DNA of 64,000 nt from contig CM056741.1 of the NCBI GenBank assembly GCA_029851415.1, forward strand, positions 68,748,282-68,812,281, given 5' to 3'. Made by a program: the position numbers and the translations under genes. The stretch comes from Eretmocerus hayati (lineage: Eukaryota; Arthropoda; Insecta; Hymenoptera; Aphelinidae). The notes under the pieces were generated by a model that made no database searches, was not told where the DNA came from, and worked only from the letters and a program-made list of their open reading frames with translations. Every line of letters starts with the position of its first letter. Positions within the stretch are counted from its first letter, which is position 1. Below, piece after piece: positions 1-64,000 of this stretch.

Positions 1-2205
1 TATCAAGGCTACCGGAACCAATAAAACGACCAAAATCCCTTGTTCAGAAGTAAAGTAATGGAAGTATGTGATGCTGCAATAAGACTGGATTTTTAGCTTA
101 GCCGGGCTTTGGAATCTGATTCTTGAATCTCCATACATTCAGAATTCAGAAATTTTGTTTCTAAGAAGTCACAGAATTATTGAGACAAAGACCCATAATC
201 CAGTGATACGACTGTAGACACGACTGTAGATACTCTACGAATTCAGCTATCAATCCTATACTGTTTATGTTTTGTCTGATATTGTACAAAGTATGTATAT
301 AAATCTTAGCTCGTAGATAGAACATTAGATGAGTGATGTACTAGAATTCATGATGACTCGAGTGGAGGAGATTTTTTAAATAGAGTTGAATATTTTCCAA
401 ATGAAGTTTTCACGATTATTTACGTTGAAGGAAAAGAATACGCATATTGAATGCCTTTAATTTGAGATGGTGGTTGGCACTAAATCTTTAGCCATTGTAT
501 GGTATTCAGTATTTTTCTTTGTAAAACATTTGCTATTTTGGAAACGAGGAATTTGAGAAGTTCTGTGAGATATTTTGACAAAACTCACCAATTCCATGAG
601 ACTTTCTATGAACGTGAGATAATAGTGGATACTACAGGCTTATATTGGAAACAGCTTTGTCAGTAACTCTTGTGAACAATTGATTGCTGGCACGTTTATG
701 ATTTTTTGATGAATTGAATTATATAGTACCATAAAATTTTTTCGACTAGTCACCTACGGCTAGGATTGAGCGTTCATTTCAAAAATTGTGAAACTGAACC
801 AACGATTGAATGAAATCGCCGAAATTGATAATATAGCTCAAACAAAGTATTTTGGATCATTAATGTATCTCTCTGAGGGAGAAAAACAGGGCTTATAATA
901 CTGGCAAGAGCTGAGGACTTCATTTGCTAGCTTGACATAGGCTGCTGAAGCATACGGGCTCGAGGAGACCACTTTGACTCGATAATATCACAGGTTCTAA
1001 ACGAGGAATACTGCAGGGCTCTTCGCGCTCAGCATGAGCTTACGGGGCTCCATTTTGTTAGGAACATGTCTGAGCTTCGCGAAGCACAGGGCTCAGCTGA
1101 TGGTCCAGTGCGTTCTTGAACGTGTTTTCAAGAAGCTGGAACGAGTTGATCCGCTGCTACAACTGAGACTGGTTGTCGAAGGACCTCAATAGCATCCGGA
1201 AACGAGGAGCTTGTGACCATTGTATTGTGCGAATGTGTAACTTCCAATCCTCGTTCTTTCCCGAATGAATGGTTATCGGACAAGCTATTTTCTCGTTTGC
1301 ACGTACGTAACAGGTACCGTATTTGAAAGGTTGAGTCTTATGACTGACTCTGGAGATTTGGAAAAGATCTACAGAATCCAGCAAAGACGCAAGGAAATCC
1401 CTTGTGATCCTCCGTGCTCTTTGAGCGTTATTTGGTAGTCAAAAGAACAATCAAGTCTATGACACCGGACTTACATCTTGGTATCTCTCTCAATCACATC
1501 GTCCATTATCTCAGCAGCTCTGACTTTGTCGATGTTAATGTTCAGTTCTGATGACAACTCACAGGAGTTGGCAAATACTACAGAGAATCACTCCTGCGAC
1601 TGGCTGGTATGGAAAATTATTGGATTCAAGGTCGATATTCTCAAAGTTCAAAGGTATGAGGATGCAAAGCTTATTTTGATACGAACTCTGACTAATTTTT
1701 CAATGGCTGTTCAGTTAATAAGCCGGTCCATTGGGAATATCCATTACTTTCACACTCAGCAAATGTTCTACGTGGTCTGGTGATTCTTTCTCTGGAAAAG
1801 AAATGATCATAGCTGTGCATAATTATAGCTCGGAGCATGCTCCAGATACGCATCGTAAAACTCTCGGTGCATGGATCCCGATCGATTTTGAAGATTAATT
1901 ATGGAGCTCTCACTCTCTTGGGAGATATGGGAGAAATGAGAGACCATTGGAAATTGTCCAAGATCAAAATATCTTGGTGATATACAAATATTTGTGAGAA
2001 TTTTAACAAGGACTTGGAATAAGGAGTTTAATCATCGAATCAGTATGAGAGAGCGAAGATGTATTCGTTGATCAAGGATGCTGTTTTTCGATAAAAATTG
2101 ATTATTCTCCTTCTCCGTTTTGAAGTACAAATCATTTTCTGTTGTATCAAACGGAGGACGAAATACTAGAATCGATGTACCCAACCTGACTCCATCGCGC
2201 CATTT
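1..2205. other. Unassigned AT-rich intergenic DNA
   Basis: No convincing coding exon, RNA gene or complete repeat is visible here. The reading frames are short (up to about 100 codons), low in information and match no family I recognise. Confidence 0.5.
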
Positions 2206-2870
2206 TCTCGACAACTTGGGACCACTTTGATATTTTCAACGCACTTTATTGCATGTCGAAGCTTGTTCCAAGACCTTCAAAACGACCTGAGTTACGCGTA
2301 ACTTTGACTGAGCAAAAACCAAGCTGAGTTCCTTGACTTCCCCAAAAAGTGATTACTTCCGGGTTACTCCGCTTCTAAATATCTGAATGGAATGTTCCCG
2401 AACTCATTTTATAACTTCCTTCACATACTTTCTGCACTTACAAATTTCGCATGAAACCCTAAAAGGGCAGAGCAGAGCCAGGAGAGGAAAGAAGGGGCGT
2501 GTTGAGCGCTCACCCACGTTTTACGACTGATTCCCGCATTTTGCTGATGTAACAACTGCCAATTCGACTTTCGCATTTCCAAAAAAAGACTTCTATGACG
2601 TTATAACGAAAAATTCAATACAGAATCTTGTCACCAGGCTTACTGCAAACGATTTTCGACGTGTGCGAGCACGAAAATGGCCAAACGCACTAAAAATTCT
2701 TTGAAGATCGCAAGATTTATTCGGAACCGATCTTAACCACTATTCCATCGTATCTTGACATGACAATCACGAGAAAAATTTTCGGGAAGGGCAACGAGAG
2801 TCCATCTCCGAGATCGACATTTAGGAGCAAAGTTTGGTACAGGGGGCATGTTGGATACCTTCACCTTACC
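2206..2870 (+). repeat. F2 family element, left-truncated and decayed
   Basis: The stretch from about 2211 (caacgcactttattgcatg, then cttgttccaagacctt) matches the body of the intact F2 copy at 39483-40372. It ends near 2870 with the F2 right end (gcatgttgg, then caccttacc). The F2 left terminus is missing. F2 looks like a non-autonomous DNA transposon; no coding capacity is visible. Confidence 0.55.
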
Positions 2871-3540
2871 TCAAAGTTACTCCCACGATGATAATATTGG
2901 AAGGGTATCTTGTTGCCACAGTTTATACACATATACAGTGTCCAATAACATGTTCTACTATTAAATAAATTTTTTTTCTCTGTCCGCATTTAATTGCATT
3001 GTTCTTGATCTTTTAAATAGAAACAGATGATTAGACCGATCTCGGAAGGGCGTGCGGTATGATTTTCTCTTACCGCTCAAAACTTGTCTGTCACGCCAGA
3101 ATGGATCATAAATAGTGATTCGAATCGATCAAAAACTTTGAATGTGGTTGCATGGATATAAAGAAGATCTTATGCACTTCATTGCCGATTTACATTATTT
3201 TCAACGATTGGTGCATGTTGAGTCCACGAGTCCGCGAATTCGCAAAATTTCACCTTTTGAGAAAATTGTGATAACTTGACTCTCAGCTCATCTGAATTCG
3301 TTTTGAGGGTCTTGAAACAAGCTTTAAAATGCATTGAAGTACCTCAAAACTATTGGCAAAACGGCTTGGGGAGGGGGGGGGGAGTATATTGGGTACACTG
3401 TAAAAAATTTTTTCGAAGAATTCAACCAAGTCTGGTTGAAAGTTCAACCAGTTTGGTTGAATATTGAAGCAATGAGGACTATCACAACCCGTCCGTGTGG
3501 TCCCTGCTTATCAGGTTGCCTACGTCTGAGGTGTAGACTA

Positions 3541-3808
3541 TGGTGGATGGTCATATGGGTGAATAAGGATGGATGGAGGGGTGAACTGACGGATGATGGA
3601 TCGATGGTCGATGGATGGATGGTAGATGGGGTCGACGAGTGGATTGAGGAATGAATGGTGGGTGGACGGATGGATGTATTGATGGAGTGATGGATGATGG
3701 GTGGATAATGAACGGACGCATGATAGATGAATGGTCAATGGATAGTTGATGGGTGGATTGATGATTGCATGGATGATGGTTGGATGGATGGATGAATGGG
3801 TGATGGGT
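3541..3808 (+). repeat. Degenerate (GATG/GGAT)n microsatellite
   Basis: About 270 bases of imperfect ggat/gatg tetranucleotides with purine and G bias on the + strand. The array changes abruptly to its complement at about 3809. It lies inside the TA-flanked element. Confidence 0.85.
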
Positions 3809-3930
3809 CCATCCATACGTCTATTCACCTATTCATTCACCCATCACCCATCCAACCATTTATCCATCTATCCAACGATCCATCGATCTGCCCATCCACC
3901 CATCATCCATCTATCCATCCATCACGGAAT
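3809..3930 (-). repeat. (CATC/ATCC)n microsatellite, the strand-switched continuation
   Basis: About 120 bases of catc/atcc tetranucleotides directly abut the GATG array. The two together form an imperfect inverted pair able to fold on itself. The 95- to 105-residue reading frames across this region are translated microsatellite. Confidence 0.85.
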
Positions 3931-3981
3931 ATAATTGCTTAGTTGAGAATTCAACCAGTTTTTCACAGTGTACACTTACCT

Positions 3982-6900
3982 GACTTCTAATAATTTATTG
4001 GCAAAGTTTCAACTCGATCCAGGAGGTCTCTTCAAACTACGCATTTCACAGCATACCGTGTATCTTCACGTATCTCCCTTTTCGTTCGCAAGTCTACATA
4101 CGTATCGGTCCCACTTTCACATGGCTCAAGTACTCCGAGTGCAGAATTTGCCCTCAATATAGCTCACATTTTCCGTCGTCTAATTCTCTTCCTCTCGCTC
4201 TCGCGTTGCTCTGGATTAATATCACGTCTACGGGAAGGCGGAATAAGTTTCGCCGCGTATCGGGGTCACGTGCAGCTACGGTAGTAAACAAATCGCGCGA
4301 TGTACGTTTGCTCTTTGCTTAAATCACTATTGTTTCCATGAATGCGAATAGCTCAGATTGATGTATCGGACCCGTTCGTTCCATCTGACTTGTCACTTTC
4401 CCTTGGAGGGACGAACCTCAATGAAATTGAAAGTTTGAATGGGATTTCTTGTAGTGAGATTCAAATCGTACTCTCCAATCAATGATTATTCCTCAGAAAC
4501 TTTCCCCGGTGAGATTCAATGCGAGGAAAGATCTTGCATCCAAAAATTTTGCTCAAGTATCGATGTCGCGGCTCATCGATTCATATAGAATTCATTTATT
4601 GAATGAGATCCTCCATCGATTTTATCGGTTGGATTGAGATCAGATGAGATGACTGAGGAGGGATCAGTCATACCGTTATACGGACTCCATGATTAGAATA
4701 ACATTTTCTCTCTCGAATAGTCGACCGATTGGTTGATATGATACTTTATGAGAGGCAAACATATTATACGTGGAATGTCATTTCGATTTTCATCTACAGT
4801 CATTGCGAGGAGCAAAATTGATGATGGAATTTATGGAGCACGAGATTGCTCTACATTTGCAGAGCTTAGTTGATGCGAGGAACTCTTATTTCTGCATAAA
4901 TTACTGATACTCATACATCATCTGGAAACACTCAAATAAGATCTCTAGAGTTTTTCCTGAAGGCTTCTCAGAATGATTGCCAAAATCTGATCCGAATCTC
5001 CATATATTACCTCTGAAACGGTGAAACGGTTTCGTATTCCTGAGTACACGAATTCTGGCAGCATACCGACTAATTTTTCGAGGAATCGCTTTGATTGATT
5101 CACATTGAAAAAGACCATTACAGGCTTGAATGAAACGATGCCACCATCTTCGAATCACGTGGTAAAGTATCAATCATCATCACGAGAGTACTTGGCCATA
5201 TAATGTTATAGCTGCAATGAAGTAGGTAATAGGAGATGAGATTGAAAATGTGTGTCGAATTTTGCTTGGGAAGCTAGTACATTTCCATGATATATTCTGC
5301 ATTTTCGATCGCACCAACTAATTATCTCGAACTCTTTCCGAAGTTTTTTTTGGGTGGACAGTCCAGATGTGATATTCTGATGTGAATTCATTTGAGGTGA
5401 GATAGCTTTGGAAAAAAAAATCATTCACAGACCACTACTTCAAAGATTTTGTGAGCCGTGTCGTGAAGGGATTCCATTGAGATAGCAAGATTTCAGCCTC
5501 CATCATAGAATGGATTACACATAACGCTAAAATTCTTCATATAGATGGTTCCTAGCCAGGAGAGATAGTTTTGTTTCAGATCCTCAGGAACTTGAGCTGT
5601 TATTAGCAAACTATATCTTTGTGTAAGATCGTCTTCCAAGAGATATCCATTAGCGTTTTACAGAACAACGTTCCATTCAGCGGATTTCGAGAAGCTGCGC
5701 TCACGGGATGGTTCTCAATGAAAACAACTTCCGAAATTATACGAGCCGGCTCAAAATCTGCCCTAATTTCTTTCCAAAAGAGCATTCCTTGGCAAATACA
5801 CTGTCACAAAGTGATTTGTATCAGTGAATGAGCATTTGGTATCATTCAGTTCAAAATGGTAAGTTCTTTGAGAAACTGGATGACAGAAAGATTGACCACA
5901 AATATCTAACGGTTTGTATGAGTTTCCGTGGGAGTTCCACTATCCCATGGTTGGAAATGTGTCAACCTCAGTGCTTATTCCCGATGGTTATAAAGATGTA
6001 TCTTTCGACTTTTCAAAATGGAGTACTAATTCAATCGCGCCCAAGTATAAATATTTTCACTCATCGGTACAACAAGATAACTCGGATAATCGCGGTGGCA
6101 TAACACGAAACCTGACACTTGCTCTTAAGATTGATCGGCAGGCGAAACGGTTGAACTACAGTTTCGAGAATTCGGGAGTCTGATACAACGACCAGATACT
6201 TTGAAAAAATCGGCTAGAATTTCTATAGGCTCACGTTTAATGATTGCACTAGTGTGACACTGAACTGATAAAAAATTTAGCAAAATCAGATTTTTGAAAG
6301 AAAATACTCCACGAGGTGGGAAAATCATAACTTACCGATACTGTGGGGCATGGAAAAGTTGCTCAGGATGATAAACTTTGAGAATAAAGTGGTCTGTTGG
6401 AAAAAGGCTTGGAATGGGGCAAATTCATTTTTATAGAGAAGAATGTAGGGAGTAAATTTTAGGCAAAATTGCTCCACAATATGTCCGTGCTCACAGAGTA
6501 CACAAAGAGTGGTCTTTTGGCGATGACAGTTGTGGACTTTGATGTTTGATACCATCATGTTTGAAGTATTAGCTTACCCGAATCCCGAACGAGCTCCACC
6601 GTGACGCTCCACACTCACAAAGGCCGAAAGAAAGAAAAACAATATTTCACGGAACTGACATTCTTAATCCTTCTTCGATGATAATTTTTTTGGGTCACCC
6701 TGGATAGAGAAACTAACGACTCTCCCAAGGAGAGCACCCGAAAAAACGTCGAAAATGACCAATACAATTCTCCTCCAAGAGTTCAAAGGGTTCGTACAAG
6801 CAGGTACCCACAATTCCAAAGTCCCCACAAAACTACTTATACACGTTACGAACGCTTGCTATTTTCAAGTCACTCGACCATCAGTCCGTCGTCTCAATAC

Positions 6901-7498
6901 TCGGGGATCACTGATTTCGTGTTATTATGATTTTGAACTTGATCTGAATACATTACACTGCAAGATTCCAGCACGAGAGCATACTTTCAGCATCGAAGAT
7001 CGTATCTCTTTCATTTATGTTACGAATGAGCTATATAATCACTGCACTCTCAATTTGCACGTCTGGAACATCCCGTTTATGATCGCAAATAAACAACAAC
7101 ATAAACGTTGGCATCAACTGCACCGATAGAGCACTTCTTCGTCTTCCTGTTAGTACATTCTTGACGCAGTTAAACAGCTATGTGCAAATCGTCGCTCTAT
7201 CCATACACAGAGGATGAGTTACGCTAAGCCTAGATTTATGCCACTATTATTATGTTATTATGCCCGCTGTCTCTGGTGATTAACCATGCTCGAATGGAAT
7301 TCTTTCACTATAGTCATCGTAGCGTAATTCTTATGGATTTGATGAACCTGAGAAAGTGATAATCCTAAGAATGCCCAAATGAGAGTCCAACATCGAAATT
7401 ATTTCAAGATATAATACCAAACAGAATGCGTATCTAGATGCGGTTACCCGTACGTTACTGGAGAAATTGGCCAATCATGTTCATCATGACAAATTCAA
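3982..7498. other. Unassigned intergenic DNA
   Basis: No supported gene. A locally GC-richer patch at about 4190-4320 has ctctcgctctcgcg (GAGA-like) and gtaaacaaatc (forkhead-like) strings. It could be regulatory, but nothing decides this. The longest frame (124 codons at 6755-7129) has no recognisable motif and no splice context. Confidence 0.45.
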
Positions 7499-7499
7499 A

Positions 7500-8480
7500 T
7501 GGGCTTGTATGACCTACTGCTCAAGATATCTCGTCGGCGCACGTGCACGAGACCATACAGTGAGTGTATACATATATTCCATCGGCATTTGGCGGAGGAG
7601 TCGAAAATCGGGATAACGACTGACATTGCGCGCACCGAGTTTTCTCCCGGCAGCAAAAATCAGAGCGACGTCACCGTGCGCTCTCGTGCGTGCAAGTATA
7701 TACTCTCGCGTACACGATGCTCATGAAAGTGTCCATTCTCACATACGGGAGCCGCTCGCATAACATCGAAACGCGATCGCGCGACGGAAGAAAGAGCTGC
7801 AGTCATCAACGAGCGAGCGAGAGCGTTGGAATGCAAAAAGTTGCAAAAAGTACGCAAAATTGTCGCGGGGAGAGCCGGGCTGGGCGCTGCAAATTTGCTC
7901 CGAAGCGCGCAAAACTCGGCGGAGAGTACGTCGAGAGCGCTCGGTGACAGAATGCACGATCATTTCTCCGCGGTAAATACAGAGCGCCCAGTGCAGGTGT
8001 ACATATCTACACATACTGTACGCGCCAATGACGATTTTACACACACGCACAAGAGGGAACCGGTTAGGGGAGAAGAGCGAGCGAGTTCTCACTCGTGGTC
8101 CTGGGAATCGCGCTCGCGGAATGGACCCGGTGACCAAGTGGCCTAGTTTACCCAGCAGGACCGGAAGCTATGCACGCTGATGCCATGGCCGCGCTCGAGG
8201 ACGTTCGCCACTTCCACTTTGCACATATAGTTAACTGCCTACGCCGCCGCGCCCGGGCCTGGTGGCTGCACGGAGCGATGCGCGCAGGATAAGGCGGACC
8301 CGCGTGCAAAATATATCGCTCGCGTGACGCACTCGCTCATAGAGTGTAAGTATAGCGAGCCAAATGCTCTGATTGTTCGGACTATAGGAGCGATGTGACG
8401 CCCAAGTTTGCATGTGCAAGGATCTTGCTGTGAAGATATACTTACATGGGCCCCGAGCTGTGCACTGCTTTCACGCAGGA
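7500..8480. promoter_or_regulatory. CpG-rich island-like segment, possible promoter region
   Basis: About 1 kb is clearly richer in G+C and CG dinucleotides than its AT-rich surroundings, with repeated gcgag/gagcgagcgagagcg strings. Overlapping open frames on both strands are expected from GC-richness, and none resembles a known protein. A promoter or unmethylated regulatory island is an inference from composition only. No TATA box or gene start could be tied to it. Confidence 0.3.
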
Positions 8481-8900
8481 CAAGGCTGATGGTGAAATTT
8501 GCGTTGTTCTCCGGTCTGACCGGCGATCATGAAATCTCGAGTTTGGTGAGAGATTTCAGAGATTTAGGGTGTATCCTTTCTCGAACCTCGAAGTGAGCAG
8601 CACTGCTCGCTGTGGTTGGTCGAATGAGAGTAATTTGCAGGAAAGCTTTGTGAAACTGGTGGTAATAGAAAGCCTCCGTTTTTGGGTATGACATTATCGC
8701 ATTATCACTGAGATGATGGGATTTCCCTTCCCATATGAGCATTCTGTGGTGAACGATTCATTTAGCAGGTGGGGGTTCATTTAGTTGGTGGATTTTGCTG
8801 AGGAGTTAAACTCTGGAGCAAACTTGAAAATGTTCAAGTACCTCAATTTCACTTTCGTTCACATTCTTGGAGATTCTTCCCACGATCTCAGTCCAAGACT

Positions 8901-9235
8901 GACAAGGAGAGCATCAATTCTGCGAAAAACGGATCTTGATGAAACTCTGAGAATCACTTCGTTTTGGTAAAAAATGGAGGTATCTCCAAGGGTTATGTCC
9001 AGTAGGTCTCCTAAGCCGAGATACAGCCATGGAGGTTTGGATTGTTAGTATATCGATATATGCGTCTTTTTAACATGGGCCTATGTAGATGATGCTAATC
9101 TCCGTAGCTGTGTCTTGGAATGGGAGGCCCATTAGATTTATCCCTTGGAGATACCCTCATTTTCCACCAAAACAAGATGATGCACAGAGTTCCGTCAAGA
9201 TCCGTTTTCCGTAGTGCTGATGCTCTCCTCGTGAG
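8901..9235. repeat. F1 family foldback element, copy 1
   Basis: Two arms of about 150 bases run in opposite directions around a centre containing taacatgggcctatgt. The left arm begins gacaaggagagcatc and the right arm ends gatgctctcctcgtgag. Both arms carry the shared F1 strings ggtaccttcattt, accaaaacaaga and gtcaagatcc in diverged form. The layout is like a non-autonomous inverted-repeat transposon. No target duplication was identified. Confidence 0.65.
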
Positions 9236-9277
9236 TAAGATTCCTGGATCTATTCGGGAAGTTTTTATTCAACTTAA

Positions 9278-10277
9278 CCCTACGATGAGCACCCGGGGTA
9301 CCCAGGTACCCAAATCGACTTCCGTGAAGAAAATTTCTATGTTCTAAATCATATTTTCCAAAATGCTCTCGGATCCCCATTATTCGATCATTCATCTATG
9401 GGATTACTTGATTAAACGATTAAAAAAATTATTTTTTTTTGCAATAACTAACCTTACAAAAGTAGCATGTCTCTTGGGCACCCGAGGTACCCGGGTACCC
9501 ACCATCATGTGGCAACCCATTCCCCACATACAGGATGTGCATTGTTTTTTCCGAAGCCAGTTTTACTGGAAGTTATTGTTAACATAACAAACAAAGTAAT
9601 TAATAGCTTTGATCTCATAATACATATTTTCGATGCATCAGAAGGCATTGTAGACAACAACACAACACTCTTTTTTCTCTTCGGAACATTCAAATCGAAA
9701 CACTGTTGACAATTCCTCTCTGTTTTTAGAGGGTTGCATTAGTGGAGGAATGTATGGCTGTGGTTTATTCTCCCTCAAAGTTCCTACTACGGTCAGATTC
9801 CACGAAATTAAGAAATTTGAAAGTGGCAAGGTTGTGAAAAAATTGTCCACCATGATATTTGGACCAAAAGCCTTGTAAGATGCACAAAGTTCTTTGACAG
9901 TCCTTTCTCCTTGGCTGATTTCGCGCTTGTTGCCTATCTTGCCAGTGTAAAGAATCCCTTTGACTGGATAGGCATTTTATGATTCGCAAATCCAAAATGA
10001 TTTGATCCCGTACTTTGCCGACTCAGAAGGCATATACTGAGGGAACTTGGTACGTCCACGGAATGGAAAAAGCTGCTTATCAATAGTGAGATTTGCGGAT
10101 GGCTTGTAGAGCTAGCACATTACTCGAACTTTTCTAAGTCTCTCCTTTCATTATTTGCCTCCATTATTATCATTCGAGAGGGTCGCAGAAGTTTTACAGA
10201 TTGAAAAATACTATAGAACCAACGGTGGGCACCCGGGTGCCCGGACTCGCCACATTTGCCGGGTGCTCATCGTAGGG
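9278..10277 (-). mobile_element. piggyBac transposon, internally deleted, with TTAA duplication
   Basis: The element is exactly 1000 bp, flanked by TTAA at 9274-9277 and 10278-10281. Its terminal repeats are a perfect 19-bp inverted pair: CCCTACGATGAGCACCCGG at the left and its complement at the right. The subterminal sequence is rich in ggtaccc/gggcaccc palindromes. TTAA duplication plus CCC-starting ends is diagnostic of the piggyBac superfamily, and residual transposase sequence on the minus strand agrees. The N-terminal transposase coding region is missing, so this copy is non-autonomous. Confidence 0.93.
9480..10150 (-). pseudogene. Decayed piggyBac transposase, central catalytic part
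   Basis: Read on the minus strand, conserved blocks of the piggyBac (DDE_Tnp_1_7) domain follow in order. LTIDKQLFPFRGR holds the first catalytic Asp. QYMPSESAKYGIKSFW follows, then YPVKGILYTGK, then MVDNFFTTLPL with the second catalytic Asp. VGTLREN and KKSVVLLSTM come near the end. Normal transposases run to roughly 500-600 residues; only about 200 remain. In-frame stops occur (one right after WICES, one before LYKPSANL) and the frame shifts between blocks, so no functional enzyme is made. The ends of the same element could still be mobilised by a related transposase; that is inference. Confidence 0.88.
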
Positions 10278-10281
10278 TTAA

Positions 10282-11288
10282 ATATTTGAGTATATATTTG
10301 ATGTCCTCTACACGAGTCTCAAACAGTAATGGCGTGTTCATTGGTACTCCTATTACGTGTTCGCAAGACATGAATTCACTACATACTTATTCCCCAGGGA
10401 AAACAAGATTGTAATCACGAAAAGTAGAGAGAAGTGATAGAGCGTGGGAACAATCTCGGTTCACAGTTTTTGCTTTCCAGAATTGTTGGAAGTATCACGT
10501 TTATCATACTCTGCGTATATCTATCGCGGGGAAAGTACCGTGCTAGCAGATCTGATAATTCAGGATTGAGTCTTAATTAGTACCCTCGTTATCTTGGTTA
10601 AGGCTGGTCCGGAGTTCCCGCAGAACCGCAACCAGACGCACACCGGCGTACTTTCAGGTTGTGGCTGCATGCAATGATTCTGAGAGCGGTCTTATTGTTC
10701 ATACACTTCTACTGGTGTTGAGTTAATCATATTGTAGCCCACCCGTGAAATCTCATAATACAATATCATGCAAAGTTTCATGGGATTTCGTTCATTAGGA
10801 ACCGAGAAAAACTTGAAAGCAAATTTTTTGGTGAGACAGAGCGCGTCCTCGTTTATCTCGATCTATTCCCCAATAAGGAAATAATTCTGGCCAATATCAG
10901 ATAGTAGGCCACCTGTGGAATGGAATTTCCTGTCGAATGAGCACTCCCATGGCCAAAAATTCTGAATCTAGCTTGCAAAAAAATTAAAATGGTGAGAGTA
11001 TTGACCATTATACCAAGCTCAGCGAGCCAAAGAGCTACTTTTTTTGAGATATCGGAGTTCCCATGGGAAACATAATCGTGTTTCACTTGCCATATCTTGT
11101 CTGGGTCGGAAATGTGGGGTTGAAATACTAAGAGGCAGAAAATTGGTTCCGAATCTCCCATCACACATGTAGTGCAATCAAAGTGCCATGTATTGATTGA
11201 AATATCCAGACCCTGTCCGGACTAGCCTTAAAATGAAATCTGATGCAAACCCTATACGTGATTTGGAGAGTTTCGAATGAGCCAAGGG
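10282..11288. other. Unassigned intergenic DNA
   Basis: No gene or repeat recognised. Reading frames of about 100 codons or less on the minus strand lack motifs. Confidence 0.45.
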
Positions 11289-12217
11289 GACTCACAAGGA
11301 GAGCACCAACCTTGTGGGTCCTGGATCTTGACGAAACTTCGGGAATCTTCTTGTTTTGGTGAGAAATGAAGGTACCCAGAAGGGTTTTGTCTAATGGGCC
11401 TCCCATCCCGAGATAAAGCTATGGAAATCATCATTGACCATATAGGTCCATGTTAAAATGACACATATATAGATATTCGCTCCGAGATTCAGCGGAGCGC
11501 CACGTAGTGGCTGACTTTGGAAGTACAACTGGCGTACTGCTAGGGTGACGCCATGCTGCGCCATGCCAATGACAATATTGAGCGTGCACAGCGAGGCACA
11601 GCATAGGCGCAGACGGGGTTTTCGTGAATTTAGGAGAAAACCGTAGCTTGAACCTGCTAACAGTAAGCGACAAAGTTGTTGGAAATTTAATTACGAAGAT
11701 TTTGAGCTGTTCTGGATATCAATCAGAGCAATATTGAAAGATTCACGGAGCTCGAAACAATGGATGCGAGCCCGCGGCTTGAGTGGCGGCTGCGACGCCT
11801 ATGCTAAAAGCACGCCAAATCTCGAAATCGCCTCAACTAGCTCAAATTTGCTCGAATTTAGGCTCACGAACACTCAAACTCTTCGTTTTTACAAGTTCTA
11901 CAACTTTCTCGCTCATTGTTGCCACATTTGAGCGATGGTTTTCGAGTTTGACCCTTACGAAGATTCGCCGTCTGCTGCACAGTACGCCAGTTGTAGTGAA
12001 TGCGGTGGCCACGGGTCGCGCACAATCGCCCGTTTTGAATTTCAAAAGCGCGCGTCTCGGAGCAAATACTGACAATGCTAACCTCCATGGCTGTATCTCA
12101 GGCTAGGAGCCACATGGGACAAAACCCTTCTGGGTGCCTTCATTTCTCATCAAAACAAGAAGATTCCCAAAGTTGCCTCAAGATCCAGGACTCGCAAGGT
12201 TGGTGCTCGCCTCGTCA
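11289..12217. repeat. F1 family foldback element, copy 2, with long centre
   Basis: F1 arms lie at about 11289-11470 (inverse) and 12070-12217 (direct), with the shared strings gagcaccaacctt, ggtaccc(a) and tcaccaaaacaaga. They are separated by about 600 bp of moderately GC-rich sequence. That centre itself contains partly inverted strings (acaactggcgtact at about 11527 and agtacgccagttgt at about 11981). The centre is much longer than in copies 1 and 3, so this may be a fuller version of the family. Confidence 0.6.
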
Positions 12218-12589
12218 GAAGAATGAAGCCAAGTTCATGGATCCAGCTACGAGATATCACCAGCATGGTTGTGGATTGACAGACTTCAAAACTACTCTCT
12301 TCCAACTCGAGTAGATAACCGAAACTTACTAAGCGAGCACCACTAATTGGAGGTGTCCTACGACTGTAGCGCTCGTAACGGATTCTAGTTCACGCGTTGA
12401 TCGCCTCATGAAATTCTATACAGGGAAATTGACACTTGAGTAGTGGGGCTCGTCGAATTCTCGGTCGTTCACGCATAAGTTTCTTAAATGCTATTTTAGA
12501 ATGTATTATAAACATCTACGACACAAATAGAATGTCTCAAATCCTACATCAGCCCTCTGATGCAGGGGCCTGTGTGGTCAAAACAGTTT

Positions 12590-12830
12590 TGTCTGATCTC
12601 ATCCCATCCCATCTTGTACCGTTCCGCCTCATCTCGTCCCGTGCCGTCGCAGTTCGTCCCGCCTTGATCCCATCCCACCTGTCTTGGATGGATTGGTCCT
12701 GTCCCATCCATCCACCCACCACCTGACTCTTTCATCTGTCCATCCCTCCATCCACCCGATTATCGATTCTTCAACCATCCGGACAACCCTCCTCCTCCCC
12801 CCATCCAAGACCCATACGGCTACCCATTAT
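12590..12830. repeat. C-rich simple-sequence array (catcc/gtccc type)
   Basis: Imperfect short-period repeats of catccc, gtcccgtgccgtc and catccatccaccc type. Frames reading through it are low-complexity. It directly precedes a conserved module shared with the array at about 16 kb. Confidence 0.75.
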
Positions 12831-13070
12831 ATCCAACCTCCTCCCCGGAGGCAACTTGAATGCGGGATCTGGCGGGACAGATTTTGGATAAGCGTTTGAG
12901 AAGGCGAGTGGAAGAGTGGCGTAACCACCATTATTCCCCCCCGTCCTCCCCGTCGTCGCCACCGCTGCTCTTCAACGTCTAGACCAAGATCTACCTTCGC
13001 CCAAAACCCGTCTCTCGAAAGACCCCGAAAACTGCCTCATAGCAAAACTGGCGTGACCGCCATTACTTAA
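12812..13070 (+). repeat. Conserved module flanking a simple-sequence array, copy b
   Basis: The order cggctacccattatatcc, then ggaggcaacttgaatgcggg, then ccaccgctgctcttcaacg matches 16367-16510 and, in reverse complement, about 3480-3540. A second related sub-block follows (ggcgtaaccaccattatt against ggcgtgaccgccattactt), suggesting an internal duplication. Confidence 0.6.
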
Positions 13071-13771
13071 TTTTGTCGGCATTAACAATGCACTTACACC
13101 CTTTTCCCTACCTATTTCAAATGCCTAATATATTGTATGAGGATAATACAAGAAAAGTTTGCGGATAGCCCTTGCCTGCAACGCATATTTAATAAGTGCA
13201 CAGTAAAATGGGATTTGTGATTTTTGAGCGATGTTCCAGCAATCTGACTATATGAGAGCTCAACTGAATAGAATGAGTATGTTGATTTTACGCAGAGCAT
13301 GAATTTCTGTTTGATTTAGAAATTCATGAGTACAATAGAATCTCTCCACGTGCGTAAGCGCGCTGATTTCCAGAATCATCAAGAGAAAATTAAATACATT
13401 AACTGCATAGAAATGATTTCATGAGATTCTTTTGTTTGGTCCGAGATCCCTGAATGATAACCCGGGCTATTCAGAGCGTATACTCATTGCGTGGATCTAC
13501 ACATCAAAATTTCAAGTAAGCAGAGGGTCATTTTATTTTGCTATTCGGAGTTTTCGGAACTATTGAACGCCTGGCCCTTTCTTTTACTCATAACAAGGAA
13601 GAAAGGTCCAAGCGCTTTGGAGAGCTCTAAAGTGTCAGAACTCCATGAATCTCGCACAAAATGTTTAGTGCCCGTATAATCAGCTGCAGAAGTTTGTACT
13701 CTCGTTTCTTCTCCTAAGCTCTTGAATCAAGAGGAAAGTCTCAGGTCGCAAGGCCATCTGTTTCACAATTT

Positions 13772-14102
13772 TTGACTCATAAGGGGAACACCAACCTAGT
13801 GGGTCCTGGACCCTGATGAAACTTTGGGAATCTTCTTGTTTTGGTGAGAAATGAACGTACCCAGAAGGGTTTTGTCCTATAGGCTTCCTATCCCAAGATA
13901 CAGCCATGGAAATCAGCATTGTCCATATAGGCTCATGATAAAATGACACATATATGACAACGCTAACCTCCATGACTGTATCTCAGGATAGGAGCCCCAT
14001 TGGACGAAACTCTTTTGGGTACCTTCATTTCTCACCAAAACAAGATTTCCAAAGTTTCGTCAAGATCCAGGACCCGCAAGGTTGGTGCTCCCCTCGTCAG
14101 TT
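13772..14102. repeat. F1 family foldback element, copy 3 (best preserved)
   Basis: Arms at 13772-13950 (inverse) and 13953-14102 (direct) share gaacaccaacctagtgggtcc/acccgcaaggttggtgctc, ggtaccttcatttctcacc and caaaacaaga. The centre is the short catataggctcatgataaaa. The outer ends are roughly tgactcataagggga and tcccctcgtcagt. It lacks coding capacity. Confidence 0.7.
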
Positions 14103-14419
14103 GCATGAAAATGACAGATTCTCTGACCCTTCCTTTTTCCTTGTCCGGAAAAATTGAAAATTCCATCTCGGCCTACTATTTGGTTTTCCGAATCAATGTC
14201 TCATACCTGTATCAAATCACTAGTATGCTCGTAATCTCAGACTCTCATCCAATAAGTCATTTGTTCTCTTATCAGTTTAATAAAAATTACTGCGCAGGAA
14301 ACTTACTATGGGTGCTCAATCATCTGACGAGGAATATCTTGGCCTATTGAAAAACAAGCGTTTTTCTCGAGAATCGGCAGAAAGAGCTACAATACACGCT
14401 GATAACGGGAGCAAATATG

Positions 14420-14755
14420 TAAGACAGGCCCAACTGCCATAATTGATTGTAGAAAGAGGCTCCTTGCGGCCGAAACATTTAAAAAAAGCGTAACTCCTAA
14501 GATCGAATTTGAAAAGAGCTTAACTACCATCATTCATTTCAGGAGGGGCCTGATCCCAGACAGGAAATTTCAAAAGAGCCCAGTTCTTTTACCCAGTCTA
14601 CGAGGATCTGGAGAAAGGATGTAACTGCTAGGATGATATTTTGATATTTTGAAAGGGCTCCAAATGCTGATAGGAAGAATTCAAAAAGATGTATCGCTCT
14701 GTGGAAGGGTATAACTGAGGGCGGGTCCAGGAAAAAGGCTTATTTACCGGGTAGA
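14420..14755. repeat. Very degenerate tandem repeat of roughly 55-60 bp
   Basis: Strings of the type 'aa.gtaactcctaagat..aatttgaaaag.gc' recur about six times with strong divergence (for example gcgtaactcctaagatcg, gatgtaactgctaggatg, gtataactgagggcggg). The period is approximate and was judged by eye. Confidence 0.4.
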
Positions 14756-15840
14756 ACTTCCTTCACCATACGCCTGAGCCTAAAGCCGCTTTTTTACATA
14801 ATGTACCGATGGAAACATCTTCTCCTCCCTTCAAATCACTTATCCCTATCTTCCCTAGTGAATAAGAGTTTCTGACATTTTTCCACGACCAGTGGAAGGT
14901 TCTCAAGCATATAAAACTGGCTAGCATGGATTGAGCCGACACCTCGCAATTAGATATCTGGTAAAACATGGAAACTCGGAGACAGTTCAACCTGAGTTCA
15001 TGATTTCAATTCATTTTCCGTGAGAAATTTGCACTGGAATTGGATTCTGTATCCGGAATAGGGGCGTACATTAATTTATTGGAATTACTGAGAAAATCTC
15101 AAATTCTATCCTCTAATTCGGGCTTGAATCTTCCGAGATTGCTTTATTTTTAATATTAGTCAGAGTGACTCGGCTTTTTATGCCTCTGGTGAGTCTTTTC
15201 AGTTTTTATCGATTTCCTCGGAATAACCGTTTTGCGGTTACGCCTATTTCCCACCGACCTCCTCATTTGATTTTCATACCTAGCATTATTGCCCTTCTCA
15301 CTACCCCTCCTTCAGACTGTAAATGTTTTTGCGAAAATTACCTATTGTCGACCATCGTCCTGAAATGCATTGAATGTGATCTTGATTAATATCCGAAAAC
15401 ATTTTCTAAACGCATATGACGCACCATGCAGAAATTTTTATCACATTATACCTACTAAATATCCAAATATGGGCGTACAGGCGTATCACCGTACCTAGTA
15501 TCAAATTGTCTCCCATCCGCACGGGCCATCCCGATTTGCTCTGGTTCTTTTTCAAAACACTGGTCAACTCATTTTGGGCAGTTCCCAGAATTATTCCGAT
15601 GACCACTTTTTTAGTCATCACTTTTAACCCTATGAACGATCCACACCGGGGAAATGTGAGAGGTGACGCCTCTGCTGACATGTTTTTGATGCATACAAAT
15701 GATGGCTGAGGAATAATGGCCGATGATCGATTGGTGATATTGATAAGAGATTCCTGAAGAAGTTCGGAAAAGTGGCATATTGTCGATGAGTGACCTAGTC
15801 AGCCAGTCTCATCCGCGCGTAACCCACACAGCCACGCGTG
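14756..15840. other. Unassigned intergenic DNA
   Basis: No gene or repeat recognised. The opposed 90-residue frames at about 15.4-15.7 kb are mutual shadows without motifs. Confidence 0.45.
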
Positions 15841-15849
15841 ATATTTTTC

Positions 15850-16150
15850 AGCCAGACCAGGTCGAATTAGACCAAACTAGACCGAACTAGACTAAAATAA
15901 TCCGAACCAGGCCAAATTAGACCTAACTATACCGAACGAGACCGAATCAGACTGAACTACAGTGAATCGAGCCAAACAAGACCAAACCAGACCTGATTGT
16001 ATTAAATTAGAACGAATTAGACCAGACTAGACCGAATTAAAGCGAACTAGACCGGATTCGACCGAGTTAGTTTGAACTAGTTTGGACAGATCAAATGAGT
16101 TTGAACTAAACTGAATCAGATCGTTAAACCGAAATAACCGAACTAGACCG
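15850..16150 (+). repeat. 10-bp period minisatellite (aactagaccg type)
   Basis: About 30 imperfect decamers such as aactagaccg, aattagacca and aatcagactg run in near-perfect 10-base register. Confidence 0.9.
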
Positions 16151-16168
16151 CACTTGGGTCATACTCGC

Positions 16169-16290
16169 ACGGTACTAGTACGGTACTAGTACGGTACCAG
16201 TACGGTACTAGTACGGTACCAGTGCGGTCCTAGCGCTCCTAGTGGTACTAGTATTACGTTAGCACGGTTCAAGTACGGTACTAGTACCGC
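16169..16290 (+). repeat. 11-bp period minisatellite (acggtactagt type)
   Basis: Units of acggtactagt/acggtaccagt repeat in 11-base register from 16169 for about five clean copies, then decay through 16290. Many units are self-complementary around gtac and ctag. It directly follows the 10-bp array and precedes the conserved module. Confidence 0.88.
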
Positions 16291-16366
16291 TAAGGCTGGT
16301 GGTACCCCACTAGACCATTTCAGACCGGACCACACTAAACAAGCCTCCCATTGACCCACGCATGAC

Positions 16367-16510
16367 CCACACGGCCACCCATTATACCCTACTACTTTCA
16401 CGTAGGCAACCCGATACGCGGGATCCAGGCGAACTGGTTCTGGACTGGCTTTTGTGAATTATAACTAGCGTTATTGTCACCTCCACCGCCGCTCGTTCGG
16501 CTTGTAGATG
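16367..16510 (+). repeat. Conserved module flanking a simple-sequence array, copy c
   Basis: The order gacccacacggccacccatt, then acgtaggcaacccgatacg, then ccaccgccgctcgttcgg matches copy b at 12812-13070. In all three places the module sits next to a simple-sequence array of unrelated unit. Confidence 0.65.
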
Positions 16511-18641
16511 TTTTTGATAGTTCAGAGGCTCCTAAAATGCTTTCGTAGTTCGGGAATGATGTTTGTAAAATGATGGATAATGATGAATTGCTGGTGACGT
16601 GTGCACTAGAAGACGATGCATTGTCCGGAGCAATGGTGAAGGGATGCTAAGGTCCATGATTGAGCAACACGAATTTTATATATGTAAAATACGTACAGTT
16701 TCGACCTCGTGCATGAATTCAGATTCACACACGCGCATACGGTCGATATTAGTTTTGTCGATGTGAAACGGAATCCTACGCCAACCTAGCCCGCGTGGTC
16801 CAGCCCCCCAGGTGGTGTCAGGTGGCAGAGTATTTTTACTGAAACTTTCCTTGAAGCGACTCTTGGAGTTGCCCTCCTCAAAAGTGCCGAACAGTGTCCT
16901 TTTTTGCCTGAAAGCATCATTTACCGCACATCTCCATCCGGCACCACGGGAATGGGTGAATCTAAGGACTTGCAATGGAATCATCCAATGCAAGCCTGGA
17001 AGACTTATCCATCAACCCGAGGGGCTCCCTGGACTCCAAAGAAGCCTAGGAGAGTCCCAAATCCCCCACCGAGGTGTGGGTGCGGCCTTGTGCTGGGGGC
17101 CGAACCCGAAAATCGGTAGTCGGGGGGGGGGGGGGGAGGAGCGGGTGACTGCTGAATCACTTGTGGTTTAGTGGTGACCGTCCCTCCAAACCGACGCGCT
17201 GGCAGAGCGTATCCCTGCCCCATGCCCATGGGGGTAAGCCGGGGTGGAGGCAGAAGCCGAGCACCCGGGGTATAGAAGATAAATTCCTGAGAGCAGCGTT
17301 TGTGTACTTGAGTAATAGTACGGAAATCATGCGCGTCAACGTGACAATATTAAGGAAATAACGTGACACCCACGTTATTCCTAGGCGATCATTTGTTACG
17401 TGCAAATCATGCATCTGCATGTTACTTTGTGTAGAAAATAACATGAGAGCATATGTGATGCATCTCGGCTGTCTGCTAATCTACCCTAGCGAACAACGAA
17501 TGCTTGACACATTCAGCAGAGCTGCGGCGCAAAGCAGTCAGTTTTTTTGGATTCTCCTCAACTCAGCGACTGCTGTTGATATTTGTACTCGTGAAGATTT
17601 TGTCACTCCTGGTCTTAGTGAAAAGTGTCCAGTTTTATTATGTGTCAGTGAGGGACAAATGATACGGGACGTCGATGAGCGGAGCCGTGACTAGAGGATT
17701 TCTCACGGGTGCACTATACGGACACCTCTCGAGGAGCTCCAGCCACCGCTGCACCTTCTAACCTCACATCTGTGAGTATTGCAGAAATTAATGTAGGAAT
17801 CATTGATATATGCCTCGTGGTGGGTTTACATCGACAAATCATCAGGGCGACGGATCGTCCTGAATCTGATGAGCCCCGAGAATATTTTTGTATCACATCA
17901 TGTCGTTTCACATGAAGTTATAATAAGACTTGTTTTGTCATACCTCACTATGGGTTCTTTGATATAACTGGTTTAGAGTCCAACTAACTACTTACTATGG
18001 TATTTTTGGTGTGCTTCTTAAGCTCGAAAAGTTGTGGAGATTCAGATATTTCATGAAGAAGTGAAATGAATTTGACTAATTGTATAGAAAAAATTTCGCC
18101 AAGTTTGCGGATGGGAATAACAAAGTTTCCGCGATTAGGTGTATCAATTGAACTTGGTCAGAGGTCTCACAGTTGATGTTTGAATGATTTATCATTATTC
18201 ACTTCATCTTTATGATGGGGACTTCCTTCTGTACTCTTTTGCCTCCTCAAGGAAAAACTCAAGTATTATCATGATTGGAATATCAAAAGCCGATACGAAA
18301 ATTCAGCGAAGAGTGACTCGAGTGAAACCCTATGGCTGTCTTAAACTCGAATAGCAAGTCTCTGGAACTCGTTCTGGATTCCTATCTGATACAAGTTAAC
18401 AAGAGCGGAACATAGAACAAATCGCTAGGACCCAGCGGCTGAAGAGAAGTAGCAAGTATCATGTTTTCGAGCATGTTCAAGCCTGAGGCAGGAGATGATT
18501 CTATGAAATCAATGGAGCGTATTATGTCAGTGAAGATGAATACAGTCATTGAGCAACGGAACAATAATTTCGTGATGTCTCTTCCCTTAGATCATATTTT
18601 TGGACATAATTAGATCAGTTCCACAATAGATCTACGAAATC
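16511..18641. other. Unassigned DNA with a G-run
   Basis: GC-rich sequence at about 16.9-17.3 kb includes a run of about 15 G starting near 17118. It has several open frames on both strands, none recognisable. It could be the end of an unknown retroelement, but no domain supports this. A short hairpin (ggaaataacgtg/cacgttattcc) lies at about 17353-17381. Confidence 0.4.
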
Positions 18642-18655
18642 AATACTGTTGCATG

Positions 18656-18710
18656 CTGAATAACCCTGAAGAAGGGTTGATAGAGCTTTAATAAATAAAA
18701 AAATAAAAAA
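18656..18710 (+). mobile_element. Severely 5'-truncated LINE-type 3' tail with target duplication
   Basis: A 55-bp insert contains a short hairpin (ccctgaagaaggg), gatagagctttaata and an aaataaa-rich tail. It is bounded by identical 14-bp copies of aatactgttgcatg at 18642-18655 and 18711-18724. Exact flanking duplication plus an A-rich end is the signature of target-primed reverse transcription. The source family cannot be named from so short a piece. Confidence 0.85.
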
Positions 18711-19024
18711 AATACTGTTGCATGTTAGTGAACATGAATGAATAGTGAAAATTTTAGTCGTTCTGGCGTCTGAAAAGATGCTTTTTTCAAAAATTCTGTG
18801 GAACAAATCATGTTTTTGACATGAATTTTGTCTCATTTTCTGGTGTCTTACTGAAGATGTGCCATTCTTATTGAACAATGCAATTTGAATGGTCTGCTCT
18901 TTTCCAATAGTTTACGGAACTATACTCGCTTGCGGGCAAAAATCAAGACGAAAGCTTTATGAAGCCATCATTCCGAAGCGACAGTTGAATTTTGAGTCTC
19001 ATCCTACGCGCTCTACATACGCTG

Positions 19025-19205
19025 CACAGTGGGGCCAGGACATCTTTCTAGGGCTCAGCGCCATGCAAATTCTTAACTTATCGCCGTGTCCGGGATCGGA
19101 CGGTATTCTGATAACTGAGAGCAACATTCCTCGTTCCCGGACATGGCAATAAGTTGAGAATTTGCGTGGCGCTGAGCCCTAGAAAGATGCGCGGGCCCCA
19201 CTGTG
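19025..19205. mobile_element. Transib-like foldback non-autonomous element
   Basis: The element is 181 bp with inverted arms of about 70 bp covering most of its length (shared strings catctttctagggctcagcg and gccaygcaaattct). The terminal 12 bp are a perfect pair, CACAGTGGGGCC and its complement. Identical CGCTG lies at 19020-19024 and 19206-19210. A GC-rich 5-bp duplication with CAC-starting ends is known for the Transib superfamily. The terminal heptamer CACAGTG equals the V(D)J heptamer consensus, also known to be related to Transib ends. No coding sequence is present, so the superfamily is inferred from ends only. Confidence 0.75.
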
Positions 19206-19210
19206 CGCTG

Positions 19211-20504
19211 TCAGTGTTAACAGCTCACGTTCCAATTCCTGGTAGCGCTGCCTACCTGTGGAATTACCCGAGGTCCGTGAACCAAAGCGTATCCTCCCTT
19301 GCCGGCGGCGATGACAGCCACATCCCCTTAACTGGTTGCGTCTGGCTCGATGATTCCTCCGTTGTTTCAGCATTCCTGTTCGCCATTTCTTGGGCAAATG
19401 CCATCTGGACTGCTTTGTCGTAAGTCATTCTCTCGGCTCCGAATAGAAATTTTGTTCTTGTCACTCCATCGTCAATTCCGTAGATCAATTGGTCTCGTGG
19501 ATTGTCTGGGATATTTTGTCCAAATTCACAGTGCATTGCTTCCTTTTTCAATTTAGCAATAATAGCTTTCACTGACTCTCCTTTTTCCTGTCGGCAGTGT
19601 TTAAGTTCGCATCCCTCACCAAGCATATTCCTATTTGGCTCAAGATGTTCTGACATTTTTTTGGTTGATGTTTCATAACCCATCTTCTTCGGTTCATCCG
19701 GAACACAATTATTCCATCAACGAGCACCCCAGGGGGCGGCTCACTAGGGACTAGCCGTGGCCAATGCCGTCTAATACGGCTAATTTTGTGGCAAATGCGT
19801 TACAGGTGCAAGTAGACAGAAGTAGCCAAGAGTGGCCTCGCTGAGATTTGAAGGAGTAGCATTTGTGGGGCCATGTTCTACTCCAAACTAATCCACCGCC
19901 GCTGGAATCTACTTCTGGCTACTGTATAGCTTGTGGTCCGGACCCAACAAGTGACCAACAGTAGTCAAATGGTGGCTCGAAGTAGCCATGAGTGGTTCCT
20001 ACAGGGTGAGAATAGTTGGAAGTAGTCGATATTAGCTGGTATCGGAACCGAGCGCAGGACTGCGCTACTCTCTCACCCTGTATGGACCACTCGCGGCTAC
20101 TTCGAGCTACTATTTGATCACTGTTGGTCACTTGTTGGGTCCGCAACACCAGCATTACTGTGGCCAGGAGTAGCTTCCAGCGGTGGTAAAGCAGTTTGGA
20201 GTAGAACATGGCCCCACAAATGCTAGTCTTTCAAATCTCAGCTAGGCCACTCTTGGCTACTCCTGTCTACTTGCACCTGTGGTGGGTCGCTCGCAGTAGC
20301 GCGCATCTGCCACAAAACTAGCCGTATTAGCCGGCATTGGCCACGGCTACTCTCTAGTAAGCCGCCCCTTGAGTACCCCTTGCTGCCTATCAGCAGTAGT
20401 AGGAACGCCACCTTCTTCTCGGTTATGGAGTTCACGTCAAAGTACTGCTCTAGTCTTTCCTGCCACGAGGACGAGTCGTCTGTTGATGAATCGAATTCGT
20501 TCAT
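19211..20504 (-). pseudogene. LTR-retrotransposon gag remnant (Ty3/gypsy type), split by an insertion
   Basis: On the minus strand, the N-terminal piece (about 20504-20380) contains WQERLEQYFDVN and KKVAFLLLLIG. This is typical of the start of the gag domain in Ty3/gypsy elements. After the 640-bp insertion at 19731-20370 the frame resumes with VPDEPKKMGYET, EHLEPN and ESVKAIIAKLKKEAMHCEFG. Then come RDQLIYGI and YDKAVQMAFAQEM, ending about 19264. The frame is offset by one base across the insertion and no CCHC zinc knuckle is visible downstream. The Transib-like element at 19025-19205 abuts its decayed end. No LTR, protease or polymerase was identified. Confidence 0.75.
19731..20370. mobile_element. 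640-bp palindromic non-autonomous element with 9-bp duplication
   Basis: The whole element is an inverted repeat. The left arm starts ggggcggctcactagggact and the right arm ends agtaagccgcccc. Arms continue inward (ccgtggccaatgccg/cggcattggccacgg; acatggccccacaaatg; agtgaccaacagt/actgttggtcac) to a centre near 20050. Flanks are GAGCACCCC (19722-19730) and GAGTACCCC (20371-20379), a 9-bp duplication with one difference. Long arms and a 9-bp duplication fit MULE or foldback-type elements; the superfamily is not settled. Confidence 0.8.
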
Positions 20505-21309
20505 GTATCCTATGTATGCTTTATCGCCATGTTGGTATTGTTTGCTGTTTCTTGGTTCACTCTTTCTGTACCTTCAATCTCGCTCGGGCTCTCTTCATTA
20601 TCTGTTGCACTCGCACTCGCATTTGCTAGGGTCACTGCACGTGTCGAGAAGTTTGAATGTTCTTCGTCGATTTCTCAACTGGTAAAGTCAAGGTCAACAT
20701 TTTCGGGTTCACCTGTTAAATCCAATGATTCCAACGATGACGATCCTGATAACATTTATTCCCTTCAGAACCCTTTTCTCTTAGCGCGGAGCACACGGCC
20801 GGGACATATGTTAACCTTTGTCTTGTTCGTCCGGCGCTTGGAAAACTGTCCTGACGCTATAAGTACTCACTTTTTGATGGTGACTTCTTATCCTCGTCGC
20901 CAATTATCGTGTACTGAATGAGTGGAGCACGCAGTTTCACCATAATTATTTATAATGTATTGATAACTATTACTTTGGAGTACAGGCCTCATAGGATGAA
21001 GGGCCTTATTTGTACAGTGGTGTAGTACGTTTTGCTTGTAGAGGGCGCATTTACATGAGCATATGGTGTCATGTGGAGCAGGCAGCACTATGCAGAGATA
21101 CACATTTACATACACATATACACAGCTCTAGCAGCTGATGTGAATGCATGATATACATGATGAAAAAAATTGTAACTACACGCCTTCTCGAAATAACTAT
21201 ATGTGGGCATTTTGGGTACGATCCAATGTTCGCCTTGTTTCACAAATCGTCTCTGTGTTTTACACATAATATCGCTCTCAGTCAACGTATTGCATACGTA
21301 AGTGATGGA
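20505..21309. other. Unassigned intergenic DNA
   Basis: No gene recognised. This side lies upstream of the gag remnant and could include its 5' leader or LTR, but no paired LTR was found in the window. Confidence 0.4.
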
Positions 21310-21596
21310 CTTTAGAGGTCTTGAGACAAGGAATCAAATGCGCTGAAGCTCGCTCAAATTGATTGAGGTAAAAAAAAAACTTGGCACGGGTTTCACTGGA
21401 TGCAAGTCCTTTGGTGATTCCTCAGCTGTGCCATCACGAAAAATTGATTCGAAGTCGATCCAAATCACACATTCCTTCACTTTTCAACATAACAAATGTA
21501 GAAAAATTATTGGGAAGGTCAACGAGTGCCCTTTCCTGAGATCGGTATATGGGGGCGAGTTGGTTACTTAGGCAAGTTGGGCACACTCACCTTGTA
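21310..21596 (+). repeat. F2 family fragment, right end
   Basis: Contains F2 strings (gaggtcttgagaca, caacataacaaatgtag, gtcaacgagtgcc) and ends near 21596 with aagttgggcacactcacctt. This is the F2 terminal repeat in diverged form. Confidence 0.55.
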
Positions 21597-22217
21597 TTAC
21601 ATAGTTAGTCGGTACTAGGCGTTATGAATTTGTAATGGCTCTAGGTACCATGAACATGCACCATCTTCCGGATAGAATGTGATTGTTTTCCATGCTCACG
21701 CAAAAAAGCGTCGGTTCGTTAGAAGTTAACGTCTTGTTGACGCTGTTTTGCGTGGCAGTTGCTGATGTGATCAGTAATGCACTACTCTCACAAACACGGT
21801 TCCTGCGCAATCACTAACAGCCAAAGCGGCTGCGCACTTTAGTCTTCTAATTGTTAAAGTTTCTCGAGATTGGGGATTAATCGATCGAGAGCATCACGTA
21901 TTGCGTGCATCGAGCATGTATTGAGCATTCCGTAGCCTTTATTCGCATCATTTCACGATAACTCCTCATTTTTATCTGGAGAAAAGTTATAGTTTCTATG
22001 TGAACTTCACTGCAAATCATCCGTGAACGATTTATCTTGTGAGCACAATAAAAGCAGGATAGATTCTCAAAAAATTACAAAAGTTAACCATATGAGGGGG
22101 AGAATCAGTCAGCTGCAGCATTCTCATGAGAATGAATTGCCAATAGATCATTCCTATTATGAATGCTGAACAAAGGGATGATGAGCTCTACAGTAGATTA
22201 GAATTAGGAATATTATC
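21597..22217. other. Unassigned intergenic DNA
   Basis: Nothing recognised. Confidence 0.45.
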
Positions 22218-22221
22218 TTAA

Positions 22222-22460
22222 CACGTTCGCTGCGGGGACGATTTTTCATAATTCTATTATAGTCACGAACTAAACTTCCGTATTTTAACAAATATGTCTG
22301 TATGGGAGCAAACTCTTTTTTGGCTCATTTGCATGCCCTGAGCAAAGTAAATCACATTGAAAGATTCTTATTGGGGATATTTTTCGAGTCATCATGGGTT
22401 GGTGAAGATCGAAGAATGAGAAATCGCTGGGCCCACCGGTGGGCCTCGCCGCAGCGAACG
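22222..22460. mobile_element. Decayed TTAA-type (piggyBac-like) MITE
   Basis: TTAA at 22218-22221 is followed by CACGTTCGCTGCGG. The inverse string CCGCAGCGAACG lies at 22449-22460. A perfect 16-bp palindrome GGCCCACCGGTGGGCC sits just inside the right end (22430-22445). The right TTAA is lost (CAGT instead). Ends of the CACGTTCGCTGC type after TTAA are common in insect piggyBac-derived MITEs, to my knowledge. Confidence 0.6.
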
Positions 22461-22544
22461 CAGTGACCACAACGATTACATACGCCTTTGCACCATAGAG
22501 GTATTACCTCTATGCTTTGCACTCGATACTTCATGAATGATTAC

Positions 22545-22784
22545 AATTGAGGGGGTGGGTGGAAAAAGGGCGTAACTGCAAAACAGTCATTTTGAAAGAA
22601 TCAATGAAAACTTGGTGAAAACCGCCAGAGGCGTACTTGGACGAGTGGACTGACTGACTTATTGCGAAGAATATAGCATTCTCGTTTTAGCCCAATCCGA
22701 GTCGGAGAATGGAATTTGATTCTGAGCTTTTTTCGGCAATTTGAAAAGATGCAGTTACGCCCACTTCCACCCACCCCCTCAATT
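22545..22784. mobile_element. 240-bp MITE with GC-rich inverted ends
   Basis: Left end AATTGAGGGGGTGGGTGGAA, right end CCACCCACCCCCTCAATT. A further inverted pair lies inside (gggcgtaactgca and tgcagttacgccc). TTAC occurs on both flanks (22541-22544 and 22785-22788) and may be a 4-bp target duplication. No coding sequence. Confidence 0.75.
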
Positions 22785-23519
22785 TTACTTAATGAACCAG
22801 TAATTCATCAGCAATCGTTGCCTAGGCAAATTATGACTCTTGAAAGGACTATCGTTATGAGATATGGAAGCGTAGCTACCCTGGTGGAAAAAACAGCGTA
22901 GTACTGCAGTAGTCTACTGTCTGGCTGATCGTACTATTGTAGTAGCTTACTGTCGTACTACTGCAGTAGCCTACTGCAGTAGTACGACCGTAGTCTACTA
23001 CAGTACTACTGAGCGTACTACTGTCGTACTACTGGATAATAGTACTGAGCTGGATTTCGCTGCTGTGTTTACTTTCTGCCCTTGAGAGGATAGAGGCAAA
23101 GAGAAAAAATTATAAAAAGGTGAGATCTCTAGATGAGTTTAGGCTCACTCATGAGGAGCACCTTCGTAAAAGACTTGTGCGCTACTTTTTCAAAATGCTT
23201 CAAACCCATAACATAACATAACCTTCACACGCCAAGCGCGCGCCCGCTCTCCCCGCAAACTCACACAGCAGAAGACAAGAGTCGAACTGTCATGTCGCGG
23301 CCGTACTCATCGTTTTGTTTTGATATGTCGAAGCAACAATTTAACCGTCTTATGTTGATACATTCTGTCGGATTCTGCCATTTGAGTATCAACGATAGGC
23401 TATGGATAACAAAGCCGGTTGTTATTCATGCCGATAAACAACAAAAATGAGGCCCAGATCACGAGCCCCTCGTGGGGGCTCGACGCGTATAAGTAACATT
23501 TGAGCACTAATAGTGAAAG

Positions 23520-23590
23520 TGAGAATTAGCGCAAGTGGCAACAGGTCCGCCTCGCACGCGGGAGGCTCGGGATCGCTTCCCGGTAACGAA
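23520..23590 (+). tRNA. tRNA-like sequence in the left arm (probably a pseudo-tRNA)
   Basis: A-box-like TAGCGCAAGTGG (23527-23538) and B-box-like GGATCGCTTCC (23570-23580) are about 43 bases apart, as in tRNAs. Between them is an anticodon arm with stem tccgc/gcggg and loop ctcgcac. That places CGC after T, resembling an Ala-type anticodon. The T-arm tcggg/cccgg folds with a 7-base loop. The acceptor stem does not pair convincingly. T-runs follow at about 23592, which could end Pol III transcription. Best read as a tRNA-derived block captured in the element, not a working tRNA. Confidence 0.55.
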
Positions 23591-24119
23591 TATTTTTTTT
23601 CTTTTTTTCCCGATTCTGTTTTTGTTTTGCTTTACGCAGGCTTGCACTTTTTTCCTCGGTATCGAAAATGTATTCAATCCTAATTTCATTCATTTACAAT
23701 GTAATTCAAATTTTGACATTCAAGTTTTAATAATCTATATGATTGAATTTTCAAAATATAACCGCTACAGCATATTTTCTAATTCAGTCATGAATTGATG
23801 AGTTACATTTTTTTTTATTCATTTTGATTGAATAAATCCAATCTGCATTTATGAAATATTATTCAAAAGTAGAAAGTAATTAGTTAATTAATTTAAATAT
23901 AATATTTGAAGATGTAAAAATAGCCCGTTAATTCTTCATTGGATTGAGAAATATGCTGTAGCGGTGCCTATATTTATCTCAAAACTTGAATGTCAAAATT
24001 TGAATTACATATATAAATGAATAAAATTAGGATTGAATACATTTTCGATACCGAGGAAAAAAGTGCAAGTCTGCGTAAAGCAAAACAAAAACAGAATCGG
24101 GAAAAAAAGAAAAAAAATA

Positions 24120-24190
24120 TTCGGTTCCGGGAAGCGATCCCGAGCCTCCCGCGTGCGAGGCGGACCCGTTGCCACTTGCGCTAATTCTCA
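24120..24190 (-). tRNA. tRNA-like sequence in the right arm (mirror copy)
   Basis: This is the inverse copy of the left-arm block. Its B box is at 24130-24140 and its A box at 24172-24183, on the minus strand. The two units therefore point toward the centre of the palindrome. Confidence 0.55.
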
Positions 24191-24835
24191 CTTTCACTAT
24201 TTGTGCTCAAATGTTACTTATACGCGTCGAGCCCCCACGAGGGGCTCGTGATCTGGGCCTCATTTTTGTTGTTTATCGGCATGAATAACAACCGGCTTTG
24301 TTATCCATAGCCTATCGTTGATACTCAAATGGCAGAATCCGACAGAATGTATCAACATAAGACGGTTAAATTGTTGCTTCGACATATCAAAACAAAACGA
24401 TGAGTACGGCCGCGACATGACAGTTCGACTCTTGTCTTCTGCTGTGTGAGTTTGCGGGGAGAGCGGGCGCGCGCTTGGCGTGTGAAGGTTATGTTATGTT
24501 ATGAGTTTGAAGCATTTTGAAAAAGTAGCGCAGAAGTCTTTTACGAAGGTGCTCCTCATGAGTGAGCCTAAACTCATCTAGAGATCTCACCCTTTTATAA
24601 TTTTTTCTCTTTTCCTCTATCCTCTCAAGGGCAGAAAGTAAACACAGCAGCGAAATCCAGCTCAGTACTATTATCCAGTAGTACGACAGTAGTACGCTCA
24701 GTAGTACTGTAGTAGACTACGGTCGTACTACTGCAGTAGGCTACTGCAGTAGTACGACAGTAAGCTACTACAGTAGTACGATCAGCCAGACAGTAGACTA
24801 CTGCAGTACTACGCTGTTTTTTCCACCGCAGGGTA

Positions 24836-25330
24836 AAGTTCTAGGAGATACCGAACGATTTCCTTCGAGTACACTCAAATTTCTTATCTTCTCCTCAGCC
24901 TCATCTCATAAAAGATTCATTCAGATAGAATGACACCAATCCCAAAGCGTAGTCGCTGTCATAACTCATTACAACTGCTTGTATCATTTTATTGTTCTTC
25001 CTATGATCGCATTCTCCTTCCTCCCGATTTCTATCAGCTATTTGATTATGTTATTCTATAGCTCATAACCGAGACAAAGATGTTGTAATTATATGCAGTC
25101 ATGATCCACTTATACTGCTTTCACAACACTTCATCCGTGAGAGATAGTTCCCAACATTGCCTGTATTATAGTTTCTCATTTGTTCTTCTCCATTGTGACG
25201 GCTCGCATTCATCCACGAGAAGTAATCCTTAACCGTATACGTTTAGATATTGGAGTCGCTCATCTACTTGAATGAGACTCTCTTTGCTGTACCTCGAAGG
25301 TTTCAAGAGAAAATGGAGACCGGGTAGATG
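24836..25330. other. Unassigned AT-rich DNA
   Basis: Nothing recognised. Confidence 0.45.
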
Positions 25331-25331
25331 A

Positions 25332-25400
25332 GGTGAGTGTACCCAACTTCTCCTTCTGGAGCTATGCTCCTAAGGCCAACACAGTACTTTTGGCGCACTT
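25332..25400 (+). repeat. F2 family left-end fragment
   Basis: Begins gaggtgagtgtacccaact and continues ttttggcgcacttagcccac, matching the left end of the copy at 39483. Confidence 0.5.
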
Positions 25401-25693
25401 AGCCCACTCTAGAACCTATATCAAGATCTCAGAAATGAGCTTAGACGCATCTGATTTGAACCAATCAAAGTCAAATTATTTAAGATTTATAAGTGCTTCC
25501 CCTAAAAACTGAGAAATGGTGTACTAATTTGTCTCCACTCTTAGAGTTGGATTCACCAATGAAAAATAAGCAATTTTTGGAAAGCAATTTTTACCGCTCA
25601 TTTGTGAGGGCCCTCGCTTCCTCGCGACTAATTCGACCTTTGCTCGCTCTAGAGCAATCAGCAACCTCGAGAACTCAGAGAGAAAAGTTTCAT

Positions 25694-26399
25694 AAGGTAA
25701 AGGCGCCAGTAGCGGAACACGGCTAGTTGGGCGCCTATAGTGGAACACCCAATTTACATGGATTTTTAACCGCGAAAAGTCGATTCATCATTTGAGTAAA
25801 AATTACACAGTGCTCTTTGATATTATATATTTCAAATCAATGTCCTGCAACACCCGTAAAAAATTCATAAATCAAATGAAAAAATCATGAAAAGTATAAG
25901 CTCATAATCACCCTTTAGAGGCTGTTCCGCTGTAGGAGCCTTCTTCAAAAAAAGAGCCTATAATGGAACAAGAGTGTGCCCTCAACTGGAACAGGTTTTA
26001 GGTTTTCACTGTATTGAAAAACCATCCGGGAATCGATTTTTTCCGTCGCGCGTCATTTATTCTATACAGATGAGCACAAACAAACCATTAATTATCTACC
26101 AAATATTTTCAGAACGACTGCAAAGCGCTGTTCCACTATAGGAGACTTTTCGTGTTTCAATGAGGGCACCGAGCTCAGGATTGGGTGTTCCACTATAGGA
26201 GACAATGGATCCTTTCGTGAACATCCAATTACTCTTATTGCACACAAGTAATCAACTTGTACCTTTTTTCAAAATATGCAGAAAGAGTTTATTTATAAGA
26301 TTCGTTACTTCCCGTTCGCGAGAAATTTAAATATCATTCAAAATATGTAAATTACTGATGAGCGATCATTTTTTGTTCCACTACTGGCGACTTTACCTT
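25694..26399. mobile_element. 706-bp inverted-repeat element with internal motif copies
   Basis: The ends are AAGGTAAAGGCGCCAGTAGC and CTACTGGCGACTTTACCTT. AT flanks both sides (25692-25693 and 26400-26401), possibly a 2-bp duplication. A motif close to TGTTCCACTATAGGAGAC occurs about eight times inside, in both orientations: near 25703, 25733, 25924, 25957, 25985, 26128, 26186 and 26375. No coding region. Clustered subterminal motifs of this kind may be transposase-binding sites. Confidence 0.7.
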
Positions 26400-26796
26400 A
26401 TATTATCTCTCAATCAACACATTCGGACTTTTTCGATTATCAAAAATTACCATTTTCTTGAATCTCAGAAACACATCATGAACGCTCAAGAAATCATACA
26501 GCACGCGCACACGAGGTGAGGATCCAGTGTGGGGGAGGGGGGCATTCTGATCTGAGTATATTATCTACATCCAGTGACTAAATTTTGTGTTAAGTCCATA
26601 AAACTGGTCCAGATCTAAGCCGATTAAACCAGACGGGGAATCTCTAAAATTTGAAAGAATAATTACTCCCTAGTCTGTCATGTGGCGAGAGTAATTTTCA
26701 GATTTTGGGAGCTCAGTGATCCCTCTGTCACGACGGAACGTTGTTTGCAGCGATTCCTATAAGAATATATAATTATAACTTGCCAATTCGCTTCAC

Positions 26797-27181
26797 GGGA
26801 TTCCACAAAAGACGTCCGCATGATTTCCAAGGATTTCGGACCCCCCCCCCCTTTTCCTTGTCACACCTTGTCACATTCGAGCCGATTCCTCCCTGAATAG
26901 ATGTCACACACGTCATGACCCGATCTCCCCTTTTTCGACCAAAATTTCATCCGAGTCATTTATGGGTAATAAGATGATCGTTTAGTGTCAGACCTACCAG
27001 AAACATTGACATCTCCTGTCCATTATTATTCAACTGGCGATGATATTGGAGCTTGAATAAGAACTGACACGAATTCAAAAATTGACAGCAAGTCAGCCCC
27101 CCTCACATCCAAAAGTGTCACATTTAGCAGTAACCCCCCCCCCTCCCCCCGTAGGTGTGGACGTCTTTTGTGCAAGTCCCC
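26797..27181. mobile_element. MITE with cacaaaagacgtcc inverted ends and C-runs
   Basis: Left end gggattccacaaaagacgtc; the inverse of the right end reads ggggacttgcacaaaagacg. Runs of 9-10 C lie just inside each end (about 26840 and 27133). About 385 bp in length, with no coding sequence. Non-autonomous elements with gacgtcc ends and poly-G/C subtermini are frequent in invertebrates, to my knowledge; the superfamily is not assigned. Confidence 0.65.
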
Positions 27182-28194
27182 TTATTGCGCATAAGTCCTG
27201 AGTGGCACGTGGAAACTCACAAAGACTCTCTCCACTTTGCAGCCTCCCCTCCCCCAAGCATTTTTCGTATCTTCCCTACTGCCTGATAGTTTCTCCCTAC
27301 CTCTGAGATCATCACCCTTGGGTGAATCTTCTCCATAGAGGGGTTCTAACCCATAGGTGCCTTATATTTGTCGAATAACTCCGATACTACCCTTACTCTC
27401 GTGGGGACCTGTGAAGATCTCTTCTCACTGGGCAACCCTAATGTATAACGGATCCTAGTCTGGCAGCTCTGAAAGAACATTCCCTGAGTCTTGGACAAGG
27501 TTCTATACGAAAAGGAATGATGATTTTGGGCCAGAGCCATAATATTTTCGTAATCATTTTGGAAATGTGGTCGGCCAGTTGATAGTACGCATTCAAGATG
27601 GACTGAATTCGAGTCCAATATCACCACATAAATCTGAAACTTTCACACGAAATCGCTCGAAAATTCAGATTCAATTTTGTGTCATACCCTGGATTTGGAC
27701 CAGCAACTTGAGGCTGGTCGACGACCAAGAAGCCTTCCGCAGCGTGACTTCTGAACAGACTTTGACAGTTGAGCGAACCACAAATTAAATTCATTGACCC
27801 TGGAGTCCATCTATTCCTCAACTTAATAAAAACAAAGATTACATGTCAAGATCCCTGGTGGCTCTCTGAATATCAGGATGTAGGGGTACCAGTCATCGAC
27901 CAACTCGGATCGTGCGATTTGTTTATTCTTGGTGTACGAGCGAGTTTGCATGACCATATCACTAATCGTAGGCGAGCAAGTTTGCCAAGCGTGCAATTTC
28001 TGCGCCCGGAATATCTGCATGCGTGTGTCCTCCTCGCTCCAGTTGCATTACGGGTTGTGTGTACAAGATCCCACGCGTCCATCAGCAAGGCTGCCGCGCG
28101 CGAAATAGCCTCACGATAGGTGGAGGTATCATGGGTGTTCCTGCTCTAAAGTCTATCACATCAGGGGCCCGTTTGGCGTTCTCCCAGTTGGACG
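27182..28194. other. Unassigned DNA upstream of the Osiris gene
   Basis: No gene recognised. GC content rises from about 27.9 kb toward the Osiris promoter. Overlapping frames on both strands in the GC-rich part are shadows. Confidence 0.45.
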
Positions 28195-28440
28195 AGATGT
28201 GCGTCTATCGCTCCCTACCCCTCAGGCCCATAGGCTTAGACACGCAGGAGGTGGCACGTGGCCGGCACGGGCTTGCCGCAGACCCCCTAGTACGCCTTTT
28301 GATCTAGCGAGAGAGATCTACGTATATAAAGTGTCCGGGCCCGCAGAGGCGCCTCAGAAGCGTCTATCGCTCCACTGCAGGCCAGAAGCATACATAGTTT
28401 GCGTCGAAGGGCCTCGACACGCACGGTTTTTTGCAAAACA
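28195..28440 (+). repeat. Short imperfect direct duplication around the promoter
   Basis: gcgtctatcgctcc occurs at about 28201 and 28359. Both are followed by caggcc-type sequence, and cgacacgca or gacacgca lies downstream of each. One copy lies upstream of the TATA box and the other in the inferred first exon. Confidence 0.5.
28323..28330 (+). promoter_or_regulatory. TATA box of the Osiris gene (inferred)
   Basis: TATATAAA, about 30 bases upstream of an initiator-like ctcagaag (about 28353-28360). It sits in a GC-rich setting and is followed by a good splice donor at 28498, so it fits a core promoter. Transcription start near 28356 is inferred. Confidence 0.5.
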
Positions 28441-28497
28441 ACCACCCCCAACCGGGCTGTAGTCTCATTCCCGCAGTGCAGCACTTTTCGCTAACTG
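28356..28497 (+). other. Non-coding first exon of the Osiris gene (inferred)
   Basis: It runs from about 30 bases after the TATA box to the strong donor CTAACTG|GTGAGT at 28497/28498. The matching acceptor is tttctgttccag at 29394-29405, four bases before the Osiris ATG. This gives a 908-bp first intron in the 5' untranslated region. No RNA evidence is available. Confidence 0.45.
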
Positions 28498-29409
28498 GTG
28501 AGTGCTTTGAATAAAAGTTGTGACAGCTTCAAGTGAAGATCGCGAGGGTTCGATAGATCTACGCCCACAGGCTGATCTTGAGGTTCGCGAGTGAATCCGA
28601 ATTTTTCCATTCGTCGTGAAAATTGTGTATAGGACGTCAAGTTTTACAGTGATTTTCTGAGGAAAATATTTCAGTTCAGGGCAAAATATCTTTTCGGGGA
28701 GTACTCAATACTTTTTGGCAGACAGTGTTATTTATTTTTCGGTACACTGGAAATTATATGCGATTGAAATATTTTTGCAGAACTTGAATGAGTCACTTTT
28801 AGGTAACATCTTGTCCAGCGCAAATTTGACACTATCCCAAGAGTCTTCTAAATCTCTGCGATATCGTGGATGTTCGGGAGTACTTGGAATCAAAAACGTT
28901 CTCCATGCGTGTTTATGTCATGCAGAATTTATTGAAATTAGTGTAGTTAACAATAGGGGAAATTTTTCTTGGAATTTTCACTGAAATTTTACTATCTAGA
29001 GGCAAATGTTTCTTATACTTGGGGGATGATTGCTCTACTCACAAGAACAGAGGGAAAAACTTGGCTCAAATGATCACGAAGAGTTACTTTCCAGCTCTCG
29101 TCGTGAAGCTCTTGCGCTCGGGTTTCCGCAAGCTCTAGAGTTGACTCATGGAAATTTCTCATGATCAATTGATAAATGATTTTCTTGGAGTGACTTTGAT
29201 GCATAATTCATGAAAGTAGGAGCAATTCTCGATGAAAAATGGTGGCTAGCCCATCTTTTTAGACATTTTTCGAGAGTTAACATCATTGACGCCGGCTACG
29301 CGCTGTCAGAAAAATTCACGAAAATTCCAGTCGAAATCAACAACCTCGGACGCCATGGAGCTAAAAAACATTCCCCAAATTGAGATTCGCCAATTTCTGT
29401 TCCAGCAAA

Positions 29410-32400
29410 ATGAAGGCCGTTATCGCAGTATGTGTCACATGCCTTATCGGTATTGTAGTTGCCACGCCAGTGGAAAATCTGGGAGAAAAAGTCAGCATCG
29501 TCGAGCAACAGTCTACGGTGGTGCTGACAGACAAAGCTAAATACGAGGAGGAACTGATGCGCAAGCTCAATACAAAGTGCTCGCAAAATGATCTGAGTAG
29601 CTGCGTTATGCTCAAGCTCGTCACGTACATGAATAGGTTACTCAAAAAGGCATCCATTGAATTGACCGATGACATTGAAATCCGCAAAACTAGCCAAGCT
29701 ACCGAGGAGGTTGTGAGCTTCCAATCCTCCGGACGCAGCGGAAGTGACGAGGACTCCGAAGTGTTCAACCTCATCGCCGGCAAATTGTACTCTTTCGTCA
29801 AATCCCGCAGTATCAAGTGGAAATTCCTTCCAGAAGATGACGTCGTCGTTTCTGCCAAAGAAGATGAGAATGGATCCCTCAACCTTGGACTGTCGATAGA
29901 GCGATCTGACAACGCTGTTCAAGATGGTGAGTCAATTTCTAGTGTTCTCCATCTTGTGACTAATTATCGAAAACGGAAACTAACTGCACTTAAGATCATA
30001 TCTCGAAAATTCTGATGACCGGAATGTTGAATCCCCGAGAAAAATATGCGCTGCATTAAAACGATTGGAAATTCCGCTCTGTACAACTACTCATAGATTT
30101 TTCTGGTCATACTGAGAGTTTATCAGCTAAAATTGCTCAAACAGATATTGATCATAGGTATTGAGTTTCAATTCGTTTCTGCTTTAAACACTATAATTCG
30201 AGTTTTTTAGCTGGAGGGTAGATCTGACCGACAATAGTACATTTTGATACGAGGGTGGGAATGTTGGTTTCCGTGCAACGAGTGATATTTTTCGACCCAA
30301 GCCGAAGGCGAGGGTCGGAATCATCCCGAGACTGCGGAAACCACACCGTCCCAGTGTCGAATGATATATCCCCATCTTCTGTACAGGAAATGATTCCTCC
30401 GCACGGTTTCATGGATTATATTTTTCGCACAGCTGATGGAGAGATAGTATTCGATACTCAGATGGGGTGATTTCCGCCCTCGTATCAGAATGTACTATTT
30501 TCATCAGCTGTGTGTTGAACAAAATCAAAAAACCGCCCACACAGGAGATCGAGACCATCTTGTTTAATCAGTTCCTCTCACTTCGATAGTGTATCAAGGT
30601 GATAATGTTGTGACATGCGCAGAAGATTGAACTTGTTAGGAACTCAAATTCTGCGATAGAAAATAGCTCGACAGTATTTTGACAGCAGTCTAAGGTAGGG
30701 TATAGATAAATGTTTAACATTCAATCATTTGAGGTGGGGTCTGATATTAAAATCTTTGCTCGGTTTGTAATCCTCCATCAAATTCGTGTAGTAATCTCAT
30801 GAATGGGTGTACAAAACGAAGATTAGGGATGATTTAACCCTCTGAATTTTTCATGAAATTCAGAGTTCCCAGACTCCGAAAACTTGTACAGCATCATTGG
30901 CGAGTAAGCAATTTACGTAGATAGATTTCTCTAGAGCGAGGAGATAATTCTGGGTAACCTCAAGGTTCTAAGTTCTCCTCAGAATTTGGACTCCCTGTAA
31001 TCAGAGATCCATAAATTTGTTTGGCGTTGGCATGGTTTCCAGAAAAATATTCATCTTTTCTGTCGAAATTAGAGTCCCTATTGGTCGAATTACTCTGCTC
31101 CCAACGTAAAAACATCAATTTGCCCGTAGAATTTTCTAGTTCATAATTAGCAGAATTCGCTAATAAGGGAGCATTCTGACTGGGAATGAAATTCATGCCT
31201 CAAATCACCAGAGCTGTTGAGTGTACGAATGAATGAGGGTTCAACCTCGGATAAAATTCTTCCTTTTTTACGCCGTTTAGTTTTCCAGATAAAATCAATT
31301 ATGATTGAGAAGCAACTATTTACAGAACAGGATATATAATATCCAGGTCATCTCAAAATTTAAAGAGAAACCTAGCCTTAAATTCTTGAATGCTCTCCCG
31401 ATTTTCTCAAAGGATACGACGTAGCGCTCCATCAATTAGTGACGAGTAATTAAATAGATAACATCTCAAAGCTGCGTAGAAGTATGAAACTAGCACTTCT
31501 TGACCGTACAGTGGTTATAAGCAAAAGTTAAGATACCGTAATAATCATTATTTATTTGTTTGGAATATATATGAAAGGAAGTAGGATATGCACTCACATA
31601 TTTATATGTAATACGGCGTTTATAATACTGTTTTTTTTCCTTGGCAACCACTCTTCAAACGATGATGCATCAAATATCTTGCAAGTATTCAAGCGCTCTT
31701 GATTTCGTTTACGATAACTATTTCGGTTGACACCATTATACGAGAGTACTTCTAATGGAAATGTAGTGATGGATCCTGAAAGCAAAGCTTGGTTAATCTA
31801 ATTAGAGCGATCCGTTGACGTGCAATATCACGATTATAATCATTACAAAGAGTAGAACGGAAGAAATTACTTGAGTGTGTTGAATCTTCATGCTCTGATT
31901 CCACTTCATGATAAACAGTTTAAAATACGTAAGTAGCATATCCGATCATCTATCATAGTCAAAATTTCATCTGATTTATTTGTACAATTTTCACAATTGA
32001 GCTTTGAATCAAAATTTTCAACGACCCGAATCTTTTCTCATTCAGCAGCATGATTCCTCATACTCAAACTTTGAAATGGATAATCAACTAGCATGACAAG
32101 ACGAAAATCCGAATTCGACCGATCTTCATAAGAAACCATACATACTGAATTGCAGAATAATCAAGTTTTCATTGATTAACTTTGCAGGCCGAGGCAAGAA
32201 GAACAACATGGGGCCACTCTTAGCCGCTGCCGTTGTCAAAATCGGTCTCGTGGGTGCTCTTGCATTCAAAGGACTGGCTCTTCTTGTAGGAAAAGCCTTG
32301 TTACTCTCAAAGATCGCTCTCCTGCTGGCCGGTATCATTGGTCTCAAGAAACTCTTCTCATCGCAAAAGCACGTAACATACGAGGTGGTGGCCCACCCAC

Positions 32401-32531
32401 ACCATAGTGCCAGTCATGCAATCGAAAGTCATGGACACAGTGACTTTTCGGGAGGCTGGGCAAGGAACTTCCAAGGATCACAGGCTGAATCTGCCCAACA
32501 GATGGCCTACTCTGCCCAAATACCTCAGTGA
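29410..32531 (+). CDS. Osiris-family protein (DUF1676), two coding exons
   Basis: Coding exons are 29410-29926 and 32188-32531. The donor is AAGATG|GTGAGT, the acceptor tttgcag|GCC, in phase 1, giving 286 residues. The start ATG lies four bases after acceptor ttctgttccag; an earlier in-frame ATG would fall in the intron. Residues 1-19 form a signal peptide. A Cys pair follows at 57 and 65, then an acidic middle. RGKK (174-177) leads into a Leu/Ala-rich hydrophobic stretch (about 182-225, ending LLLAGIIGLKKLF). A His-rich segment (about 242-256) precedes AQQMAY (275-280), matching the AQxLAY signature. This order is diagnostic of Osiris proteins, insect-specific secretory or membrane proteins linked to cuticle and epithelial development and normally clustered. 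The exact paralogue is not assignable. No AATAAA appears in the first 1 kb after the stop; one lies at 34227. Confidence 0.93.
30237..30495. mobile_element. Small inverted-repeat element inside the Osiris intron
   Basis: Left end GTACATTTTGATACGAGGG, right end CCCTCGTATCAGAATGTAC, with TA on both sides (30235-30236 and 30496-30497), suggesting a TA duplication. About 259 bp, non-coding. An internal string, aagccgaaggcgagggt, recurs with one change at about 36119 (gagccgaagacgagggt), so more copies probably exist. Confidence 0.75.
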
Positions 32532-33548
32532 AAATGGTTCACCAAGATTTCGCTCAAACGCGATTTTTATTTAGGAAATGAAACGTAAGAGATGCCAAGG
32601 AGATGTCGTCGAATTTTTTTGAATCTCAAAAACAGTACGACCTGAGGTCGATGTAGTTTATAGGAAAAAAAACTTAAGATGCTCATGGGTGATATTTGCA
32701 GGGGTGTTGAATCGAGGTGATTCGATTTGATCAAGTCATAGTTGGTTCAATGCCCGTGAATATGATGCTATGTCATCTTTCTCGGTGGATTTTGATACCA
32801 CTCGGTTGGATAGATGCGTGATCCTGTTTTTTCATAATGGATCAATTTATCCTTCAGAGAATTTCTATAGAGAGGAGAACAAGTAGCCAAGACTGAATGT
32901 TTGCTCGTGCTATCTCTCCTCGAAATATATCTCATATCATCCATGAGTCTTTCAACTTTGTGTCCAGAATCAATGGTTTCTTACGAAACCTGATTTCACG
33001 GATCAAATCATTTCTGTGCTCTAACTTTCAGTATCTCATACATCCCTTGCCTTGGACTCACTAATCTTCGAGCAAGATTCATCTATCTCCTTCTCAGATT
33101 CATCATCATCATTATCCTATTCATTTCTTTGTGACAAGCACACATACGAGAGGATAAATTTATAGACTAGACAAAATCTCATTGCGTACAAAAACAAATG
33201 AGGCAGACTGATTTTCTTGTACTATAATTTTCATACGGAAAAGATTCACCCTCTCTCAACGTGACAAACGCTTAGGTTAATCGATATCTAGGTCCATTCG
33301 AAGACCTATTTATTCTTGACTCTGTATGTAAATATCTATCAATCCGCTCTTTTGGACGAACTCATGCATTTGACTAGACTAAGAATACCTGAACGAGGGC
33401 CAAAAGACTGGACTGGACCTCTCGATCCTGAAGTCCACCGATTTCCCAGATCTCTTTTATTATTCGAGCATACCATCGTAAATACAAAGTGCAACGTGCT
33501 TAGAGATTAACGGGAAATGCTCGACACGTTACGGATACTGACTACTAT

Positions 33549-33588
<40 letters not shown>

Positions 33589-35304
33589 GCTACAACTACA
33601 ACTCGTCCACATTCGTTCATAAATGTAGGTATGTGGCCGTTCCACTTTCGCAGCGGGTATTGAGCAAAAAATGGGATTGAGATGAAACGGGAGAGAGAAA
33701 AAAAAGAGAGAAACTGGTTCAATCAAGGTCACACTGCTGCATACAGGAACTGCCTCGTTGATACGCAATGGACTGGACTGGACCGGAAGTCGACCGATCA
33801 ACCGAGAGCATTAACTCAATTTTCTTTCTCTTTTCTTTTACTCTATTCAATGTCTATTGTGTTATCGAGACGGAAGTGAACCCTTTGGAATAATCTTGTA
33901 AAATCCAGGACACACGATAGGACTCTCTTCTGTTTCCCCACAAATTTTCCTACTCTATGATCTCTACCGCCTATTTGTGAATGCTTTGTTTTCTGATCAC
34001 ATTCATGACTCTATTCTTCATTTTTGTTACTCTCTTTCTCGTTCTTCTCTGCTTTTTATCTCAACTCTTCTTGCTATAGTTCTTTGTCTTTCCTCCTCAC
34101 TTTCCTCACTTTCTCTCTGTATTATCTCTTCATCTCATTGTTTTATCGACGTATGAATCATTTATTTATCTCTTCCCAAGAGAGCGGCCGATTGTATTAT
34201 AACGTGTTACTGTTGCCTACTGTGAGAATAAATATTTATTGTTTTTTTAACAAAAATGCCGTTATTGGTACATGAATTTCTCCTCACCCCTATTCTCCCA
34301 ATGTGTGTGTTCACGAGAGAAACAAAATTCGTCGATGGGGTGACATCTGGGAATTTATTGAACTACTCGTGTTCAATGGATCATTTTTGATTCAGTGAGC
34401 AGGAATGGATCGATATTCCTTCATCCCCTTGCTTCTCTAGCAAATTTTTGAGGTCTGTATGGCTATGATAATAGTTCACAGGTATACCTCGGAATGATCC
34501 CTCAAAGGAGAGATGAAGTTGCAACAAAAGATCCATGGTTGGTTACGGTAATGGAAAAGTATCGGAAATGATCCGCAAAGGTAAATTCGATGACATGTAT
34601 AAGAAATCACCAATTTAAATTCAATGTCAATTGGATGAGTGTTCTGACATCAATAACGAAGAAATGGGAATGTAGTTCTAAGATTACGAGAAAGTGGAGT
34701 AGTAGAGTAATCATCTCACATCAGACCGGTCAGGCGCGAAGCACGCTACCTTTTCTTTCATTCGTCGCGCTCGAGCCAGCTTGTATATTCACTTGGTTCT
34801 TGCTGAGTGTAGAATAAGGATCGGCCTGACAACGAGGCAATCTACTGCACTCCATTCGGTTGGAATGATTAAATTCCATTTACATCTTTGTTGGAGAATG
34901 AATGCAAACATTTCAGATGGAGGCTTTAGATCTCAGTCCTTGGAATTTTATGAAGGAGTCGTCAATTTTCGAACCCTTGTATGTATTATATCCCGAAGTT
35001 CAATGAGGTGGATTGAGCGAAAAAGGTCATTCAATCTTATCAAGGAATCGTAGTTGATCAGAAGAAAGGTTCTGTGTACGACCAAAGATAGTCCCTGAGA
35101 AGTAATGAACATCTACCGCGTGTCTCTTGGCTTCCACCCAAGAAGCCCATTCCTTATTTAAATGCGCCGTTGACTTCATGCGTATTCTGCATTGTTGTTT
35201 CCGTTGGGAATGGATTTAAGAATGTAGCAAAACAGTCAATAAAATTCTCCCATTCGATGATTATTCGCGTACATCGTACGTTGGAAAGATGTTTGCTACT
35301 GCAT
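32532..35304. other. Osiris downstream region, no further gene recognised
   Basis: It holds the ACT microsatellite at 33541 and a candidate poly(A) signal AATAAA at 34227-34232. The signal's link to the gene would require a 1.7-kb untranslated region. T-rich frames at 34.0-34.3 kb are low-complexity. Confidence 0.4.
33541..33600 (+). repeat. (ACT)n trinucleotide microsatellite
   Basis: About 18 near-perfect act/tac triplets. Reverse frames translate as poly-Ser or poly-Val and are not genes. Confidence 0.95.
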
Positions 35305-35370
35305 CTACCCTCTCCGAAACCATCAGTGAGAACTCACTGAACTTCTCACTGATGGTTTCGGAGAGAGTAG
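35305..35370. ncRNA. Near-perfect 28-bp hairpin, pre-miRNA-sized
   Basis: Left stem 35305-35332 (ctaccctctccgaaacc, then atcagtgagaa), 10-base loop, right stem 35343-35370 (ttctcactgatggtttcgg, then agagagtag). There is one mismatch in 28 pairs. The size suits a small-RNA precursor. The near-perfect pairing equally suits a tiny inverted-repeat element, so the class is uncertain. Confidence 0.4.
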
Positions 35371-38300
35371 AAACCCCTCAGTGGATAGTAAAATGCGTTT
35401 GTAGATTTGAATTCTAGTAGGAATCGTTCCAATAGAGCACGCATTTATAATTTTGTGCATATAGTTCGGAATCTGGAGACGTTTGCCGGGGTATAGACTA
35501 CTACGCGCTCGAATTGAGCAAGCCAAACGAGATCATATAATTTCGTTTACTCTGGAGGCTTCAAAAGAATGAATCGTGAGCTAGAGGAGTGGAAATGGAT
35601 TTTGTGACTCTTCCGCAATGTTTTATTTTTATTTTTTTCCCTTCCACAGCTGATGGAAGAATGGTGTGCGACACTTGGGGAGGGTAATTTTTGCATTATC
35701 GTGATAATCTTGGCCAACGCATCAGGCAAAACCTTCGACTCTTGTCGGAAGATATTATTCGATGTGCGGAAATCGTAGTTCCCGCCGGAGTATTAGAGTC
35801 GACCATTCCCATACTTCAAGCAGGAATGTGATGTTTCCCTACAAATTTTTGATTTCCTCCTGTCCCAGGAGATGGAGATGGTAGATTCCAGCGTGTAGCC
35901 AGGGATGTTGGTTTTTCGGTTCGAATCAGAAAAGAGGCGTTTCGTTACACTACCAGATGATGATACCTACTCCTTGCTCGTCGGGTGATTTTAAAATGCG
36001 GGAAATATATACCCCTCGTTGCACTGAGAAGAAGCTCATCTTCGGGGCCCAACAGTTTAACCTCGTATCAGTGCATAATGAACTTTTTTGCACACTGAGT
36101 AGTATTTTCCATCCGAGCCGAAGACGAGGGTTGTTAGTAACACGAGAATGCAAAAAGCATTTCGCTTGAGTTGCTGAACACTATTCTTCGATGAACTGCG
36201 TGGAAATGAGAATTTAAGGGATGTGCGAAAATGCTACATTTTTGCACGAATGACTGGAAATTTGATGTGTCTGCTCGAAGGACTGGCACTTTCTCTTACA
36301 GCACCAAAGAGTGAAACAAATTCTTGTAATTGACAAAGAGCAACACATACATATTTCTCATGATCGACGAAGAGTAATAATTTTGCTTGTGTTGCGCCAA
36401 TACGCTGATGCTGAGACCAATGATTTCTCGCTAGAACAAAGTAAAATTCCACTACCCACGATGGCCATCAAACCCGCAAATACACGGATAGTTGGGCTGA
36501 AAATCTTGTCGGGTGGATGAATCAATCCCAAATCTGTAAATAAGAGGGTGCTCAGACCAAAACTTGTTGAGAAGCCATTGAGTTCACGGATATCGTGAGG
36601 TGGAAATTCTGTTGGCAAATAATCAACTCCGAATCATAGCAAGGTCTTCGATCTTATCAGTGCACGGGTACTCGAGCCGGAAATTTTATCACAGGAAGAA
36701 ACTAATCACAGAACCCAGAAAAGCTTCTAAACATACGGCCGTAATACTGCGTAGGCAGTCTGCCACGCTAATATTTCTACCAGGGATCATTTCCTAGCAA
36801 AGTCTTTGATTTTTTGACAGGTTCTGCCTCCCTTTTGTGGAACCTCCCCTGACCGCGATGCGGATCGTGCTTGCCGAGGTTTTGAAATATACGTCTTTCA
36901 CGTCAAAATTTGCAACCGAAACAATCAAATTTTTGCCACCTCTGTGGCATTCCAAGTAAGTCTTGGGAATTATTTTCCTCAGTATAGTATTTTCGGCTCA
37001 ACTATTGGAATAGAACGTGTGTTAGGAACACCGTTCTCGGACAGTCTAACCGTGTATCTGCGGGCACGGGGTTCGTCCTAGTTTCTCTTCATTTTGCCTC
37101 AAAAAAACATTTTCAGTTCCAACCATTAATGCACTTGCAGGTTTCCCGGCTTGGCGGCTTTTCAGATTTTGGGACTAGTTTCCCCTCAACAAAAGTTCAG
37201 CTCAAGCATTCGGGTACTCATGGGCGTGTGAGCCTCCTTACGTTGTGGGATTGGGTTGACTACAAAAGAATCTACAGCCAAGAATCTACAGACCTAATAG
37301 TCCGAGCGTTCTTGTATTTATAAGTTTGGGGGCCCATTTGGGATTTGGGACAAATTTTCCCATTGTAAAATTGTCGACTCATGCTTAAGTATATATTTGC
37401 AGAATGAAGGGATCATTCTCCGGTAACTATATGAAAAGAAATCCGTATCTCATTGTTGGTCACCAGAAATATCTAATTTTTCATCGGCCACTATGGAAAA
37501 CTGTTATTTCTCGTTAAAAATGAGGGAATATATCACTTATTATGGATTCCAAACAAACGGGGTTTGTCCTCGTCTGAGCCGTTGAGATAGTCTTTGACAT
37601 TTTGGCAAAATAGTTTCCATACTCTCGTGATAATCTCGACTGCAAAAGAGCCTATGTATGATGGTACAGAGTACTGTGGTTCTCCGGATTCAAATTTGCC
37701 GTAAGTTTTTCTCGGCCTTGGTTTGTACATCCACCATGGAAAGTAGGACAGCCCTCAATTTGCATCGTTTCTAATGTATTGTATCACCAAATTCGATCAA
37801 TTGAGATGTACCCACATATATTTCTGCACTTGTCTCAGGTCATTTTTCTAGGTTTTTTAGGACACAGGGAAATTGAAAGTAAGTTTCTGCTAATAAACCA
37901 AATACAAGATGTGAAAAAAGGGAGAAAGAATTAATACCCAAGGAAAGTTCTTTGAATTGTAAATTTTATCTCTGAGAAGTGCAGCTGCGGTAACGGAGGA
38001 TGCTTGCTATATCCCTGCTAATAGGCAACCAGATAGCTCAGAAAGTGTACCGTGTCGATCCTTTCAAGGCACACCGATGCTTTCGGAGCGTATTCGACGA
38101 CAAATTACCTTCCCTCCTCAGCTTGAAATTGTATATTGGTCCACCAATACTGATCTTTATTCCTTCGTCCACATAACGCAGTGCACTTGGATTGCCGTAG
38201 AGAATAATCTTCATATGTAACATTTTCTTGACACTCAGAGTGAGCCATTAACATGAAATAATGATTCTCTTACTACGGCTTCTATTTGTTTCCGGCATTT

Positions 38301-38443
38301 AAGTTTATTTGTCACGGCATGGGGCTCCTGAAAATAGTCACTTTGACATTTAATTGGCTTCATGTGCAGGAATACATCACAATAACATCGAGTCTATCCA
38401 GAGTTGTAGTAGATGTTGCTTCAGAGTACGATTGTCTGGGAAC
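35371..38443. other. Unassigned intergenic DNA
   Basis: No gene recognised. About 36.1 kb has a string shared with the intronic element at 30237-30495. Other sequence is AT-rich and unremarkable. Confidence 0.45.
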
Positions 38444-38582
38444 ATGGAAGCCAAATATCTTGTGATAGTTCTCAAAGTATTCGTGATACTCATATTTTTG
38501 TTTGGTGAAATTTCAGCAATCGATGATTTCCGAACCCTTCAGATTCGGAATCCCGAAAGTTACTACCGAGCCTCGAGCAAGA
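38444..38582 (+). CDS. Possible first coding exon with signal peptide (partial, unknown protein)
   Basis: From ATG 38444 the frame reads MEAKYLVIVLKVFVILIFLF and then GEISA before a polar stretch. This is a convincing signal-peptide shape with a likely cut after ISA. An acceptor (catgtgcag, ending 38369) lies upstream and a donor (AAGA|GTAAGT at 38582/38583) ends the frame. The donor is weak at its last exon base. An upstream out-of-frame ATG at 38412 is a negative. No downstream exon was found and no family recognised. It could belong to another secreted-protein gene near the Osiris gene or be chance. Confidence 0.25.
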
Positions 38583-38711
38583 GTAAGTAAAGATTTTATT
38601 GCGACAGAACTGTTATTTGATGCACTTCCAAGGGGGAGACCACAGGGTCCGGGTCGCCAATCCCCCCCCCCCAAAATGTTTGTACAGTTTGGTACTACTG
38701 AGGATATGAAG

Positions 38712-39170
38712 AGTCCAGAGTAACTCTGTCAAATGGGTCTTCTATCCAAAGATACAACCACCGACATTATAGCATAATTTTTTCGTTTGTTTGTTTAATC
38801 TTCATTCCAGCTTGAGATAGGACCTAGTCTGGTGTGATAGTGGATACAAAGTAGTACATATGAAATGATAACTAATACTAAGGGTTAGGTCGAAATTTTG
38901 CAAGAGAAGTGAAATAAATTCCAAAATGAGAATAGCGAAGTGGGGTAATCTGTCGAGTTTCATAGGTACTATCAAGATACATTTTATTGAGAATTGAATC
39001 GAAAAAGTAGCAAAAATGATAAGAGAGATCATATTCGTTAATAAATGAAAATAAATACAATGAATGTCACACATTGCTCATATAGGCCCATGTTAAAAAG
39101 TTATATATAAGGATATACTGGGAATGCTAACGTTCTTGCTTATAGCTCTCAACAGGAGGCCCATTTCTGT
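38712..39170. repeat. F1 family copy, strongly decayed
   Basis: The F1 centre string catataggcccatgttaaa (about 39079), gctaacgttcttgc and ggaggcccattt on the right resemble copies 1-3. gtcaaatgggtcttctatcc lies on the left. The arms are separated by unrelated AT-rich DNA. Confidence 0.45.
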
Positions 39171-39482
39171 AGCGGTCAGATTAAAGGGCGTAAGTCCAAA
39201 TTTTATGAAATTGAAGTTAAGGAATCTACGGTGTTCTACCCAATCCCTTCTATCACTTCAAATACTTTTCGGAAGTAGCTATCGTATTTCTCGCAAGAAA
39301 ACTGGATTCGGAGAAAGGCGTAAGCCCACTCTGTAGACCTTGGAATTCGTTGGTCAGGGAAAAGGGCGTAAGTCCATAGTTTAGGTTAGACATCGAGATT
39401 ACAAATGAAAGAGGATATTTATTCACAACAAATTTCAACGATGGAATTAAAACTATATTAATACAACAAGATTCATCATGTA

Positions 39483-40372
39483 AGGTGAGTGTACCCAACA
39501 TGCTCCCTCCCCCATGAGCCGTTTTGCCAATATAATATTAATAGTTTTGGGCCACTTCAATATTTTTTAACGCACCTCATTGCATTGCATGGCTTGTTCT
39601 AAGACCTTTATAATGCCGTAAGTTGAATTTCAACCAACCGAAGCCGAGCTATCACAATTTTCACAAAAAGTGATTTCTTGCGAGTATGCGGAAGGGAGTA
39701 CCCAATATGCCACCATTAAGCTATTTTTGCAACAACTCTGGCCTACTTCAACATTTTTCAATGCACTTCAGTTCATTCTTGAGTTTCTTCCAAGACCTTC
39801 AAAATGGAGTGAAGTACGTGTGATTTGGACTGGAGTCGAGCTGTCATAATTCTCCCGAAGAATGATGTGAATCGTCGATAGAGTGAATCGTTTTCGTCGG
39901 CGTGCAACCAAATTTGAAGCTTTTTGCTGGTCCAAAACACTATTTATGACTTTTTCAGACTCGATAAACAGATTCTGAGTGGTAGAGAAAGTTAATTCGT
40001 CATAACCACATGGCGGGTATGTTGAGTACACACCAATATTCGTCTCTATTTTAGCGAATGATATCCAAATTCAACAATCCAAAACAAAGGATTTTGGAGG
40101 TCTTGAACAGAAGTCGAATTGGTAGGCCCAAGGAATTTTGACATCGGTTATACTATGAAGCAATTTGGTCGTCGATTTCTCAGGTGTGCAAGCATGAACA
40201 ACGCAAATACTCACTTTCTATTTCCTAAGAGATGCAGTAATCACCTGATGTCAGTCCTAATCATTGATTTCCCCGTGCCTCAACATAACAAACGTAAAAC
40301 ATACTTTAGCGATGCTCAACGAGAGCCCAAGTCTGGGGTCTGCATACGGAGGCATGTTGGGTACAGTTACCT
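39483..40372 (+). mobile_element. F2 family element, full-length reference copy
   Basis: Left end AGGTGAGTGTACCCAACATG; right end CATGTTGGGTACAGTTACCT; TA on both sides (39481-39482 and 40373-40374). About 890 bp with internally repeated blocks (cttcaatattttttaacgc and cttcaacatttttcaatgc; two a(g/a)tgattt blocks) and no coding region. It defines the family found also at 2206, 3200, 21310 and 25332. Confidence 0.75.
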
Positions 40373-40493
40373 TATCAATAGGAAATAATATGAACAACAT
40401 TGCTAACGAGAAAATAATAATGACCTGAGTTCATTGATCATTCAAGAATCTTCATATCGTTTATGATAAGCCATTCACTTCCATCTGAGGGCT

Positions 40494-40553
40494 TGCGTGT
40501 GCCTGCGTGTGAGTGTGTGGATGTGTGTAAGTGAGTGTGTGGTCGTGTTCGTA
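40494..40553 (+). repeat. GT-rich simple repeat
   Basis: Imperfect gtgtg/gtgag run of about 60 bases. Confidence 0.8.
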
Positions 40554-40975
40554 CGAAGGTTCAAATCACCATGTAGATCAGATCATGTATTCGCGAATCA
40601 CACGCCACCGTTGAAATTGCTGACCCACATTATATGGCTTAGAATCAATTCCACAAGCTCATCATAGGAGTCAGGGATTATACGATCCCGATCTCAGTTT
40701 GCTCACTAGATGCGGGAGATGGAGGATTTTGGATGTTAGTCTGTCTAAAGGGCACGTCTTTTTGCCAGGTCTCTTGCCATATATTGGTGTTTTAGTACAG
40801 TACCACAGGCCACTTACGAAATAAGGGATCTGTTTCATGATTAGTGACGGAAGACCCTTATGATCCTTCTATCATAATTAAACGTCCCTCAAGTATTTCG
40901 ATGATAGCGTTCAGACGCATTTTCCTCAATTTTCATCCAAATGGACTCACGCCCTTTAGTCTGACCGCCACAGGT

Positions 40976-43429
40976 TTGACGCAGTTACTCGGAATTCTTC
41001 ATATTCTCAGTAGTACCGAACTATAAAAAAATCTTGAGGGAGATTGGCAACCTGGACCCCGTAGTCCCTCCTTGTTAGTTGGTGTGCAAAAATGTTAATG
41101 TCTCAGACCCCTGCGATACAGTGAATTCCCTCTTAATGGACACCTTCGGCTAGTCGGCACCCCCTAATTAAATACAATTTTCATGAAACTGGCAAAAATA
41201 TAATCATAGAAATTTATCTCAATACATGGATTTATGTGCCCACTTAGTACGGGTTTCTACGGCCTCAGTGAGAATATTTCTGATCGTATCGTATATCAAA
41301 TAATTGATGGATCATATATAGAGGTTACTCGTCGTGTGGAAGGATTTTGATAAAATCCCCAGAGTACAGTATTGTCTGGACACTGGATCTGGACAGCGGG
41401 AGCGTTCCAAAGAAAGATACTGATTCAAGGTAGTTGTACACCAGAATTATTCATCAACAGAATTTCTCGAGATTCTGCAGAGAGATAGTTCTAATATTGA
41501 AGAGAACGTGTGCGAAATTCCAGAGCGGTTGACCATCCCGTCTTAGAGTATTGATCGTCACAATTTGACCAGTTCTACACATTTTGAACATTGCCTTTAT
41601 GGGAGCGGGCCCTTAAAAAAGCACAAAAATGGGTCCAGTGCAAAACCTGATCAACGGAAAATGGTGGGACTGCGAGAGATCCGAGTTTATATATCAATGA
41701 ATCATATGGCCAAGCCTGGAAATAATGGACCACGTCGTTTTTTAGTAATTGTTCATACAAAACGTAGAATGTAAAAAATGCGACACGTGATTTCGAATTT
41801 AGGGTAGATAACTTTGGAAACCATGCCTGATTCTGTTCAGGAAGGCTTAGATGGCCGTTCTTGTTCCTCGTTTGATGGGAAAAGTGCAGTTATTAACAAT
41901 AATAATAGTTTCGAATATTTTGATGAGGGCAAAAAAGTGACGTTAAGTCTCTTTGACTCTCGTAGTTGGTGTACAATTACCTTAAATCTATGGACCTAGT
42001 AATTTTCAAACAAATTTTGATGTCTCGCGCCAGTGGAGAGTCTCCCCATGTATTTTATTCCTTTGTCAAGTTTTTTGGCACTACGGTCTGAACTTCAATT
42101 AAATCAAGACAGTTGAGTTAGATTCAGGTGACCCTACTTGAATTCAAACTGCGTTAAGTATAAGATCCGAGCCAACATACTTACGACAAAAGCTGGAATC
42201 TGAATGAGTGGGGAAAATCCAGCTCCACAGCTCCAGTGGCAAGTTGTTATATGAATATTCCCTCTTGATATGCATGAGGATATTTGATAATATATATCAG
42301 ACCAGATAGATGTTTTCAACATCTCAATTGGGATTCAAATGGGCATCTCTATGTAATGGAACTTCAACTAACAGTGCTCAGATGGCCTGATGGCAAATGA
42401 GTGGTGGATCATCCAACGTCAACTCTCTTTAACACGCGATACATCTAAAACTCAGCAAAACTCTTTCACCAATGAACTTGTCCTTTCATAACTCATGAGC
42501 TAGTGCCAGCGCTCAGAATCTCTCGGTATTACTGGATAAATAATTTTTCATGGATCCTGTACGATCCGCCTGATTGTCATGGGATTTTGGTATTAATTGT
42601 AAAGAGTGTGTGGCTTTAACGAGCAAGATGGACGCGTTTGAATAATGTCTGAATTATTTTCACTGAAGCTCCAACAGCCTTTCTTTAGGGTCATCTAGCT
42701 TAGTTTGATCACTGACGATGTCCTCAAACTTAAATATGTATATATATTCTTTGTTCTCATGACACGCTTTGATTGAATCTCTATCGAGATTATAAGCAAT
42801 GTGTACATATACTCACGATACACATATTTTGAAATAATAATATGTTCTTCCCATAGCTATAGAAAGAACAAATTTAAATTCATAGAATTTCATTTTATGA
42901 TACTACTGTTACGATAATTATTTCCGTGTATTGAGTGACCAGTAACGGGTCCAGCGGTCTTGCTATGGGGGGGGGGGGGCGGCATGGTTCTAGTAGCGAG
43001 AGTAGTCTATGCCTATATGATGGCGCACCCCCCCCTCCACACACACCAGATTTTGACTCTTGAAACTAGATATATGAAGATGCTGAGGAAATTTCCAGTA
43101 AAATTACCTCTAGCCAAGTTCAATCTCATCAACTTGAAACGTAACGATAATGTAACAGTGATTTCCATCGCATTGCCTTTGTAACGTTGACGAGGTTGCA
43201 GTCCTGAAGATCTCGGAACGAAGGATTTGGATTATCAATGAATTTGCCGCTCACAGTTCGCACCCCCGTGGTGTTCTTGTTCGGCGCGGATCATTCATTT
43301 CCGAAACAGACCTCATGATTCTACGCCAATGACTCGTGAGAACTTCTGCTAATTATATTGCAAATTGAATCTGATCTCTCTCTCTTTCTCTTCCTTTTTC
43401 TTTTTACGTGGTTGTAAGGTGTAATACGC
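40976..43429. other. Unassigned DNA with a possible solo transposon end
   Basis: No gene recognised. TA then CAGTGAATTCCCTCTTAATG at 41117-41138 resembles a pogo/Tigger-type terminal repeat, but I found no partner end. A run of 13 G lies at about 42967. Confidence 0.35.
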
Positions 43430-43939
43430 TGCGACGCTTACAGTTGCATGAAACCCAATTTGCGACACAATTATTCTCGTCCTGAAAACAAGCGATATCG
43501 GAAATTTGCAAGAAAGGGAATCGTAGGTTTTCCCACGTAGATTATGAATCTTTTCCCCAATTGGAGCCTCCAAGACTCATACGCTGCTGGCTAGCATAAA
43601 AACGCGAGAATCGCGGGAAAAACGCAGTTTTAGTGGTTGAACTTGATGAGGATGCATTTTACACAAATTTTTGAGGGAACAAAAGTTGTTGCATTTTTTT
43701 ATACAAATAGGATGATATGACCAGTTTTTCGTAAAACCGAATTGATTAGTGTTTTTTGCCATTTTTGAGGGCTTTTAGTAGATATTTAGGAAATTGGACT
43801 ACGGCAATCGAAAGAGCAGAAAATTTTACGTCGGATTATGTACTTTGGAAATTTGGAAGAAAGATTTTTGGAGGTGATCTAGGGAATGAGAATAGACGAA
43901 AAACTGAAAAAACAGAGAAGAACAGGTAATTCGTGAATT

Positions 43940-45050
43940 CTCGAGGTGTAATCTCGAATGTGCCACCTCGTCCACAATGGGGATACCTTCCTACATTATC
44001 AACCAACTATTTGCCGTGTTCCAGAAGTGCTTAGATACACCTGCTAGACTCTGAGGCCGGTTATAGCGAGTCTTGGGGTCACATTCCGTGCAAAGCTGTG
44101 TGAATCCGATCAAAATCATGAAATCTCAAAGTGTAATCGCGAATGTGCCACCTCGATCACAATGGAATTACCTTTGAACATCAATAACCGACTATTTGCC
44201 GTGTTTCAGGAATGCCGAGATACACCTGCTGGACTCTGAGACCGGTTATAGCGAGTCTTGGGGTCATATTCCGTGCAAAGCCCTATGATTCCGGTCAAAA
44301 TCATGAATTCTCGAGGTGTAATTGCGAATGTGCCACCTCGTCCACAATGGAGTTACCTTTCTACATCATCAATCAACTATTTGCCGTGTTCCAAAAGTGC
44401 GTAGATACACCTGCTGGACTCTGAGACCGGTTAGCGAGTCTTGGGGCCATATTCCGTGCAAAGCCCTGTAAATCCGATCAAAACTATGAATTCTCGAGGT
44501 GTAATCGCGAATGTGCCACCTCGTCCACAATAAAGATACCTTTGTACATTATCAACCAACTGGTTGCCGTGTTCCAGAAGTGCCTAAATACACCTGCTGG
44601 ACTCTGAGACCGGTTATAGCGAGTCTTGGGGTCATATTCCGTGCAAAGCCCTGTAAATCCGATCAAAACTATGAATTCTCGAGGTGTAATCGCGAATGTG
44701 CCACCTCGTCCACAATGGAGTTACCTTTCTACATCATCAATCAACTATTTGCCGTGTTCCAAAAGTGCGTAGATACACCTGCTGGACTCTGAGACCGGTA
44801 ATAGCGAGTTTTAGGGTCAGAGTGCGTGCAAAGCTGTGAGAATCCGTTCAAAATCATGAAATCTCAAGGTGTAATCGCGAATGCGCCACCTCGAACACAA
44901 TGGGAATACCTTTCCACATTATCAACCAAATATTGGCCGTCTTCCAGAAGTGCGTAGATACACCTGCTGGACTCTGAGGGTTCTGGGGCCCGAGTCAATG
45001 TACATCCCGGCAAATCCGATGAAAAGCATGGAATCAATCTTGGGACTTTT
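43940..45050 (+). repeat. Satellite array, left arm (about 6 monomers of ~185 bp)
   Basis: Monomers carry tacacctgctggactctgag, gcgagtcttggggtc and gaattctcgaggtgtaat. The units differ from each other by many substitutions and small deletions, unlike the right arm. Orientation is opposite to the right arm. Confidence 0.92.
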
Positions 45051-45059
45051 TTCCGTAGC

Positions 45060-45710
45060 ACTGACTAGACCAAAATTCCACACCTTTGTCCTTTCTCCAA
45101 TCTCTTCTATGTAAAATGAAGAATGTGGGAGTGGATCAAAAAAATACTTCATGGTTAATGAGGTTGATAATAATCGAATCGACCGACCCAATCCTTGAAT
45201 CGAGAATGAGAAACGTTGGTGCTCGAATATTTATTGAGTTGGAACTGAATAACCCAATCTGCGATCTCGCTCTCAGTGCAGATCACAGAAAAATCAGTTG
45301 GTTCCATAGTGAAAAAGGGGACCAAGGGTGTAGGGATAGTTCAGGGTCTTATGTTCCCATCACTTATCACATCAAATTCCACTCCTCATTACCCGAATGA
45401 AAATACTTCCCAACTTACTGGCAGGGATCTCGCAATTTCCAGTTGGGTTCACAAAAGACGGATCACCATTGATATTCCTTCCACATGAATATTCATTCAT
45501 TCAGCAAAATTTGAACATACAGGTATTCATGATTCCATAGATGGCCACAAATTTTGGATACATTTATGGTTGGTTTAAGCAACATCTGCAACATGCCCGA
45601 GTACGTAACCAACAGGTACAATACTGAAATAGTAAGGCATTGCAAACAAGGTTCATGTGACAGACTTGGGTACCATCGGGAATCGAGACTAGGAACGGAA
45701 AATGACCACA
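45060..45710 (+). repeat. Inner inverted segment, left copy
   Basis: Strings such as tcaaattccactcctcatta, aacatacaggtattcatgat and catgcccgagtacgtaacc recur in reverse complement at about 46930-47590. Similarity is high with scattered substitutions. Confidence 0.85.
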
Positions 45711-45890
45711 AATTCGAAAGAGAGTGATTCTATAAAAAACACAGCCTGTTCTTGATTCACAACAGTAACCGAAAGAATTGTAGAATCTCCTACTTGTTCT
45801 CCAAAAGGTAACGACCAATTATTTTCATTCCGCTAACTCGGACACATCAAGCACAATATAACTAGATAGTATTCTGTCCATCATCCTTAC

Positions 45891-46652
45891 AGTTGACAAC
45901 AATCAACTTCCTCAACTGAGGCGATAGTAGATTTACTCTCTTCTCCCTGATTTTGCGAGTCCGAGACACGATAGGATCTGACAACAAGAACAATCGATGG
46001 AATAGTTCCACATTGGTCGGACCCCTGGAAAGTAATGCGAGAATTCATAAATGCCTTGATATTATACATCATACATAGTCTAGCTACAGATAGGCATAGC
46101 TCCACGAGCAGAATTTTCAGTGGAATTTTTCTTCCATTCAGCTGATATTTATTCACATGTATTATTTGTGTACAAACCCATTGATAGCCAAGAATCTAGC
46201 TTTCATTATCGTCATGCATCGGTATATTGCCAAGGAGTTCGAAAAGTAACAGTAATAATTAAGGGTGAATGAGCACACTACGGGAAATTAGCCATGAATT
46301 CCGAGCTTCGACTTGAAAAAGAGTGAAGCTTGCATCTCATCCGGATTCAGTATTGAGCATTTATCGATTCATTTGTTGGAAGTATGCACATTTCCACACG
46401 AATCGTAGCCCTTATGCATCTCGGTATCCCATCTAAACGATTGCGTGAATATTGAAGCAAAATCTTGACTCAACTATGGCCCAAAAAAAAATTACCACAT
46501 CTTGGCAAAATGAAAAGTACATACCTGGAAAATTTCCTGGTGTGATTCAGTCTGGTGGACTTGACGACTTTATAAGTCGTCTTGAGATCCTCTTCGGATA
46601 ACACTCCCATAGGAATATGGTTAAACTGCATAATTTTGCATGCATGCATCAA
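45891..46652 (-). pseudogene. Decayed spliced gene in the loop of the foldback element
   Basis: Two minus-strand exons fit together. The first, ending at 46525 (tttccag|gtatgt), encodes MQFNHIPMGVLSEEDLKTTY, then a stretch ending HTRKFSR. The second starts at 46024 after acceptor ttactttccag and continues in matching phase with GPTNVELFHRLFLLSDPIVS, ending near a gtaag at 45890. The pattern LSEE, HTRK-SR, N-x-E-L-F, SDP-x-x-S resembles, from memory, a protein family seen repeatedly in arthropod repeat-associated predicted proteins. I cannot name its superfamily or activity. An in-frame stop (taa) just upstream of IYAILMHACK and lack of other exons suggest decay. Its place between the arms suggests it belongs to the element. 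Confidence 0.55.
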
Positions 46653-46929
46653 AATAGCATATATTTATGGTGGAAGCTTGTACCACGAGAGCTTTCCTCC
46701 AGCGATATATCACAGAGATGAACAACTGAGCGCTGGGACCTACCATAGAATTCGCAGGCCTCGCAAACTTGGGAATGGTAACTAATATTTCTTCGAACCA
46801 TATTTATTTGAGTTGGCAAAATTTTTACAGATGACCGTTGACTTTTGAAGAGTTTGTGGGGAATTCCACAGATCTTCTGGCTATTCCTGGCCATTGCCAC
46901 TCAAATCTAGGTAGTGTTTTTGATAGAAT

Positions 46930-47590
46930 AACTTTCATTTAAACTTTCGATTCTAGTCTCGATTCTCAACGGTGCCCAAGTCTGTCACATTAACCTTGCT
47001 CCCAATGCCTCTCTATTTCAGTACTGTACCAGTCGGTTACGTACTCGGGCATGTTGCAGATGTTGCTTGTACCAATCATAAATGTATCCTAAATTCGTGA
47101 TCATATATGGAATCATGAATACCTGTATGTTCAAATTTTGCTGAAGGAATGAATATTCATGTGAAAGGAAAGTCTATGGTGATCCTTTATTTGTGAATCC
47201 AACTGAGAATTGCGAGATCCCCGCCAGTAAGTTAGGAAGTATTTCCATTCGGGTAATGAGGAGTGAAATTTGATGTGATAAGTGATGAGAACAGAAGACC
47301 CTGAACTATCCCTACACCCTTAGTCCCCTTTTTTGCTATGGAACCAACTGATTCTTCTGTGATCTGCAGTGGAAGCAAGGTCGAAGATTGGGTCATTCGG
47401 TTTTAACTCAAGGAACATTCGAGCACCAATGTTCGTCATTCTAAATTCGAGGATTGGGTCGGTAGATTTGATTATTATCAACCTCATTGAGCATGAAGTA
47501 TTTTCTTGATCCACTCCCACATTCTTCATTTTACATGAAAGAGATTGGAGGAAGGACAAGTATGTGGAATTTTGGTCTAGTAAGTGCTAC
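46930..47590 (-). repeat. Inner inverted segment, right copy
   Basis: Reverse-complement partner of 45060-45710. Frames on the minus strand here mirror those on the plus strand of the left copy. Confidence 0.85.
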
Positions 47591-47669
47591 GGGAAGAAAG
47601 TCCCAAGATTGATTTCATGCTTTCATCGGATTTGCCGGGCTGTACATTGACTCTGGCCCTAGAACTCTC

Positions 47670-50600
47670 AGAGTCCAGCAGGTGTATCTACGCACTCCTG
47701 GAACACGGCAAATAGTTGATTGATGATGTAGGAAGGCATCCCCATTGTGGACGAGATGGCACATTCGCGATTACACCTCGAGAATTCATTATTTTGATCG
47801 GATTCACACAGCTTTGCACGGAATATGACCCCAAGACTCGCTATAACCGGTCTCAGAGTCCAGCAGGTGTATCTCGGCATTTCTGAAACACGGCAAATAG
47901 TCGGTTATTGATGTTCAAAGGCAATTCCATTGTGATCGAGGTGGCACATTCGCGATTACACTTTGAGATTTCATGATTTTGATCGGATTCACACAGCTTT
48001 GCACGGAATATGACCCCAAGACTCGCTATAACCGGTCTCAGAGTCCAGCAGGTGTATCTATGCATTTTTGGAACACGGCAAATAGTTGGTTGATGATGTA
48101 GAAAGGTAACTCCTTTGTAGACGAGATTACACATTTGCGATTACACCTCGCGAATTCATGATTTTGACCGGAATCATAGGGCTTTGCACGGAATATGACC
48201 CCAAGACTCGCTATAACCGGTCTCAGAGTCCAGCAGGTGTATCTCGGCATTTCTGAAACACGGCAAATAGTCGGTTATTGATGTTCAAAGGCAATTCCAT
48301 TGTGATCGAGGTGGCACATTCGCGATTACACTTTGAGATTTCATGATTTTGATCGGATTCACACAGCTTTGCACGGAATATGACCCCAAGACTCGCTATA
48401 ACCGGTCTCAGAGTCCAGCAGGTGTATCTACGCATTTTTGGAACACGGCAAATAGTTGGTTGATGATGTAGAAAGGTAACTCCTTTGTGGACGAGATAGC
48501 ACATTTGCGATTACATCTCGAGAATTCATGATTTTGACCGGAATCATAGGGCTTTGCACGGAATATGACCCAAAGACTCGCTATAACCGGTCTCAGAGTC
48601 CAGCAGGTGTATCTCGGCATTTCTGAAACACGGCAAATAGTCGGTTATTGATGTTCAAAGGCAATTCCATTGTGATCGAGGTGGCACATTCGCGATTACA
48701 CTTTGAGATTTCATGATTTTGATCGGATTCACACAGCTTTGCACGGAATATGACCCCAAGACTCGCTATAACCGGTCTCAGAGTCCAGCAGGTGTATCTA
48801 CGCATTTTTGGAACACGGCAAATAGTTGGTTGATGATGTAGAAAGGTAACTCCTTTGTGGACGAGATAGCACATTTGCGATTACATCTCGAGAATTCATG
48901 ATTTTGACCGGAATCATAGGGCTTTGCACGGAATATGACCCCAAGACTCGCTATAACCGGTCTCAGAGTCCAGCAGGTGTATCTCGGCATTTCTGAAACA
49001 CGGCAAATAGTCGGTTATTGATGTTCAAAGGCAATTCCATTGTGATCGAGGTGGCACATTCGCGATTACACTTTGAGATTTCATGATTTTGATCGGATTC
49101 ACACAGCTTTGCACGGAATATGACCCCAAGACTCGCTATAACCGGTCTCAGAGTCCAGCAGGTGTATCTACGCATTTTTGGAACACGGCAAATAGTTGGT
49201 TGATGATGTAGAAAGTTAACTCCTTTGTGGACGAGATAGCACATTTGCGATTACATCTCGAGAATTCATGATTTTGACCGGAATCATAGGGCTTTGCACG
49301 GAATATGACCCCAAGACTCGCTATAACCGGTCTCAGAGTCCAGCAGGTGTATCTCGGCATTTCTGAAACACGGCAAATAGTCGGTTATTGATGTTCAAAG
49401 GCAATTCCATTGTGATCGAGGTGGCACATTCGCGATTACACTTTGAGATTTCATGATTTTGATCGGATTCACACAGCTTTGCACGGAATATGACCCCAAG
49501 ACTCGCTATAACCGGTCTCAGAGTCCAGCAGGTGTATCTATGCATTTTTGGAACACGGCAAATAGTTGGTTGATGATGTAGAAAGGTAACTCCTTTGTAG
49601 ACGAGATTGCACATTTGCGATTACACCTCGCGAATTCATGATTTTGACCGGAATCATAGGGCTTTGCACGGAATATGACCCCAAGACTCGCTATAACCGG
49701 TCTCAGAGTCCAGCAGGTGTATCTCGGCATTTCTGAAACACGGCAAATAGTCGGTTATTGATGTTCAAAGGCAAATCCATTGTGATCGAGGTGGCACATT
49801 CGCGATTACACCTCGAGAATGATAGTTTTGATCGGATTTACAGGGCTTTGCACGAAATATGGCCCCAAGACTCGCTAACCGGTCTCAGAGTCCAGCAGGT
49901 GTATCTACGCATTTTTGGAACACGGCAAATAGTTGGTTGATGATGTAGAAAGGTAACTCCTTTGTGGACGAGATAGCACATTTGCGATTACATCTCGAGA
50001 ATTCATGATTTTGACCGGAATCATAGGGCTTTGCACGGAATATGACCCCAAGACTCGCTATAACCGGTCTCAGAGTCCAGCAGGTGTATCTCGGCATTTC
50101 TGAAACACGGCAAATAGTCGGTTATTGATGTTCAAAGGCAATTCCATTGTGATCGAGGTGGCACATTCGCGATTACACTTTGAGATTTCATGATTTTCAT
50201 CGGATTCACACAGCTTTGCACGGAATATGACCCCAAGACTCGCTATAACCGGTCTCAGAGTCCAGCAGGTGTATCTATGCATTTTTGGAACACGGCAAAT
50301 AGTTGGTTGATGATGTAGAAAGGTAACTCGTTTGTAGACGAGATTACACATTTGCGATTACACCTCGCGAATTCATGATTGTGACCGGAATCATAGGGCT
50401 TTGCACGGAATATGACCCCAAGACTCGCTATAACCGGTCTCAGAGTCCAGCAGGTGTATCTCGGCATTTCTGAAACACGGCAAACAGTCGGTTATTGATG
50501 TTCAGAGGCAATTCCATTGTGATCGTGGTGGCACATTCGCGATTACACTTTGAGATTTCATGATTTTGATCGGATTCACACAGCTTTGCACGGAATATGA

Positions 50601-53600
50601 CCCCAAGACTCGCTATAACCGGTCTCAGAGTCCAGCAGGTGTATCTATGCATTCTTGGAACACGGCAAATAGTTGGTTGATGATGTAGAAAGGTAACTCC
50701 TTTGTAGACGAGATTGCACATTTGCGATTACACCTCGAGAATTCATGATTTTGACCGGAATCATAGGGCTTTGCACGGAATATGACCCCAAGACTCGCTA
50801 TAACCGGTCTCAGAGTCCAGCAGGTGTATCTCGGCATTTCTGAAACACGGCAAATAGTCGGTTATTGATGTTCAAAGGCAATTCCATTGTGATCGAACTG
50901 GCACATTCGCGATTACACTTTGAGATTTCATGATTTTGATCGGATTCACACAGCTTTGCACGGAATATGACCCCAAGACTCGCTATAACCGGTCTCAGAG
51001 TCCAGCAGGTGTATCTATGCATTTTTGGAACACGGCAAATAGTTGGTTGATGATGTAGAAAGGTAACTCCTTTGTAGACGAGATTACACATTTGCGATTA
51101 CACCTCGCGAATTCATGATTTTGACCGGAATCATAGGGCTTTGCACGGAATATGACCCCAAGACTCGCTATAACCGGTCTCAGAGTCCAGCAGGTGTATC
51201 TCGGCATTTCTGAAACACGGCAAATAGTCGGTTATTGATGTTCAAAGGCAAATCCATTGTGATCGAGGTGGCACATTCGCGATTACACTTTGAGATTTCA
51301 TGATTTTGATCGGATTCACACAGCTTTGCACGGAATATGACCCCAAGACTCGCTATAACCGGTCTCAGAGTCCAGCAGGTGTATCTACGCATTTTTGGAA
51401 CACGGCAAATAGTTGGTTGATGATGTAGAAAGGTAACTCCTTTGTGGACGAGATAGCACATTTGCGATTACATCTCGAGAATTCATGATTTTGACCGGAA
51501 TCATAGGGCTTTGCACGGAATATGACCCCAAGACTCGCTATAACCGGTCTCAGAGTCCAGCAGGTGTATCTCGGCATTTCTGAAACACGGCAAATAGTCG
51601 GTTATTGATGTTCAAAGGCAATTCCATTGTGATCGAGGTGGCACATTCGCGATTACACTTTGAGATTTCATGATTTTGATCGGATTCACACAGCTTTGCA
51701 CGGAATATGACCCCAAGACTCGCTATAACCGGTCTCAGAGTCCAGCAGGTGTATCTACGCATTTTTGGAACACGGCAAATAGTTGGTTGATGATGTAGAA
51801 AAGTAACTCCTTTGTGGACGAGATAGCACATTTGCGATTACATCTCGAGGATTCATGATTTTGACCGGAATCATAGGGCTTTGCACGGAATATGACCCCA
51901 AGACTCGCTATAACCGGTCTCAGAGTCCAGCAGGTGTATCTCGGCATTTCTGAAACACGGCAAATAGTCGGTTATTGATGTTCAAAGGCAATTCCATTGT
52001 GATCGAGGTGGCACATTCGCGATTACACTTTGAGATTTCATGATTTTGATCGGATTCACACAGCTTTGCACGGAATATGACCCCAAGACTCGCTATAACC
52101 GGTCTCAGAGTCCAGCAGGTGTATCTACGCATTTTTGGAACACGGCAAATAGTTGGTTGATGATGTAGAAAGGTAACTCCTTTGTAGACGAGATTGCACA
52201 TTTGCGATTACACCTCGAGAATTCATGATTTTGACCGGAATCATAGGGCTTTGCACGGAATATGACCCCAAGACTCGCTATAACCGGTCTCAGAGTCCAG
52301 CAGGTGTATCTCGGCATTTCTGAAACACGGCAAATAGTCGGTTATTGATGTTCAAAGGCAATTCCATTGTGATCGAGGTGGCACATTCGCGATTACACTT
52401 TGAGATTTCATGATTTTGATCGGATTCACACAGCTTTGCACGGAATATGACCCCAAGACTCGCTATAACCGGTCTCAGAGTCCAGCAGGTGTATCTACGC
52501 ATTTTTGGAACACGGCAAATAGTTGGTTGATGATGTAGAAAGGTATTTCCTTTGTGGACGAGATAGCACATTTGCGATTACATCTCGAGAATTCATGATT
52601 TTGACCGGAATCATAGGGCTTTGCACGGAATATGACCCCAAGACTCGCTATAACCGGTCTCAGAGTCCAGCAGGTGTATCTCGGCATTTCTGAAACACGG
52701 CAAATAGTCGGTTATTGATGTTCAAAGGCAATTCCATTGTGATCGAGGTGGCACATTCGCGATTACACTTTGAGATTTCATGATTTTGATCGGATTCACA
52801 CAGCTTTGCACGGAATATGACCCCAAGACTCGCTATAACCGGTCTCAGAGTCCAGCAGGTGTATCTACGCATTTTTGGAACACGGCAAATAGTTGGTTGA
52901 TGATGTAGAAAGGTAACTCCTTTGTGGACGAGATAGCACATTTGCGATTACATCTCGAAAATTCATGATTTTGACCGGAATCATAGGGCTTTGCACGGAA
53001 TATGACCCCAAGACTCGCTATAACCGGTCTCAGAGTCCAGCAGGTGTATCTCGGCATTTCTGAAACACGGCAAATAGTCGGTTATTGATGTTCAAAGGCA
53101 ATTCCATTGTGATCGAGGTGGCACATTCGCGATTACACTTTGAGATTTCATGATTTTGATCGGATTCACACAGCTTTGCACAGAATATGACCCCAAGACT
53201 CGCTATAACCGGTCTCAGAGTCCAGCAGGTGTATCTATGCATTTTTGGAACACGGCAAATAGTTGGTTGATGATGTAGAAAGGTAACTCCTTTGTAGACG
53301 AGATTACACATTTGCGATTACACCTCGCGAATTCATGATTTTGACCGGAATCATAGGGCTTTGCACGGAATATGACCCCAAGACTCGCTATAACCGGTCT
53401 CAGAGTCCAGCAGGTGTATCTCGGCATTTCTGAAACACGGCAAATAGTCGGTTATTGATGTTCAAAGGCAATTCCATTGTGATCGAGGTGGCACATTCGC
53501 GATTACACTTTGAGATTTCATGATTTTGATCGGATTCACACAGCTTTGCACGGAATATGACCCCAAGACTCGCTATAACCGGTCTCAGAGTCCAGCAGGT

Positions 53601-56600
53601 GTATCTACGCATTTTTGGAACACGGCAAATAGTTGGTTGATGATGTAGAAAGGTAACTCCTTTGTGGACGAGATAGCACATTTGCGATTACATCTCGAGA
53701 ATTCATGATTTTGACCGGAATCATAGGGCTTTGCACGGAATATGACCCCAAGACTCGCTATAACCGGTCTCAGAGTCCAGCAGGTGTATCTCGGCATTTC
53801 TGAAACACGGCAAATAGTCGGTTATTGATGTTCAAAGGCAATTCCATTGTGATCGAGGTGGCACATTCGCGATTACACTTTGAGATTTCATGATTTTGAT
53901 CGGATTCACACAGCTTTGCACGGAATATGACCCCAAGACTCGCTATAACCGGTCTCAGAGTCCAGCAGGTGTATCTATGCATTTTTGGAACACGGCAAAT
54001 AGTTGGTTGATGATGTAGAAAGGTAACTCCTTTGTAGACGAGATTGCACATTTGCGATTACACCTCGCGAATTCATGATTTTGACCGGAATCATAGGGCT
54101 TTGCACGGAATATGACCCCAAGACTCGCTATAACCGGTCTCAGAGTTCAGCAGGTGTATCTCGGCATTTCTGAAACACGGCAAATAGTCGGTTATTGATG
54201 TTCAAAGGCAATTCCATTGTGATCGAGGTGGCACATTCGCGATTACACCTCGAGAATTCATAGTTTTGATCGGATTTACAGGGCTTTGCATGAAATATGG
54301 CCCCAAGACTCGCTAACCGGTCTCAGAGTCCAGCAGGTGTATCTACGCATTTTTGGAACACGGCAAATAGTTGGTTGATGATGTAGAAAAGTAACTCCTT
54401 TGTGGACGAGATAGCACATTTGCGATTACATCTCGAGAATTCATGATTTTGACCGGAATCATAGGGCTTTGCACGGAATATGACCCCAAGACTCGCTATA
54501 ACCGGTCTCAGAGTCCAGCAGGTGTATCTCGGCATTTCTGAAACACGGCAAATAGTCGGTTATTGATGTTCAAAGGCAATTCCATTGTGATCGAGGTGGC
54601 ACATTCGCGATTACACTTTGAGATTTCATGATTTTGATCGGATTCACACAGCTTTGCACGGAATATGACCCCAAGACTCGCTATAACCGGTCTCAGAGTC
54701 CAGCAGGTGTATCTATGCATTTTTGGAACACGGCAAATAGTTGGTTGATGATGTAGAAAGGTAGCTCCTTTGTAGACGAGATTACACATTTGCGATTACA
54801 CCTCGCGAATTCATGATTTTGACCGGAATCATAGGGCTTTGCACGGAATATGACCCCAAGACTCGCTATAACCGGTCTCAGAGTCCAGCAGGTGTATCTC
54901 GGCATTTCTGAAACACGGCAAATAGTCGGTTATTGATGTTCAAAGGCAATTCCATTGTGATCGAGGTGGCACATTCGCGATTACACTTTGAGATTTCATG
55001 ATTTTGATCGGATTCACACAGCTTTGCACGGAATATGACCCCAAGACTCGCTATAACCGGTCTCAGAGTCCAGCAGGTGTATCTACGCATTTTTGGAACA
55101 CGGCAAATAGTTGGTTGATGATGTAGAAAGGTAACTCCTTTGTGGACGAGATAGCACATTTGCGATTACATCTCGAGAATTCATGATTTTGACCGGAATC
55201 ATAGGGCTTTGCACGGAATATGACCCCAAGACTCGCTATAACCAGTCTCAGAGTTCAGCAGGTGTATCTCGGCATTTCTGAAACACGGCAAATAGTCGGT
55301 TATTGATGTTCAAAGGCAATTCCATTGTGATCGAGGTGGCACATTCGCGATTACACTTTGAGATTTCATGATTTTGATCGGATTCACACAGCTTTGCACG
55401 GAATATGACCCCAAGACTCGCTATAACCGGTCTCAGAGTCCAGCAGGTGTATCTATGCATTTTTGGAACACGGCAAATAGTTGGTTGATGATGTAGAAAG
55501 GTAACTCCTTTGTAGACGAGATTGCACATTTGCGATTACACCTCGCGAATTCATGATTTTGACCGGAATCATAGGGCTTTGCACGGAATATGACCCCAAG
55601 ACTCGCTATAACCGGTCTCAGAGTCCAGCAGGTGTATCTCGGCATTTCTGAAACACGGCAAATAGTCGGTTATTGATGTTCAAAGGCAATTCCATTGTGA
55701 TCGAGGTGGCACATTCGCGATTACACCTCGAGAATTCATAGTTTTGATCGGATTTACAGGGCTTTGCATGAAATATGGCCCCAAGACTCGCTAACCGGTC
55801 TCAGAGTCCAGCAGGTGTATCTACGCATTTTTGGAACACGGCAAATAGTTGGTTGATGATGTAGAAAGGTAACTCCTTTGTGGACGAGATAGCACATTTG
55901 CGATTACATCTCGAGAATTCATGATTTTGACCGGAATCATAGGGCTTTGCACGGAATATGACCCCAAGACTCGCTATAACCGGTCTCAGAGTCCAGCAGG
56001 TGTATCTCGGCATTTCTGAAACACGGCAAATAGTCGGTTATTGATGTTCAAAGGCAATTCCATTGTGATCGAGGTGGCACATTCGCGATTACACTTTGAG
56101 ATTTCATGATTTTGATCGGATTCACACAGCTTTGCACGGAATATGACCCCAAGACTCGCTATAACCGGTCTCAGAGTCCAGCAGGTGTATCTACGCACTT
56201 TTTGAACACGGCAAATAGTTAATTGATGATGTAGAAAGGTAACTCCATTGTGGACGAGGTGGCACATTCGCAATTACCCCTCGAGAATTCATAGTTTTGA
56301 TCGGATTTACAGGGTTTTACACGGAATATGGCCCCAAGACTCGCTAACCATCTCAGAGTCCAGCAGGTGTATCTACGCACTTTTGGAACACGGCAAATAG
56401 TTGGTTGATGATGTATAAAGGTAACTCCTTTGTAGACGAGATAGCACATTTGCGATTACACCTCGAGAATTCATGATTTTGACCGGAATCATAGGGCTTT
56501 GCACGGAATATGACCCCGAGACTCGCTATAACCGGTCTCAGAGTCCAGCAGGTGCATCTCGGCATTTCTGAAACACGGCAAATAGTCGGTTATTGATGTT

Positions 56601-56830
56601 CAAAGGCAATTCCATTGTGATCGAGGTGGCACATTCGCGATTACACTTTGAGATTTCATGATTTTGATCGGATTCACACAGCTTTGCATGGAATATGACC
56701 CCAAGACTCCCTATAACCAGTCTCCAGAGTCCAGCAGGTGTATCTACGCACGTTTGGGACACGGTAGATGGTTGATTGATGATGTAGGAAGGTATCCTCA
56801 TTGTGAACGAGGTGGCACATTTGCGATTAC
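47670..56830 (-). repeat. Higher-order satellite array, right arm (about 24 dimers of 370 bp)
   Basis: Two alternating ~185-bp monomers form a 370-bp higher-order unit. Type A has gtgtatctcggcatttctga and actttgagatttcatg; type B has gcatttttggaacacgg and gtagaaaggtaactcc. Both share ccccaagactcgctataacc and cagagtccagcaggtg. Dimers are nearly identical, with B subtypes (acgcattt/tcgagaattc against atgcattt/tcgcgaattc). A third shorter monomer variant has agactcgctaaccgg, lacking ata, near 49870, 54312, 55793 and 56342. Short open frames of 70 and 93 codons recur every 370 bp only because the array is homogenised. Confidence 0.96.
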
Positions 56831-56844
56831 ACATCGAGAATTCA

Positions 56845-57345
56845 TGAATTACCCGTTTTTCTCTGTTTTTTTCGGTTCTTCCTCTATTTTCACTCCCTGG
56901 ATCACCTCCAACAATCTTTTTTCTGAGTTTCCAAAGCACATAATCCGGCGTAAAATTGTCTGTTCTTTCGATTGCCGTTATCCAAATTTCAAATTATCCA
57001 CTAAAAGCTCTCCAAAACGGCAAAAAACACCAAAAAATTCGATTTTAAGAAAAACTGATCATATCATCCGGTTTGTATCAAAAAATGCAACAACTTTTGT
57101 TCTCTTAAAAATTCGTGTAAAATGTATCCTCATCAAGTTTAACCACTAAAACTGCGTTTCTTCGCGATTTTTGCGTTTTTATGATAGCTGGCAGCGTATG
57201 AGTCTCGGAAGCTCCAATTGGGAAAAAGATTCATAATCTATGTGGAAAAACCTACGATTCTCCTCCTTGCAAATTTCCGGTATCGCTTGTTCTCGGGGTG
57301 AGAATAATTGTGTCGCAAATCGGGTCTCATGCAACTGTGTGCGAC
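56845..57345 (-). repeat. Outer inverted segment, right copy
   Basis: Reverse complement of about 43430-43935. Shared strings include gatgaggatacatttta-type sequence, aaactgcgtt, caattgggaaaaagattcat and gcaaatttccggtatcgctt. It joins directly to the 3' end of the R1-type retrotransposon. Confidence 0.85.
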
Positions 57346-57912
57346 GTACTTCGGAGAAGACCGTTCTGCTCCTCCGGCTTGGTGAGGTCTCGGTCAGTAT
57401 GGCTTGTCCGTGGAACCCCAAACCATGCCGGGCTGTAATCCGCATCGATACGGGTATCTTCCACCAGCTAAGGCCCTCTTCTCCTTCCCCAATGGCATCG
57501 GCGATTGGATAAGGGAGAGATCCGCGTAACTTAACAATCCAGACCCGGGACCGCACAAGCATTACTCCAGGTCCGGCGGCGTCTCGCGCTCTAGATCAAA
57601 CGGATCTCTTTCCACGACTCGAAGGCCTTGTTGCTCATTGTTTGGTCTTCTTCCGTCTCTTCATTTTTCTTTCTTCGATCTTCGATCTTCTCTCTCTCTT
57701 CTTCCCCCTCCAGTGCATCGTGTTCCTCCTGGAACAATTTGGACCTCCTATCTGAATCGGCAGACTCACTGTGATCCACCTGTTTTGAGGCTCTTACTTC
57801 CCTCTCCTTCTCCTTCTTCCGGTTCATCGCCAGCTTGATGTATCCGGTGACTCCATCCCATGTCCCCTGGTTGCAGAGCAAGTACGGGATGAGGTTCTCA
57901 GGTGTTAGTTAA

Positions 57913-58390
57913 GGAGGCTCGCGCATGTGGTGCCACGCCTAGCGCGGGGCCCCGCGCGCAAGTAGTTAGGCCCTTCTCTTTTCCGATCCGCTCCTGACGC
58001 TACATATAGGTATACTCACAACGCAAGTAGTGCGGCGCAGCGCGCTGCTCCACTCTCTAAACTCACTTTGAACTCAATTTACTCAAAATCTAAGTCGTCA
58101 ACCTATCAATTTTCTTACACCATTGAACGCGCCAGGTGAATTGATATCGATTTATCATCTCATTCTTAATAACGAAGGTTTAGTTGACGCTAGACGCGTG
58201 TGCTCTGTTTAACTTGCCTAGCCCATAAGGGTACGTGTATAAGGATTGTTTTTGCGAAATGGTTTTTCTCGCGAATTTTATCGTCAACCCCCTTGTTTCT
58301 TGGTGGATTATGATTTCTCATTAGTTTATCTATCAATATAAGTCACTTTTACGCAAGTTCACAGTTTAGTTAAAATTTGCGCGAGCCTCC
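57913..58390. mobile_element. 478-bp TTAA-duplication element inside the R1 remnant
   Basis: Flanked by TTAA at 57909-57912 and 58391-58394. The ends are a perfect 13-bp pair, GGAGGCTCGCGCA and TGCGCGAGCCTCC. TTAA duplication points to a piggyBac-superfamily transposase acting in trans. Removing it with one TTAA reconnects the R1 reading frame between KWLDA and LTPENL. No coding sequence. Confidence 0.9.
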
Positions 58391-59038
58391 TTAAGCATCC
58401 AGCCATTTATCCAACTCGCCGCGCTCTCTTCGGGTGTCATTGCACGTGAACAGGGTGTGTCCAGCGTCATTCCAGCTATCCCCGCATGACTGACATGCTG
58501 GGGCTGTCCTCTTCTTGAACCGGATCAGATAGGCACCGACGCAACCGTGATCACTCAGTGCCTGCGTTGTCTGGTGATCTGTCTCTCCGTGGGTGCGTTA
58601 CACCCACTTGGCTACGTCACGGATCAGCCAGTGCGTCCATCTGCCATCTGCAAATGGTGAGTCCCACTCAATTTGCCACTGCTCAAGGGTCGTTTCGTTC
58701 TCGTTGTCGCGGATGATCTCTTCCATCGTTGGGGTGAGCACTTGATCGGCTCCGATCACCTTTTGCCGACCCCAGATTCTCACTCGCTCCGCAACGAGCA
58801 ATTGGATGCGTGGCGTGTCCACCAACACGCAAGCTGCGTCTCCTGACACGGTGCGGTAGGCACGGATGCTCCTCAGAGCTGCTCTCCGGTGGACAGGTCC
58901 CATCCTCCTCTCAATGATGGCCTTCTCTGCTCTCTTGCCTCACACTGGTGCACTGTAGAGTATGACGGAAACGCTCACGGTGTTGAGCAGTTTACGCCTC
59001 TCCTGTTTTGGTCCTCTGATGTTTGGCATCAGCCGTTA

Positions 59039-59317
59039 GGGTGCGTCCACTAATAATACATGTGCATGCATATGCACTGCACACGTGCACATGTGCAGCT
59101 CATAGAACTTGAGCAAAGATTGGAGTCCTCACATCAGAGAATTTCTGAGTTGAACTAGGTTGTGTCTCTGTTCCATTACCCTCTGATCCAAAGCAGAATT
59201 TGACGAGCCTCGGCTGGTTTCGGCTAAAATTTTATGAGCTGCACATGTGCACGTGTGCAATGCATATGAGCAGTGTGCACTGCATATGCATGCATATGCA
59301 TATTTGTGGACACACCC
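59039..59317. mobile_element. 279-bp PIF/Harbinger-like MITE inside the R1 remnant
   Basis: Flanked by TTA at 59036-59038 and 59318-59320. The ends GGGTGCGTCCAC and GTGGACACACCC are an inverted pair with one difference. A 3-bp TWA duplication with GGG-starting ends is the PIF/Harbinger hallmark. Subterminal zones are dense in tgcatatgca, gtgcacatgtgcag and cacgtg palindromes. Removal with one TTA rejoins the R1 frame between VGAAL and RLMPN. Confidence 0.9.
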
Positions 59318-60341
59318 TTAGAGTGCAGCTCCGACCCTGCTTGCCTCCATGGTAGCTTCCTGAATATGCTCCTTGAACAACCACGTACCGTTGAGCCACA
59401 CGCCGAGGTATTTCAACTCAATCTTGCGGGGGATCTCCTGCCTGTTGATGAAGAACCGGGGCAAGTCAAACTTTCTCCGTCTCGTGACCACTATGGCTTC
59501 GCCTTTCTTGACAACGAGCTCTAGAAACCGGCTGATCATCCGACCGTAGACTCGGGTCAGCGCTTCGTTTGCGCATCTACCCAGGAGTTCCTCGTTATCT
59601 GCCCATACTATGAGTCCGCGTCGTCCGCGAAAGCCACAATCACCACTCCTCCAGGTAGTTCGATAGTGAGCAGACTATTGTACTGTGTGTTCCAGTTGAA
59701 TGGACCGGAGACTGATACCTGCCCGATCCCGGCAGACAGCTCTCGAACCTCTTGCCCCTCGTCAGTATCGTACATGAGGGTTCTGTTTCTCAGGTAGTCA
59801 CTCCTTACGGCCAATATGTAGGGGGGGGGGGGGGGCACAATAGCCTGCCTGGGATTTGTAGACAGGCTCCCAGCTAGCACAGTTGGATACGGTCTTGATG
59901 TCCAATGCAATGATGGCGCAGAAGCCTCTTCTTCCTTGGTATATTCCCTACCGCCGATTGTACCCGCTCTTGCACCGTTTCGATTGCATGCACTGTGCTG
60001 TATCCTTTCCAATACCCAAACTGCATTGGCAATAGACCGCCGCTCTCTTCGTAGGCTTCCTCCACCCTGCTGAGCACCATCCTCTCAAAAAACGACTGAA
60101 GTATTGATCTTGCATCCAATGAGATTATTCCCTCATTAATTTACTCACTTGCGTATTTTTACACAACATACCAGAAATGTATTCTACTTTAATTCTGTCA
60201 GCAAAATGGGAATCTATTTCGAAAACGCCGTGCATGTTTCGAGAAAATAAAATTCCACGGGTTGCTACAGAACATAGATAATTTCACTGAATTTACCTTG
60301 TCAATATATAACTCATGAAAGAAGGTAAGGATGAAAGAAGG

Positions 60342-60349
60342 AAAAAAAA
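60342..60349 (-). terminator. T-run after the tRNA-like unit (Pol III type)
   Basis: Eight T on the minus strand, four bases after the tRNA-like 3' acceptor strand and directly after an encoded CCA-like triplet and A. This is the usual form of a Pol III stop. Confidence 0.5.
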
Positions 60350-60353
60350 TTGG

Positions 60354-60422
60354 CTCACATGGGATTTGAACCCCGAACGGCAAAATCGTAGACGGGGAAG
60401 CTACCCACTAGACTAATGTGTT
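60354..60422 (-). tRNA. tRNA-like unit (pseudo-tRNA or SINE head)
   Basis: On the minus strand, A-box-like TAGTCTAGTGGG and a perfect B box GGTTCAAATCC are 43 bases apart, as in tRNAs. The acceptor strands aacacat and atgtgag pair at five of seven positions, and CCA follows. The D-stem is weak and I cannot draw a proper anticodon stem around tctacga. A working tRNA is therefore unlikely. A T-run follows. It could be a tRNA pseudogene or a tRNA-derived SINE. Confidence 0.5.
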
Positions 60423-60424
60423 AC

Positions 60425-61216
60425 TATTCAATGGTGCACAAAAACTTACTTATGAAGTGCTATTAGTCATTGGGTATGGATTATCACGATGGCGTAATAA
60501 TATATAAATTACGCTCGATAGTTTACGCTTCCCGTGAATATCGAAATGTGGAGGGTCAGTAGTAGTAATCTAAAGACATGCAATTCTCTATGGGCTACTC
60601 AATACACAAAAGATAGCTAGTAATTATGAGCATGAAACAAAATGATGAGCTATTCATGGTGCTAGATACCACCTCTGGTATTTGGAAACTACGCAGGACC
60701 TGGGAAGCGCTAGAAAGTTGAGAGAAGTCACTTCTTGCTTGCCAATCGATTGATTTCAAGTCAAGAGTATGCAAAACATCGAATCTGACCCAAAGTTTGC
60801 TATTTGTCGGTATAAATATCGAAAGGAATCATGATGAAATATCGCGTGGATTTGGAGTCTCAGATAATCAGGAATCCACCATATGGAGAAAGATGCCCAC
60901 CCCACTCGAAACTCAAATGATATGCTGAGGAATGGACTTTGACATCAATGTGTCACAGTACAGCGACTGTATGAGCAATTCTGAATGATCAGGATTGCCA
61001 AATGAATTCTTCATATCCCCATGAAAAATTCTACTTAACTCATCTTTTTCCTAGTGAATTATTACTTGCAATGCATGAGAAGGTTTCTCCAAAAAGTTTG
61101 ATTCCTGAACCATCTCAATTTCCCGTCCAAAATTTCTCGGACCACAGTTGCAAAACAGGTCACCCCTTAAGAGGATGTAGTACCCTCGTGGGTTATCAGG
61201 TGAGCTCGTGCTAGTT
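60425..61216. other. Unassigned intergenic DNA
   Basis: Nothing recognised. Confidence 0.45.
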
Positions 61217-61256
61217 GGCTTATTCTAAGTGTAGATGGCGACACTTAGAATGAGCC
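61217..61256. repeat. Short 16-bp stem hairpin
   Basis: ggcttattctaagtgt, loop agatggcg, acacttagaatgagcc: 15 Watson-Crick pairs and one G-T. A second small stem (cacgctcaggagcgtg) lies at about 61414-61429. The role is unknown. Confidence 0.55.
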
Positions 61257-61674
61257 CCTCGTTTGTGATTTTCCATTGTTGGCAGCACTGAGGTCTTGCC
61301 ACGAGTCCCCAACAAAGACGAGTTGCTCGAACAAAAGTCTGCGCTCAAAAGCTGAGACAATATATGTTGATACACGTAGCAATCAACATTGCAACGCGAT
61401 CAAGTGATGAAGTCACGCTCAGGAGCGTGAACTATTATAGTTATGATCTACTCGGGCTTCGACTGATGCCAATTCGGTCGAGTTTCGACTGATTCTCGCC
61501 GGTCAACTTGCCGCGGGTCTGAAGTCAGTCGATTTCGATCGAACCGCCCCAAAATTCAGTCAAATTAGAGTGGCTCAAGAGTCGAGACTTCGACAGGCAA
61601 AGTCGATCGGAAAGATTTGGAGAGTGAATAATATCAAACTCTCTCCATAATGAGAAGGTATTCGCAATCAATAC

Positions 61675-62070
61675 ATCCACGCTCACAAACGTGCGTATGA
61701 GTAACTTGAAAATACTCCTCAAGAGGAGCAATCCTTTTCCAAGTTGGGATGAATTCAGAAATTTATGTTTGCATGTAATAGTATGTTCACGTTCACAAAC
61801 GTGGATAGTTTTGGAATACTCTTCAAAAAAACTCAGATTTTTTTTAATCAAAACGAATTCACCAATTCTTGCCTTTATATTCAATATATTCACCTAAAAA
61901 AAAACAAATTTTTCCAAATCAAGATGAATTCATAAATCATCTCCTTGCCATTCGGTATCAGTTTCACGCTCAGAAACGTGGATAATTTGGAAACACTCTT
62001 AAATAAGAGTGAATCAGTACTGGAGTAAATTTTTCCTCGCCAATATGAATTCAAGAATCCATGTCGACTG
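61675..62070. repeat. Degenerate direct repeat of about 110-180 bp
   Basis: Three blocks begin near cacgctcacaaacgtg (61678), cacgttcacaaacgtg (61788) and cacgctcagaaacgtg (61965). Each is followed by ttgga/tgaaa..actctt and (the first and third clearly) by ttttcc..atgaattca. Spacing is irregular. A fourth related gaattca block lies between. Confidence 0.55.
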
Positions 62071-64000
62071 CAAAAGCATCAACTAGACATTCTTCAATAA
62101 GAACAAGATCTTGATTTACACTGTCTCGAAACTTCTCATCACAACCAGAGAGTCATCATTCTTTGAGATTTGCCATTGGACAGTTTCGAAGTTAATGTTC
62201 AAAAACAAGAACAGGCCTTGCGCTCTCTTAGAAACCAGGTTGGTTCGCATCAATAGATGACCATCTGCCCCCATATTCATCAATATGTTCTAATTTACTC
62301 TTTAAATAGTTATGAAAAAGCAATAAATTCAGATCTACAACCAGAACTAATTAAACTCGCAGTCCAAGTGCTTACATCAACCATTAGTAGGGAAAAGTGG
62401 GATATTCTATAAAAACAGAACCAACAAAATAGAGCTATCAAAGACATCTCGACTCGTTCCTAGGAACCTTAGAAACTACTGAGGATTCAAAGTCTCCCTC
62501 TACGATTCTTCGCCATGAGTGCAAACTCATCTTTCATTCACATTTGGGAAGTCTAAGAATGGTAAATGGAATTTCCAAGATTTTCAAATGCGTAAAAGGG
62601 GATGATCAAACACTCAGAGACCAAGAGTAAAGACAGAGACAAAGTTCGGAGTTGATATTACTTGCGGATATTGAAGAACAATAATCAGCAACACCACTAT
62701 AATAGTTTGTGGATGACCATTCCAGTTTGCAAACCATAGACCATAATTTTTACAATATTTTGAATTCAAAGAAGGCGTAAATGCGTCCCTATTTGAATAT
62801 TTGGGTGGGTATTTCTAGACTGACACAAGGAAGTCCATACCATGATATAGGAAAAACATGCAGGATTGCAACGTTACCTACGCCGTCAGGATACAACCAG
62901 AAAGCTCCACTTAGGTCTCACTAGCTTCTAAGAGGACGTGCCACCCCTCCGACACGATGAATTTCCAGAATCTGGACTACACTTTTGTTATTCTGATGAA
63001 TAACAAAGTTGTGCTTGGAGAAGGCCGGGGCGTTTCGTAGAGACCTGTTTTCCTCCATGTTGCTGCCCGTTTGCGAGGGAACCTGCAGCACACCTCGGGC
63101 GCACACACAATACCCAACACTCACTCATGCACTCTTGCACGACCACAACACTCTTATTTTCCACCGGGAAGTCACGATTCTTTCACGATACGCCGGTTAC
63201 GAGGCACCTGTGGCATGCGAGGATGCGGGAGAGCCGCAGTACGTCTGCTAGCAGCCGACGGCCCATGCAAAGTCCACACGCAGCCCGCAGTGCTGCCAAT
63301 CGATGTGTACAATTCTCGAATTTGGAATGCGAAATATTTGTGCTTGTACTACCAAAACCGTGGTCCCAGAACTACGCCTCCAAAATTTATCGGATTGATT
63401 CGAGATTTTGGCCAGAGATAGATCAAACCTGTAGAATTGTGGAAAAGTCTCTTCCAGCATCCAGAATTCTTATATGTACAGTATAATCGTGGCCTAACCT
63501 CGAAGGTTTTCTGCTTTCAAAACAGTTTGTGAAATCTAGAGATCGTTTCGAAGCAAATTACTGACTTTCCCCCAATCTACGGGTTTCCACTATCCCTGGC
63601 AAGAATTTGGAGTCAATTTGATGAAATTTTAGCCCGTAGTTTTGGGACTACGGTTTTGGCGAAATTTAGCAGACGAATTCCGTCCGATATTCGCCATCCT
63701 CTTAAAGGTTCTGAAGTATATACATTTGTCTTATCCGTTTACCTCCTTTACTTCTCAGATAAGTTATTATTGCTGTACTCTTAACCCTAACCTCCTATGG
63801 AGATGAGTGCATTTGTCTTCAATTGAATCGAAAACCCATAAGAGTTTGTCATGGCCCTCCTGTCAAGATTTATTCTGTACAAAATTATACGAGCCTATAC
63901 ATACTCAGGTTGTCTGAATACGTCAGCATCGAGGATGCCAATCGAAGCATTCAAGTCAAAATCATGGCAAACCGAACGATCTCTCAAGTATAGGAATCAC
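62071..64000. other. Unassigned DNA to the end of the window
   Basis: No gene recognised. Frames of up to about 119 codons near 63.0-63.5 kb on both strands overlap each other in a locally GC-rich patch and carry no motifs. Confidence 0.45.

Follow-up and report, generated by a model that had tools for sequence, protein, structure and literature searches.

In Tetris of Drosophila virilis, tandem repeats within the TIRs (TIR-220) became satellite arrays, and the parts of its description consulted here give an arrangement like that of the element reported below, with a flanking domain, tandem repeats of ~220 bp, an inner domain and a middle segment, a variable number of repeats, and the growth within the element of satellite arrays that are large and homogeneous (Dias et al. 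2014, PMC4079207). Tetris differs in that, by the same account, it has no conserved ORFs, is flanked by duplications of 8 to 10 bp, is assigned to Mutator, and was amplified in beta-heterochromatin. The sections on Galileo that were consulted (Marzo et al. 2013, PMC3573991; PMC3688188) describe long, internally repetitive TIRs in which repeat number changed independently in each arm, secondary transposase sites within the TIR repeats, deletion derivatives, and sequence exchange among copies, all but the secondary sites with likenesses in the present family. Galileo differs in its P-type THAP transposase and its 7-bp duplications, and in those sections its reported repeats number four in Galileo-G and up to three, of ~210 bp, in subfamily F, rather than dozens. 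Hztransib (PMC1852546) resembles the present family in transposase homology, a 5-bp duplication, and TIRs called long; it differs in its length of 3518 bp, and the passages at hand do not mention a tandem array, whereas the family described here has composite arms of roughly 1.7 to 2 kb that include a 185-bp array. The pDv element and the pvB370 satellite of the D. virilis group (PMC9659126), by the available portion of the report a case of satellite DNA derived from the terminal repeat of a class II element, can be likened to the present locus by description only.

Here we describe an element of the parasitoid Eretmocerus hayati within a 64,000-nucleotide stretch of contig CM056741.1 (GCA_029851415.1, forward-strand positions 68,748,282 to 68,812,281), which we call the window and by which all positions are numbered. 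According to the parts of its report consulted, the 692.1-Mb assembly was built from PacBio HiFi reads with hifiasm and Hi-C (PMC10482854). A preliminary description, made from the sequence alone, had called the element a giant foldback-like transposon of FB/Galileo type and had suggested a possible route from transposon end to satellite DNA. Because Tetris has the same arm order and TIR repeats that turned into satellite, the route from TIR to satellite is not new, and in that respect the novelty was overstated. What does stand, provisionally, is that no description of a foldback-type Transib family was found in the literature searched, a scope that lay outside Repbase and most subscription papers, and the portions of the E. 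hayati genome and arthropod MULE literature consulted likewise contained no description of such an element; in PMC9659126, Transib occurs in the reference list alone. The element differs from Tetris in having a Transib gene, a 5-bp duplication, and one unexpanded arm with a single precursor-like dimer.

The complete element spans 13,905 bp (43437 to 57341), with its gene remnant on the minus strand. Self-comparison recovered inverted outer, satellite, and inner parts, and both arms had the part order given in the preliminary description, with an outer domain of ~0.5 kb, a 185-bp array, and an inner domain of ~0.7 kb. The left arm comprises an outer unique domain (43437 to 43933, plus strand), a satellite array (43934 to 44978, minus strand), and an inner unique domain (44979 to 45700, plus strand); the loop, or core, follows (45701 to 46944), and the right arm comprises an inner unique domain (46945 to 47665, minus strand), a satellite array (47666 to 56847, plus strand), and an outer unique domain (56848 to 57341, minus strand). 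In alignments, the left outer domain and array were 87.7% identical to the right end over 1607 columns, and the array and left inner part were 86.7% identical to the other arm over 1776 columns. By domain, arm-to-arm identity was 86.8% for the outer and 88.4% for the inner parts. Inverted arms of such length cannot be chance. With long inverted arms, internal tandem repeats, and a loop between them, the element is foldback type in architecture, a term that is descriptive and denotes a polyphyletic class. An Rfam scan of the window gave no match at gathering scores. Elsewhere in the window, an Osiris-type DUF1676 protein (QAD02_020131) is encoded in two exons at 29410 to 32528 with a 100% match.

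The loop contains the spliced gene remnant that had been proposed for it. Two minus-strand exons, a penultimate exon (~46694 to 46525) with one in-frame stop and a GTATGT donor directly after it, and a last exon (46024 to ~45880), are connected by a GT donor, an AG acceptor, and matching phase. The two-exon peptide, read from the window letters alone, matched PDB chain 6pqn_A, "Putative DNA-mediated transposase," over 79 residues (E = 1.6e-8), and five further database entries of the 6pqn_A sequence, "DNA-mediated transposase," matched too. We take 6pqn and its sister entries to be the structure of the Helicoverpa zea Transib transposase. A profile search for relatives, aided by three added peptides, found 1847 proteins below threshold, and the best 120 of these were then matched against the window sequence. 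Every one of the 120 matched the penultimate exon (minus strand, 46724 to 46506; best E, 8.7e-12), 49 of the 120 also matched the last exon (minus strand, 46032 to 45865), and none matched elsewhere in the window at an E value of 0.01. A Pfam scan of three full-length relatives detected RAG1 in all three, above the curated cutoff in one (P0138, 30.8 versus 25 bits) and below it in the other two (22.2 and 18 bits). An initial search of protein sequences with the peptide from the window gave 28 candidates, none of which was significant; the P-element Pfam did not match the loop peptides; and none of 15 pattern matches in viral contigs encoded a relative of the loop peptide. The remnant consists of the last ~100 residues with the stop, such that the catalytic part is missing and most of the gene is gone. 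As a check against nested insertion, Transib-type exons were also present in other copies of the family (L010 to L013, L018, and L023), with an open frame in the penultimate exon of 145 to 146 residues in L011 to L013 and L023 and of 126 residues in L010. We conclude, on the basis of homology, that the loop retains the C-terminal part of a Transib (RAG1-like) transposase gene.

The ends of the element are consistent with its gene. Family tips read mostly CACACAG and in some cases CACGGTG and are thus RSS-like in beginning with CAC, as Transib ends do. The right end of the window copy reads CACACAGTTG on the minus strand, and the left end reads CTTACAGTTG, in which CTTAC is a degenerate version of CACAC, the tip of the family. 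A 5-bp direct repeat, CGACG, flanks the copy on both sides (43432 to 43436 and 57342 to 57346). From the window alone, a longer duplication of 7 to 9 bp (TGCGACG and neighbors) was plausible; the other copies establish CACAC as the tip and 5 bp as the length of the duplication. Target duplications of Transib elements are likewise 5 bp in the portions of the reports consulted (PMC4411706, PMC8355894, and PMC1852546).

Identical 5-bp duplications were found in 8 of the 11 end pairs first examined (the window copy, L009 to L014, L021, L015/16, L017/18, and L043/25; L024, with a truncated left outer domain and no tip, was left out of the count). When sites were re-paired at random, 2.64 matches were expected, and 32 of 100000 shuffles reached 8. 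The mismatched pairs were L012 (CGCCG/CGCCT), L014 (offset by one base), and L043/25 (CGACG/CAACG). Two pairs added later, L023, which matched (CGACG), and the inner pair of L026, which did not, brought the total to 9 of 13. The flanks of the L026 inner pair resemble each other in inverted orientation. The left target site was CGNCG in 9 of the first 11 pairs, and CGNCG is a target preference of Transib. Because the duplications follow a motif, the match at the window copy alone carries few bits. We conclude that the family has the transposase homology, the 5-bp target site duplication, and the ends beginning with CAC that are expected of a member of Transib.

Other copies of the element, with the same outer ends and target duplications, exist, as the preliminary description had anticipated in proposing a genome search with the outer ends, and the lack of such copies, which it had named as one ground for refutation, does not apply. 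When the left 571 bases were compared with the genome, 872 first-look candidates were found, and the 40 that were scored, the window's own included, matched over about 541 to 571 bases at 88 to 100% identity. The same part order recurred in the family loci that were fetched. Three complete copies of 7.5 to 8.0 kb (L011, L012, and L013) each consist of an outer domain, an array, an inner domain, a core of ~4.06 kb, and then an inner domain, an array, and an outer domain, with 2.7 to 4.7 monomers in each arm and a larger part of the gene than the window copy has. Their cores exceed the window loop by ~2.83 kb, and the window copy carries an internal deletion scar with a short filler at 46689 to 46699. 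Among 27 loci compared, this junction was found elsewhere only in L018, part of an unlinked copy (L017/L018) on another chromosome, and the filler was identical. Because the deletion junction is common to two unlinked copies, the deletion derivative itself probably transposed, in trans.

An outer domain and array were present in inverted orientation at both ends of nine single loci (L009 to L014, L021, L023, and L024) and of two pairs fetched apart (L015/16 and L017/18). One younger subfamily (L010 to L013, L015/16, and L023) had outer domains 94.4 to 98.2% alike, and the old pairs L009 and L014 were 91.0% and 89.8% identical from arm to arm. A survey of the neighborhoods of all 40 scored ends, some of them as 3-kb stretches, found 48 arrays, 46 of which adjoin an outer domain, with a median of 3.65 monomers. 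Both edges were seen in 31 arrays; 29 of these have 1.7 to 8.7 monomers, and the outliers are L025, with 30.7, and the right arm of the window copy, with 49.6. The label giant therefore suits the 13,905-bp window copy and not the family norm. Two further loci, L043 (31.7 monomers) and L044 (17.4 monomers), were added for their satellite and thus constitute a biased sample. L043 and L025 are inverted relative to each other at a distance of 58 kb and share 96% identity over 6.2 kb; they probably represent the arms of a single copy that other DNA has split, although their outer 5-bp sites differ by one base. As that copy is seemingly expanded in both arrays, growth on one side is not a family rule. 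The monomers of L025 show no dimer period and are ~84% like B and 88 to 89% like A, the two monomer classes of the window copy described below, which indicates that the L025 expansion was independent of that in the window.

The two arrays of the window copy differ in size and homogeneity, as had been noted at the outset. TRF reported 5.7 copies of a 185-bp unit on the left (43934 to 44978), an array that is unexpanded, and 49.7 copies (24.8 copies of a 370-bp unit) on the right (47666 to 56847), and the right array amounts to 49.6 monomers in the assembly. The arrays were cut into 6 left (L01 to L06) and 50 right (R01 to R50) monomers, numbered from the inside, with the outermost of each being partial. 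Right monomers alternate between two classes, A and B; when the edge units are counted, mean identity is ~95% within a class and 86% between the two. R02 to R46 (47854 to 56171, plus strand) form a homogeneous block of ~22.5 A/B dimers, in which 14 of the 23 B and 5 of the 22 A monomers are identical to their consensus and private differences amount to 20 in 8318 bases (0.24%). Outside the block, R01, R47, and R50 are clearly diverged, and R48 and R49 are close to A and B, respectively. Variants recur blockwise, as R31 to R38 and R39 to R46 repeat one eight-unit pattern of A variants and a chimeric B unit. Three such chimeras, all on the plus strand, were identified (R12, 49704 to 49885; R36, 54141 to 54323; and R44, 55619 to 55801), each with a B-type first part and an L03-like second part: the first 107 columns are B-like with 0 to 1 differences, and beyond column 107 there are 2 to 3 differences from L03, versus 6 to 7 from R47, 5 to 6 from L02, and 13 to 14 from B.

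The A/B dimer was specific to this element among the matches scored. A genome search with the 370-bp dimer gave 372 candidates, of which 39 were scored; 25 matched at 95% or more, all of them inside the window element (right arm, 24; left arm, 1), and the best match outside it was 90%. The left-arm match is the single dimer L04-L05 (44054 to 44423, minus strand), which shares 97% identity with the dimer that was amplified. A tree was built from 24 monomers selected among the 56 of the window and from 103 monomers of L009 to L024. In this tree, L05 fell among the B units together with R49 (support, 0.90), L04 fell among the A units together with R48 (0.91), and L03 paired with R47 (0.66). The retained outer monomers R47 to R50 (56172 to 56847, plus strand) are colinear with L03 to L06 of the left arm, and the correspondence of L03 to L05 with R47 to R49 in the tree locates the expansion between R47 and R01. 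L01 and R01 did not pair in the tree, and thus the inner array edge does not support colinearity. L04-L05 and R48-R49 differ at 18 of 370 positions, fewer than the arm divergence predicts (P = 7e-7 at a rate of 12.4% and 6e-6 at 11.6%). That the A/B pair is less diverged than the arms points to inter-arm exchange after insertion, before or during amplification; slower substitution inside arrays would be an alternative. Neither the outer, inner, nor loop DNA contained a convincing source of the 185-bp unit in 28 alignments against shuffles, the best of which (monomer B versus the right inner domain, with 3 of 200 shuffles as good) is unremarkable for 28 tests, and the similarity of the element tip to monomer B was not above that of shuffles.

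We consider it very probable that the window copy is an old, nonautonomous foldback-type element of the Transib superfamily in whose right arm an A/B monomer pair was amplified in place. A deletion derivative would have been moved in trans by a transposase of the Transib type, with CGACG as its insertion site; as no intact, complete transposase gene was identified among the copies examined, mobilization in trans is a step that we infer. The A/B pair would then have arisen in the window copy and become common to both arms, for which interarm gene conversion is the probable mechanism. Once most of the divergence between the arms had accumulated, the pair may have been amplified in blocks by unequal exchange or a comparable process, in the right arm only, so that the edge monomers and the unexpanded left arm were left behind. 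Rolling-circle amplification with reinsertion is an alternative to in-place unequal exchange or conversion. The arms diverge by 13.2% in the outer and 11.6% in the inner parts, similar to their divergence from other old copies, and the right array is far more uniform (0.24%) than the age of the insertion implies, indicating that amplification or homogenization was recent. Judged from these divergences, the amplification looks far younger than the insertion, and the recent expansion of one arm (49.6 versus 5.7 monomers) that the preliminary description suggested accords with both figures. Homogenization can make an old array look young, and the timing is not absolute.

It is also conceivable that expansion of the array preceded insertion and that a deletion then shortened the left arm, and a probable other single copy with 31.7 and 30.7 monomers in arms 96% alike indicates that both arrays of one copy can be long. 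We regard this order of events as unlikely, as L03 to L06 and R47 to R50 are colinear edge monomers, the left arm has one A/B pair only, and 0.24% private change in the right array stands against 12 to 13% between the arms. A lower probability still attaches to the window copy being a chimera produced by ectopic recombination of two family members, chimeras of a kind described for Galileo in the sections consulted. Such an origin would fit arms that, at 86.8 to 88.4% identity, are no closer to each other than to other old copies. It is opposed by the block common to both arms (L03 to L05 and R47 to R49), absent from the 103 other monomers, by the old pairs L009 and L014, which are similarly divergent at matching and nearly matching sites, respectively, and by the identical CGACG on both sides, a weak argument alone given the motif.

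Arrays of near-identical units are the classic case of assembly failure, and on that ground the great length of the right array, or the inverted arrangement of the arms, might be artifactual. We consider this very improbable: the assembly, in the parts of its report consulted, is from HiFi reads and hifiasm (PMC10482854), the inverted layout recurs in nine single loci and two pairs, private variants and chimeric units are dispersed through the right array, and the dimer is confined to the window element among the scored matches. Least probable of all is that the element belongs to FB (Mutator) or to Galileo (P superfamily) proper, since the outer/tandem/inner order of Tetris and the internally repetitive TIRs of Galileo are both present but the gene remnant is Transib type and the duplications are 5 bp, mostly CGNCG, rather than 8 to 10 bp (Tetris) or 7 bp (Galileo), which contradicts membership in FB/Mutator and Galileo/P and leaves of the original FB/Galileo assignment the foldback-like architecture.

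Foldback TIRs with internal arrays have been documented for Mutator-like and P-like elements, and Transib is a third, unrelated superfamily; its repeat-bearing composite ends suggest convergence. A further, doubtful proposal has two parts, which we hold only jointly: that in a foldback Transib lineage the 185-bp TIR array might serve as a bank of extra putative transposase-binding sites, and that selection or the action of the transposase might thereby make the family a recurrent generator of satellites, with arrays running away independently and the precursor-like dimer kept at this locus. The homogeneous right array, at 9.2 kb, is still bounded by both TIR domains. The locus is an unusually clean before-and-after pair for the birth of a satellite, with both states in one insertion: a left arm with a six-monomer array and a single A/B pair, and a right arm with about 22 copies of that pair. 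Formation of the dimer (a higher-order repeat), decay of the array edges, and conversion between arms are directly readable at this locus and testable in relatives.

The Transib-superfamily foldback element (window 43437-57341) is directly followed on its right by a stretch of higher GC content (window 57347-60084). Judged by eye, the minus strand of this stretch carries reading frames that resemble reverse transcriptase, and a Pfam search of its reading frames returned no match above family cut-off. The insertion site of the foldback element may lie next to or within a non-LTR retroelement. About 11 kb to the left of the element lies a two-exon Osiris-type (DUF1676) gene (window 29410-32528), and none of the 120 Osiris-type proteins listed gave a further match in the window at E 0.01.

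A second foldback-like palindrome of ~1.96 kb was found at window 22877-24835, with the ends TACCCTG...CAGGGTA and with arms that are 92% alike and contain numerous short CAGTAG-type repeats. BLAST detected no similarity between this palindrome and the Transib element, and no target duplication was obvious by eye. A shorter palindrome of ~640 bp (window 19730-20371; arms 79% alike) adjoins a reading frame that appeared gag-like by eye (window 19267-19716). Several related short inverted repeats, ~69-88% alike and with arms resembling GAGCACCAACCTTGCGGGTCCTGGATC, occupy window 8898-14109 and were judged by eye to be a MITE-like family. A transposase remnant at window 9641-9976 matched Pfam DDE_Tnp_1_7 (E 2.7e-7), which we take to be a piggyBac-type transposase.

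Expanded monomer arrays were also found elsewhere in the Transib foldback family. Two loci, L043 (C3:68902700-68910699; 31.7 monomers) and L025 (C3:68951429-68961428; 30.7 monomers), are inverted arms separated by 58 kb that share 96% identity across 6.2 kb and the tip CACGGTGTTGATG, and they are probably a single copy in which both arrays expanded. Their monomer type differs from that of the window copy. Another enlarged array, of 17.4 monomers, adjoins an outer domain at L044 (C2:70401900-70406899). At L026 (C1:130542501-130550500), a second, small inverted outer-array pair sits ~3 kb inward of the left end of another member. The sequences flanking this small pair resemble each other in inverted orientation, and the two 5-bp sites of the pair differ.

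Members L010-L013, L015/L016 and L023, whose outer domains are 94.4-98.2% alike, make up a younger subfamily, and the C-terminal Transib exon is open wherever it was checked (L010-L013 and L023). We therefore conclude that activity of the Transib foldback family is more recent than the window copy.
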